Shown here piece by piece: positions 1-39,759 of a stretch of DNA of 39,759 nucleotides. Made by a program: the position numbers and the translations under genes. Under the pieces are notes generated by a model. That model was not told the DNA's origin. It saw only the letters and a program-made list of their open reading frames with translations, and made no database searches. The stretch is from an uncultured Eubacteriales bacterium (lineage in GTDB: Bacteria; Bacillota; Clostridia; Christensenellales; Aristaeellaceae). Within the stretch, counting starts at the first letter, position 1; every line of letters starts with the position of its first letter. Location of the stretch: contig CADCHI010000021.1 of NCBI GenBank assembly GCA_902801165.1, positions 1-39,759 on the forward strand. Reading direction: 5' to 3'.

Positions 1-215
1 CCTTCTTGGCTCCCCTCCCAGGGGAGCTGGCTAAAAGCCAGACCGCCAACGGCTCGAATCGAAGATTCGACGCACGGCACCGCAGGAGCAGACTGAGAGG
101 TCGTAGCCTTATACATTCTGAAATGATAGGATGTTTTGTCGGGTGAACAACCTCTCCGCCTCGCAGGCTCGGCACCTCCCCTGAAAGGGGAGGCAAGGCT
201 GCCGCGTTTCCGTCA
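1..215. repeat. Structured intergenic repeat element
   Basis: Non-coding stretch built from consecutive short inverted repeats: 9-16 with 20-27 (GCTCCCCT/AGGGGAGC), 28-32 with 36-40 (TGGCT/AGCCA), 54-60 with 64-70 (TCGAATC/GATTCGA) and 175-182 with 186-193 (CCTCCCCT/AGGGGAGG). A diverged copy of the 54-70 stem and its flank lies at 35672-35720. It sits downstream of the minus-strand gene ending at 314. The left boundary may lie outside the window. It resembles the mobile, foldable intergenic repeats common in gut Clostridia; its function is unknown. Confidence 0.6.
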
Positions 216-244
216 GACGCAGGTATCCCCAAGCGGCAGCCACT

Positions 245-279
245 ATTCCTTTTCCCTTTTTCCTTATCCCTTTTCCCTC
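245..279. repeat. Tandem heptamer array (5 x 7 bp)
   Basis: Five imperfect 7-bp units in register: ATTCCTT, TTCCCTT, TTTCCTT, ATCCCTT, TTCCCTC. The array lies 35 bases past the stop of the minus-strand gene ending at 314. Two other heptamer arrays occur in this window (11129-11156 and 19892-19926), each also just past the end of a gene or operon. No T-tract terminator was recognised here. Confidence 0.6.
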
Positions 280-313
280 GGCTCCAGCTCCACAAATTCC
301 AGGGTATCCTCTA

Positions 314-1459
314 TTACGCCGCCTTCTCCAGGAAGATGTTCACATCGGAGAAGGTGTCCAGCGTGTTGTACACGCCGTCGTCCGGGGCGTAGCCCTCCGG
401 CGCCATCAGCACATGGATGTCGTAGACCTTCTGCTCCTCCACGCTGAACGTGGCGACGCCGTCGGCGTCGGTGGGCTGGAAGGCGCAGGTGGTCTCGTCG
501 CAGAGCTGGATGATCGCGCCCTCGACGGGATTGCCGTCCATGTCGTAGACGATGACGTGGTACGCGCCGCTGTCATTCGTGATCGCCCCGGCGTTGGGAG
601 CCATATCCACCGCCTCGCCGGCCAGGAGCTGGTCGACGGTGGACTCATACGCGTCGACCATCGCGCCGGAGATGGGAAGGGTCAGGATCGTGCCCTCGCT
701 GTCCACAAAGAAGGTGGTGGGGAATCCGGTGATCCCATTGATGATCTCGTTGTCCATGGGCATGATCACGTTGGGATAGTTGACGCCCTTTTCCTCGAGG
801 AAAGCGTGGATCTCATCCACCATGGTGTCGATGGGCTTCTGCTCATACTCCAGGCCCACGATGCCGCAGCCCTTCTCCTGCAGGCGGGCATGGATCTCAG
901 CGAGCTCCTCCATTTCGCCCACGCAGTTGTGGCACCAGGTGCCCCAGACGTTGACCATGGTGATCTTGTTGTCCTTGAACAGGTCGGTGCTGCTCACAGC
1001 GTTGCCGTCAATATCGGTGGTCTCAAAGCTGAGGACCTGGCCGGGCAGGCTGGCCTCGGGATCGACAGGCACGTACAGCTCGGCATTTTCCAGGCACTCG
1101 GTAAAGGCGGCGCGGACCGCGTCCATGTCCACCCGGAGCGCTTCATACGCTTCATGCACCTCTTCCGGAGTCACGCCATTCTCCGCGAAGGACTCCAGGT
1201 CCTCCGGCTCCACAAAACCCGGCCTCGTGACGAGGAAGTAATGATAGGAATCGACCGCACCGAATTCCCTGACTTCAACGTCTTCGGGCAGCGCTCCTCC
1301 CCACATCGTCATGACCAGGGAATCCACGTCCGGAATGTCCGTGACGATGACATCCGCCAGGTCGGTCATGATGTCGTGTTGCATCTCGACGATGTCAGCC
1401 TGCAGCTCCTCATCGAAATCGTAGAAGTTTTCGGCCATCCGGGTCATTTGACATCCCAT
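314..1459 (-). CDS. Thioredoxin/TlpA-like redoxin-domain protein
   Basis: A 381-residue protein. Residues about 138-290 form a TlpA/ResA-like redoxin domain with a W-C-H-N-C active site (Cys176 and Cys179) and a later G-F-P-T-T cis-proline loop. Residues about 295-375 look like a carboxypeptidase-regulatory or SpaA-type beta-sandwich (DMDGNPVEGA, then TDADGVATF). The first 130 residues are acidic and unassigned. TlpA-type proteins normally work outside the membrane as thiol reductants, but no signal peptide or lipobox is visible here, so the N-terminus may be lost or the protein may be co-translated with the membrane protein before it. The ATG overlaps the stop of the upstream ORF (TAATG), implying coupling. 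Internal starts at Met5 or Met8 are possible. Confidence 0.7.
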   Translation of the reverse strand: MGCQMTRMAENFYDFDEELQADIVEMQHDIMTDLADVIVTDIPDVDSLVMTMWGGALPEDVEVREFGAVDSYHYFLVTRPGFVEPEDLESFAENGVTPEEVHEAYEALRVDMDAVRAAFTECLENAELYVPVDPEASLPGQVLSFETTDIDGNAVSSTDLFKDNKITMVNVWGTWCHNCVGEMEELAEIHARLQEKGCGIVGLEYEQKPIDTMVDEIHAFLEEKGVNYPNVIMPMDNEIINGITGFPTTFFVDSEGTILTLPISGAMVDAYESTVDQLLAGEAVDMAPNAGAITNDSGAYHVIVYDMDGNPVEGAIIQLCDETTCAFQPTDADGVATFSVEEQKVYDIHVLMAPEGYAPDDGVYNTLDTFSDVNIFLEKAA

Positions 1460-2454
1460 TATTTCACGTCTCTACGGTCGAATATCCGAATCGCCAGCGG
1501 CAGGAAGATGGCTCCCGTCACCACCGCGACCACGATGGCCTTCACCGTGTCGAGGGGATCTTCGCCCATCACGGCATCGGGCATGAACCTGCTGATGTCC
1601 GTCGCCTCGCCAAAGATCGGCCGCAGGCCCGCGTTGATTCCCAGATAAATGACCGACGTAAGCCCCAGACCGAACAGCACCGCCAGGATCATCCCCAGCG
1701 ACTTGCTGCGGAACGTGGAAACCACCAGCAGCAGTATGGCGCAGAGGCTCTGGAACAGCAGGAGCTTCAGCACCAGCACCCGGATGCTGTCCAGCACGGC
1801 GCCGTCCACGACGATCCGCTGCACGAGCATGGTGCCGATCAGGTTCCCGATGATGCCCACCGCGGCGAAGATCAGGTTGTGGACGACCGAAGCCTGGAAC
1901 TTGGAGAGCACCGTACCCGGAAAGATGGGCGAAATGAAGCAGGTAGTCTGGATGCCCGCACGGTAGAATTGCTCCATGGCCGCAAAGCGCCGCTCGATGC
2001 TGACGGCCCGGTCCATCTCCCGGCGGAAGTCCTCGTCCAGCGTATTGATCGACCAGGACACATGGGCGCTGGGAAACTGCTTGATCAGGCCCAGGTCCCG
2101 CAGGATCAGGTCGGACTTCGTGGAGATGCTGACGCCGATCCCGGTGGGCAGCAGCTGCTCCAATAGCGCGCGGGTGCGCCCGTACCTCTTTTCCAGCGGC
2201 TGATAGGGGTCGGTCACCGAGCAGAAGAACGCCTCCTTCCCCGCGTACTTCCCGGGCTTGTCGATCTCCGGCCAGCGCTTCACATCCACGAACTCGCCCC
2301 AGGGCTCCGGGTGGTTGGTGAACCGCTTCATGAAGCTGGCATAGCAGTACTTGCAGGCGTGGGTGCAACCCACATAGGGATTGACGGCAAAATCCGACAC
2401 CGGCAGATTCGTCTTTGTCATGATGTCCTTGACTTCAATTTCTTTGACAATCAT
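1459..2454 (-). CDS. Chimeric ORF: radical SAM N-terminal half joined to ABC-2 permease C-terminal half
   Basis: The start is taken at the ATG at 2454 (MIVKEIEVKD), behind GGGGGAAG. From this start, residues 1-180 match SPL-like/mobile-pair-B radical SAM proteins, including the C-x3-C-x2-C cluster motif (CTHACKYC) that binds the SAM-cleaving 4Fe-4S cluster. Homology stops abruptly at FISPIFPG (junction near 1915). From there the frame continues as a hydrophobic protein with about four membrane spans, ending IFDRRDVK, typical of the C-terminal half of an ABC-2-type permease. Neither half is complete: the radical SAM part lacks its last third and the permease its first spans. The join is in frame with no stop, so it is a deletion fusion or an assembly join, not a known domain architecture. 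The second half is coupled to the redoxin gene at 314. Confidence 0.65.
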   Translation of the reverse strand: MIVKEIEVKDIMTKTNLPVSDFAVNPYVGCTHACKYCYASFMKRFTNHPEPWGEFVDVKRWPEIDKPGKYAGKEAFFCSVTDPYQPLEKRYGRTRALLEQLLPTGIGVSISTKSDLILRDLGLIKQFPSAHVSWSINTLDEDFRREMDRAVSIERRFAAMEQFYRAGIQTTCFISPIFPGTVLSKFQASVVHNLIFAAVGIIGNLIGTMLVQRIVVDGAVLDSIRVLVLKLLLFQSLCAILLLVVSTFRSKSLGMILAVLFGLGLTSVIYLGINAGLRPIFGEATDISRFMPDAVMGEDPLDTVKAIVVAVVTGAIFLPLAIRIFDRRDVK

Positions 2455-2472
2455 TCGCGCTTCCCCCATATA

Positions 2473-2622
2473 TCAGTCATCCAATTCATAATTGGCCAGA
2501 TAGGGCTTCTTAGCCTTGTTGATCGTGGACCCAAAGGGCGGATTGACTATTATCCGGAGTCCGGTCACGAAAAGCGCAGCAGCACAAAGGGTGGCCGTGT
2601 CCACGATGTACGGAGTGTACAT
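2473..2622 (-). CDS. Small ORF, 49 residues, unidentified
   Basis: An open frame of 49 codons beginning MYTPYIVDTA and ending KPYLANYELDD. It has a short hydrophobic segment (TLCAAALFVTGLRIIV) followed by NPPFGSTINK. The stop lies 18 bases before the ATG of the chimeric radical SAM ORF, so the two could be co-transcribed. The upstream AGGA is very close to the ATG, so this may be the tail of a larger truncated gene. I do not recognise the family. Confidence 0.3.
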   Translation of the reverse strand: MYTPYIVDTATLCAAALFVTGLRIIVNPPFGSTINKAKKPYLANYELDD

Positions 2623-2667
2623 AATCCTACTGCGTTTTGTTGTTTTGTTTCACACCAATATCATACA

Positions 2668-2708
2668 AGCGCTGCCAGGTCTGCGCAAGACCTTGCAGCG
2701 CTTTTTTT
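2668..2708 (+). terminator. Strong rho-independent terminator, plus strand, orphan
   Basis: Nested stem: AGCGCTGC (2668-2675) with GCAGCGCT (2695-2702), and AGGTCT (2677-2682) with AGACCT (2688-2693), followed by seven T (2702-2708). The T-tract is only on the plus strand, yet the genes on both sides are on the minus strand and no plus-strand gene ends here. The gene it once served may be lost, or it may end a small RNA. Confidence 0.7.
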
Positions 2709-2717
2709 CATGGTAAC

Positions 2718-2742
2718 GGGCTGCCTCATTTTGAGATAGCCC
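2718..2742. repeat. Palindrome resembling an insertion-sequence end
   Basis: Imperfect palindrome with 11-bp arms and a 3-base loop (2718-2728 with 2732-2742, two mismatches) whose outer ends read GGGCT/AGCCC around CTCA-ttt-TGAG. The GGGCTnnCTCAAAA pattern is like the terminal repeats of several Bacillota insertion sequences. No transposase is nearby, so it may be a remnant or a plain hairpin. The rest of 2743-2857 holds a second inverted repeat (CTGCACCCT...AGGGTGCAG) and no gene. Confidence 0.35.
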
Positions 2743-2857
2743 TACCTATTTGTTTGAAAAAAGCCAATCGAAAACAGCTCGAATCCGGTCGGAAGGGGGG
2801 GACTCTGCACCCTATCTTTGATACAATCGCGGTCAGGGTGCAGTTTATGCTGGTTCT

Positions 2858-3268
2858 TTAGAATGTCCAGGTCTCCGGCGCGTCGGTGAAGGAGCAGATG
2901 GACGCCTCGGCATTTTTCAGGTACAGCACCTCCATGACGCCATCGTCCGCGTTGTACATGCCGCCCAGGGAGGGATTTGCCTCCAGCATGGCCACCCTGG
3001 CCTCGCGGCGGGTATCGCGCACGGCCTCGCCCGACAGGCGAATCCACTTGCCGCCCGCCATGCCGGAGATCTCGACCTTCTGGTTCTTCTGCATCTGGTC
3101 AAAGACCTTTTTCTGATTGTTGGTGATGATGTACAGCCTGCCCTCAAATCCGCACACCGCGCCGAAGGGTCGCACGCGGGGACTGGGGGCGGCACCCGCC
3201 TGGTCGTCCTCCACCGTCGCCAGGTAGAACACGCCGCAATCCTTCAGGAATTTCAATGCCTTTTCCAT
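2858..3268 (-). CDS. Pyridoxamine 5'-phosphate oxidase-family FMN split-barrel protein
   Basis: A 136-residue protein with the start of the PPOX/NimA-like split barrel (KFLKDCGVFYLATV...), the central RPFGAVCGFEGRLYIITNNQK strands and a second strand pair around ISGMAGGKWIRLSGEAV. Proteins of this size bind FMN (some bind F420 or haem) and often reduce small organic substrates; the substrate here cannot be read from sequence. It is the last gene of the minus-strand operon beginning at 10803, 27 bases after the ene-reductase, behind a GAAAGGACGG ribosome site. It could supply or use flavin with that reductase. Cytoplasmic, no signal peptide. Confidence 0.75.
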   Translation of the reverse strand: MEKALKFLKDCGVFYLATVEDDQAGAAPSPRVRPFGAVCGFEGRLYIITNNQKKVFDQMQKNQKVEISGMAGGKWIRLSGEAVRDTRREARVAMLEANPSLGGMYNADDGVMEVLYLKNAEASICSFTDAPETWTF

Positions 3269-3295
3269 GGTTCAATCCGTCCTTTCATCGTTGGT

Positions 3296-5242
3296 TCAGA
3301 TATCCAGGGCCGCGTGATAGCCCCAGTACACCGCGTTGGTGATCGTGGACACCCGGGAGGCGTCGCCGATGACGCGCACGAAGGGAGCGCTGTCCATCAG
3401 GGCCGCGGCCTCGTCGCTGCGGGAACGCTGGCCCAGGGCGCAGATGACGGTCGTGCCGGGAATCAGCACCTCGTTGCCATTCGCGTCCTCGCACAGTATG
3501 CCGTCCCTGCGAACCTCCTTGCCCTTGCAGGAGGTGTTCACGGTCACGTATTTATCGATCTCCTTCAAGAGCAACGGGCGATGGCGCACGTTGGCATCGG
3601 GGGCGAGTTTTTCCCGCATCTCAACGATGTGCACCTTCTTGCCCTGCATGCCCAGGTGGACGGCGATCTCGCAGCCCGCCAGGCCGCCTCCGAAGACGAC
3701 GACATCGTCGGACACTTCATCCACATGTTTGTAGTAATCGTTGACGATGATCACATTGTCTCCATCCAGCCCGGGGATCGGCGGCACCAGCGGCTTCGAG
3801 CCGATGGCCACGATCAGCGCGTCCGGGGCTTCCCGCTCCACATACTCCGGCGTGACCTCGGTATTCATCCGGATCTCCACGCCGGCGCGCTCGGCCAGCA
3901 ATTTGTAGGTGCCCGCCAACTCGTACATCTCGTGCTTGAAGGGCAGCGCCTGCTCGCCCTTGAGAATGCCGCCGACCTCACTCCCCTTCTCGCACAGAAT
4001 CACCTGGTGACCCCGCCGCGCGGCAGTGTAGGCCGCGTACAGCCCGCCGGGGCCGCCGCCGGCCACCAGCACCTTCTTCTTCACCGGCGCGGGATGGATC
4101 TCGTCGCCCTCCATCTCCCGGCCAATCAACGGGTTCACGGTGCAGCGCCGGGTGGAGGTCGCCGCCCGTTCGGCCATGCAGGTGAAGCACCGCAGGCAGC
4201 GCACGATCTCCTCGTCCCGGTTCTCGGTCACCTTCCGGGGCAGGAACGGGTCAGCCAGCAGTGCACGGCCCATGTAGACGATATCCGCCTTGCTAGAGGC
4301 GATGATATCCTCCATCTGCGCGGGGTCGTTCAGTCCGCCGATGGTGGCCACCGGCACTTTCACGTGCTTCTTGATCTCGGCGGCGAGGTACACGTTGCGC
4401 CCGTGCTCCTCGAACATGCTGGGATGGGTGATGCCAAAGGTGCGCTGGTAGGTACCCGCCGTGACGTGCAACAGGTCCACAAAGGGCTCGATCATCTGTG
4501 CGATGCGGATGCCCTCCTCCAGGTCGTAGCCCTCCTCCACGAACTCCGCGCCGCTCAGCCGGAACTCGATGGGAAAGCCCGGGCCGACGGCCTCGCGCAC
4601 GGCCTTCAACACCTCGATGGCGAAGCGGCAACGGTTCTCCAGGCTTCCGCCATACTCGTCCTCCCGGCGGTTGAACATCGGCGACAGGAACTGGTTGATG
4701 AGCCAGCCATGTCCGCCGTGGATCATCAGCATCTCAAAGCCCGCCCGCTTTGCCAGACCCGCAACGTGACCATAGGCTTGGACGATCTCGTCGATCATGG
4801 GCCTGGTCAGCGCCTTGACCTCCACGCCGTCGGCGCGGGTGCAGGCGGAGGCACTCCACTGGGCGATGGACTTCTGCCTGTCCTTGTCGGTCATGTAGGT
4901 GCCGGCGTACATGCCGGAGTGAGAGAGCTCCAAGCTGGGGATCGCGCCGTGGCGGCGGATGGCGTCGGCGGTATAGGTGGCGCAGGCCAGGGAATTGAGG
5001 ATGCGCTCGTCCAGGTGGTAGGCGTGACTGGCATCGGTCTCGGGGTGCACCATCAACTCGCTGACGGTCACCGCGCCGGCGCCGCCCTTGGCCCTCAGCT
5101 CGTAGAACGCTGTGGACTTCGGCCCGATGCAGCCGTCGTTTGTGATGTCCGTGCCGCCCATGGGTGTGGAAAACATGCGGTTGCGAAAGGTCACCCGGCC
5201 CAGGGTGATGGGTTTGCAGAGGTTCGGATATTTGCGAATCAT
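3296..5242 (-). CDS. Old Yellow Enzyme-type ene-reductase with Fe-S cluster and FAD/NAD(P) domains
   Basis: A 648-residue protein with the full three-domain layout of 2-enoate reductase/2,4-dienoyl-CoA reductase. Residues 1-340 are an FMN TIM barrel with MIHGGHGWLINQFLSP and NRREDEYGGSLENR. A 4Fe-4S site follows with Cys349, Cys352, Cys355 and Cys367 (RCLRCFTC...RRCTVNP). Residues 388-648 hold the dinucleotide-binding domains, with VLVAGGGPGG near 391-400 and a second VVVFGGGLAG. Such enzymes reduce activated C=C bonds using NAD(P)H electrons passed through FAD and Fe-S to FMN; relatives act on cinnamates, enoyl-CoAs, steroids and flavonoids. It starts 1 base after the preceding glycosidase stop. 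Its place behind two esterases and two glycosidases suggests reduction of a released plant aglycone (inference). Confidence 0.88.
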   Translation of the reverse strand: MIRKYPNLCKPITLGRVTFRNRMFSTPMGGTDITNDGCIGPKSTAFYELRAKGGAGAVTVSELMVHPETDASHAYHLDERILNSLACATYTADAIRRHGAIPSLELSHSGMYAGTYMTDKDRQKSIAQWSASACTRADGVEVKALTRPMIDEIVQAYGHVAGLAKRAGFEMLMIHGGHGWLINQFLSPMFNRREDEYGGSLENRCRFAIEVLKAVREAVGPGFPIEFRLSGAEFVEEGYDLEEGIRIAQMIEPFVDLLHVTAGTYQRTFGITHPSMFEEHGRNVYLAAEIKKHVKVPVATIGGLNDPAQMEDIIASSKADIVYMGRALLADPFLPRKVTENRDEEIVRCLRCFTCMAERAATSTRRCTVNPLIGREMEGDEIHPAPVKKKVLVAGGGPGGLYAAYTAARRGHQVILCEKGSEVGGILKGEQALPFKHEMYELAGTYKLLAERAGVEIRMNTEVTPEYVEREAPDALIVAIGSKPLVPPIPGLDGDNVIIVNDYYKHVDEVSDDVVVFGGGLAGCEIAVHLGMQGKKVHIVEMREKLAPDANVRHRPLLLKEIDKYVTVNTSCKGKEVRRDGILCEDANGNEVLIPGTTVICALGQRSRSDEAAALMDSAPFVRVIGDASRVSTITNAVYWGYHAALDI

Positions 5243-5243
5243 A

Positions 5244-6446
5244 TTACTTTCCCTCCGTGAGTCTGCGCCCGATGGCGGCGAGGTCGGCCTTGCTGCCGGT
5301 CATCTGCTGGATGGCCAGCGCCCGCGCCCGGGGCTGGCAGCCCTCCTCCGGGTCGGTGAACAGGCCGAAGTAGACCTCGGTCAGCCCGCCGATCTGGTTC
5401 TGCTCGATGCCCGCCCGGCGAAGCATGCTGTTCTCGTTCAGCAGCCGGAAGTTGTGGAGCGTCCGCACGTAGGGCAGCTTCCGGGCGATCTCCAGCATCT
5501 TCACGTTGTAGCCCGCGTAGCGCTGCTCCCACTCGGGGTTGCCGCAGTCGGTGAAGCCGGATTCTGTCAGCAGCGCCTGCTTGTGGCCATCGCCGTATTT
5601 ACACATCACCTTGTAGGCGGCGTCGTTGAAGCTCTGCCACAGCTGGTCGGGCTCGTCCACGTCCAGGAACAGGTCGGCGTCGCTGGAGGGACGGTTGGTG
5701 AACACGTAGGGGTGCCAGGCCAGGATATCGAAGTAGTCGTCGGTGTCCGTGGACCAGAACTTCCCCGATTTGATGCGGGAATACAGCTTGTCCAGCGTCC
5801 AGGCCACGCCGTACATCACCGGCAGGAAGTCCGGCATGTCCCCGCCCAGGCCGGGGGTGGACAGCGCCGGAGCGAAGGAGGTGACCATCGCGCCGGTGTT
5901 CGCCCTGCGGATGCCCCGAGCCGCGTAATACTGCATGTCCACGGCGATGTCCAGCTTTTCGTCGGCGGTGAAGGGCTTCGACATGTCCGAAGCCAGGAAG
6001 CCGTCCGGGTGCAGGAAGGCGTTCAGGTTCCACTCGTTGCCGATCTCCCAGATCTTCACCTGGGGGAAGGTGCTGGCCATGGTGAACCAGGACTCCTCCA
6101 GCATCTCAAGGGCCTGCATGTACAGGCTCCCCGGCGTCAGGTCCCGGGGCGGCATGGCGTGACCCGTGCGCTGTATACACCCCTCGGGCAGGAACCACTC
6201 GTGGCTCATGCCGGTGACCTCGATATCCAGCGCCGCCGCCCGGTCCAGCAGCCTTGTGTGCTGGGCCACGGCCCCGGGGTTGGGCGTCGAAGGATCGTCC
6301 AGGATCTCGGTGATGTGCATCCAGCTGCGATAGGCCGTGCAGCCCAGCCCCGCCACCAGGTCGAGGTACGCGGCGGCGTCGATGCCCTGGTCCCGCTGGC
6401 GCTGGATCAGCGGCTCGCCCACGCCGTAAAACCTGCTCTTTTCCAT
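5244..6446 (-). CDS. Clan-A glycoside hydrolase (GH5/GH39-like TIM barrel)
   Basis: The start is set at the ATG at 6446 behind AGGAGGG; the open frame runs further upstream but only through the preceding gene. The 400-residue product has the retaining clan-A signatures: IWEIGNEWN with Glu138 as likely acid/base and ALLTESGF with Glu295 as likely nucleophile. No signal peptide is present, so it acts inside the cell on imported glycosides. I cannot place it confidently in one GH family; GH39 and GH5 are nearest by motif. It overlaps the end of the DUF3237 gene closely (stop at 6448) and is followed 1 base later by the ene-reductase, so co-translation is likely. Confidence 0.75.
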   Translation of the reverse strand: MEKSRFYGVGEPLIQRQRDQGIDAAAYLDLVAGLGCTAYRSWMHITEILDDPSTPNPGAVAQHTRLLDRAAALDIEVTGMSHEWFLPEGCIQRTGHAMPPRDLTPGSLYMQALEMLEESWFTMASTFPQVKIWEIGNEWNLNAFLHPDGFLASDMSKPFTADEKLDIAVDMQYYAARGIRRANTGAMVTSFAPALSTPGLGGDMPDFLPVMYGVAWTLDKLYSRIKSGKFWSTDTDDYFDILAWHPYVFTNRPSSDADLFLDVDEPDQLWQSFNDAAYKVMCKYGDGHKQALLTESGFTDCGNPEWEQRYAGYNVKMLEIARKLPYVRTLHNFRLLNENSMLRRAGIEQNQIGGLTEVYFGLFTDPEEGCQPRARALAIQQMTGSKADLAAIGRRLTEGK

Positions 6447-6447
6447 G

Positions 6448-6879
6448 TCAGCCCTCCTGATGGTCGATCTCGTAGAAGTAGATGTGCAGGCCGTCCGCCT
6501 CGTCCACGCCCTCACCCACGAACTGGTTGCGGTGCAGGTACGCCGCCAGCTTCGGGCTGTCGGTGTAGAAGGTGGGCACGGTATGGAAGGGCATGGATTT
6601 GTGCAGGTCGTCGAACCAGCCGTTGTTCTCCACGTAGACGTGGCAGGCTCTGCCGTCGGCATCCGTGCCGGTGAGCATGTACCGGGCCGACATGTGCCGC
6701 ACGTGGGCGGCGTTTACCACCTGGGTGTCCACGCCGCAGGGCTCCACGATGCCCTTGAAGATTTCGCTGTCCACGCTCCCCTTGAAGGGGATCATCAGCA
6801 CCTCGCCGTTCTCGCCTTGCATGTGCACCGCGGGGCCGTTGGCCTCGATTTTAATGTCCAGAACGGGTTTCTTTTCCAT
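6448..6879 (-). CDS. DUF3237-family protein
   Basis: A 143-residue protein with the DUF3237 pattern: a GSVDSEIFKGIVEPCGVDTQ stretch, then an ARYMLTGTDADGR strand pair and HVYVENNGW. The family is a small calycin-like beta barrel of unknown function, often found near catabolic genes for aromatic or acylated compounds. The ATG at 6879 follows AAGGAGGGTGTAACC. It is packed tightly between two glycosidases (2 bases from the upstream stop), so it belongs to their pathway. It may bind or isomerise a hydrophobic intermediate, but nothing in the sequence proves a reaction. Confidence 0.65.
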   Translation of the reverse strand: MEKKPVLDIKIEANGPAVHMQGENGEVLMIPFKGSVDSEIFKGIVEPCGVDTQVVNAAHVRHMSARYMLTGTDADGRACHVYVENNGWFDDLHKSMPFHTVPTFYTDSPKLAAYLHRNQFVGEGVDEADGLHIYFYEIDHQEG

Positions 6880-6881
6880 GG

Positions 6882-8393
6882 TTACACCCTCCTTGCGCGA
6901 ATCGCCATGTACTGATTGCCCGGCAGTTCGATCCGCGTCGCGCCGCGATGGACGCCTGCCGGGGTGATGGTCATGTTCCAGGTGTCGATGATCTCCACCT
7001 CATAATCCCCATCTTCGGGAAGAATCAGCATGCGGTACTTCGGCTGGCAGATGCCGAGGTAGTGGATCCGGTAGTCCTCCGGCGCGTCCACGGCGCAGCC
7101 CACCACCTCGTCGAAAATGCCCTCGGCTTTGCGCAGGCCCCGGCCGGGGGTCTGCTCCAATATCCTCTTGAGGAACGCGATCCTCGGCGCGCTCTCGCCC
7201 TTGAGGGCTCCGCCGTGGGACCACCAGAGGATATCGTCCTCGCTGAGATACGTCTCCCCGTGCCCTGCGTGGCCGCCCCGCAGGAACGCCTCCCAGAAGC
7301 GGCGCACCAGCTCCTGCGCCGTAATGTTGCCCCAGCCCAGGCTGATATCGCCCTCATAGCAGATCTCGTCCCACACGGCGGGCTTGTGGTACTTCTCGAT
7401 GAATTCGTCGGTGTACTCAGTGGTCTTGTAGAAGTCCGTCCGCTGGAGGGACTGGTGGGTCACCCAGGGCCTGGAGAAATCGTAGTAGGTGATGCAGTTG
7501 TGCACGGAGCACAGGTGATGATACGGGTCATTCTGAGCGATCAGCTGGCCGTAGCGCTCCCAGTCCTCCGCCGTCTTGGTGGGGATGATGTCGTACTCGT
7601 TGGCCAGCGACCACCACACGTTGCGGAACGCGCCGTAGCGGGCGACCATGTATTTCAGGTAGGCGTCGCAGGCCGCGGCGCTCATCTCGTTCATGCCCCA
7701 GCGGTCGTAGGGGTGCATGAGGATGATGTCCGCCTCGATGCCCAGCTCCATCAGCTGCCGGATGCGCAGGTCGAAGCGCCGGAAGTGCTCGACGTTGGGC
7801 CGAGTGTAATCAAAGCCGTAATCCATCTCCGGCACCGGCTCCAGGGGCCAGTAGGCGCGGTTGGCCTGGATCTCCACAAGGGCCGGGTCCAGCCCCTCGC
7901 CGCTGCCGCGCTCAAAGGGGTACGTGATGGGCTCCCGCCTGTTGAATTCGTAGAACTTGGGGAATATACAGAACCGGATCTTGTTGAAGGGCGACTTCGA
8001 CAGCGTGTCCAGCGTCTGCGCTTGCAAGTCCATGCTCTGGTTCACCCAGGCGTAGCACGTCGTGCCCACGGAATAATGGGGCGTGCCGTCGGCATATGCC
8101 AGCAGGGTTTCACCCGCCACCCGCACCGGGCCGTGGTTGCCGGCTGTCGGCGCGACGGCCTCAAATTCCCCCATCACCGGCGCTTCGACGGCGCTGCCCG
8201 CGATGGTATAGGTATACTTCCCCTCATAAGACGGCATGAAGCGCACGCGATACACGCCCTCGCCGTCGTAGAAGCCGTCGACCTTCACGGTCTCATGTTC
8301 GCTCGCAAAGGTACCTGTGATGGCATAATCCAGGAAGGGATTGCCGTCCTTTTTGCCGTTGACGGCAGCCTCGAACATTCCCCATCTTTCCAT
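6882..8393 (-). CDS. DUF5060/DUF4038/DUF5605-type glycoside hydrolase (apiosidase-like)
   Basis: A 503-residue product from the ATG at 8393 (MERWGMFE); an ATG at 8402 overlaps the previous stop (ATGA) but sits too close to GGGAG. Residues 1-80 match the DUF5060 beta-sandwich (WGMFEAAVNG...GNPF...VYRVRFMPSYEGKYTY). Residues about 95-400 form a DUF4038-type TIM barrel with WWSLANEYD (Glu266, likely acid/base) and PAVWDEICYEGD (Glu343 or Glu347, likely nucleophile). A C-terminal DUF5605-like beta domain follows. Relatives include apiosidases (GH140) and other pectin or side-chain glycosidases. No signal peptide, so intracellular. It is the third gene of the operon, right after the acyl-esterase. 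Confidence 0.8.
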   Translation of the reverse strand: MERWGMFEAAVNGKKDGNPFLDYAITGTFASEHETVKVDGFYDGEGVYRVRFMPSYEGKYTYTIAGSAVEAPVMGEFEAVAPTAGNHGPVRVAGETLLAYADGTPHYSVGTTCYAWVNQSMDLQAQTLDTLSKSPFNKIRFCIFPKFYEFNRREPITYPFERGSGEGLDPALVEIQANRAYWPLEPVPEMDYGFDYTRPNVEHFRRFDLRIRQLMELGIEADIILMHPYDRWGMNEMSAAACDAYLKYMVARYGAFRNVWWSLANEYDIIPTKTAEDWERYGQLIAQNDPYHHLCSVHNCITYYDFSRPWVTHQSLQRTDFYKTTEYTDEFIEKYHKPAVWDEICYEGDISLGWGNITAQELVRRFWEAFLRGGHAGHGETYLSEDDILWWSHGGALKGESAPRIAFLKRILEQTPGRGLRKAEGIFDEVVGCAVDAPEDYRIHYLGICQPKYRMLILPEDGDYEVEIIDTWNMTITPAGVHRGATRIELPGNQYMAIRARRV

Positions 8394-8398
8394 ATCCG

Positions 8399-9316
8399 TC
8401 ATTCTCCCTTCGGTACGTCCAGCACAAAACGCTTTGCGAGCCAGCTGCCTGCCAGCTCCGGCCACTTTGCCGCGGCGGCGTCCATGTGCTGGGTCACCCC
8501 GGCGGAGGCCTGGTCGCACAGGCCCATGCCGTGGAGGCCTTCCTCGAAGATGTGCAGTTCAAAGGGCACGCCGTGCTTCGACAGGGCCGAGGCCAGGTTC
8601 AGGCTGTTCATCACGGGCACGGTGGCGTCCGCCGCCGTGGACCAGATGAACATGGGCGGGGTGTCCGCGGTCACCTGCCGGGCGGCGTCGATCTGGGCAA
8701 ACTGCGCCTCGGAGGGCTCCGCCGCGCCGATGAACGCCTTGTACATATCGGCATACAGCGGGCGGTCCGCGTCGCACACACCCTCGGTGATCCCGAAGTC
8801 CACCACGGGATAGCCCAGTATCACCGCCGCGGGATGAAGCTCTTCGGGGTTGGCCTTCAAGGCGTCGGTCAGCACGGGGCGATTCCAGTTCACCGCGTAC
8901 ATGGCGCAGTTGTGCGCGCCGGCGGAGAAGCCGCAGATGGCGACGCGGTCCGCGTCGATGCGCCATTCCGCCGCCCGCCGCTTCAGCAGCAGCATCGCTA
9001 TGCCCAGTTCCCGCATCTGCACCGGGTAGAGGATGTGGGGTTTCAAATAATCGTCAGTGGCCAGCCGGGCGAAGTCATCCCGGCGCTCGCCATAGGTACT
9101 GTAGCGCAGCACTGCCGCGTGATACCCCATGCCTGCGAATCGCAGCGCCACCGGTTCCGCCTCCCGGTCCGAGCAGTTCAGATAGCCGCCGCCGGGACAC
9201 ACCAGCACCAGCGGGCGCTTCTCCCCGGCGAGCAGCTCCGGGGATGGCTCCCACAGGTAGGTGGTCAGGAACACGTCGTCCCGGTCTTCATACAGGAAAT
9301 GCTTCTCGCAGATCAT
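8399..9316 (-). CDS. Alpha/beta hydrolase, acetyl-xylan/feruloyl esterase-like
   Basis: The start is chosen at the ATG at 9316, eight bases after AGGAG; a GTG at 9325 overlaps the upstream stop but leaves no room for the ribosome site. The 305-residue product has VCPGGGY (oxyanion loop, about residue 41), ICGFSAGAH with Ser131 as nucleophile, then FIWSTAADATVPV and EEGLHGMGL supplying the Asp and His. This fits the BD-FAE/xylan esterase branch that removes acetyl or feruloyl groups from plant polysaccharide. It is cytoplasmic by lack of a signal. The position between a type-B carboxylesterase and a glycosidase supports deacylation of imported oligosaccharides. Confidence 0.8.
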   Translation of the reverse strand: MICEKHFLYEDRDDVFLTTYLWEPSPELLAGEKRPLVLVCPGGGYLNCSDREAEPVALRFAGMGYHAAVLRYSTYGERRDDFARLATDDYLKPHILYPVQMRELGIAMLLLKRRAAEWRIDADRVAICGFSAGAHNCAMYAVNWNRPVLTDALKANPEELHPAAVILGYPVVDFGITEGVCDADRPLYADMYKAFIGAAEPSEAQFAQIDAARQVTADTPPMFIWSTAADATVPVMNSLNLASALSKHGVPFELHIFEEGLHGMGLCDQASAGVTQHMDAAAAKWPELAGSWLAKRFVLDVPKGE

Positions 9317-9321
9317 GACGC

Positions 9322-10803
9322 TCACTCCTCATAGAACCGCATGTCGCCCCACACGGTCATCATGTCGGTGCGGTCCAGGTTCTCGGTGCGGCTCTCCCGG
9401 TCGAAGATGCGCACAGGGCCCTTGAAGCCCTCGAATTTGCCCCACTCTTCTCCGGGATCGCCATCCTTGATGAAGCGGACCCAGGGCTTGTGCACGTCGT
9501 CCACGATCCTGCGGCAGACCTCCGGGGCCTCGCCCTCGAAGAACAGGCGGCTGAACGGGTGGTCCGCCACGTCGAACACGCAGGGCAGTTCGAAGGCGTG
9601 GCTCACCAGCATGCCGTTCTGCTTCGCGCTCTCCGGCAGGAATTCGAAGCGATACATCCAGGTATCGCCGTGCGCCCGCTGGGCGTCCGCCACCTTGACG
9701 GAGGACATCTCGAAGGCGTAGTCCGTGGCGAAGTGGACGAACGGCGTGCCGTAGTCCCGGTCGAAGTCGTCGCGGGTGTAGTGGGCCTTGATGGCATCGA
9801 AGCCCTCCGAATTGCCGTTTTTGTCAAACATCTCCTTCACCATCTCCCAGGAGTTCGGGAAGTTGGTGTTCTCCGGGCGGACGAACATGGTGCCCTCGTG
9901 GAGGTTCGTGCCGATGATCAGCCGGATGCCCTCGGCGCAGCCCCTGCGGATGGCCTCGATGGGGCGCTCCGGCAGCAAGTCATCGATCACCGGGCCGGGC
10001 AGGAAGATGCCGGGGTTCCTGTACTGGTGCTCGTTGCCCACCTTGTCCAGCCCGCGGAGGATCTCCTCGGCGGGGATGGTCTTGAGCTTCGGCAGGTCCG
10101 CCTCCGTCCAGCCCATGCCTTCGATGTACAGGTCCAGGTTCCGCCGGGCCATTTGCGGCGTCATCACGCAGTTGGCGATGCCGCTCTCGGCGATGACCTG
10201 CTGAAAACAGCCCTTCACGGAGGGTGTCGCCATCAGCATGATCATCGCCGCGCCGCCGGCACTCTCGCCGCCGATGGTGACCCTGTTCGGGTCGCCGCCG
10301 AATGAGGCGATGTTCTCGTGGATCCACTTGAGCGCCACGATCATGTCGGAAATGCCGCGGTTGGTCTCGAAGTCCTCGCAGCCGGGATAGGTGCAGAAGT
10401 CGAAGAAGCCCAGCACGTTCAGCCGGTACTGGAGGCTGACGTACACGATGCCGTCCTTCGCGAAGCTCTCGCCGGAGTACAGCGTGTCGTTGGCGCTGCC
10501 GGTCATGAAGCCGCCGCCGTGGATCCACACGAACACGGGCAGGTCCTTTCCCTCCTTCGGACGCACCACGTTCAGCGTCAGGCAGTCCTCGCCGCCCACG
10601 GGACCGTTGCCGCTCAGCTGGAGGGAGGATTCGCCGTAGTGATCGGCGTTCAGCACGCCCTGCCAGGGCTTCACCGGCATGCAGCGCTTGAAGCGCAGCT
10701 CGCCCAGGGGCTTTTCCGCGTAGGGAATGCCCAGGTACTTGTACAGTCCGTTCTCCTCAATGCCCTGTATGGAGCCGCTGTGGGTCTCGACGCGCAGATT
10801 CAT
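9322..10803 (-). CDS. Carboxylesterase type B
   Basis: A 493-residue protein with the type-B carboxylesterase layout: VETHSGSIQG start, GIPYAEKPLGELRF, GEDCLTLNV, IHGGGF oxyanion hole (95-99), GGESAGG with Ser181 as nucleophile, and VSHAFELPCVF near the C-terminus carrying the catalytic His. It hydrolyses carboxylic esters; the acyl group is unknown. The ATG at 10803 has GAGGAGG seven bases before it. It is the first gene of a seven-gene minus-strand operon with gaps of only a few bases. No signal peptide, so intracellular, unlike many eukaryotic relatives. Having two unrelated esterases at the head of one operon suggests heavily acylated substrates. Confidence 0.88.
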   Translation of the reverse strand: MNLRVETHSGSIQGIEENGLYKYLGIPYAEKPLGELRFKRCMPVKPWQGVLNADHYGESSLQLSGNGPVGGEDCLTLNVVRPKEGKDLPVFVWIHGGGFMTGSANDTLYSGESFAKDGIVYVSLQYRLNVLGFFDFCTYPGCEDFETNRGISDMIVALKWIHENIASFGGDPNRVTIGGESAGGAAMIMLMATPSVKGCFQQVIAESGIANCVMTPQMARRNLDLYIEGMGWTEADLPKLKTIPAEEILRGLDKVGNEHQYRNPGIFLPGPVIDDLLPERPIEAIRRGCAEGIRLIIGTNLHEGTMFVRPENTNFPNSWEMVKEMFDKNGNSEGFDAIKAHYTRDDFDRDYGTPFVHFATDYAFEMSSVKVADAQRAHGDTWMYRFEFLPESAKQNGMLVSHAFELPCVFDVADHPFSRLFFEGEAPEVCRRIVDDVHKPWVRFIKDGDPGEEWGKFEGFKGPVRIFDRESRTENLDRTDMMTVWGDMRFYEE

Positions 10804-10864
10804 GTTTATTCCTCCTCGTTGTCTATTCCCTTTGTATTGAAACTGATCTCTTCAACTAATGTAC

Positions 10865-10933
10865 AGATCCTTCGCTTCGCTCAGGATGACACGGTCCCCG
10901 CTTGGCTGTCATTCTGAGCGAAGCGAAGAATCT
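10865..10933. repeat. 27-bp inverted repeat (REP-like)
   Basis: Arms 10865-10891 and 10907-10933 are near-perfect reverse complements (two mismatches) separated by 15 bases. The right arm reads TGTCATTCTGAGCGAAGCGA followed by AGAATCT, a sequence I know as a widely dispersed intergenic repeat in bacterial genomes. It lies just upstream of the esterase operon, so transcription of the operon may begin within or beside it. Confidence 0.75.
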
Positions 10934-11128
10934 TATCGATTCATTTTATCCATTATCCTATATTCACTCTCATCATGTCAACTAAATCGCGCCCCATCCG
11001 CGCCGTCAGGCACTTCCGGGGCGCAATGCGTCGGTTATTTGGTTTTGTCTCAGGAAATCAGGCGGCAGCCGTCATTCCTGTCCACTGTTCCTGAGCATTG
11101 ATTTGGCTCATTCTCCAGGCATTCCGGC

Positions 11129-11156
11129 TGCTGCCTTCTGCCTGTTGCCTGTTGCC
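11129..11156. repeat. Tandem heptamer array (4 x 7 bp)
   Basis: Four 7-bp units TGCTGCC, TTCTGCC, TGTTGCC, TGTTGCC, seven bases past the end of the importer operon. Read on the minus strand the unit is AGGCAAC-like, the same consensus as the array at 19892-19926. Confidence 0.6.
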
Positions 11157-11162
11157 TTACCC

Positions 11163-12113
11163 TCAATTCAGCTCGTTCACCCGGCAGCAGGAGACGAAGT
11201 GGTTCGGCTCCACCTCGGTGAGCGTCTGGGGCTGGCGGCACTTGTCCGTGGCGTACTTGCAGCGCGCGGCGAACCGGCAGCCGGGGGCGGGATTGATGGG
11301 GCTGGTCAGCTCGCCCTTCAAAATCTCGCGCTTGATGGGGTTGTGGATGTCCACCGACGGAATGGCGGACAGCAGCGCCCGGGTGTAGGGGTGCATGGGC
11401 TTTTTGAACAGGTCCTTGGAGGGGCACTTCTCCACCATCTGGCCCAGGTACATGACCAGGATGTCGTCGGAGATGTGGCGCACCACGGACATGTCGTGGG
11501 TGATGAACATGTAGGTCAGGCCCTTTTCCTTCTGCAGTTTGCGCAGCAGGTTCAGCACCTGCGCCTGGATGGACACGTCCAGCGCGGACACGGGCTCGTC
11601 ACACACGATGAACTTCGGGTCCAGGGCCAGCGCCCTGGCGAAGCCGACGCGCTGGCGGCGTCCGCCGTCCAGCTCATGGGGATAGGCCTTGGCCAGCCTC
11701 TGGTCGATGCCCACCAGCTCCATCAGTTCCTGGGCCTTCTCGTACATCTCGGCCTTCTTGAAGCGCTTCGACACCAGCAGCGGCTCGATGATGGTCTGCT
11801 CCAGGGTCTTTCTGGGGTCCAGGGAGGAGTAGGGGTCCTGGAACATGATCTGCATCTGCTCGCGGGCGGCGGCCAGCTCCTTGCCCTTCACATGGGTGAT
11901 GTCCTTGCCCTCCAGGAAGATCTGACCCTTCGTGCTCTCCAGCAGGTGCACGATGGTGCGGCCCAGGGTGCTTTTGCCGCAGCCGGACTCGCCGACCACG
12001 CCCAGGGTCTTGCCCTCTTCGATGGTGAAGGTCACGTCGTCCACGGCGTGGAGCATGCCCGCGGGCACGGGGAAATACTTGAACAGGTTCTTGACTTCGA
12101 TGACCGTGCTCAT
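11163..12113 (-). CDS. Peptide/oligosaccharide ABC transporter ATP-binding protein, OppF/DppF type
   Basis: The start is the ATG at 12113 (MSTVIEVKNLFKYF), which overlaps the oppD-like stop (ATGA). The 316-residue product has Walker A GESGCGKSTLGR, Q-loop MFQDPYSSLDP, signature HELDGGRRQRVG (the D-for-S change is usual in this Clostridial branch), Walker B FIVCDEPVSALD and the oligopeptide-family C-terminus with the Cys-containing RFAARCKYATDKC motif. It hydrolyses ATP at the inner face together with the OppD partner. Last gene of the five-gene importer operon. Substrate may be peptides or oligosaccharides; importers of this family next to glycosidases often carry sugars. Confidence 0.9.
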   Translation of the reverse strand: MSTVIEVKNLFKYFPVPAGMLHAVDDVTFTIEEGKTLGVVGESGCGKSTLGRTIVHLLESTKGQIFLEGKDITHVKGKELAAAREQMQIMFQDPYSSLDPRKTLEQTIIEPLLVSKRFKKAEMYEKAQELMELVGIDQRLAKAYPHELDGGRRQRVGFARALALDPKFIVCDEPVSALDVSIQAQVLNLLRKLQKEKGLTYMFITHDMSVVRHISDDILVMYLGQMVEKCPSKDLFKKPMHPYTRALLSAIPSVDIHNPIKREILKGELTSPINPAPGCRFAARCKYATDKCRQPQTLTEVEPNHFVSCCRVNELN

Positions 12114-13105
12114 GATTTGATCGCCCCTTCCTTCACTTGATCGAGGTTCACGCAGCGGCACCAGTGGCCGTCCGGGGTCTGCACCTCGCCGATGGCGCCC
12201 TTGCGGCAGGCGTCCGTCGCGTAGGGGCAGCGGGGGTTGAACGGGCAGCCCTTGGGCAGGTTCGAGGGATCCGGCGGCAGCCCGTCGATGGGATGCAGGT
12301 ATTCCTCATCCACGTTCATCGAGGGGATCGCGCCGAACAGGCCGATGGTGTAGGGGTGATGCGGGTGGTCGAACACCTGCTCCTTGCTGCCCCGCTCCAC
12401 GATCTGGCCGGCGTAGATGACGGCCACGTCGTCGCACACCTGGGCCACAACGCCCAGGTCGTGGGTGATGAGGATCATGGAGGTGTTGTTCTTCTGCTTC
12501 AAGTCGTTGATCATGTCCAGCACCTGGGCCTGGATGGTCACATCCAGGGCGGTGGTGGGCTCGTCGGCCAGCAGGATGTCCGGGGTGCAGGCCAGCGCCA
12601 TGGCGATGACCACGCGCTGCTTCATGCCGCCGGAGAACTGGTGGGGATATTCGCGATAGCGCCCGGCGGGGATGCCGACCATTTCCAGCATCTGACCCGC
12701 GCGCTTCTCGGATTCCGCCTGGGAGATGTCGTTGTGGTGGATGATGACCTCGGCGATCTGGTCGCCCACGCGCATGGTGGGGTTCAGCGCCGTCATGGGG
12801 TCCTGGAACACCATGGAGATCTTGTCGCCGCGAACCTTGCGCATCTCCTCCTCGGAGGTGGTGAGCAGGTCCTTGCCGTCCAGCAGCACCTGGCCGCCGC
12901 GGATGTGGGCCGCGCGGTCCGGCAGGATGCGCATGATGGTCTTGGCGATGGTGGTCTTGCCCGCGCCGGTCTCACCGACCAGGCCGATGGTCCGCCCCTT
13001 CTGGAGATCGAAGGACACGCCGTTCACAGCCTGCACGATCTGACCGTCAGAGGTATATTCCACGACCAGGTCCTTGATGGAAAGGAAAGCCTGATTATTA
13101 CTCAT
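12110..13105 (-). CDS. Peptide/oligosaccharide ABC transporter ATP-binding protein, OppD/DppD type
   Basis: A 331-residue ATPase with Walker A GETGAGKTTIAK, Q-loop VFQDPMTALNP, signature QFSGGMKQRV, Walker B ILLADEPTTALD and the C-terminal Cys-rich GCPFNPRCPYATDAC segment found in Opp/Dpp ATPases, which can hold a 4Fe-4S cluster. It pairs with the OppF-type ATPase to drive the two permeases. It begins 24 bases after the oppC-like gene behind GAGGTTAGAGTT and overlaps the oppF-like gene by four bases, so the two ATPases are translationally coupled and made in equal amounts. Confidence 0.92.
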   Translation of the reverse strand: MSNNQAFLSIKDLVVEYTSDGQIVQAVNGVSFDLQKGRTIGLVGETGAGKTTIAKTIMRILPDRAAHIRGGQVLLDGKDLLTTSEEEMRKVRGDKISMVFQDPMTALNPTMRVGDQIAEVIIHHNDISQAESEKRAGQMLEMVGIPAGRYREYPHQFSGGMKQRVVIAMALACTPDILLADEPTTALDVTIQAQVLDMINDLKQKNNTSMILITHDLGVVAQVCDDVAVIYAGQIVERGSKEQVFDHPHHPYTIGLFGAIPSMNVDEEYLHPIDGLPPDPSNLPKGCPFNPRCPYATDACRKGAIGEVQTPDGHWCRCVNLDQVKEGAIKS

Positions 13106-13129
13106 AACTCTAACCTCATTTCGTACAGA

Positions 13130-14014
13130 TTAGTCCTTCAGCTTGGGGTCCATGGCGTCGCGCAGGCCGTCGCCCAGCAGGTTCAGGGCGAGCACGGTCA
13201 CGGCGATGGCCAGGCCGGGGAACAGCACCATGTAGGGATAGTCGCGGATGTAGTTGCGGCTGGCGGACAGCATCGCGCCCCACTCCGGGGTCGGCGCTTG
13301 CACACCCAGGCCGATGAAGCTCAGGCCCGCGGCGGTCAGGATCAGGCTGGCCACGTTCATGGAAGCCGCCACGATGGAAGGGCTGATGGCGTTCGGCAGC
13401 ACGTGCACGAAGATCGTGCGCATCTTGGGACAGTTGATGGATTCTGCGCTCTCAAGGTATTCCATCTTCCTTATGCCCAGCACCGAGCCGCGCACCAGTC
13501 GCACGGCGCCGGGGATGCCGGACACGGCCAATGCCAGCAGCGTGTTCTGGAAGCCGGAGCCCAGGGCGGTGGCGATGACGATGGTGAACAGGATCGGCGG
13601 CATGGCCTGGACGACGTCCAGTATGCGCATGAAGATGTTGTCAAAGGTGCCGCCGTAGTAGCCCACGATGGCGCCGATGAAGGTGCCGATGATGGTGGTG
13701 ATCAGCGTGCCGAAGATACCGATGGACAGCGAGTAGCGGGAGCCGTAGAGTATGCGGCTGAAGATGTCGCGGCCCAGCTCGTCGGTGCCGAACCAGTGCT
13801 GCGCGGAGGGCCCGGTCAGCTTGCCGAGGATGTCGATGGCGTTGGGGTCGTAGGGAATGATCAGCGGGGCGAGGATCGCCAGGATGATCTCGATGACGAT
13901 GATGATCAGGCCGATGGTGGCGGTCTTGCTCTTGGAGAGCCGCTTCAAGACCTCCAGGAACTGGCTGTTCTTCTTGGCCTTGACCTTCTTGCCGGGAATT
14001 GCGGATGCCGTCAT
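13130..14014 (-). CDS. ABC transporter permease, OppC/DppC type
   Basis: A 294-residue membrane protein with a short cytoplasmic N-terminus, a first span (IGLIIIVIEIILAILAPLII), then HWFGTDELGRDIFSRILYGSR, the hallmark of OppC-type permeases, and the cytoplasmic EAA-like loop (RSVLGIRKMEYLESAESINCP). About six spans in total. It forms the substrate channel with the OppB-type subunit. Its ATG overlaps the oppB-like stop (ATGA) and has GGGGGTG upstream. No damage seen. Confidence 0.92.
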   Translation of the reverse strand: MTASAIPGKKVKAKKNSQFLEVLKRLSKSKTATIGLIIIVIEIILAILAPLIIPYDPNAIDILGKLTGPSAQHWFGTDELGRDIFSRILYGSRYSLSIGIFGTLITTIIGTFIGAIVGYYGGTFDNIFMRILDVVQAMPPILFTIVIATALGSGFQNTLLALAVSGIPGAVRLVRGSVLGIRKMEYLESAESINCPKMRTIFVHVLPNAISPSIVAASMNVASLILTAAGLSFIGLGVQAPTPEWGAMLSASRNYIRDYPYMVLFPGLAIAVTVLALNLLGDGLRDAMDPKLKD

Positions 14015-14979
14015 GCTTTCGCCACCCCCTTGATCTTTTTCTTGGATTCGCCCTCATACTGGGCCTTGATGCGCGGATCGACGTAGGCGTAGGCGATGTC
14101 CACCAGCAGCATGCACAGACTGAAGATGACGCCCAGCAGCACCACGCAGCCCTGCACCACGGGATAGTCGCGGCTGGTGATGCCGGACATCATGTACAGG
14201 CCGATGCCGTCGATGGAGAACACGGTCTCGATGATGACCGAGCCGCCGAACACCGCCGCGAAGCTGCCGCCGGCCACGGTGATGATCGGGATCAGCGCGT
14301 TGGGCAGGATGTGCTTGTACACGACCTCGTGCTCCGTCAGGCCCTTCGATCTTGCGGTGGTCACGTAGTCGGAGCGGATGACCTCCAGGATCGAGGAGCG
14401 GGTCTGGCGGGCGATGCCGGCCACGCCGCCCAGGGAGTTGGCGATGGCGGGCAGTATGTAGTACTGTATGCCGCCCATGCCGGAGGCCGGGAGCCAACCC
14501 AGCTTGACCGAGAACAGCAGCACCAGCATCAGCGCCAGCCAGAAGGCGGGCATCGAAACGCCGATCAGCGCGATGATCATGCTCAGGTTGTCCTGCCAGC
14601 GGTTCTGGTGGGTGCCGGCCAGGATGCCCAGCAGCACGCCCAGCACGAAGGAGATGATCATCGAGATCAGGCCGAGGCCCATCGTGCGGGGCAGGCGGGA
14701 CCAGATGGCCTGGGCGATGGGGGTCTGGGTGACGTAGGACAGGCCCATGTCCAGGTGGAAGAACAGGTTTTTCATGTAGGTGCCCAGCTGCACCAGGAAG
14801 GGCTGGTCGAGGCCCAGGTTGTGCCTGAGGGCCGCCAGCTGCTCCGGTGTGGCCGTGACGCCCAGGATCATACGGGCGGGGTCGCCGGGGATGATGTGCA
14901 GCAGCGTGAAGATCAGCACCACGATGCCCACGATGATGGGAATCATCCACAGCAGCCGCTTGCCGATGTATCTTGCCAA
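14011..14979 (-). CDS. ABC transporter permease, OppB/DppB type
   Basis: A 322-residue membrane protein starting with a TTG codon (14979) eight bases after AGGAGG; no better ATG exists nearby, and MARYIGKRLLWMIPIIVGI is the standard OppB/DppB opening. It contains HIIPGDPARMILG, the HNLGLDQPFLVQ periplasm-side segment and the EAA loop (RSSILEVIRSDYVTTARSKGL), followed by six predicted spans. The rare TTG start and the stable hairpin before it probably keep permease synthesis well below that of the binding protein. Confidence 0.92.
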   Translation of the reverse strand: MARYIGKRLLWMIPIIVGIVVLIFTLLHIIPGDPARMILGVTATPEQLAALRHNLGLDQPFLVQLGTYMKNLFFHLDMGLSYVTQTPIAQAIWSRLPRTMGLGLISMIISFVLGVLLGILAGTHQNRWQDNLSMIIALIGVSMPAFWLALMLVLLFSVKLGWLPASGMGGIQYYILPAIANSLGGVAGIARQTRSSILEVIRSDYVTTARSKGLTEHEVVYKHILPNALIPIITVAGGSFAAVFGGSVIIETVFSIDGIGLYMMSGITSRDYPVVQGCVVLLGVIFSLCMLLVDIAYAYVDPRIKAQYEGESKKKIKGVAKA

Positions 14980-15016
14980 GGCGATTCCTCCTTATTCAAA
15001 GTCGCTTTTGGGTATA

Positions 15017-15057
15017 GCGATGGCCTGCCCTGTCGCCAGGGAAGGGCAGGCCATCGC
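15017..15057 (-). promoter_or_regulatory. Intercistronic hairpin between binding protein and permease genes
   Basis: A perfect 15-bp inverted repeat (15017-15031 with 15043-15057) and an 11-base loop, starting 9 bases past the binding-protein stop. There is no T-tract on the minus strand, so it is more likely an mRNA-stabilising or partial-termination element than a full terminator. Such hairpins commonly raise the ratio of binding protein to permease. Confidence 0.7.
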
Positions 15058-15065
15058 CGTTTTGC

Positions 15066-16604
15066 TTATTCGAATTCAGCGGAGCAGATCCAGGAGGTTT
15101 CGCAGGTCGCCAGCTGGGGCAGGCTCACGACGCCCAGATCCTTGCGGAACACCCAGTTGTCCACGGTGTTCACCAGCGCCTGACCATAGGCCATCTCGTT
15201 AATGTAGTCGCTGGCCAGGGTGGCGTTCTCATTGGTGTGGCCCTCGGAGGTCATCAGGGGCTGCAGCAGTTCCTTGAGCTTCTCATCGGTCACGGCCATG
15301 CCCAGCGCGGCGTTGTCGCCGCCGGCCAGGTCATAGGACAGGAAGGTCCACACGAAGGCCACGTCGCGCATGCCCATCTGGCAGATGGCAATATCCCAGG
15401 CGTTGGGATCGGCGAAGGCGGACTGGAACATGGCGTTGTCGTAGGAATCGATCCTGCAGTTGATGCCGATGGCCAGCAGGTAGCCCTGCACGATGGCGGC
15501 CAGGCGGTTGTGGTTGTCCTCGTTGGGCACCAGCAGGCGCAGTTCCTCGCCCTTGTAGCCAGACTGCTTCAGGAACTCGGTGGCCTTGGCGGAATCATAC
15601 TTGAAGTAATCCTCGCTGGCGGAGGCGGGGGTCAGGTCGCTCATGCCGTCCAGAGCGCCCATGAAGGTGGGCACCTTGGCGTTGCCGTCCATCGCGCCCA
15701 GCACCAGCATTTCCTTGTCGATGGCGTAGGAGATGGCCATGCGCAGGTTGATGTCCGCGCCGCACTGACCTTCGCGGGAAAAGTACTGCACATAGGTGAT
15801 GTCGGTGGGCTTGGTGATCACGGTATAGTTGCCTGCGTCGCGGCCGCCCTCCAGGAAGTTGGACACCTCGCTGTTGGCGATCTTCTCAAAGCCGTCGATG
15901 GCGCCGGTTTCCAGGGCGATGGTCTGCTGGGAAGCCTCGGCGATCTTGGTGTAGGCGATCTTATCGACGGTCATGTTCTTGTACATCGGGTTCTGGACAG
16001 ATTCATCGGTCTGCCAGTAGTTGGGGTTCTTTTCAAAGGTGACGGACACGTTGGGCACGAAGTCGGTCACCATGTAGGGCGCGGTGCTGACGCAGGAGGT
16101 CGCCATGCCGTCGCTCGCCGCTTCATAGGAGGCCTGGGAGACGATCATGCCGCGCTCCATGACGGTGGAGAAGCTGGAGGGAGCCGCATCTTGCAGCACC
16201 AGGTCGAAGGTGTATTCACCGGTCTCAACCGCGTCCACGATCCAAGTGACGGCGGCCTCGTCGCGGCCCTTCAGCAGGGAGAACACGCAGTCGGAAGCCT
16301 TGATCTGGTTGCCGGCGGTGTCGAAGATATTGTCGTAGATTTCAAAATGATAGGTGATGTAGTCCTCGGTGGTCCAGTTCTTCGCCAGCACGCCGTAGTA
16401 CTCCTGGGTGGCGGGGTCCTTCAGGCACAGCGTCTCATAGAAGTACTGGCCGACGGGGCCGCGGTTGGTGAAGCTGGTAAAGGGAGAGATGTTCTGCGGG
16501 GCCATGTTGGCACCGATGGTCAGGCTCTTGCCCTCGGCCAGGCCAAAGGACAGACAGGTGAGCAGCAGGCTCACGATGAGCAGCATGGACAGGAACTTCT
16601 TCAT
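15066..16604 (-). CDS. Extracellular solute-binding protein, family 5 (Opp/Dpp type)
   Basis: The start is the ATG at 16604, nine bases after AAAAGGAG. The 512-residue product begins with a signal peptide (MKKFLSMLLIVSLLLTC...) and a likely cleavage after FGLA; there is no clear lipobox, which is odd for a Gram-positive binding protein and leaves membrane anchoring uncertain. The mature part has the family-5 features: SLTIGANMAPQNISPFTSF, LAKNWTTEDYITYHFEI, a DCVFSLLKGRD helix, and INLRMAISYAIDKEML. It captures the substrate and hands it to the OppB/C-like permease. It is the first gene of the importer operon and divergent from a membrane AraC regulator, whose sensor domain may respond to the same ligand. 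Confidence 0.9.
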   Translation of the reverse strand: MKKFLSMLLIVSLLLTCLSFGLAEGKSLTIGANMAPQNISPFTSFTNRGPVGQYFYETLCLKDPATQEYYGVLAKNWTTEDYITYHFEIYDNIFDTAGNQIKASDCVFSLLKGRDEAAVTWIVDAVETGEYTFDLVLQDAAPSSFSTVMERGMIVSQASYEAASDGMATSCVSTAPYMVTDFVPNVSVTFEKNPNYWQTDESVQNPMYKNMTVDKIAYTKIAEASQQTIALETGAIDGFEKIANSEVSNFLEGGRDAGNYTVITKPTDITYVQYFSREGQCGADINLRMAISYAIDKEMLVLGAMDGNAKVPTFMGALDGMSDLTPASASEDYFKYDSAKATEFLKQSGYKGEELRLLVPNEDNHNRLAAIVQGYLLAIGINCRIDSYDNAMFQSAFADPNAWDIAICQMGMRDVAFVWTFLSYDLAGGDNAALGMAVTDEKLKELLQPLMTSEGHTNENATLASDYINEMAYGQALVNTVDNWVFRKDLGVVSLPQLATCETSWICSAEFE

Positions 16605-16655
16605 GGTTTGCAACTCCTTTTCGATGTTTGGCGCTGTTCTCGCGCCGTTGATGAA

Positions 16656-16684
16656 AAGATAGCATGGATGCGTCACCATTTCAA
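16656..16684 (-). promoter_or_regulatory. Sigma-A promoter of importer operon
   Basis: On the minus strand: -35 TTGAAA (16679-16684), 17-base spacer, -10 TATCTT (16656-16661). It lies 52 bases before the binding-protein ATG. Confidence 0.65.
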
Positions 16685-16757
16685 CACGCACCTTTTCTTA
16701 ATTTGTGTCATCTGATACCAAATCTTACGATCTGTCACTTTTGTTTGAAATTTACGG

Positions 16758-16785
16758 TTGCTTTACCCCGAAATGCGTGTATAAT
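16758..16785 (+). promoter_or_regulatory. Sigma-A promoter of membrane AraC regulator
   Basis: -35 TTGCTT (16758-16763), 16-base spacer, -10 TATAAT (16780-16785). About 128 bases before the ATG at 16914, leaving a long leader. It fires away from the importer promoter, about 75 bases apart. Confidence 0.65.
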
Positions 16786-16913
16786 AATAGTCAATCAGAA
16801 CGGTGACAACTTTACTTATTATTCGTCACTTTTCTGAGGATTGGTTTTTTTGGCATGTTCACCGCTTCGCAGAAACGCACAGCGAGGCTTTCCCGCGCAC
16901 AGGAGTGATGCAA

Positions 16914-19319
16914 ATGAGAAAGGCGTTCCATATCAGAACCATTCTGCCGGTATTTGTTGTGTTGATCTGCTTTGCCCTGTGTTTGAACCTCGCGTTCTTT
17001 GCCGTCGTCACCCGGTTCGGCGAATCCAACGCCGACGATTTCTCCGCCGCGTTGAACTACATCTTCCAGCCCGTGTCGGAAATGCTGGACGCCCATTACA
17101 TGTCGGAGGTGGACGCGCCGATGGAGGCGCTGGTCGGCTCGTCGCCCTACATCAGCTATTCCTTCGCCACGAAGCAGTATCCGGCCAACAACGAGCTCAT
17201 CGCGCGCCTGGAAGATGACCTCGACAGGCTGTGCGAGGCCTCATCCGCCATCACCGCCGCGCTGATCTACTCCCCCACCGTCGACAGCTACATCGCCTCC
17301 ACCTCCCTGACCTCGGCGGGCTCCCCCATCCCGGACGGCCTGACCGGCATTCGCAACCTGTTGTATGATTACAACACCGGATCGCTGAAAAAGAGTTCTG
17401 TCAGCGCGACGGAGCACCTCACCTTCATTTTTCAAACCCAGGGGGCCCTGGTGGTCACCAAGGATCTTGCCACCCTGTCGGGGCAGGTCTACTCTACGCT
17501 GTTCCTGTTCCTGGACATCGACGACTTCGCTTCCTATTTATATAATGACATGACGCTTAACGCCCACTATCACAGCAACATCGAGTTCGGCATCTTCGAT
17601 GAGGGCGGAAACCCGCTGTACACCAGCGCCTCCCTGGACGACGCCGCGGCAGGCGAGGTCCTCTTCCGCACCGCGGACAGCGCCGAGGTGCTGCGCCTGG
17701 ACGATTCCTACGGCGTCTCCTTCCGCTCCACCATCCTGAACTGGCAGTATGTGTTCGTCGTGGACCGGGCGTTCCTGTCGCCGTTCTCCAATCCCGTCAG
17801 CAACCGTGGCATGTTCCTGATCGGCGTGGGCATGTCGGTCGTGCTCGCCCTCGTCTTTATACTGCTCCTGCGCCTCCTCTACCGGCCGGTGGATGAATCC
17901 CTCTCGGCGCTGATCCGCAAGCTGGATGTGGACGTAAATGTGCCTCTGCTCAGGCGTCCGAACGCCTTCGACGCCATCAGCGACCAGGTTTCCGTGCGTC
18001 TGACGGAGGCGGAGGAAGTCAAGAGCGTGCTCTCCCGCATCTCCAACGAGGCCGTCAGCATGCTCTTCTTCAGGATGCTCTCCGGCGTGCGCGTCGAGCC
18101 GCACAGCCTGGAGGCCGCCATGAAGTACACCGACTACGGCTTCGGCATCGACGATGTGTATGTCGCCGGCGTGGCTGCCTACCGAAACGGCGCGGGCATG
18201 CGGCTGGAAACCCGCCAGGAGGTCAACGACTTCCTGACCCGGAACCTGGACAAGTTCGGGGTCCGCTATCCCTGCAACCACATCGCGCTGACGCTGGACA
18301 TGCCGTTCTTCGCTCTGGTCATCTCCTTCCCGGCAGGCACCTCCATCGCCAAGTGCAAGCACATGCTCAATGAGCTGACCAAGCAGCTCGTCGGCGCGAC
18401 AAAGACCGCCAACCTGCCCCTGGAGCTGCGCTTCGGGCACCTCTACCACTCCATCTACGACCTGTCCTTCTCCTTCTACGAGGGCATGAAGCAGCTGGAG
18501 GACACGCGGCCACAGGCGGAGCCCGGCGTCCCCGCTTCGGAGCCGACGGACGCGCCAGCCGCCGCGCCTGCGGCGGAGCTGCCGCCTCCCGCGGAGCAGG
18601 TCCCGGCGGAAGCGGACGCGGGCATGGACTACATCGGCCTGATCGACCGACGGGCCGCGCAGATCGTGGGCTTCGTGCTGGAGGGCAAGCGGGACGCCGT
18701 TCCCCAGGTGCTGGACAGGACGCTCCGCGCCATACTGAACGACGCTGAGCCCGACCGGTGCGCGGAGCACGCCAAGCGCCTGGTCAGCGCGGTCACCGAG
18801 GCCATGATCAACAACCGCTTCGTGGTCCACGAGCATCTGACGGACGTCTCCGGCCAGCTGACCGAGGCCATCCGCGAAGGACTCACCGACGAACAGCTGG
18901 TGGAGCAGACCCGCCAGGGCGTGTACACGCTGTGCGAGGACCTGGGTCGCGTGCTGGAAAAGCAGCGCAACCCCTACATCAACGCCGCGCTGGAGTACAT
19001 CGACGCCCACTACAGCGACCCCGCCCTGTCCCTTGAGGAGATCGCCGAGAGCCTGGGCATCGCGCCGAACTACCTGAGCTCCCTGTTCAGCAAGAGCCTC
19101 GGCAAGAAGCTGTTCGAGTACGTCAACGAGGTGCGGCTGGAGAAGGCCATCGAAATGCTCCTGACGACCCGGGAAACCGTCAACGACATCGGCGAAAAGA
19201 GCGGCTTCGGCTCGCCCCGCAACTTCATGCGCCAGTTCAAGAAGTACACTGACATGACCCCCACCGCCTACCGCAAGCAGCATCAAAGCGGCGGAGAAGC
19301 CAAGGAAACGGAGGAATAA
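16914..19319 (+). CDS. Membrane-anchored AraC-family regulator with extracellular sensor domain
   Basis: The start is the ATG at 16914, eight bases after AGGAG. The 801-residue protein has a transmembrane helix at about residues 8-29, an extracytoplasmic dCache-like sensor of about 270 residues, a second helix (MFLIGVGMSVVLALVFILLL), then a cytoplasmic region of about 200 residues, a Pro/Ala-rich linker (near 18514-18625), another helical region and a C-terminal double helix-turn-helix of the AraC type (SLEEIAESLGIAPNYLSSLF and TVNDIGEKSGFGSPRNFMRQFKKY). Such one-component sensors bind an external ligand and switch on a neighbouring ABC importer. Divergent placement next to the importer operon supports that role here. 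Confidence 0.85.
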   Translation: MRKAFHIRTILPVFVVLICFALCLNLAFFAVVTRFGESNADDFSAALNYIFQPVSEMLDAHYMSEVDAPMEALVGSSPYISYSFATKQYPANNELIARLEDDLDRLCEASSAITAALIYSPTVDSYIASTSLTSAGSPIPDGLTGIRNLLYDYNTGSLKKSSVSATEHLTFIFQTQGALVVTKDLATLSGQVYSTLFLFLDIDDFASYLYNDMTLNAHYHSNIEFGIFDEGGNPLYTSASLDDAAAGEVLFRTADSAEVLRLDDSYGVSFRSTILNWQYVFVVDRAFLSPFSNPVSNRGMFLIGVGMSVVLALVFILLLRLLYRPVDESLSALIRKLDVDVNVPLLRRPNAFDAISDQVSVRLTEAEEVKSVLSRISNEAVSMLFFRMLSGVRVEPHSLEAAMKYTDYGFGIDDVYVAGVAAYRNGAGMRLETRQEVNDFLTRNLDKFGVRYPCNHIALTLDMPFFALVISFPAGTSIAKCKHMLNELTKQLVGATKTANLPLELRFGHLYHSIYDLSFSFYEGMKQLEDTRPQAEPGVPASEPTDAPAAAPAAELPPPAEQVPAEADAGMDYIGLIDRRAAQIVGFVLEGKRDAVPQVLDRTLRAILNDAEPDRCAEHAKRLVSAVTEAMINNRFVVHEHLTDVSGQLTEAIREGLTDEQLVEQTRQGVYTLCEDLGRVLEKQRNPYINAALEYIDAHYSDPALSLEEIAESLGIAPNYLSSLFSKSLGKKLFEYVNEVRLEKAIEMLLTTRETVNDIGEKSGFGSPRNFMRQFKKYTDMTPTAYRKQHQSGGEAKETEE

Positions 19320-19322
19320 GCC

Positions 19323-19835
19323 ATGCGCGCGATCGTCAACAAGACCAAGACCATCCTCGCCTCGGCCATGGTCGCCTTCTTCGGCGGCTACGGCGTTTAT
19401 TTCGCCGTCACAAGGGCGTGGCTGCCCGCCGCGGTGTTCCTCGCCGTCGCGGCGCTGTTCGGCTTCGTACTGGTGCGCTACGGCAGCGTGCTGTGCATCG
19501 ACGATGAAAAGCTGGAATTGAGGTTCCTCGGCCTTCCGCGCAAGGCGCTTCCGTGGTCCCAGGTCCGGGAGGTCGGCCTGATCGGCGAGAACGTGTTCAA
19601 CCACGGCAAGAAAAAAAAGACCGGCGACAAGTATCTCTACTTCTCTCCGGTGAAGATGGATGCCGACGAGCGCTTCCAGATGATCGTGAAGTGGCCGCCG
19701 AAGGACAAGCTGTACGCGGAATACTCGGAAAAGCTGCTGGCCTATGCCCTGGCCATTTGGGGCAGGGAATTGGAAACCTACAATGTGGAGGATCTGTACG
19801 CCAACACATCAGAGCCGAGGGGCGGCAAGCAATAA
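19323..19835 (+). CDS. Small membrane protein with PH-like domain
   Basis: A 170-residue protein with two hydrophobic helices in the first 55 residues (about 10-30 and 33-52), then a soluble part whose YGSVLCIDDEKLELRFLGL...LPWSQVREVGLIG pattern resembles bacterial PH-like (bPH/YdbS-type) domains. It begins 3 bases after the AraC regulator stop with GGAGG inside that gene, so the two are co-translated. It may help the membrane regulator or have a separate envelope role; function unknown. Confidence 0.6.
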   Translation: MRAIVNKTKTILASAMVAFFGGYGVYFAVTRAWLPAAVFLAVAALFGFVLVRYGSVLCIDDEKLELRFLGLPRKALPWSQVREVGLIGENVFNHGKKKKTGDKYLYFSPVKMDADERFQMIVKWPPKDKLYAEYSEKLLAYALAIWGRELETYNVEDLYANTSEPRGGKQ

Positions 19836-19859
19836 TCGTAACCGTTCAGTGATGTGAAT

Positions 19860-19890
19860 GCCCTGGAATTTGCAAAGCAAATTCCAGGGC
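19860..19890. terminator. Palindromic hairpin between convergent genes
   Basis: Perfect 14-bp stem (19860-19873 with 19877-19890) and a 3-base AAA loop, 24 bases past the stop of the plus-strand gene. No T-tract follows on either strand, so termination is likely but not certain. The remaining space to 20039 holds the heptamer array and a weak GCTGCCGC...GCGGAAGCGGCA hairpin, no gene. Confidence 0.5.
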
Positions 19891-19891
19891 A

Positions 19892-19926
19892 AGTCAATAG
19901 TCAACAGGCAACAGCCAACAGTCAAA
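19892..19926. repeat. Tandem heptamer array (5 x 7 bp)
   Basis: Five units in register: AGTCAAT, AGTCAAC, AGGCAAC, AGCCAAC, AGTCAAA. An inverted partial copy (TGCCTGTTGACTC) follows near 19988. Same unit consensus as the array at 11129-11156 read on its minus strand. Confidence 0.6.
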
Positions 19927-20039
19927 ATGTGGCTGCCGCGCTTTATCGCAGGATTGGTTGAAAACGCGGAAGCGGCATTCTGACTGATGCCTGTTGACTC
20001 AGACAAATACCAATTTGCCCTGCATCTGACCTATCGCCG

Positions 20040-21383
20040 TCAATCCTCAAATCCGCCCTCTTCGATCACCTTCGCATACCACTTCGCGCTGTTCTTGGGG
20101 ACGCGCTCCAGGGTTTCGTAGTTGGTGTAGTAGACGCCATAGCGGGCCTCATAGCCGGCGGACCACTCGAAGTTGTCCATCAGCGACCACAGGTAGTAGC
20201 CCCGCACATCGACGCCCTCGTCCATGGCCTGGCGAAGGGGTTTCAAAACGCCCTTGATGTAGTCGATGCGCTCCTGGTCGTTCAGCAGCGATTCCACATC
20301 CGGCGTGTCCGTCTGGGGCATGCCGTTTTCGCTGATGAAGATCGGCACATTGATCTTGTACACGTCCTTCAGCATGTGCAGCACGTCCACCAGCACCTCG
20401 GTGTGCACCTCCGGGCGGTTCTGGTAGTTGCCGCCCTCGGCCACGGCCTGCTTGCGGCGGCGCTCCTCGTCCACATTGTCGTAGAGGCCGTTGTAGAAGT
20501 TCAGGCCGTAGAAGTCCACCTGCTGGCACATGGTCTCGTAGTCGCCCGGCTCCATGCGCAGGACGATGCCGTTGTCCCGCATGTGCTTCATCAGCTTTTC
20601 GGAGTAGCCGCCCAGGAACAGCGGGTGCAGGAACATGCCGTAGCCCGCGATCTCATTGTTGAACTCGGCGCTGGCGACATCCTCGGCGTTGTCCGGGCGA
20701 GCGGGATAGTGCTTCCACACGTCCACCACGATGCCGATCTTCGCATTGGGAAGATTCTTTTTCCTGAACAGCTTCACCGCCTCGCCATGGCACACCATCA
20801 GGTTGTGCACGCACTGCCGCGCCCAGGCCTCGTCGTTCAGGCCCGGGGCGAAGAAGCCCGCGGCGTTGCCCACGTAGGTGGCGATGGGCTCGTTGAAGGT
20901 GACCCAGTAATCCACATCCCAGCCGAAGTTGTCCAGCAGCACCTCCGCGTAGCGGGTGAACCACTTCACCATGTCACGGTTGCCAAAGCCGCCCTTGGCC
21001 TGCAGCGCCCAGGGCAGGTCCCAGTGGAACATGGTGGCGTTGGGAACGATGCCGTTCTCTTTGAGAAGCGCGATCAGCTTCTTATAATAGGCGATGCCCT
21101 CCGGGTTCACCGCGCCGGTGCCGTCCGGGATGATGCGAGGCCAGGCGAAGGAGAAGCGATAGGACTTCACGCCCAGCTCCTTCAGCATCTCCACATCCCG
21201 CTCCACCAGGTGGTAGGAATCGCAGGCCACGTCCGGCACGCCGCCCTTGTTGATCTTGCCGGGAATGCGGCTGAACACGTCCCAGTTGGACAGGCCACGC
21301 CCGCCATCTGTCATGCCGCCCTCGATCTGCTGGGCCGCGGTGGCCACGCCCCAGATGAAATCCTTCGGAAATGCGTACTTCAT
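20040..21383 (-). CDS. Beta-glucosidase/6-phospho-beta-glucosidase-fold enzyme, GH1
   Basis: A 447-residue full-length GH1 enzyme. It has the N-terminal FIWGVATAAQQIEG signature, HWDLPWALQ, VTFNEP with acid/base Glu165, and FISENGMP with nucleophile Glu352, plus the C-terminal WSLMDNFEWSAGYEARYGV substrate-binding strand. The WSAGYEARYG form is that of beta-glucosidases, not of phospho-glucosidases. No signal peptide, so it cleaves imported beta-glucosides. It is the last gene of a three-gene operon behind a VOC protein and a Gfo/Idh/MocA oxidoreductase, 3 bases after the former. Confidence 0.93.
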   Translation of the reverse strand: MKYAFPKDFIWGVATAAQQIEGGMTDGGRGLSNWDVFSRIPGKINKGGVPDVACDSYHLVERDVEMLKELGVKSYRFSFAWPRIIPDGTGAVNPEGIAYYKKLIALLKENGIVPNATMFHWDLPWALQAKGGFGNRDMVKWFTRYAEVLLDNFGWDVDYWVTFNEPIATYVGNAAGFFAPGLNDEAWARQCVHNLMVCHGEAVKLFRKKNLPNAKIGIVVDVWKHYPARPDNAEDVASAEFNNEIAGYGMFLHPLFLGGYSEKLMKHMRDNGIVLRMEPGDYETMCQQVDFYGLNFYNGLYDNVDEERRRKQAVAEGGNYQNRPEVHTEVLVDVLHMLKDVYKINVPIFISENGMPQTDTPDVESLLNDQERIDYIKGVLKPLRQAMDEGVDVRGYYLWSLMDNFEWSAGYEARYGVYYTNYETLERVPKNSAKWYAKVIEEGGFED

Positions 21384-21386
21384 ATT

Positions 21387-21902
21387 TTATCTGTCCTTTC
21401 TGCCGTAGATCTGGTAAGATTCGGGGCCGTACTGGTGCACCTCAATTCGGATGCCCTCGGGATCGTGGAACCACATGGTCCAGTTCCCATCCAGGGACGG
21501 GCCGGGTTTGATGTCGATGTACTCCCCCGCCCCCCGCTCGATCAGCTGCCGGTGGAAGGCCTGGATGTCGTCCACCACGAAGGAGAAGTGGGTGTAGCCG
21601 TAGTGCTCGGGCCTGTAGGGGTTGTCCACATGGGCGTCCACCTCGTTGAACAGCTCGATGAACCGGTCCTTGTCCCCGGGCCACTCCAGATAGACGATCC
21701 AGCGCACATCTTTAAGCTTCTTAAGCCTTTCGACCTCCTCCGGCTTCATCTGCGCCCAGCGCTCCGGGTGCTCCTCCGGGATGAGGTCGCCGTAGTACAG
21801 CGAAAACTTCTCCCTGCAGTCCAGCACGTCCTCATAAAACTTCTGCGTCCGGTCCAGGTCCTTGCAGTTGAACCCGATGTGGGCATTCGCGGTGACGATC
21901 AT
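21387..21902 (-). CDS. VOC-superfamily (glyoxalase/dioxygenase-fold) protein
   Basis: A 171-residue protein with two beta-alpha-beta-beta-beta modules. AHIGFNCKDLDRTQKFYEDVL starts the first, and GYTHFSFVVDDIQAFHRQL plus MWFHDPEGIRIEVHQYG form the second. His8, His about 135 and Glu about 157 are candidate metal ligands. The family includes glyoxalase I, epimerases and ring-cleaving dioxygenases; substrate unknown. It lies between the oxidoreductase and GH1 genes (13 and 3 bases away), so it probably handles a sugar-derived or aglycone intermediate such as a keto-sugar. Confidence 0.75.
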   Translation of the reverse strand: MIVTANAHIGFNCKDLDRTQKFYEDVLDCREKFSLYYGDLIPEEHPERWAQMKPEEVERLKKLKDVRWIVYLEWPGDKDRFIELFNEVDAHVDNPYRPEHYGYTHFSFVVDDIQAFHRQLIERGAGEYIDIKPGPSLDGNWTMWFHDPEGIRIEVHQYGPESYQIYGRKDR

Positions 21903-21915
21903 GTTCTCTTCCTCC

Positions 21916-23058
21916 TCAGGTCAGGCTGCTTTCTTCATTTTCCTTTGGAATCGACAGGGGCATTGAGCGCGCGCAGGTCGTCCCTACATCCACATACACG
22001 CCGTTCTGTTCGTGGCTCTTCACCATGCACTCCTGCACGTCCAGCACATGGCAGGCCCGCTCCTTGGAGGCGCGCATCTCCCGCCCGTCCCGGATGGCAT
22101 AGGCCATATCGGCCACGCCCACGCCGCGGGAATCCACGTTGTAGCCGAAGGGGATGTCGATCTTCACGCGCTCGGGCCTGTCCGCCTTTGAAAAGTCGTA
22201 GGTATTTTCATACAGACTCACCGAGCCGTTGAACCAGTCCGGGCAGCCCAGGTAGAGGATGCCACGGCTTCCATAGATGGCGAAGTAGGTCTGGTCGAAG
22301 AACACGCTGTCGGAGTTGATGGACATGGTGCCGGTGACGCCGCCCTCCAGCTCCAGCACCGAGTAGAACTGGCTCTCGTTGGGGGTGTCGATGACCTGGC
22401 CGAAGCGGGGCGAAAGTTCAAACTTGTTGACGTGGGTGGGATAGGGCGCCTTGATGTTGCAGCTGACCCGCTTCACCGGCCCCAGCAGGTTGATGAGCAT
22501 GGTGAGATAGTATACGGAGTAGTCCAGGATCACGCCGCCGCCGGGCTTGTTCATGTAATCCATCGCGCCAAGCATGCGGTCGTTGTCCCGATTGCCCACC
22601 ATGGCGAAGGAGGTGATGGTGCCAAGTCTCCCGCTGTCGATGATCTGCCGCGCGGTCTGCGCCCAACCGGAGAGGAAGGTGTCCGGCGCGGTGCCCAGGT
22701 ACAGACCCTTTGCGTCCGCCAAGGCGCTCATACGCCGGGCGGTGGCAAGGTCCAAGGCAAAGCATTTCTCGGTGTAGGCGTGCTTGCCCGCATTGAGGAT
22801 TCGGGTGATGAGCTCCTCGTGGGCGGCGGGCGGCGTCAGGTTCACGACGATGTCGATGCTCTCGTCGGCCAGCAGGTCGTCGATGGTGCAGGCCCGTGCG
22901 CCGTACTTCTCCGCGGCCTTCCGCGCCTTTTCGATGTGGCGGTCCGCGATGGCCTCCACCCTGATGATGTCAAAACGCTTTGCCATCGTATCGATATAGG
23001 TGCCGCTGATCATGCCCGTGCCGATCACGCCCACGCGATAAAAAGCCCTGTCCGCCAT
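21916..23058 (-). CDS. Gfo/Idh/MocA-family oxidoreductase
   Basis: The start is placed at the ATG at 23058 (MADRAFYRVGVIGTG); the open frame upstream covers the promoter. The 380-residue product has a Rossmann fold (VGVIGTGMISGTY) and the family C-terminal domain (KPGGGVILDYSVYYLTMLINLLG). The usual EKP loop is EKC here (Glu97-Lys98-Cys99); the lysine is kept. Family members oxidise or reduce sugar hydroxyls with NAD(P); some oxidise C3 of glycosides to set up non-hydrolytic cleavage. First gene of the operon with the VOC and GH1 genes, and divergent from an AraC regulator. Its ribosome site (GGGGGTTGAAGTGC) is spaced loosely. Confidence 0.85.
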   Translation of the reverse strand: MADRAFYRVGVIGTGMISGTYIDTMAKRFDIIRVEAIADRHIEKARKAAEKYGARACTIDDLLADESIDIVVNLTPPAAHEELITRILNAGKHAYTEKCFALDLATARRMSALADAKGLYLGTAPDTFLSGWAQTARQIIDSGRLGTITSFAMVGNRDNDRMLGAMDYMNKPGGGVILDYSVYYLTMLINLLGPVKRVSCNIKAPYPTHVNKFELSPRFGQVIDTPNESQFYSVLELEGGVTGTMSINSDSVFFDQTYFAIYGSRGILYLGCPDWFNGSVSLYENTYDFSKADRPERVKIDIPFGYNVDSRGVGVADMAYAIRDGREMRASKERACHVLDVQECMVKSHEQNGVYVDVGTTCARSMPLSIPKENEESSLT

Positions 23059-23092
23059 GCACTTCAACCCCCGTTTTTTATTCTCTGCTATC

Positions 23093-23121
23093 ATTATAAA
23101 CGGTTCTTGACAGGCACTCAA
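23093..23121 (-). promoter_or_regulatory. Sigma-A promoter of Gfo-VOC-GH1 operon
   Basis: Minus strand: -35 TTGAGT (23116-23121), 17-base spacer, -10 TATAAT (23093-23098). It overlaps the divergent regulator promoter, so the two polymerases should exclude each other. Confidence 0.75.
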
Positions 23122-23136
23122 TCTAAACATTATAAT
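23107..23136 (+). promoter_or_regulatory. Sigma-A promoter of AraC regulator
   Basis: -35 TTGACA (23107-23112), 18-base spacer, -10 TATAAT (23131-23136), 42 bases before the ATG at 23179. The -35 lies inside the spacer of the opposing promoter, and the -10 lies inside the putative operator at 23119-23153, which predicts autorepression. Confidence 0.75.
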
Positions 23137-23153
23137 ATTCATATAACGATATT
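23119..23153 (-). promoter_or_regulatory. Putative AraC operator, copy A
   Basis: A 35-bp block upstream of and touching the -35 of the minus-strand operon promoter. By eye 28 of 35 positions match the block at 30697-30731. Its distal 13-mer (23141-23153, ATATAACGATATT) ends 19 bases from the -35 box, the same as in copy B. The likely binder is the adjacent regulator (inference). Confidence 0.6.
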
Positions 23154-23178
23154 AATGAATTGATATGAGAGGTGCAGC

Positions 23179-24006
23179 ATGGTCTATTCCATACGACATT
23201 CCTCGCGCCGCGACAGCCGAATTCCATTGAAGCTGGTCTACATCGGCCACAATCACGAGCTGGAGCTGTCCAACCACCCCAATGGAGCGGGCTTTTGCAT
23301 GTGGTACACCTGCACCGAGGGCAAGGGCGAGTTCACGGTGGACGGCAAGCGGGTCATCATTCGGCCCGGCCAGTGCGTGATCCTGCTGCCGGACACGCCC
23401 TTTTCCTGCAAGGCGCTGCCGGGAGGCTGCATCATCCACCTGCTGGGATTCACGGGGCCCTGCTGCATCGAGCTTCTGCGGGTGTTCGGCATCGAGGAAT
23501 CCGGCATCTACCAGCTATCAGACAAATCCATTCTCCCCGAGGCCATGGAGCGCCTCGTGCGGATGCACCGGCATAACGCCGCCCCGGAGGAATACTCCAA
23601 GGTGTGCTACAGCCTCCTTCTCGATCTGGCCCCCCGCATCGAGCGGCTTTCCGACATCCAGGCCGAAGCCCCGGTCAACGAGGCGATCCAAATGGTCATG
23701 GAGTACCTCGAGGCCCACTACCGGGAGCCCATCAGCCTGGACACGCTGGCCGACGAGGTCCACCTGACCAAGGAATACCTGTGCGTGCTGTTCAAAAAGG
23801 AGATGGGTCATACCATCCTTCACCGGCTGACGCTGATTCGCATCGGCTGGGCGCGGCTGTACCTGGAGCAGTACCCCGACAAGAAGGCCTACGAGATCGG
23901 CAGGATGTGCGGCTTCGACAGTCCCAGCTACTTCGGCAAGAAGTTCCGGGAGGTCGTGGGCATGACGCCAGACGCCTATCGGCGCGTCAATTCCATCGTC
24001 GTCTGA
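23179..24006 (+). CDS. AraC-family transcriptional regulator with cupin-type sensor
   Basis: A 275-residue soluble regulator. Residues about 15-95 form a cupin/AraC-binding barrel (GFCMWYTCTEGKGEFTVDGK, then VIIRPGQCVILLPDTPF), which senses a small molecule, often a sugar. The last 100 residues carry the double helix-turn-helix (SLDTLADEVHLTKEYLCVLFKKEMG and KAYEIGRMCGFDSPSYFGKKFREVVGMTPDAYRR). Start ATG at 23179 behind GAGAGG. It is divergent from the Gfo-VOC-GH1 operon and precedes a GH78 gene on the same strand. The shared 35-bp block at 23119 and 30697 suggests it activates both minus-strand operons and limits its own promoter. Confidence 0.88.
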   Translation: MVYSIRHSSRRDSRIPLKLVYIGHNHELELSNHPNGAGFCMWYTCTEGKGEFTVDGKRVIIRPGQCVILLPDTPFSCKALPGGCIIHLLGFTGPCCIELLRVFGIEESGIYQLSDKSILPEAMERLVRMHRHNAAPEEYSKVCYSLLLDLAPRIERLSDIQAEAPVNEAIQMVMEYLEAHYREPISLDTLADEVHLTKEYLCVLFKKEMGHTILHRLTLIRIGWARLYLEQYPDKKAYEIGRMCGFDSPSYFGKKFREVVGMTPDAYRRVNSIVV

Positions 24007-24138
24007 TTTCAAGTATTGCTGACATTTCCCAAGTTCATCGTAATACCTGTCACTTTCCTTGAAAACTGCGCGTGGAAATGCCGGAAAAAGTGTGATAGCA
24101 TTGATGGTGAAATGAACCATGATACGGAGGGCAAGGCC

Positions 24139-26517
24139 ATGCCTGAATTTGGAGCGCCCAGCAAGTGGATGTGGCTGAATGATTCCACCGACGATAAAGC
24201 ATATGTCGCCCTGTTCCGCAGGGCCTTCACCCTCGCGGAGGTTCGCCCCTGCACGCTTCGCGTCAGCGCGGATTCCCGTTACAAGCTGTACGTCAACGGA
24301 ACCTTTGTCGAGGCGGGCCCCTGCAAGGGCGACGACAAGGTGCGGTACTACGACACCGTCGACATCACGCCCTATCTCGTAGAAGGTGATAACGCCATTG
24401 CCGTCGCGGTGCTGCGCTGGCCCGCCCGCGGCGGCGCGGGCAATCACAGCATTTTCCGAGCCGAAAAGCCCGGGCTGTACGTCGAGGAAGTTCTTCCCGG
24501 CGACCCGGAGCCCATCGACCAGACCTGGGACACGCTCCGAAACGACGCCGCGAGCCCCGCCCGGGACGGGCGGCTGGGCCTGACCGCCTCTTGCGAGTGG
24601 CACTGCTGCCTGCTGCCGGGGTTTGAGATCATGCCCGAGAACGCCGGCTTCGCGCCGCTGCAGATCTACGAAAGCTGCGTCGGCGATGCCGCGGTCGCGG
24701 GCTGGACGCGGGCGGATTACGTCGAGGACGCCGCCTGGCGGCCTGCCCGGGTGTACAACGCCCTTGAGGTCAACCGCGCCGCTGTCCCCGGGGACCTGGC
24801 GCCCCGCCCCATCCCCTTCATGCGCCGGCAGCGCCGTCGGTTCAAGGGCGTCAAGGCCCTGCGGAAGTCCACGGTCTCCATGGAGCAATGGAACGCCCTT
24901 CTGGCGGGAGGCCAGCCCGTCGCCCTGCCGCCTCACAGCGAGGCCGTCGTCGAGATCGACGCCGGGGAGGAGATGTGCGGCTATCCCACCCTTTCCATGC
25001 TGGGCGGCGCCGGCGCGGCAGTGGAGATCCTGTACGCCGAGGCCTACGCGACGTCCGTCCGGGTCGCGCCAGACGGCCAGCGCTTCCCCACCAAGACCGA
25101 CCGCTGCGACAGCGAGCGCGGCGAATTGACCGGCAACAGCGACCACTACGCGGTCTCCGGCCACGGCACGGAAGATCAGCCCGAGGTTTACACGCCCTTC
25201 TGGTTCCGCACATTCCGCTTCATTCGCCTGACCATCCATACCGCGGACGCGCAACTGACGCTTATGGACTACAGCTACGAATCCACGGGCTATCCCCTGG
25301 AGGTCAAAAGCCGTGTGGAGGCTTCCGACCCCACCTATGCGCAGATCTGGGACATCAGCCTGCGCACCCTCTGGCGCTGCATGCACGAGACCTACATGGA
25401 CTGCCCCTTCTATGAGCAGCTGCAATACGCCATGGACTCTCGCAGCGAGATCCTGTACACCTACGCCGTCTCCATGGACGACCGTCTCGCCCGCCAGTGC
25501 ATGGACGACTTCCGCCGCGGCCAGCGGCACGACGGCCTGCTGAACTGCAGCTATCCCAACAGCGAACCCAACGTCATCCCCGGCTTTTCCATCTACTACA
25601 TCCTGATGCTCCACGACCACATGATGTACTTCGGGGACAGGGACTTCCTGCGGGGTCACCTGGGCTGCGTGGACGGCATACTGAACGCCTTCGACCGAAA
25701 GCTGACGCCCGACGGGCTGGTGGGCAATATGGGCGGCATACTGATGGAGGCCCGCTACTGGTCATTCATCGACTGGACGCCCCAATGGGACGCCACCGTG
25801 GGCGTGCCGGACGCGGTGCTGCACGGGCCCATCGCCATGGAGAGCTTCCTGTACGTCCTCGGTCTGATGGCGGCCGCCGGAATCAACCGCTGGCTGGGCC
25901 GCTCCGACACCGCCAGGGAATACGACGAACGGGCGGAGCGCGTGCGCGACGCCCTGCGCAGGCATTGCCGTGCCAAGAACGGCATGTTCACCGACGGTCC
26001 CAGTGCGCCGGGGATCAGCCAGCACTGTCAGGTGTTCGCCATACTGACCGGGACCGTCACCCCCGAGGAGGGACGCGACCTGCTGCTGCCCACGCTTGAA
26101 AACTCGACAGAGTACGCCCAGTGCTCCGTCGCCATGATGTACTACCTGTTCCGGGCGCTGGAGCAGACCGGACTGTACGACTACGCCGATGAAAAGTGGG
26201 ATATCTGGCGCAACATGGTCAGGATGAACCTGTCCACCTGCGTGGAGGATGGCGTGACCGGGCGCAGCGACTGCCACGCCTGGGGTTCGCTTGCGCTGTA
26301 CGAGTGGCCGTCGGTGACGCTGGGCGTTCACCCCGCCGCGCCGGGCTATGATGCCATCCGCATCTGCCCCGTTCCCGGCAGGCTGGAGAGCGCCTCGGGC
26401 GAGGTGATCACCAAACACGGCCCCGTTCGCGTTTCATGGAAGAAGCGCGGGAACGGCAGCATCGACCTCAAGTATGACGCTCCAGAAGGCGTCAGCGTAC
26501 AACTGCAAGACCGTTGA
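24139..26517 (+). CDS. Alpha-L-rhamnosidase-like enzyme, GH78 family
   Basis: The start is the ATG at 24139, eight bases after CGGAGG; the longer frame from 24016 lacks a ribosome site. The 792-residue product has an N-terminal beta-sandwich with SRYKLYVNGTFVEAGPCKG (the GH78 sugar-binding-like module), then an (alpha/alpha)6 barrel with METYMDCPFYEQLQYAMDSR-type motif (the DCP...E/D acid loop of GH78) and a closing SDCHAWGSLALYEW stretch. It removes terminal rhamnose from plant glycosides or polysaccharides. No signal peptide. It lies 132 bases after the AraC regulator gene on the same strand, possibly read through from that promoter, and ends at a good terminator. Confidence 0.82.
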   Translation: MPEFGAPSKWMWLNDSTDDKAYVALFRRAFTLAEVRPCTLRVSADSRYKLYVNGTFVEAGPCKGDDKVRYYDTVDITPYLVEGDNAIAVAVLRWPARGGAGNHSIFRAEKPGLYVEEVLPGDPEPIDQTWDTLRNDAASPARDGRLGLTASCEWHCCLLPGFEIMPENAGFAPLQIYESCVGDAAVAGWTRADYVEDAAWRPARVYNALEVNRAAVPGDLAPRPIPFMRRQRRRFKGVKALRKSTVSMEQWNALLAGGQPVALPPHSEAVVEIDAGEEMCGYPTLSMLGGAGAAVEILYAEAYATSVRVAPDGQRFPTKTDRCDSERGELTGNSDHYAVSGHGTEDQPEVYTPFWFRTFRFIRLTIHTADAQLTLMDYSYESTGYPLEVKSRVEASDPTYAQIWDISLRTLWRCMHETYMDCPFYEQLQYAMDSRSEILYTYAVSMDDRLARQCMDDFRRGQRHDGLLNCSYPNSEPNVIPGFSIYYILMLHDHMMYFGDRDFLRGHLGCVDGILNAFDRKLTPDGLVGNMGGILMEARYWSFIDWTPQWDATVGVPDAVLHGPIAMESFLYVLGLMAAAGINRWLGRSDTAREYDERAERVRDALRRHCRAKNGMFTDGPSAPGISQHCQVFAILTGTVTPEEGRDLLLPTLENSTEYAQCSVAMMYYLFRALEQTGLYDYADEKWDIWRNMVRMNLSTCVEDGVTGRSDCHAWGSLALYEWPSVTLGVHPAAPGYDAIRICPVPGRLESASGEVITKHGPVRVSWKKRGNGSIDLKYDAPEGVSVQLQDR

Positions 26518-26525
26518 CAGACGGA

Positions 26526-26568
26526 GAGGCTCACCCCCGCGGGTGAGCCCCTCTATGTGTTTTGTTTT
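26526..26568 (+). terminator. Rho-independent terminator of GH78 gene
   Basis: Stem GGCTCACCC (26528-26536) with GGGTGAGCC (26541-26549), extended by GAG/CTC, followed by a T-rich tail TATGTGTTTTGTTTT. It starts 9 bases past the stop and separates this gene from the convergent second GH78-like gene, whose last codons begin at 26567. Confidence 0.8.
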
Positions 26569-28261
26569 ACGCCAGATCTATTACGATGCCCTCCGGGGAG
26601 TCGTATTCCGTGCAGACGGTTCCATCATCTTTGCGGGTATGGGAGACGCGCACCACGCCCAGGGGCGTCGGAAAGGTTCCCTTCGCGTATTCCAAATCGC
26701 CCAGATGGGGCTCGATGCGCAGGCGCTTGCAGCCCGGTTCCAGCACGGTGATGCCCAGGATGTGCCGAGCGAGGAACGGCACGGGGCCGCTGGCCCAGCC
26801 GTGGCACAGGCTGTGGCGGTAGTGCTCGTAGCAAAACGCGCCGTACTGGCCATGCACGTCCACCTTGCCCTCCGGGGTGATCTCGTCGATCCGGGCGGCG
26901 TTCTCCATCCAGTCGAGGTCGAAGTCCTCCCAGAAGGTGGTCGCGCCCAGCTTGAGCATACCGCCCCAGTAGTCGCGCAGGTCGTCGAGCGCCCCTTGCC
27001 AGTCCCCGGCCTTCGCCTTGGCCGCCAGCAGGTAGTAGCCCATGAAGGTGGAATAGCCGCTCGCGCCGCCGGGGGCGATGATATCCCGATTCAGTGCCTT
27101 CGCGTCACCCAGCCCGGACAGGCTCAGCAGTGCCGCCGCCTGCTTGGAGCCGCCGCAGTCCGGGACATAGCTGTGCATCTTCTCAATGAGCGCGAGACAC
27201 TTCCGGGACAGTTCCCCTTCACCCAGCACATCCAGCAGAACCATTCCGTCCTTCAGCGCCATCATCAGCAGCGCCTGAAGCCCCGCGTGGGTGGCAGGCT
27301 TGTTCTCCAGGTTCTTCCAGTCCAGGAAGCGGAACTCGGGGAAGCGCTCCACGCCGGCTTCATCCACATGGGCCATCGCCAGCGCCAGCTGCGCCATCAG
27401 GAAATCCTTCTGCTGGCGCAGATAAGTAAGGTCGCCGGTATAGCGGTACCACTCCGCCTGGATCACGATCCACCACAGCGTATAGCTGGAATAGCCGTTG
27501 ATCCACTCATCCTTCGGCGTGCCGTCCCGCAGAAAGTCCAGCGACTTCGGCACCATGGGGTTCGCGCCAAAGGCATTCTCGATGGCCATGATCTCGGTGT
27601 GCATGTCCCCCTGCCAGGCCAGCCGGTCCCGCTTGATGCCGTCCCACAGGTAATTCTGCATGTTCAGGTGGACGGTATAGGCGGCGGTCTTCCAGATCTC
27701 TTCAAGCAATGGATCGCTGCATTCAAAGGACCCGAGATACGGGATATCCCGGTAGATGAAGGTCATGTGCAGCGCCTGGATGTCGATGGCCGCATCTCTG
27801 TCCTCCAGCTCGATCAGCGCGAAGCGGAAGCCGGATTCGTTGGTCTCGGTGGTGCTGAGCATGCCGATGTCATACACATGGTCCCGCACGGCGTGGTCGT
27901 TGGTGGCGTTCATCTGCCCCACCGGGGTGAGCGCTTCCATGGCGGACTCCCCGAACCGTATCAGCACACGTGCCCGGCGGCTGGCGCTCTCGACGCTTGA
28001 AACCGTCAGCCGCAGATTGCCGTGCAGCTCCCTGCCGAAGTCGATCAGCAGCGCAGCCTTCTCGCCCTCTGCCCCATTTTCCAGGCGGCACGCCCCGCAC
28101 TTGCCCATGAACACCTGCAGGGGACGGTCCTCCAGCAGCCATTCGGCATTGGTGACATTCCCCCATGTCCTGACGATGCGCACCGGCAGCAGGTTCAGCC
28201 GCGCCCGCTCATCCTGATCCCTCGACGCCGCGAAGGGCATCACATCCGTCAAACGCCTCAT
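26567..28261 (-). CDS. Second alpha-L-rhamnosidase-like enzyme, GH78-related
   Basis: A 564-residue protein shorter than typical GH78. It has a beta-sandwich (FGRELHGNLRLTVSS, LIRFGESAMEAL), then the barrel with YLWDGIKRDRLAWQGDMHTE, the clearest GH78-type catalytic loop (D-G-x-K-R-D-R-x-x-W-x-G-D), and the SLCHGWASGPVPFL loop. It lacks the extra N-terminal domain of the neighbour at 24139, so the two are not recent duplicates. Start ATG at 28261, seven bases after GGAGG; the ribosome site lies within the end of the GH95-like gene, so both are co-translated from the promoter at 30670. Confidence 0.8.
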   Translation of the reverse strand: MRRLTDVMPFAASRDQDERARLNLLPVRIVRTWGNVTNAEWLLEDRPLQVFMGKCGACRLENGAEGEKAALLIDFGRELHGNLRLTVSSVESASRRARVLIRFGESAMEALTPVGQMNATNDHAVRDHVYDIGMLSTTETNESGFRFALIELEDRDAAIDIQALHMTFIYRDIPYLGSFECSDPLLEEIWKTAAYTVHLNMQNYLWDGIKRDRLAWQGDMHTEIMAIENAFGANPMVPKSLDFLRDGTPKDEWINGYSSYTLWWIVIQAEWYRYTGDLTYLRQQKDFLMAQLALAMAHVDEAGVERFPEFRFLDWKNLENKPATHAGLQALLMMALKDGMVLLDVLGEGELSRKCLALIEKMHSYVPDCGGSKQAAALLSLSGLGDAKALNRDIIAPGGASGYSTFMGYYLLAAKAKAGDWQGALDDLRDYWGGMLKLGATTFWEDFDLDWMENAARIDEITPEGKVDVHGQYGAFCYEHYRHSLCHGWASGPVPFLARHILGITVLEPGCKRLRIEPHLGDLEYAKGTFPTPLGVVRVSHTRKDDGTVCTEYDSPEGIVIDLA

Positions 28262-28262
28262 G

Positions 28263-30635
28263 TCAAAACCTCCTCACGCGCTTCACGCCCCAGTAGTTGA
28301 CCTCCGTGGGATTCCCATCCAGCGGGACAAATTCATCCATAAGCCTGTCGCCGCGCCAGAATTCGAGGGTCTCGCCGGGCCGCATGTCCGCGACATAGAC
28401 GCCGTTTTCAACCCTTACCGGGCCGTGCAACTCGCCCTCGCCCAGGTCGGTGTCGATGGCGATGCGCCCGCCGACCTCGCTTGTCACACGCACAAAGGTC
28501 GTGCGGTAGTCGTCCCGCATGGCGTCCAGCAGGAACGCGCCTTCGCAGCGCAGGCCGGCAAAGCCGCACTCGGCCCAGGCCGGCGGGCAGTCCCGGAACA
28601 CGCGGGTCACGCCGTTTTCGGTGCGGATCAACAGCTCGTGGATGGCCTCGGGCACGCCCAACTGCGCCTCGATGGTCTGGCCCCAGTTGCCACCGCCATC
28701 GCCATACAGCGACACGTCGCACATGCCCTGCGGGCCCTGGTAGTGCATGCCCGTCTCGGTGACGTAGCGGTCGATATAGTCCAGCAGCAGGTTCCGGGAG
28801 CAGGCGGGCCGCCCGGCACGGCCGTAGATCAGCGAAGCCCAGGGGAAGCTCCAGCCCATCCACTCACCGTGGCCCATGGTGCCGATGACATCGAGGCAGC
28901 GCTTGATGTCCTCTGCATGATCCGCCATCGTCCACTCGCCCAGCGGGTAGATCGGGAACAGGTGGGACATGTGGCGGTGGGTGGTAATGAGGTTCACATC
29001 CCCGCGCACCGCCAGCCCGCCCAGGGTGTCCCGCGCGTAGGGCGCGAGCCGGTCCAGCGTCATCTGCCAGCGCTTTCTTTCGTCTGCGTCTTTGCCCAGC
29101 AGCTCCGAGACCTCGCACAGCGTCTTGAGCAGCCACCGGAGCAGCGCCAGGTCGATGGTGGCGTCCAGGCCGAAGCGGTGCTTCCAGTCCGGCATCTCCT
29201 TCTTGATCCAGCGGATGGTTTCATTGATGCCGTGGTATTCGGGCGAACTGGTCCAGGGCAGGTGCAGGAAACCGTCGTCGCCCTCCCGCAATTCGGACAG
29301 CATCGGTACGACCGCCAGCTTCATGACGGGATAGGCGCGCTTCTCCAGAAAATCCCTGTCCATGGTGAAGCGGTAGTGCTTCCAGTAGTGAAAGCAGACC
29401 CAGGGCAAGGCGCAGAACTCGAAGTTGTCCACCGTCGCGTAGGTGGGGCGCAGCAGCGGGTCGGTGCTGTGGGTCAGAAAAGCGCCGTCCACCTTGAAGT
29501 GGAGCTTGCAGACCTGTTTCAAAGTGTCCAGGTTGTCCTCGATCATGCGGAACATGGGCTCGCCGAAGGCCAGGCGGTTGCCGGTATAGACCGGCCAGAC
29601 CTGCATCTGCTGCTCGTTGTTCCAGTGGTAGTCGTTGTCGCAGATGGGCGCGAAGTTCGTGTCGTCCGTCCAGGGGCCGCAGAGGGTCATGTGGGGCCCC
29701 TCCGGGCGGGTGCAGCAGCCCAGCATATAGGTTTGCAGGTAGTAATAGCCCTCCAGCCGTGTATCGGGAATGGTGATCGCGGAAGCACCAAAGTAATCCG
29801 CCCACCACATTTCATGCTGCTGCCTAAGGGCGTCGATGCCGACGCGCATGCCCTCGCGCACCTCTTGAAGCGCCATCTCACTGGCCTTTTCTGCGTCTTC
29901 CTTGCTCCACTGAATGGAGATCAGCCAGTGCCCCGGCCGGCGCGCGCAGGCCACCGCGAAGCCACCGCTCTCCGGGATGTCCTGGCGGTACAGATGAATG
30001 CCGTTCTCTTCATCTTCCGCCATGTCGGGATACCCCCAGTCCCGGCAGCGCTGTGTCAGCGTGGACATGTGCCCGCCGTAGCAGGGATACACCGTGGTGT
30101 CCCTGATGTCCGCCTCGGTGTAGTCGCCGTCCCGGCAGATGAATTTCCAGTTCAGCCGCGCCACATCATCGGGGCATTCGATCACCGCCAGCTGATGGGT
30201 GGCAGCTGTCCACACGGCGTAGGGGATCTCACCGTCTTCAGTCGTCAGCGTGCCTTCGCACCGCGCCTCATGCAGTCGCAGGCGGGAGGTGTGCTTCACG
30301 ATCTTGCCGTCGATCAGCAGCTCCACGCGGCCCACGGGCACGCGCGTGGTGTGGATGTCCTTCGGCCCGTAGGCGAAGCCCTCCACCTCGTCGCCTCGAT
30401 CCTGCTCCAGAAGCGCCTTGTATTCCGTCCACGTCTTGTCTCCGGCGGGCAGCCAGGTGCGCATGTCCCAGATCTCCGCCTGATCCAGCGATACCGTCAG
30501 CGGGCGGTGCGCCTCGCCTCCCCAGACCATCGCGCCGATCCTGCCGTTGCCCAGGGGCAACCCCTGTTCCCAGTGCATCGCCGCCCGCTCCTGTATGGGA
30601 TCGTGCTTATCAATCCAGGTCATATTCTGCGCCAT
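28263..30635 (-). CDS. GH95-like glycoside hydrolase (alpha-L-fucosidase/galactosidase type)
   Basis: The start is the ATG at 30635, eight bases after GGAGG. The 790-residue product has the GH95 N-terminal motif (GLPLGNGRIGAMVWGG), a middle (alpha/alpha)6 barrel with HWNNEQQMQVWPV where GH95 enzymes carry N-x-N-x-x-M, and TTHRHMSHLFPIYPLGEW. One of the two canonical Asn positions seems to be Glu, so the linkage or sugar may differ from classical 1,2-alpha-L-fucosidase. No signal peptide, so it acts on imported glycosides. It is the first gene of a two-gene operon with the GH78-like enzyme and has the shared operator upstream. Confidence 0.72.
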   Translation of the reverse strand: MAQNMTWIDKHDPIQERAAMHWEQGLPLGNGRIGAMVWGGEAHRPLTVSLDQAEIWDMRTWLPAGDKTWTEYKALLEQDRGDEVEGFAYGPKDIHTTRVPVGRVELLIDGKIVKHTSRLRLHEARCEGTLTTEDGEIPYAVWTAATHQLAVIECPDDVARLNWKFICRDGDYTEADIRDTTVYPCYGGHMSTLTQRCRDWGYPDMAEDEENGIHLYRQDIPESGGFAVACARRPGHWLISIQWSKEDAEKASEMALQEVREGMRVGIDALRQQHEMWWADYFGASAITIPDTRLEGYYYLQTYMLGCCTRPEGPHMTLCGPWTDDTNFAPICDNDYHWNNEQQMQVWPVYTGNRLAFGEPMFRMIEDNLDTLKQVCKLHFKVDGAFLTHSTDPLLRPTYATVDNFEFCALPWVCFHYWKHYRFTMDRDFLEKRAYPVMKLAVVPMLSELREGDDGFLHLPWTSSPEYHGINETIRWIKKEMPDWKHRFGLDATIDLALLRWLLKTLCEVSELLGKDADERKRWQMTLDRLAPYARDTLGGLAVRGDVNLITTHRHMSHLFPIYPLGEWTMADHAEDIKRCLDVIGTMGHGEWMGWSFPWASLIYGRAGRPACSRNLLLDYIDRYVTETGMHYQGPQGMCDVSLYGDGGGNWGQTIEAQLGVPEAIHELLIRTENGVTRVFRDCPPAWAECGFAGLRCEGAFLLDAMRDDYRTTFVRVTSEVGGRIAIDTDLGEGELHGPVRVENGVYVADMRPGETLEFWRGDRLMDEFVPLDGNPTEVNYWGVKRVRRF

Positions 30636-30669
30636 GATGGAAACCTCCCAGATGATTGATTCTACAACT

Positions 30670-30699
30670 ATTATAGGAGGTATCCTTGTAGAAGGACAA
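30670..30699 (-). promoter_or_regulatory. Sigma-A promoter of GH95-GH78 operon
   Basis: Minus strand: -35 TTGTCC (30694-30699), 18-base spacer, -10 TATAAT (30670-30675), about 35 bases before the ATG. The weak -35 fits an activator-dependent promoter. Confidence 0.7.
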
Positions 30700-30731
30700 T
30701 CCAAATATCTTAATATGTATATCACGATATT
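30697..30731 (-). promoter_or_regulatory. Putative AraC operator, copy B
   Basis: A 35-bp block matching copy A (23119-23153) at 28 of 35 positions by eye. The distal 13-mer ATATCACGATATT (30719-30731) differs from copy A at one base and lies 19 bases from the -35 box, exactly as in copy A. Position just upstream of -35 is typical for AraC activators. Confidence 0.6.
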
Positions 30732-30751
30732 GTGTTCTTCTGCACAAATAG

Positions 30752-31198
30752 GGCTATCCTATCCATTCACTACCAACCCGGCAGGGAAAAATCATTCTTG
30801 TCAGAAAGCAGGATTACACGCATACCCGCGAAGAGGAGATCGCCCATCTTCGTCAGGCAGGCGTATCCTATGTTTTCGCTGGCAAGGACAGCATGGATCT
30901 GCCGCTGGCAATGCGGAGGCTGAAAGAACAATTCGGGATCGAAAATATGCGGCTGTCTGGCGGCGGGATCGTGGACTGGGCTTTCCTGCAGGCCGGGCTG
31001 ATCGACGAGATCAGTCTGGTGGTTCCGCCGGTCATCGATGGCTGTACCGGGCTCGCATCCGCCTTTGACGATTCGCCCTTTGCCGTGAGGCATTCACCGG
31101 TGCCGATGCGTCTCGTGGACGTAAATCGTCTGGACAGAAATGGCCTCCGGCTCCGATACAGTATAGAGGAATCCAATACTGATATTGGAGATATGTAA
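30752..31198 (+). pseudogene. 5'-truncated dihydrofolate-reductase-family (RibD C-terminal-like) gene
   Basis: The frame is open from a TAG at 30749 to the TAA at 31196. From about 30788 it reads KIILVRKQDYTHTREEEIAH, then LRQAGVSYVFAGKDSMDL, LKEQFGIENMRLSGGGI and GLIDEISLVVPPVIDGC, the C-terminal two thirds of the DHFR-like family. There is no plausible start before Met at 30893, and about 80-100 N-terminal residues including the cofactor-binding strand are missing. The break abuts the promoter region of the GH95 operon. It is most likely non-functional. Confidence 0.65.
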
Positions 31199-31260
31199 TG
31201 TACAAAAGCGGTTTTCTCTTGTAGAATATTGGCATAAGCAATGAACACCGCCCGGCGGTG
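31199..31260 (+). promoter_or_regulatory. Possible promoter and palindrome before aldo/keto reductase
   Basis: Candidate -35 TGTACA (31199-31204), 17-base spacer, -10 TAGAAT (31222-31227) with a TG just before it. A 15-bp palindrome CACCGCC-c-GGCGGTG follows at 31246-31260, between the start site and the ribosome site, as for a repressor operator or a short hairpin. The -35 match is weak. Confidence 0.4.
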
Positions 31261-31275
31261 ACAAGGAGGAGCAAC

Positions 31276-32115
31276 ATGGAATACTTCAAGCTGAACAACG
31301 GTATCCAAATGCCCATGGCCGGTATCGGCGTGTTTATGATGTCGCCCGCGGAGGCGGAGGCGGCTGTGGAGAGCGCTTTGAAGAGCGGCGTTCGCCTCAT
31401 CGATACCGCCAATGGCTACATGAATGAGAGCGGCACGGGGCGCGGCATCAAAAAGAGCGGCGTCGCGCGTGAGGACATTTTCCTGGTCACCAAGCTGTGG
31501 CCTACGGTCTATGAAAAGGAAACGGCTATCGATGAAACGCTGGCGCGTCTGGGCACCGACTACATCGACCTGCTGTTCCTGCATCAGCCCACGGACAACT
31601 GGCGCGCAGGGTACAAGGCCATCGAAAAGGCATATAAGGAAGGCAAAGTGAAAGCCATCGGTCTTTCCAACTTCCCGGACGAGCTGCTGCGGGAAGCCAT
31701 CGACACCATGGAGATCAAGCCCCAGGTGGTGCAGGTGGAGGCCCATCCTTATTTCCCGCAGACGGAGCTCAAGAAGCTTCTGGCTGAAACCGGCATGGCA
31801 CTGATGGCCTGGTATCCGCTGGGCCACGGAGACAAGACCCTGATCCAGCAGCCCATTTTCTCCGAACTGGCTGCAAAGCACGGCAAGAGCAACGCTCAGA
31901 TCATTTTGCGCTGGCATATTCAGAGCGGCAACATCGTGATCCCCGGCTCCAAGAACCCCGACCATATCCGGGACAACTTCGATGTCTTTGACTTCGCCCT
32001 GACGGACGAAGATATGGCGGCGATCGCCAAGGTAAACAAGGGCGTCCGCTATTACACCGCCACCCATGAAGCCCTGGCAGCTTACGCTACGATGGAATTG
32101 CAGCCTGATCTGTGA
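31276..32115 (+). CDS. Aldo/keto reductase
   Basis: The start is the ATG at 31276, behind AAGGAGGAG. The 279-residue product has the complete AKR tetrad: Asp43 and Tyr48 (LIDTANGYMNE), Lys73 (LVTKLW) and His103 (LFLHQP), plus the C-terminal NADPH-binding IVIPGSKNPDHIRDN. It reduces aldehydes or ketones with NAD(P)H. It is followed 14 bases later by a flavodoxin gene, so it forms a two-gene operon. This pair near a convergent LysR regulator is a common Clostridial arrangement for carbonyl stress; the substrate is unknown. Confidence 0.9.
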   Translation: MEYFKLNNGIQMPMAGIGVFMMSPAEAEAAVESALKSGVRLIDTANGYMNESGTGRGIKKSGVAREDIFLVTKLWPTVYEKETAIDETLARLGTDYIDLLFLHQPTDNWRAGYKAIEKAYKEGKVKAIGLSNFPDELLREAIDTMEIKPQVVQVEAHPYFPQTELKKLLAETGMALMAWYPLGHGDKTLIQQPIFSELAAKHGKSNAQIILRWHIQSGNIVIPGSKNPDHIRDNFDVFDFALTDEDMAAIAKVNKGVRYYTATHEALAAYATMELQPDL

Positions 32116-32129
32116 TCAAGGAGGGCCCA

Positions 32130-32618
32130 ATGTCAAAAAAGCTTGTCCTCTACTTCTCCGTCTATTCCACGGCCAAGGCTGTAGCGGAGGAGATCGCCCG
32201 GCAGACCGGCGCGGATATCATGGAAATCGAGCCGGTCACGCCCTACGACAGCGACCGCGCCCATTACAACGACCTGGCGAAGCTGGCCAAAAAAGAACAC
32301 GACGAGGATCAGCATCCGGCCATTAAGAACGCGATCCCCGTCGGGAACTATGACACCTTCTTCATCGGCTATCCCATGTGGTGGTATACCTTTCCGATGA
32401 TCCTCTACACCCTGTTCGACCGGTACGATTTCAGCGGGAAGACCATCATTCCCTTCAATACCCACATGGGCAGCGGAGATGGCGGCACTTACCGCACCAT
32501 CCGGAAGCTGGAGCCGAACGCAACGGTGCTGGAAGGCCTGCCTGTTGAAATGACCGCTGCCGAAAGAGGCGTGGCGGATCAGGTCAGCAGTTGGCTCAAA
32601 AAACTGAATCTTGACTGA
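32130..32618 (+). CDS. Flavodoxin
   Basis: The start is the ATG at 32130 behind AAGGAGGG; a GTG 18 bases upstream is less likely. The 162-residue product has the N-terminal phosphate-binding loop VLYFSVYSTAKAVAEEI (an S-x-Y-S-T variant), the FFIGYPMWWYTFP loop whose aromatic residues stack on FMN, and IIPFNTHMGSGDGGTY. It is an electron carrier or a flavodoxin-like NAD(P)H oxidoreductase subunit. It ends at a terminator that lies inside the end of the convergent LysR gene. Confidence 0.85.
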   Translation: MSKKLVLYFSVYSTAKAVAEEIARQTGADIMEIEPVTPYDSDRAHYNDLAKLAKKEHDEDQHPAIKNAIPVGNYDTFFIGYPMWWYTFPMILYTLFDRYDFSGKTIIPFNTHMGSGDGGTYRTIRKLEPNATVLEGLPVEMTAAERGVADQVSSWLKKLNLD

Positions 32619-32627
32619 CCGTATCAA

Positions 32628-33470
32628 TCACAGGAAGGAGCGCAGCAGGTCTGCCTCCTTCTTTTTTTCTTTCAGGCAGCTGCACCAGTAATCCAGGTGC
32701 GCGTCCTCATCACTGACCGGAACAGCTCTGTGGCCGGGCGGGACGGACAGCGCGGTTACCTGGGTGTCCGATCCGAAAGCCCACACCGGCAGGCTGTTGA
32801 TCAGCGAGCAGTAATCCGCAAAGTTCGTCTGCGGAATAAACTCGCCGTCCTTCAGCTTTCTGCGGATGTACCGTTCCCAGGCCCCGCCGTTGCAGAAGAA
32901 GAGCATCTGGTGTTCCTTCAGCTCGTCCAGGGAGACGCTCTTCCTTTTGGCTTCCGGCTGATCCTCCGGGATCAGGGCCACCAGCCGCTCCGTGTAACAA
33001 GGAAAGCCATAGGTCCTCTCATCCAGAACCGGTGACTCCGTCAGGATAAATGTATACAGATGATCCACCAGGCCCTGTACCATTTTCTCCGTTTCTGCGC
33101 AAAACGCAGTGCTCAGCTGCATATCCGGGAAAGCCTGTGATGCAACCATGGTCATCTTTGCGACCGGACTATGGGAGCAAAGCGCAAACGAAACCGTATG
33201 CTTCCGGCGCTCTAAGTCCTGGATATGCTTCCGCATGGCCGCTTCCTCACGCAGGATCCGCCCGGCATATTCCGCTGCTGCCTGCCCGTTCTCATTCAGC
33301 GCCATCCGGTTCTTGGTGCGCTCAAACAACGGCGCACCGATTTCCTCCTCCAACTTCTTCATAGAACTGGAAAGGGTAGGCTGCGAGATATGCAGTTTCT
33401 CCGCCGCAGCGGCCTGGGTGCCTTCCTGCGCAAACGCTGACAGGATTTCGAGCAGACGCATTTCGATCAT
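32628..33470 (-). CDS. LysR-family transcriptional regulator
   Basis: The start is the ATG at 33470 (MIEMRLLEILSAFAQEG) behind AGGAG with a long spacer. The 280-residue product has the N-terminal winged helix-turn-helix (GTQAAAAEKLHISQPTLSSSMKKLEEEIGAPLFER) and a periplasmic-binding-protein-like effector domain (VSFALCSHSPVAKM onward). It is convergent with the aldo/keto reductase-flavodoxin operon, 9 bases from its stop, so it probably controls that pair or a gene elsewhere. Its last codons carry the terminator of the opposite operon. Confidence 0.87.
   Translation of the reverse strand: MIEMRLLEILSAFAQEGTQAAAAEKLHISQPTLSSSMKKLEEEIGAPLFERTKNRMALNENGQAAAEYAGRILREEAAMRKHIQDLERRKHTVSFALCSHSPVAKMTMVASQAFPDMQLSTAFCAETEKMVQGLVDHLYTFILTESPVLDERTYGFPCYTERLVALIPEDQPEAKRKSVSLDELKEHQMLFFCNGGAWERYIRRKLKDGEFIPQTNFADYCSLINSLPVWAFGSDTQVTALSVPPGHRAVPVSDEDAHLDYWCSCLKEKKKEADLLRSFL
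32634..32668 (+). terminator. Terminator of AKR-flavodoxin operon inside LysR coding end
   Basis: Stem GAAGGAG-c-GCAG (32634-32645) with CTGC-CTCCTTC (32651-32661), followed by seven T (32662-32668). It serves the plus-strand operon ending at 32618 but encodes the last residues of the LysR gene on the minus strand. Confidence 0.7.
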
Positions 33471-33550
33471 GGCAATGCTTCTCCTGTGCATCAGATTGTT
33501 ATGTGTTGATGAAAGCATCGGACAATTTCAGGTTGCAGCGTATATCCGTT

Positions 33551-34708
33551 TCACCCATGATAAACGATACTTCGATAGTTATCCGGATCGGTGTCCCCCT
33601 CTGTATTGATCAGGAGTATGACCGAGTCTCTATCCAGGCGGAGATTGTCCCGAACGTCGCTGTATTCCGCGTCTGCCAGCGCCTCCATCAATCCCGCCGT
33701 CACGGCCCCGGATTCGCCAGCCACAATCGGCGGATTCTCCCGGCTCAACAGGCGCATGCCGAGCTCGGTCACTTCGTCTGAACAGGCAAAGCCGCCGATG
33801 GCGCGCCCGCCCAATATGTCCCAGGCGAGGGTACAGGGCACGGCGCAGTTCAGGCCGGCCATGATCGTCTCGCCGGAGCCCGTCGCCTTGTGGGGAAGGC
33901 CGTCGCCCGCCTTGAACGACTCATAGAAGCAGGCCACCTGTTCCGCTTCCACCGTTGCGATGATCGGCGCAGACGGGCACGTTTCCAGCGCCGCACCGGC
34001 GATCGCCCCAGCCATCGCGCCGACACCCGCCTGAAGGAACAGGTGCGTGGGCCGCGTCTTCATCTGATTCATCGCCTCGTAGAACAGCGTCGTGTAGCCC
34101 TGCATGATCCACAGCGGCACCTGCTCATAGCCCTCCCATGAGGTGTCCTGGATCAGCAGCCAGCCATTTTCCTCCGCGATCCTGCTGGTCCATGCCACGC
34201 AGTCGTCATAAGCCATGTCTGTGATCGCCACCTCGGCGCTGCCCGCGTCCCGGATGGCCTGCGCCCGAACCTCCACGCTGCCCTTTGGCATGAAGACATG
34301 CGCATGGCAGCCGAACACGCCCGCCGCCCAGGAGACGCCCTTGCCGTGATTGCCGTCGGTGGTCGTGGCGAAGTGCATTTCGCCGATCCTTTCACGGCAA
34401 GGCGATGTGCGCAGCATGTCCAGCGTCGCCGCCTCCGGATCGAGCTCCAGTGCCTCGCAGATCATGCGGTACATCGCGTAGATCCCGCCGAGCCCCTTGA
34501 ACGCCTTGAGGCCGAAGCGCGACGATTCATCCTTGACAAAAACCGCCCGCACCCCCAGCCGATTCGCCAGCTCCGGCAGCTCCCGGAGCGCCGTCGGCGC
34601 ATAGTCAGCAACCATGCTGTGGACCCGCCGAACTATTCTCGTCTGCGCCTGGGAAAACACCGAGGTATTGCACTTATGCCCTTGGGCATTCCTGCTGAAT
34701 TGAATCAT
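33551..34708 (-). CDS. dpaL: Diaminopropionate ammonia-lyase
   Basis: The start is the ATG at 34708 behind GGAGGATAAA. The 385-residue PLP enzyme matches DpaL (YgeX): FVKDESSRFGLKAFKGLGG with Lys71 as the Schiff-base lysine, FATTTDGNHGKGVSW, and a Gly-rich phosphate-binding GVGAMAGAIAG. It converts 2,3-diaminopropionate to pyruvate and two ammonia. It stands alone without the usual peptidase or purine-degradation neighbours. Its ribosome site is in the last codons of the truncated acetyltransferase frame just upstream. Confidence 0.88.
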   Translation of the reverse strand: MIQFSRNAQGHKCNTSVFSQAQTRIVRRVHSMVADYAPTALRELPELANRLGVRAVFVKDESSRFGLKAFKGLGGIYAMYRMICEALELDPEAATLDMLRTSPCRERIGEMHFATTTDGNHGKGVSWAAGVFGCHAHVFMPKGSVEVRAQAIRDAGSAEVAITDMAYDDCVAWTSRIAEENGWLLIQDTSWEGYEQVPLWIMQGYTTLFYEAMNQMKTRPTHLFLQAGVGAMAGAIAGAALETCPSAPIIATVEAEQVACFYESFKAGDGLPHKATGSGETIMAGLNCAVPCTLAWDILGGRAIGGFACSDEVTELGMRLLSRENPPIVAGESGAVTAGLMEALADAEYSDVRDNLRLDRDSVILLINTEGDTDPDNYRSIVYHG

Positions 34709-34709
34709 T

Positions 34710-34835
34710 TTATCCTCCGATTTCAATGGGTTTACCACCCCACCCGGCATTATAAAACAGGGTTTCTTTGTCCACCATCAGTTTTTCTCTGAACCATAAA
34801 TCGTCAAAAGCCGGCTTGACCAAAGTAAGCATCAT
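34710..34835 (-). pseudogene. N-terminal fragment of a GNAT acetyltransferase
   Basis: An open frame of 41 codons starting MMLTLVKPAFDDLWFREKLM behind GGAAG. This opening (KPxFDDLWFRxKLMxDxET, then YNAGWGG) is that of a Clostridial GNAT acetyltransferase, but it stops after GKPIEIGG instead of continuing for about 120 residues. The stop overlaps the ribosome site region of the diaminopropionate lyase, so any translation would feed into that gene. It starts 26 bases after the GrpB-like stop. Confidence 0.5.
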
Positions 34836-34861
34836 TTATCTTCCCTGCAAACCCCGATTTG

Positions 34862-35428
34862 TCAGTATCGGTCTCCATATTCCTTTCGTGCTATAGCTGT
34901 CCATTCAGAGATGAAAGCGGTCTTTGCTGTTGTATAAGCATCCCGGTTATGCTCGTATTTTTTCCACAGGCGGAGCTTCAACGATTCATATTCCCTTGCC
35001 ACGTCAGGATGCTCATTCAAATAATCGCGGAAGTACAGCTCATCGTCGTCTCCGGCGTATCGCAAATGGATATGATACACCTTGTCCGCAAAACCATCTT
35101 TGGTATATCCCTTGTTCAGCGAGACCCTGGTTGCCTCGGAGGACATGATGATAAAGCCATTCTGCTCCAATATCCGTGCCATATCCTTCAAGCTGCTGCT
35201 TTCAGGTATTTCTACCATCACATCTACGATATTCTTTGCCCATATCCCCTTAATCGCCGTACTTCCAATGTGGCTGATTCTATGAATGGGACAGCCTGTA
35301 AACAGATCCTGCAGCAGAATTTCAATCTCTTTATAGTCATCTGCCCACTGATCGGTATGCTCAACAAGAAAGATTGGAAACAGCTCCCATAGTTCTTCCA
35401 AAGTCATTTCTGACAATTCTTTTCCCAT
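34862..35428 (-). CDS. GrpB-family protein (nucleotidyltransferase superfamily)
   Basis: The start is chosen at the ATG at 35428 (MGKELSEMTLEELWELFPI); the frame upstream runs into the DUF1294 remnant and has no better site. The 188-residue product has the GrpB/UPF0157 core: HRISHIGSTAIKGIWAKNIVDVMVE (the G-S-T-A and D-V-x-V-E metal site), and the C-terminal YFRDYLNEHPDVAREYESLK. Members may be nucleotidyl-transferases or CoaE-linked, but the reaction is not established. Not linked to its neighbours in function. Confidence 0.85.
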   Translation of the reverse strand: MGKELSEMTLEELWELFPIFLVEHTDQWADDYKEIEILLQDLFTGCPIHRISHIGSTAIKGIWAKNIVDVMVEIPESSSLKDMARILEQNGFIIMSSEATRVSLNKGYTKDGFADKVYHIHLRYAGDDDELYFRDYLNEHPDVAREYESLKLRLWKKYEHNRDAYTTAKTAFISEWTAIARKEYGDRY

Positions 35429-35466
35429 ATACTTCCGCTCCCCAAAAACCGATTCAGTGCCGCGCT

Positions 35467-35661
35467 TCATCGCACCAGCAGGTACGTTCCCACTGCCAGC
35501 AGGGCAATCTGCACGATCAACAGCACCGGAAAGAACACCCTGAAATACCAGTGTTGAGTCTTGTGATTGAACACCTTCATGCCCAGCACGCCGCCCAGTC
35601 CCCCAAAGCACGCCGTCACCAGGGACAGCCGTTTCTCAGGTACGCGCCACCTGCCCTGACG
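35467..35661 (-). pseudogene. 5'-truncated DUF1294 membrane protein
   Basis: An open frame from a TGA at 35662 to the TGA at 35467 reading RQGRWRVPEKRLSLVTACFG, then GVLGMKVFNHKTQHWYF and a final hydrophobic span. This is the second half of a DUF1294 protein (WRxPE, GGxxG, HKTxHWYF). The N-terminal half with its first two spans and the DKRxA motif is missing, and the break lies right next to the structured repeat at 35672. No start codon is available, so it is a remnant. Confidence 0.6.
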
Positions 35662-35671
35662 TCAACGCCGC

Positions 35672-35720
35672 GCCTCAAATCTTCGATTTGAGCCGTCAGC
35701 GGTCCGGATCCGGCTTTGTT
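35672..35720. repeat. Diverged copy of the structured repeat at 1-215
   Basis: Stem CTCAAATC (35674-35681) with GATTTGAG (35685-35692) and the flank AGCCGTCAGCGGTCCGGATCCGGC. Compared with the reverse complement of 28-75 (TCGAATC-ttc-GATTCGAGCCGTTGGCGGTCTGG), one stem base pair has changed on both sides (C-G to T-A type), keeping the pairing. Direct repeats of TTTGTGATT follow (near 35719, 35730 and 35802). Confidence 0.5.
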
Positions 35721-35762
35721 TTGTGATTAATTTGTGATTATCGGTTCAGGAACAAATCATTT

Positions 35763-35802
35763 AGGGCCAGCGTCCCACTTCGCGCCGGCCCTTCTATTTT
35801 TT
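35763..35802 (+). terminator. Rho-independent terminator, plus strand, orphan
   Basis: Stem AGGGCC-a-GCG (35763-35772) with CGC-c-GGCCCT (35783-35792), then CTA and six T. No plus-strand gene precedes it, so like the one at 2668 it may be left over from a lost gene or element. The stretch 35803-35889 shows no gene. Confidence 0.6.
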
Positions 35803-35889
35803 GTGATTCTGCCCCAAGGGTGCCGGCTTAATCTCATAAATAATTATGCAGGGGCTCTTGCAAAGAGAAACGTCAGCTTTGTATCAAAG

Positions 35890-36000
35890 TTAGTACGCGC
35901 GGGTAATCCTCTCCCGATACTGACGCAGCTCCTTTTCATTGTTGTTTTCCATGAACTGCTCGATGTATTTGAGCAGTTCATCCCTGCCCTCCGGTACCGT
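35890..36000 (-). pseudogene. 36-codon open frame, probable gene tail
   Basis: Open frame between a TGA at 36001 and the TAA at 35890, reading TVPEGRDELLKYIEQFMENN, then NEKELRQYRERITRAY. It looks like a charged helical C-terminus of a real protein but has no start codon. It contains a 9-bp inverted repeat (35953-35961 with 35971-35979). Family not recognised. Confidence 0.3.
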
Positions 36001-36008
36001 TCATCGGG

Positions 36009-36629
36009 TTACTTCTTTTTCACAGCTCCAGCCGGACATTCTGACAAGCAGTTACCGCAGTGCAGGCAATGATCCTGCTCGATCACAAAAGGTATACTTT
36101 CCTGACAGATGCAGTCCTGGGGACAGACAGCGGCACACGCACCACAGCCTGTGCAGGCATCAGTGATATAGAAACCCTCCCGCCTCTTTTCAGCACCGCC
36201 GAAGGTGAAAGACGCGCGTTCGATCGGCCTCTTGGACAGATCGAACCATTCCCCTGTGCCTTCGTAGATCTGAAAAGCCGTCAGCGCCTGACGCGCCTGT
36301 TCCGTCGGATAAATCTTATACATATAGGGATTCTTTTCGAGCAGCTCCGGGATCTTTCCATAGCCCAGTTCGCGTACCTTGCCCCGGACTGAGACGGCCA
36401 CGCTGGACAGGGTATCCTCGCCCTTCATCGCGGTAAAGGCCAGAAAGCCGCGCTTGACCAGACGGTTGTAGAAGCCCTTCCCCTTAGCCGTCAGGAAATA
36501 AAGGCTGTCGTCGTCACTGTCCATCATGTCGATGGCCGCCGTGACGGGCAGCCCCTCATCATCCACGGTCCCGACGATGGTCGTGTGGATCTGCTTCACC
36601 ACATAGGCCAGATAGTCTTTCGTTTCCAT
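36009..36629 (-). CDS. PPOX-fold flavoprotein fused to a 2x[4Fe-4S] ferredoxin domain
   Basis: The start is the ATG at 36629 behind GGAGGAG. The 206-residue product has an FMN split barrel (residues about 1-135; VVKQIHTTIVGTVDDEGLPVTAAID) and a C-terminal bacterial ferredoxin with CTGCGACAAVCPQDC and CLHCGNCLSECPAGAV, enough for two 4Fe-4S clusters. Such fusions move electrons between ferredoxin and flavin; the final acceptor is unknown. It follows an Rrf2 regulator by 50 bases with an attenuator-like hairpin between, which suggests redox- or Fe-S-linked control. No relation in sequence to the smaller PPOX protein at 2858 beyond fold. Confidence 0.85.
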   Translation of the reverse strand: METKDYLAYVVKQIHTTIVGTVDDEGLPVTAAIDMMDSDDDSLYFLTAKGKGFYNRLVKRGFLAFTAMKGEDTLSSVAVSVRGKVRELGYGKIPELLEKNPYMYKIYPTEQARQALTAFQIYEGTGEWFDLSKRPIERASFTFGGAEKRREGFYITDACTGCGACAAVCPQDCICQESIPFVIEQDHCLHCGNCLSECPAGAVKKK

Positions 36630-36645
36630 AAAGCTCCTCCGAAAA

Positions 36646-36674
36646 GGACTCCGATGACGGGCGCATCGGAGTCC
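36646..36674 (-). promoter_or_regulatory. Attenuator-like hairpin between rrf2 and PPOX-ferredoxin genes
   Basis: Perfect 11-bp stem (36646-36656 with 36664-36674), 7-base loop, followed on the minus strand by TTTT and then the ribosome site of the next gene. It could act as a partial terminator that sets the ratio of regulator to flavoprotein. Confidence 0.6.
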
Positions 36675-36679
36675 AACCA

Positions 36680-37120
36680 TTATTCCTGTTCCGCCAGGAG
36701 TTCCTTCATTCCTGTTCTCAGGTCTGCAAGGGTGTACTTCCGCATCTCATCCTCCATTGCATCCTGGATGGCTTTCAGCTTGTCGTCCAGCAGCGCGTGG
36801 ATGTTCCGGCCCACCGGGCAGTCGGGATTCGGCGCGTCGTGGAAATGGAACAGGCTCCCGTTTTCCACCGGCTCAATGGCCTGATATACGTCGAAAAAAG
36901 TGATCTCCTCCAGCGGCTTGTTCACGGTAATGCCGCCCGTTCCCCGGGCCACCGTGATCAGCCCTGCGCCTTTCAACTGCGAGAGGATTTTGCGGATGAT
37001 GACGGGATTCGTGTTGATGCTGCTTGCAAGGAAGTCGCTGGTCACTTTGTAGTCGTCCTTAAAGACATCTACGCAGGCGAAAATGTGCAGCGCCACCGTG
37101 AACCTGCTGGAAATCTGCAT
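36680..37120 (-). CDS. Rrf2-family transcriptional regulator
   Basis: The start is the ATG at 37120 (MQISSRFTVALHIFAC) behind GGAGG. The 146-residue product has the Rrf2 winged helix (TSDFLASSINTNPVIIRKILSQLKGAGL, ARGTGGITVNKPLEEIT). A single Cys in the later loop (APNPDCPVGRN) stands where IscR-like members use three, so an Fe-S cluster is doubtful and it may sense by other means (YwnA/CymR-like). It heads an operon with the PPOX-ferredoxin gene. Confidence 0.87.
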   Translation of the reverse strand: MQISSRFTVALHIFACVDVFKDDYKVTSDFLASSINTNPVIIRKILSQLKGAGLITVARGTGGITVNKPLEEITFFDVYQAIEPVENGSLFHFHDAPNPDCPVGRNIHALLDDKLKAIQDAMEDEMRKYTLADLRTGMKELLAEQE

Positions 37121-37156
37121 ATTCACACCTCCAAACCCCATCGTTACACTATGGCC

Positions 37157-37165
37157 ATTATACCA
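37157..37165 (-). promoter_or_regulatory. Extended -10 promoter of rrf2 operon
   Basis: Minus strand TGG-TATAAT, an extended -10 (TATAAT at 37157-37162), 37 bases before the ATG. The only -35 candidate (TTGCGC) needs a 19-base spacer, so the extended -10 probably matters most. The same 11-mer CATTATACCAT recurs near 37240. Confidence 0.5.
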
Positions 37166-37170
37166 TGATT

Positions 37171-37234
37171 GTCGGCGTGCTGCGCAACTCGCTTCGCTCC
37201 CTTGCCCGCCGACCCGGAAAAACTCTGTTTTTCC
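37171..37234. terminator. Double hairpin between repeat-protein gene and rrf2
   Basis: GTCGGCG (37171-37177) with CGCCGAC (37207-37213) flanks a CTCGCTTCGCTC loop, and GGAAAAAC (37216-37223) with GTTTTTCC (37227-37234) forms a short stem. The latter lies 14 bases past the stop of the minus-strand gene ending at 37249 and is its likely terminator, though a U-tract is only present within the stem. Confidence 0.45.
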
Positions 37235-37248
37235 TAATCATTATACCA

Positions 37249-37962
37249 TTACTTGATGGGAGAAGCAACTGTCTCGCCCTCGGCGGTGACGAACGCGCCA
37301 GTTTCGGCATCCATGGTCAGCGGGTCGGCGTGGCCGGTGATGGCGGCAGCGTTCTCGGCGTCATACCAGAAGATGGCATCGGTATCGGCGACAGTCATGC
37401 CGATCAGCGCACCGGCAGGCGCGTCGAAGCGATAACCCTCGGTGCCTTCAACAGCACCGTTCACAATAGCCGCGATTTCCTCGGCGGTGTAGGGAGCATA
37501 CTCGGGGTTGGTGGGATTGACGATGCCCTCCAGCTCGTAGTAAGCGGCGGTATAATAGATCGTGCCCACGTTCCCATTGTTCAGCGGCAGCGCACCGTAG
37601 GCCCACAGCGTGATGGGGGTAGCAACGGCCTCGCCTTCGGCGGTGACGAACGCGCCGGTTTCGGCATCCATGGTCAGCGGGTCGGCGTGGCCGGTGATGG
37701 CGGCGGCGTTCTCGGCGTCATACCAGAAGATGGCATCGGTATCGCCGACGGTCATGCCGATCAGCGCACCGGCGGGCACGTCGAAGCGATAGCCCTCGGT
37801 GCCTTCAACAGCACCGTTCACAATAGCCGCGATCTCATCGGCGGTGTAGGGAGCATACTCGGGGTTGGTGGGATTGACGATGCCCTCCAGCTCGTAGTAA
37901 GCAGCGGTATAGTATATCGTACCCACGTTTCCATTGTTCAGCGGCATTGCGCCATAGGCCCA
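37249..37962. repeat. Tandem duplication, 357-bp unit
   Basis: Two copies of a 357-bp unit inside the secreted-protein gene (about 37249-37605 and 37606-37962), about 93% identical by eye. The unit is in frame, so expansion or loss by recombination would change protein length in 119-residue steps. Confidence 0.75.
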
Positions 37963-38049
37963 GTTCATGTTCGTTTCCTCCTCAGCAAAAGCGGTCATTG
38001 CGGTCATCATCATCAGGGCAGCCAGGACAACAGCGAGCAGTTTCTTCAT
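37249..38049 (-). CDS. Secreted protein made of two near-identical 119-residue repeats
   Basis: A 266-residue protein. Residues 1-22 are a signal peptide (MKKLLAVVLAALMMMTAMTAFA), likely cut before EEE. The rest is two copies of a unit of 119 residues (first Trp at 30, second at 149), beginning WAYGAxPLNNGNVGTIYYTA and ending MDAETGAFVTAEGE. The copies differ at about six residues and, by eye, about 23 bases over 350, so the duplication is recent. The product has no Cys, is acidic and rich in Ala, Gly, Thr and Tyr, and has no membrane span beyond the signal. I do not recognise the family. It has a perfect promoter with two 25-bp dyads upstream, so it is tightly regulated and probably exported to the cell surface or medium. 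Confidence 0.8.
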   Translation of the reverse strand: MKKLLAVVLAALMMMTAMTAFAEEETNMNWAYGAMPLNNGNVGTIYYTAAYYELEGIVNPTNPEYAPYTADEIAAIVNGAVEGTEGYRFDVPAGALIGMTVGDTDAIFWYDAENAAAITGHADPLTMDAETGAFVTAEGEAVATPITLWAYGALPLNNGNVGTIYYTAAYYELEGIVNPTNPEYAPYTAEEIAAIVNGAVEGTEGYRFDAPAGALIGMTVADTDAIFWYDAENAAAITGHADPLTMDAETGAFVTAEGETVASPIK

Positions 38050-38076
38050 GGTGGTTCCTCCTCATTGAGATTCATT

Positions 38077-38101
38077 TGATGTAACCACATTGGTTTCATC
38101 A
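38077..38101. promoter_or_regulatory. 25-bp dyad operator O1
   Basis: TGATGTAACC-acatt-GGTTTCATCA; arms of 10 bp with one mismatch. It begins about 3 bases past the expected transcription start of the repeat-protein gene, a position where a bound protein blocks transcription. It matches O2 at 18 of 25 positions. The regulator is unknown. Confidence 0.65.
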
Positions 38102-38110
38102 GTTGCGATT

Positions 38111-38139
38111 ATCATAACACCAGCCTGATGTAATGTCAA
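38111..38139 (-). promoter_or_regulatory. Near-consensus sigma-A promoter of repeat-protein gene
   Basis: Minus strand: -35 TTGACA (38134-38139), 17-base spacer, -10 TATGAT (38111-38116). The gene has GAGGAGG before its ATG at 38049. Such a strong promoter usually needs a repressor. Confidence 0.8.
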
Positions 38140-38150
38140 TAGTTACACCA
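38126..38150. promoter_or_regulatory. 25-bp dyad operator O2
   Basis: TGATGTAA-tgtcaatag-TTACACCA; arms of 8 bp with one mismatch, same total length as O1. It covers the -35 box. Centres of O1 and O2 are 49 bp apart. Confidence 0.6.
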
Positions 38151-38283
38151 AAACTTTACTTTGATTGTTTTGCTGGCCCAGGGGATCGAGGCCATCATCG
38201 TAAGCGAGCGGGATTACCTGAACTCCGGTGGCACCCTGTACAATGGATCAGAATAAACCGGTGATGGAAAGCCCACCGTACAC

Positions 38284-38321
38284 AAAAAAACGCGGCCCCG
38301 GGGTTCTATCCCCCAGGGCCG
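38284..38321 (-). terminator. Rho-independent terminator of recombinase remnant
   Basis: Minus strand: ACGGCCC-t-GGGG, 7-base loop, CCCC-g-GGGCCG, then seven T. It follows the stop of the truncated recombinase frame. The stretch 38151-38283 before it holds only a short plus-strand open frame (about 38163-38265, ...IEAIIVSERDYLNSGG...) that I cannot identify. Confidence 0.7.
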
Positions 38322-38327
38322 TTTGCG

Positions 38328-38624
38328 TCACCCTTCGATGGCCGGGCCGCCTTTGAATTCAAATCTCATTGTGCCGTCCGGCTTGATCCATAGCCGATCC
38401 ACCGTATTCAGCCAGAGCGTTTCGTCGAACCCGGTAATCCGGCCCTCGTCCTGGATTACGCCGATATAATGCCGGATGCCGTTCAGCTTGGCAATCAATT
38501 CCGCGCGCTGGCGTTCGAGGTCGTGAATCTCGTTCTGGATGGAATCGTGCCGGGCCATTAGTTCCTCGAATTTCTGCCGGTTCTCATACAAGCCCGTGTT
38601 CATGCTTGCATTCCTGGACAACAT
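38328..38624 (-). pseudogene. C-terminal fragment of a large serine recombinase
   Basis: The frame reads NRQKFEELMARHDSIQNEIH, a coiled-coil of the recombinase C-terminal region, then GFDETLWLNTVDRLWIKPDG and MRFEFKGG, the typical end of serine integrases from integrative elements. About 400 N-terminal residues including the catalytic Ser domain and zinc ribbon are missing. The upstream break at about 38600 abuts another gene fragment on the other strand. It is a remnant of a mobile element. Confidence 0.6.
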
Positions 38625-38778
38625 GAATGACGCCGGGGAGGCGCGTCTGGAAGATGTCGCCCGATCCTTCGCCGCATTCTACGAGGATCGCCTGGCCCAC
38701 GGCCTGCCAGCCGAGAAGAAGAATTGCATCTTTACGAAGGGCGGGTACTCGCAGAAGGATGTAGAACGCCTGATCCTT
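38602..38778 (+). pseudogene. Internal fragment of an unidentified larger protein
   Basis: A well-formed 59-codon stretch reading LAFLDNMNDAGEARLEDVAR, then SFAAFYEDRLAHGLPAEKKN and CIFTKGGYSQKDVERLIL; after this the frame runs into low-quality sequence. Base use is like a real gene. It resembles inner parts of large helicase or restriction proteins, but I am not sure of the family. Both ends are broken: by the recombinase remnant on the left and the DUF1269-like remnant on the right. Confidence 0.4.
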
Positions 38779-38801
38779 TGTATTACTGCGTCCCGATATG
38801 T

Positions 38802-39398
38802 TTACTTCTTCTGTCTTAGTCTATCGAAGAATTGCCTGATCTCCTGACGTTTATTTTCTACCATGGCGTTCCATTCCGCCTTCTTTTCCGCCCGGAGCTT
38901 TGCCCGCGCTTCCTTCGCCATTTTGCGCTCAAGGGCCCATTTTGCGCTCAAGGGCCTGCGCTTTTTCAACTTCCTCAGCGACCTCCGCAGCGTCATGCCG
39001 GATGATTTCTACCTTGAAAGGATCAACCGCGCGCTCAAAGCGCATATCACGTCTTCCTGAACCAACGCAATCAGGGCTGTGCCGCCATCGCGTATATCCG
39101 TACATACCTGCTCGATCAGCGAAGCACTCTGAACCGCGTCATCTGCATCTACCGTGCTTCCAACCAATGCGCCCATGCTGCCGCCAAACAGCACGCCCAG
39201 CGGCCCGCCCAATATGCCAACTAGGCTGCCGATCAATGAGCCATATGCCGCGTCATCCGTAGTGTCGATGCCCGTATCAAAGCCATCTTTTAAGACGATA
39301 TGCCCGTTTTCTTTCTTGATCAGACTGGCCGCAGATACGAAATACCCGCTACCGTCTGGGTGACGCTTTATTTCCGACAAAGCCTGATATGCTTCGAA
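38802..39398 (-). pseudogene. DUF1269-like membrane protein broken by two frameshifts
   Basis: Reading across frames gives one family-like protein: EAYQALSEIKRHPDGSGYFV, IDTTDDAAYGSLIGSLVGILGGPLGVLFGG, GTALIALVQED, then (shifted) MRFERAVDPFKVEIIRHDAA, EVAEEVEKAQALERKM, then (shifted) AKEARAKLRAEKKAEWNAMV to FFDRLRQKK. The first shift is near 39050 and fits two extra bases (GAC-GT-GAT-ATG). The second is a 19-bp tandem duplication at 38920-38957. The first dozen residues are also missing, lost next to the Hsp20 downstream hairpin. Pieces remain open as 39009-39380 and 38802-38996, and could still be translated separately. DUF1269 proteins are small membrane proteins of unclear role. Confidence 0.65.
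38920..38957. repeat. 19-bp tandem duplication
   Basis: ATTTTGCGCTCAAGGGCC occurs twice, starting at 38920 and 38939, with one differing base after each copy. It adds 19 bases (not a multiple of three) inside the DUF1269-like reading frame. Removing one copy restores the frame EKAQALERKMAKEARAK. Confidence 0.75.
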
Positions 39399-39402
39399 GC
39401 CC

Positions 39403-39431
39403 CTGCCGGAGCAAATCCAGCAGGGGCAGAT
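39403..39431 (-). terminator. Hairpin downstream of Hsp20 gene
   Basis: GCCCCTGC and GCAGGGGC arms around about 13 bases, just past the Hsp20 stop at 39438. On the minus strand it is followed by TTCGAAGC instead of a T-tract, as if its tail had been lost where the DUF1269-like remnant begins. Confidence 0.45.
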
Positions 39432-39437
39432 TCTGTT

Positions 39438-39758
39438 TTATCCCTCAATCATGATGACCTTTTTCTCAGGAAGCTTCTTTTCTTCCTTCTTGGGGATGTT
39501 CAGGCTCAGCACGCCATGCTCCAGCTTTGCGCCGATGTCCGCCTCCGTAAGGGTATCGCCCACATAGAAGCTCCTCTGCATCGTACCGGCCCAGCGCTCC
39601 TGGCGGATGATCTTGCCCTTCTTTGTGGTCTCGTCTTTATCGAGGCCCTTCGAGGCGGTAACGGTCAGGTAGCCGTTCTGCAGCTCCAGCGTGATGTCTT
39701 CCTTCTTGAAGCCCGGCAGATCAATATCTACTTCGTAGTGATCCTCATGCTCATGCAC
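39438..39758 (-). CDS. Hsp20/alpha-crystallin small heat-shock protein (partial)
   Basis: The 5' end lies beyond the window. The visible 106 residues hold the alpha-crystallin domain: DHYEVDIDLPGFKKEDITLE, NGYLTVTASK, RQERWAGTMQRSFYVGD, and the C-terminal A-x-x-x-N-G-V-L motif as AKLEHGVLSLNIPK, then the PEKKVIMIE tail. It holds unfolding proteins as an ATP-independent chaperone. A GTG at 39758 opens the visible frame but is probably internal, since family members have about 35-45 more residues. Confidence 0.9.
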   Translation of the reverse strand: MHEHEDHYEVDIDLPGFKKEDITLELQNGYLTVTASKGLDKDETTKKGKIIRQERWAGTMQRSFYVGDTLTEADIGAKLEHGVLSLNIPKKEEKKLPEKKVIMIEG

Positions 39759-39759
39759 G

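Follow-up and report, generated by a model that had tools for sequence, protein, structure and literature searches.

Direct-repeat half-sites, with the proximal one overlapping the -35 box and supporting class-II activation, are known from Escherichia coli AraC at I1-I2 and Pseudomonas XylS at Pm, and the AraC-family regulator BgaR is encoded divergently from a beta-galactosidase gene. Excerpts of two reports describe the BgaR-PbgaL pair of Clostridium perfringens as lactose-inducible, with the regulator switching on its paired promoter with the sugar (PMC10312008, PMC8111989). In the available part of a third source, AraC-family L-rhamnose regulators of Bacillales, Bacteroides and Enterococcus use a direct-repeat motif with 21-bp periodicity, each regulator group has a unique motif and rhamnose catabolism as its target, and the E. 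coli RhaR operator consists of two 17-bp half-sites in inverted orientation, separated by 17 bp (PMC3870299). Excerpts of a fourth list PecR, PecR2, HemR, XylQ and AxuRS of Caldicellulosiruptor as local AraC regulators of glycan-use genes, predicted by comparative genomics (PMC8579813). Here, we examine a locus for which a sequence-only reading had proposed that an AraC-type operator is common to two glycosidase operons and is read by the regulator encoded at 23179, a proposal now supported by a motif from homologs, a half-site repeat and promoter spacing.

The locus lies in a window of 39,759 nucleotides, the whole stretch of DNA that was analysed. Its regulator gene (araC; 23179..24006, plus strand) encodes a 275-aa protein with an N-terminal AraC_binding domain (2.5e-06; its 27.7 bits exceed the cut-off of 21.1, and Cupin_2 stays under its own) and a C-terminal AraC-type helix-turn-helix (HTH_18 6.1e-16, HTH_AraC 3e-13). 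An AraC-like N-terminal ligand-binding domain is a mark of the sugar-responsive AraC/XylS branch. The protein scores under the curated NCBIfam equivalog cut-offs for AraC (63.4 bits vs 208), MelR (55.4 vs 253), RhaS (43.8 vs 288) and RhaR (40.9 vs 363). Directly downstream of araC is a gene for a GH78-type alpha-L-rhamnosidase (24016..26517, plus strand), whose start codon is not settled. Divergently, on the minus strand, lie genes for a Gfo/Idh/MocA oxidoreductase (21916..23058) and a VOC/glyoxalase-fold protein (21387..21902), both from domain matches, and for a GH1 beta-glucosidase-type enzyme (20040..21383; NCBIfam BGL 460 bits, just below the cut-off of 478.5). A further minus-strand operon encodes a GH95 catalytic-domain enzyme (28263..30635, domain match) and a second, shorter GH78-like enzyme, GH78' (26567..28261, partial PF17389 match). 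Beyond it, a RibD_C gene remnant whose N-terminal half is missing (30800..31198, plus strand) likely marks the right edge of an inserted cluster, which its host has apparently acquired.

Each minus-strand operon is preceded by a 35-bp block on the same strand, a putative operator: operator A, AATATCGTTATATGAATATTATAATGTTTAGATTG (23153 to 23119), before Gfo-VOC-GH1, and operator B, AATATCGTGATATACATATTAAGATATTTGGATTG (30731 to 30697), before GH95-GH78'. What had been read from the letters about these blocks holds in every particular. They are identical at 28 of 35 positions; the two promoters are TTGAGT-N17-TATAAT (23121 to 23093) and TTGTCC-N18-TATAAT (30699 to 30670); both blocks reach the -35 box, their final TTG being its start; the 13-mers at 23141-23153 and 30719-30731 each stand 19 bases from the -35 box; and block A covers the -10 of the divergent araC gene (23131-23136). 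The araC-GH78 promoter (plus strand, 23107-23136, TTGACA-N18-TATAAT) is a perfect consensus, and because block A also touches it, three transcription units are involved.

A search of the genome and its relatives for the 35-bp motif had been suggested in the sequence-only reading. Within the draft genome (3.55 Mb, 88.6% complete), a 35-letter pattern with 27 fixed positions, allowing up to 3 mismatches, is confined to blocks A and B; the same pattern is absent from the 119 other relatives, of which 27 belong to the same genus. Those 119 contain two AraC matches at E<=1e-20, of 29-30% identity and neither of them close, and no close GH95; contig scans with AraC and GH95 did not confirm any relative. 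Among the candidates scored, at most six per genome in genome sets that overlap between searches, we found at least one AraC match (30%, E<=1e-24) in 395 other genomes of the order and at least nine (24-30%, E<=1e-22) in 390 other genomes of the class. Homologs of the Gfo protein (39-51% identical) carry no block upstream at 24 loci, which include the window genome's own second copy and some loci with short upstream regions. The 42 AraC homologs that we collected are only 21-31% identical to the 23179 protein. This distance, together with the lack of the pattern in the 119 relatives, makes conservation among close relatives unusable as a test; the low identity also means that we infer operator specificity at the level of the family. 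As no close AraC and no close GH95 turned up in the relatives searched, motifs from distant homologs stand in for a test on orthologous promoters.

Training on DNA upstream of 36 AraC homologs, with window DNA left out, yielded the motif tAATATTnTTATAT, for which the two blocks rank first and second of all window positions, with both strands counted (16.9 and 15.0 bits; next 10.2). The log-likelihood of this set was 117.7, against 48-57 across six shuffled sets. Upstream of homologs, 46 of 21384 positions match at 9 bits or more, vs 240 of 1069200 in shuffles of those regions; in the remainder of the homolog loci, 17 of 244006 do. The same two sites lead when the training set is 18 trimmed loci outside the class (with 11.9 and 11.5 bits, next 10.8) and when it is the 30 loci left once six block-bearing ones are removed. 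In trimmed training on all 36 loci, block B comes third, behind a coding site at 17540. Training on the 36 loci at a width of 35 missed the operator, as did untrimmed training (250-bp upstream regions) on the 18 distant loci; the other 18 (16 of the same class or closer and two of the phylum) gave unrelated motifs, one resembling a ribosome-binding site from the trimmed regions and a different one at 250 bp. In eight of 42 homolog loci, at most one shuffle does as well as the full 35-bp block, with a GATTG ending in six of the eight and reversed orientation in one (L069), and a clear full block is lacking in the other 34. Where the divergent gene was tested against Pfam, it is a glycosidase in 15 of 24 loci.

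Rather than one undivided element, each block is most plausibly a pair of half-sites repeated directly at a distance of 20 bp. In operator A, the distal half-site would occupy 23141-23154 and the proximal one about 23121-23134, its end falling on the -35 that serves Gfo-VOC-GH1; in operator B, the corresponding positions are 30719-30732 and about 30699-30712. Among homologs, the direct repeat of the half-site appears at -20 in four block-bearing loci (z 5.2, or 6.4 with A and B added) and 15 further loci have it at -21 (z 6.3). Of 25 homolog loci, 15 have a TATAAT match (5 of 6 or better) at 54-56 bp from the core, where 500 shuffles give 2.1 such loci on average and at most 8, and -10-like matches are also enriched at 61 and 66 bp; in the window, the core lies 55 and 56 bp from the target -10. 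Instead, a symmetric dimer might bind the operator as an inverted repeat, as with E. coli RhaS/RhaR; block B is indeed palindrome-like (12 of 2000 shuffles as good), and an inverted arrangement also gives a signal in the block group (z 4.6-4.8). We consider this arrangement unlikely. A purely inverted reading was rejected for block A, whose dyad is not significant (matched by 738 of 2000 shuffles); neither in the block group with A and B added nor among the 15 other loci does any signal exceed that of the direct repeat at 20-21 bp; and apparent dyads arise because the half-site core is nearly self-complementary. Separately, a third exact 13-mer in the genome (C46:4281) was set aside as a palindrome between genes that by eye are LysR-regulator-like and hydrolase-like. 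Elsewhere on the contig stretch carrying it, there is a 13.1-bit half-site match (L004:15765).

Both blocks thus match a layout of paired half-sites in direct repeat, here 20 bp apart, with the proximal one at the -35 and at a fixed distance from the -10, as in class-II AraC sites, whose half-sites lie about 21 bp apart. We propose, with considerable confidence, that they are class-II-type operators through which the 23179 regulator would activate both operons, and that both clusters are very probably switched on by a single local regulator that senses a sugar. A sugar derived from the substrate would bind the regulator's N-terminal domain; a rhamnoside as inducer is a guess. A dimer on operator A would then recruit polymerase to Gfo-VOC-GH1 and, by lying over the -10 of the strong araC promoter, damp araC-GH78, which is probably repressed by the same regulator; at operator B, the same dimer would switch on GH95-GH78'. 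Alternatively, the 23179 protein could repress all three units until sugar relieves the repression, in keeping with the position of operator A over the araC -10 and the contact of both operators with a target -35. Sites placed upstream of the -35, just reaching it and at a fixed distance to the -10, have the activator layout known from AraC and XylS, so general repression seems improbable.

The blocks might also serve another regulator, such as an unlinked protein or the 838-aa AraC at 16803, which also carries HTH_18, leaving the adjacent AraC incidental: half-sites of different AraC family members can resemble each other, and the binder's identity is something we infer. Against this rather doubtful assignment, the motif was learned upstream of homologs of the 23179 protein and is present in araC's own promoter, and none of the window's top motif matches falls in the promoter region of the 838-aa AraC. 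Similarity alone is not rare, as the window contains 18 distinct pairs at 27 of 35 or better, of which ten besides the block pair reach at least 28, when near-diagonal and close inverted pairs are excluded; the AT-rich promoter pair is set apart by its position and the homolog evidence. A recently duplicated promoter, or chance in AT-rich DNA with no regulatory role, might be suggested by the AT-rich composition of both regions and by those other pairs. This is very improbable: when the two intergenic regions are dinucleotide-shuffled, none of 2000 pairs reaches 28 of 35 (mean 20.0, sd 1.1, largest 26), identity drops on either side of the block, and loci of homologs from other families show both the motif and the spacing.

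A broader proposal, which we regard as evenly poised, is that small AraC regulators, in many cases encoded divergently from a glycosidase, form a phylum-wide subfamily (the phylum being presumably Bacillota) with a single operator code, direct TAATATTnTTATAT half-sites 20-21 bp apart and the distal core 54-56 bp from the target -10, even though its proteins share only 21-31% identity with the 23179 protein. GH95-GH78' would have joined the regulon through its own operator copy within the acquired cluster. If true, the code would allow regulon prediction across the phylum. Our results suggest that, elsewhere in the phylum, the motif and promoter spacing could be used in predicting what similar AraC regulators next to glycosidases control, and a regulator without close relatives in the genomes searched is tied to its putative operators and target enzymes by evidence independent of window DNA.

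The literature searched, covered in part and as text without motif figures, contains no description of this operator, and the single passage on AraC in PMC3616900 has no bearing on it; activation of a sugar-degradation cluster by a local AraC protein is in itself a well-known mechanism. As in the available excerpts on BgaR-PbgaL, a regulator is paired with a promoter that sugar would turn on, on our side a prediction, but the window's enzymes are GH1, GH78 and GH95 and its operator is common to two operons. The L-rhamnose regulators of Bacillales, Bacteroides and Enterococcus resemble the window's case in having a motif of direct-repeat form, a likeness drawn from their partial description rather than from motif sequence. 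The Caldicellulosiruptor regulators, compared from excerpts without motif logos, are predicted to act locally as the window's would, and differ in genus and targets. Unlike the RhaR operator as given in its partial source, which needs 51 bp, the window's blocks span 35 bp with direct half-sites 20 bp apart. Direct half-sites with the proximal one at the -35 are shared with AraC I1-I2 and XylS Pm, by layout rather than by operator sequence. On the reading proposed here, the locus is a solid new case of a well-established type of gene control.

The window's araC-GH78 operon (23179-26517, plus strand) is flanked by two minus-strand glycosidase operons, Gfo-VOC-GH1 (23058-20040), which points away from it, and GH95-GH78' (30635-26567; GH78' being a second, shorter GH78-like enzyme), which converges on it. 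Putative operator A (23119-23153, minus strand) lies between Gfo-VOC-GH1 and araC-GH78, and putative operator B (30697-30731, minus strand) lies ahead of GH95-GH78'. The sequence-only reading had described these operators as a 35-bp block common to two glycosidase promoters; its blocks, promoters and 19-bp offset are exact, and our recount returns the same 28 identical positions of 35. Dinucleotide shuffling of the two intergenic regions never reproduced this value in 2000 pairs, whose mean was 20.0 and maximum 26; when the AT-rich stretches surrounding the blocks were shuffled instead, again 2000 times, the best value was 25. Identity of 28/35 alone does not make the pair unique within the window: 18 distinct pairs match at 27 or more positions, and ten pairs besides A/B at 28 or more. 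Among these other pairs are repeats near 37.3-37.9 kb, GC-rich matches, and a pair within the two genes for transporter ATPases; A and B are distinguished by their equal placement relative to the promoter and by an identity that ends at the block edges. The draft genome (98 contigs, 3.55 Mb, 88.6% complete) contains no third site for the 35-letter pattern at up to three mismatches. The blocks' distal 13-mer has one additional exact copy in this genome (G000:C46:4281; L003:1490-1525), within the palindrome GAATATCGTGATATTC and flanked, by eye, by LysR-regulator-like and hydrolase-like genes, and this match, in a setting that looks unrelated, is probably a coincidence.

Because close relatives gave no help, AraC homologs were gathered from further away. 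Relatives and other genomes of the order and class supplied 12 loci, and 30 came from a family search (L054) and a profile search of 398 phylum genomes including the window's own, in which 29 of the 30 other matches yielded a locus. The resulting 42 loci (36 once near-duplicates were removed) encode proteins 21-31% identical to the window AraC, which formed part of the protein profile; motif training used no window DNA. The earliest indication was that the homologs of L040-L043 are preceded by 35-bp blocks oriented as in the window. The best block beats all or all but one of its shuffles in 8 of 42 loci (L040, L041, L042, L043, L046, L054, L057 and L069). Like A and B, six of these blocks, those of L046 and L069 excepted, end in GATTG, whose TTG by eye opens a -35 box followed 17-18 bp on by a -10, a poor one in L042 and L054. 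The L069 block has the opposite orientation.

De novo training on the 36 loci returned the motif ATATAAnAATATTA (complement TAATATTnTTATAT), with a log-likelihood of 117.7 against 48-57 for six shuffled sets. Scanned over both strands of the whole window, this motif ranks operator A first (23141, 16.9 bits) and operator B second (30719, 15.0 bits), with rank 3, at 10.2 bits, inside a coding region; the interpretation that one AraC, encoded at 23179, serves two operons largely holds. A and B lead again after training on 18 loci from outside the class (L057 and L069 included; one run, trimmed) and on 30 loci, with six block-bearing ones left out (two runs); in the trimmed runs the margins are narrow (11.9 and 11.5 against 10.8 for the 18 loci, 10.8 and 10.3 against 10.0 for the 30). 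The remaining 18 loci, of which 16 belong to the same class or a closer group and 2 to the phylum, gave an unrelated motif untrimmed and a ribosome-binding-site-like one after trimming. Motifs other than the operator also came from the 18 distant loci untrimmed and from a 35-bp training run, and these probably stem from conserved coding sequence. Trimming all 36 loci puts block B in third place, below a coding site at 17540. Of the 21384 positions that lie upstream of homologs, 46 score at least 9 bits, compared with 240 of 1069200 once these regions are shuffled and 17 of 244006 over the rest of the loci (mostly coding); across 24 Gfo-homolog loci the maximum is 10.2 bits, where the blocks score 15.2 and 13.5. 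A scanned 20-kb stretch of the window's genome holds a half-site match of 13.1 bits, near block B's score (L004:15765, on G000:C46).

Each block can be read as a distal and a proximal half-site. In the block group (4 loci) a second half-site follows in direct repeat 20 bp away (z 5.2, or 6.4 with A and B added); for 15 other loci the direct repeat is at 21 bp (z 6.3), and an analysis covering 30 of the 36 loci peaks at -21 (z 5.4). Of the 30 loci with a divergent neighbor, 25 reached the score cut, several of them mutually related, and 15 of these 25 have the target's -10 (at least 5/6 match to TATAAT) at a distance of 54-56 bp from the distal core (shuffle mean 2.1, largest 8 in 500); for L043, one of the 15, the site in the block was taken instead of the top-scoring one. 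Enrichment is also seen at 61 and 66 bp, and the window's own distances are 55 and 56 bp. Upstream placement, direct repeats and contact with the -35 are hallmarks of class-II AraC activators. For AraC rhamnose regulators of Bacillales, Bacteroides and Enterococcus, an earlier comparative study reports direct repeats that have a periodicity of 21 bp (PMC3870299). Another study searched for tandem motifs at 21 or 32 bp (PMC8579813).

The divergent gene was Pfam-tested at 24 of the 36 homolog loci; six of the remainder resemble tested ones by their N-termini, and six are without a tested divergent neighbor. It is a glycosidase (GH2, GH42, GH36, GH26 or GH4) in 15 of the 24 and is not one in the other nine, and a half-site scoring 9 bits or more lies upstream in 13 of the 15 glycosidase loci (all except L073 and L077). 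With 15 of 24 divergent genes being glycosidases, a small AraC beside sugar-cleaving genes, as in the window, is, judged by these gene families, a common arrangement in this subfamily.

We propose that the most likely inducer is a sugar derived from a plant glycoside that bears rhamnose, fucose or glucose, as GH78, GH95 and GH1 suggest. This sugar would let an AraC dimer occupy operators A and B, and the bound dimer would start Gfo-VOC-GH1 and GH95-GH78'. The araC promoter matches the consensus perfectly (TTGACA-N18-TATAAT) and has its -10 within operator A, so that occupancy of A should impede araC-GH78 while serving Gfo-VOC-GH1; through the covered -10, the dimer would limit its own operon. 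The sign of this predicted autoregulation is the least certain step of the mechanism. In L040, L041, L042 and L054 an araC-directed TTGAC(A/T) lies a few bases past the distal half-site, outside the operator, and the autoregulatory effect may therefore differ in those loci.

The glycosidase cluster looks acquired, because GH95 and AraC have so few and such distant matches in relatives: a single one for GH95 (27% identity) among 70 other relatives (E<=1e-60), and two for AraC (29-30%) among 119 (E<=1e-20). Adjoining operator B, a RibD_C gene (30800-31198) is without its N-terminal half, covering profile positions 105-191 of 197. The same-genus genome G026 carries an apparently intact 251-aa relative (L099:15244-15999), followed by an aldo/keto reductase (91% identical) and a flavodoxin-like gene; over its 19.9-kb stretch, the remainder of the window is matched only by short, scattered segments. 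In the stretches compared from G022 and G015, the aldo/keto reductase is present and the RibD_C gene absent. The RibD_C remnant suggests the edge of an insertion or rearrangement.

Elsewhere in the window, an apiosidase-like enzyme (6882-8519; DUF5060/Apiosidase/DUF5605) fits the use of plant glycosides or pectin. An 838-aa protein (16803-19319), recognized solely by its C-terminal AraC HTH, is encoded divergently from a family-5 solute-binding protein gene (15066-16691), near oligopeptide-type transporter genes; its promoter region holds no operator-like top match in the motif scan. Short CTGCCTGTTGCC-type repeats occur on both strands at 11125-11162 and 19887-20001, outside the main ORFs. 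At 37280-37930, a repeat offset by 357 bp matches at 35/35 and 34/35 over several stretches and resembles a segment duplicated in tandem; the surrounding frame (37165-38079) returned no match in a Pfam search.

The main value of this analysis lies in a transferable operator motif, the local system being of an already known type. BgaR is an AraC-family regulator in a divergent arrangement. The nearest experimentally used analogue we can name is the bgaR-PbgaL pair of C. perfringens, which is inducible by lactose and whose use is described in PMC10312008 and PMC8111989.
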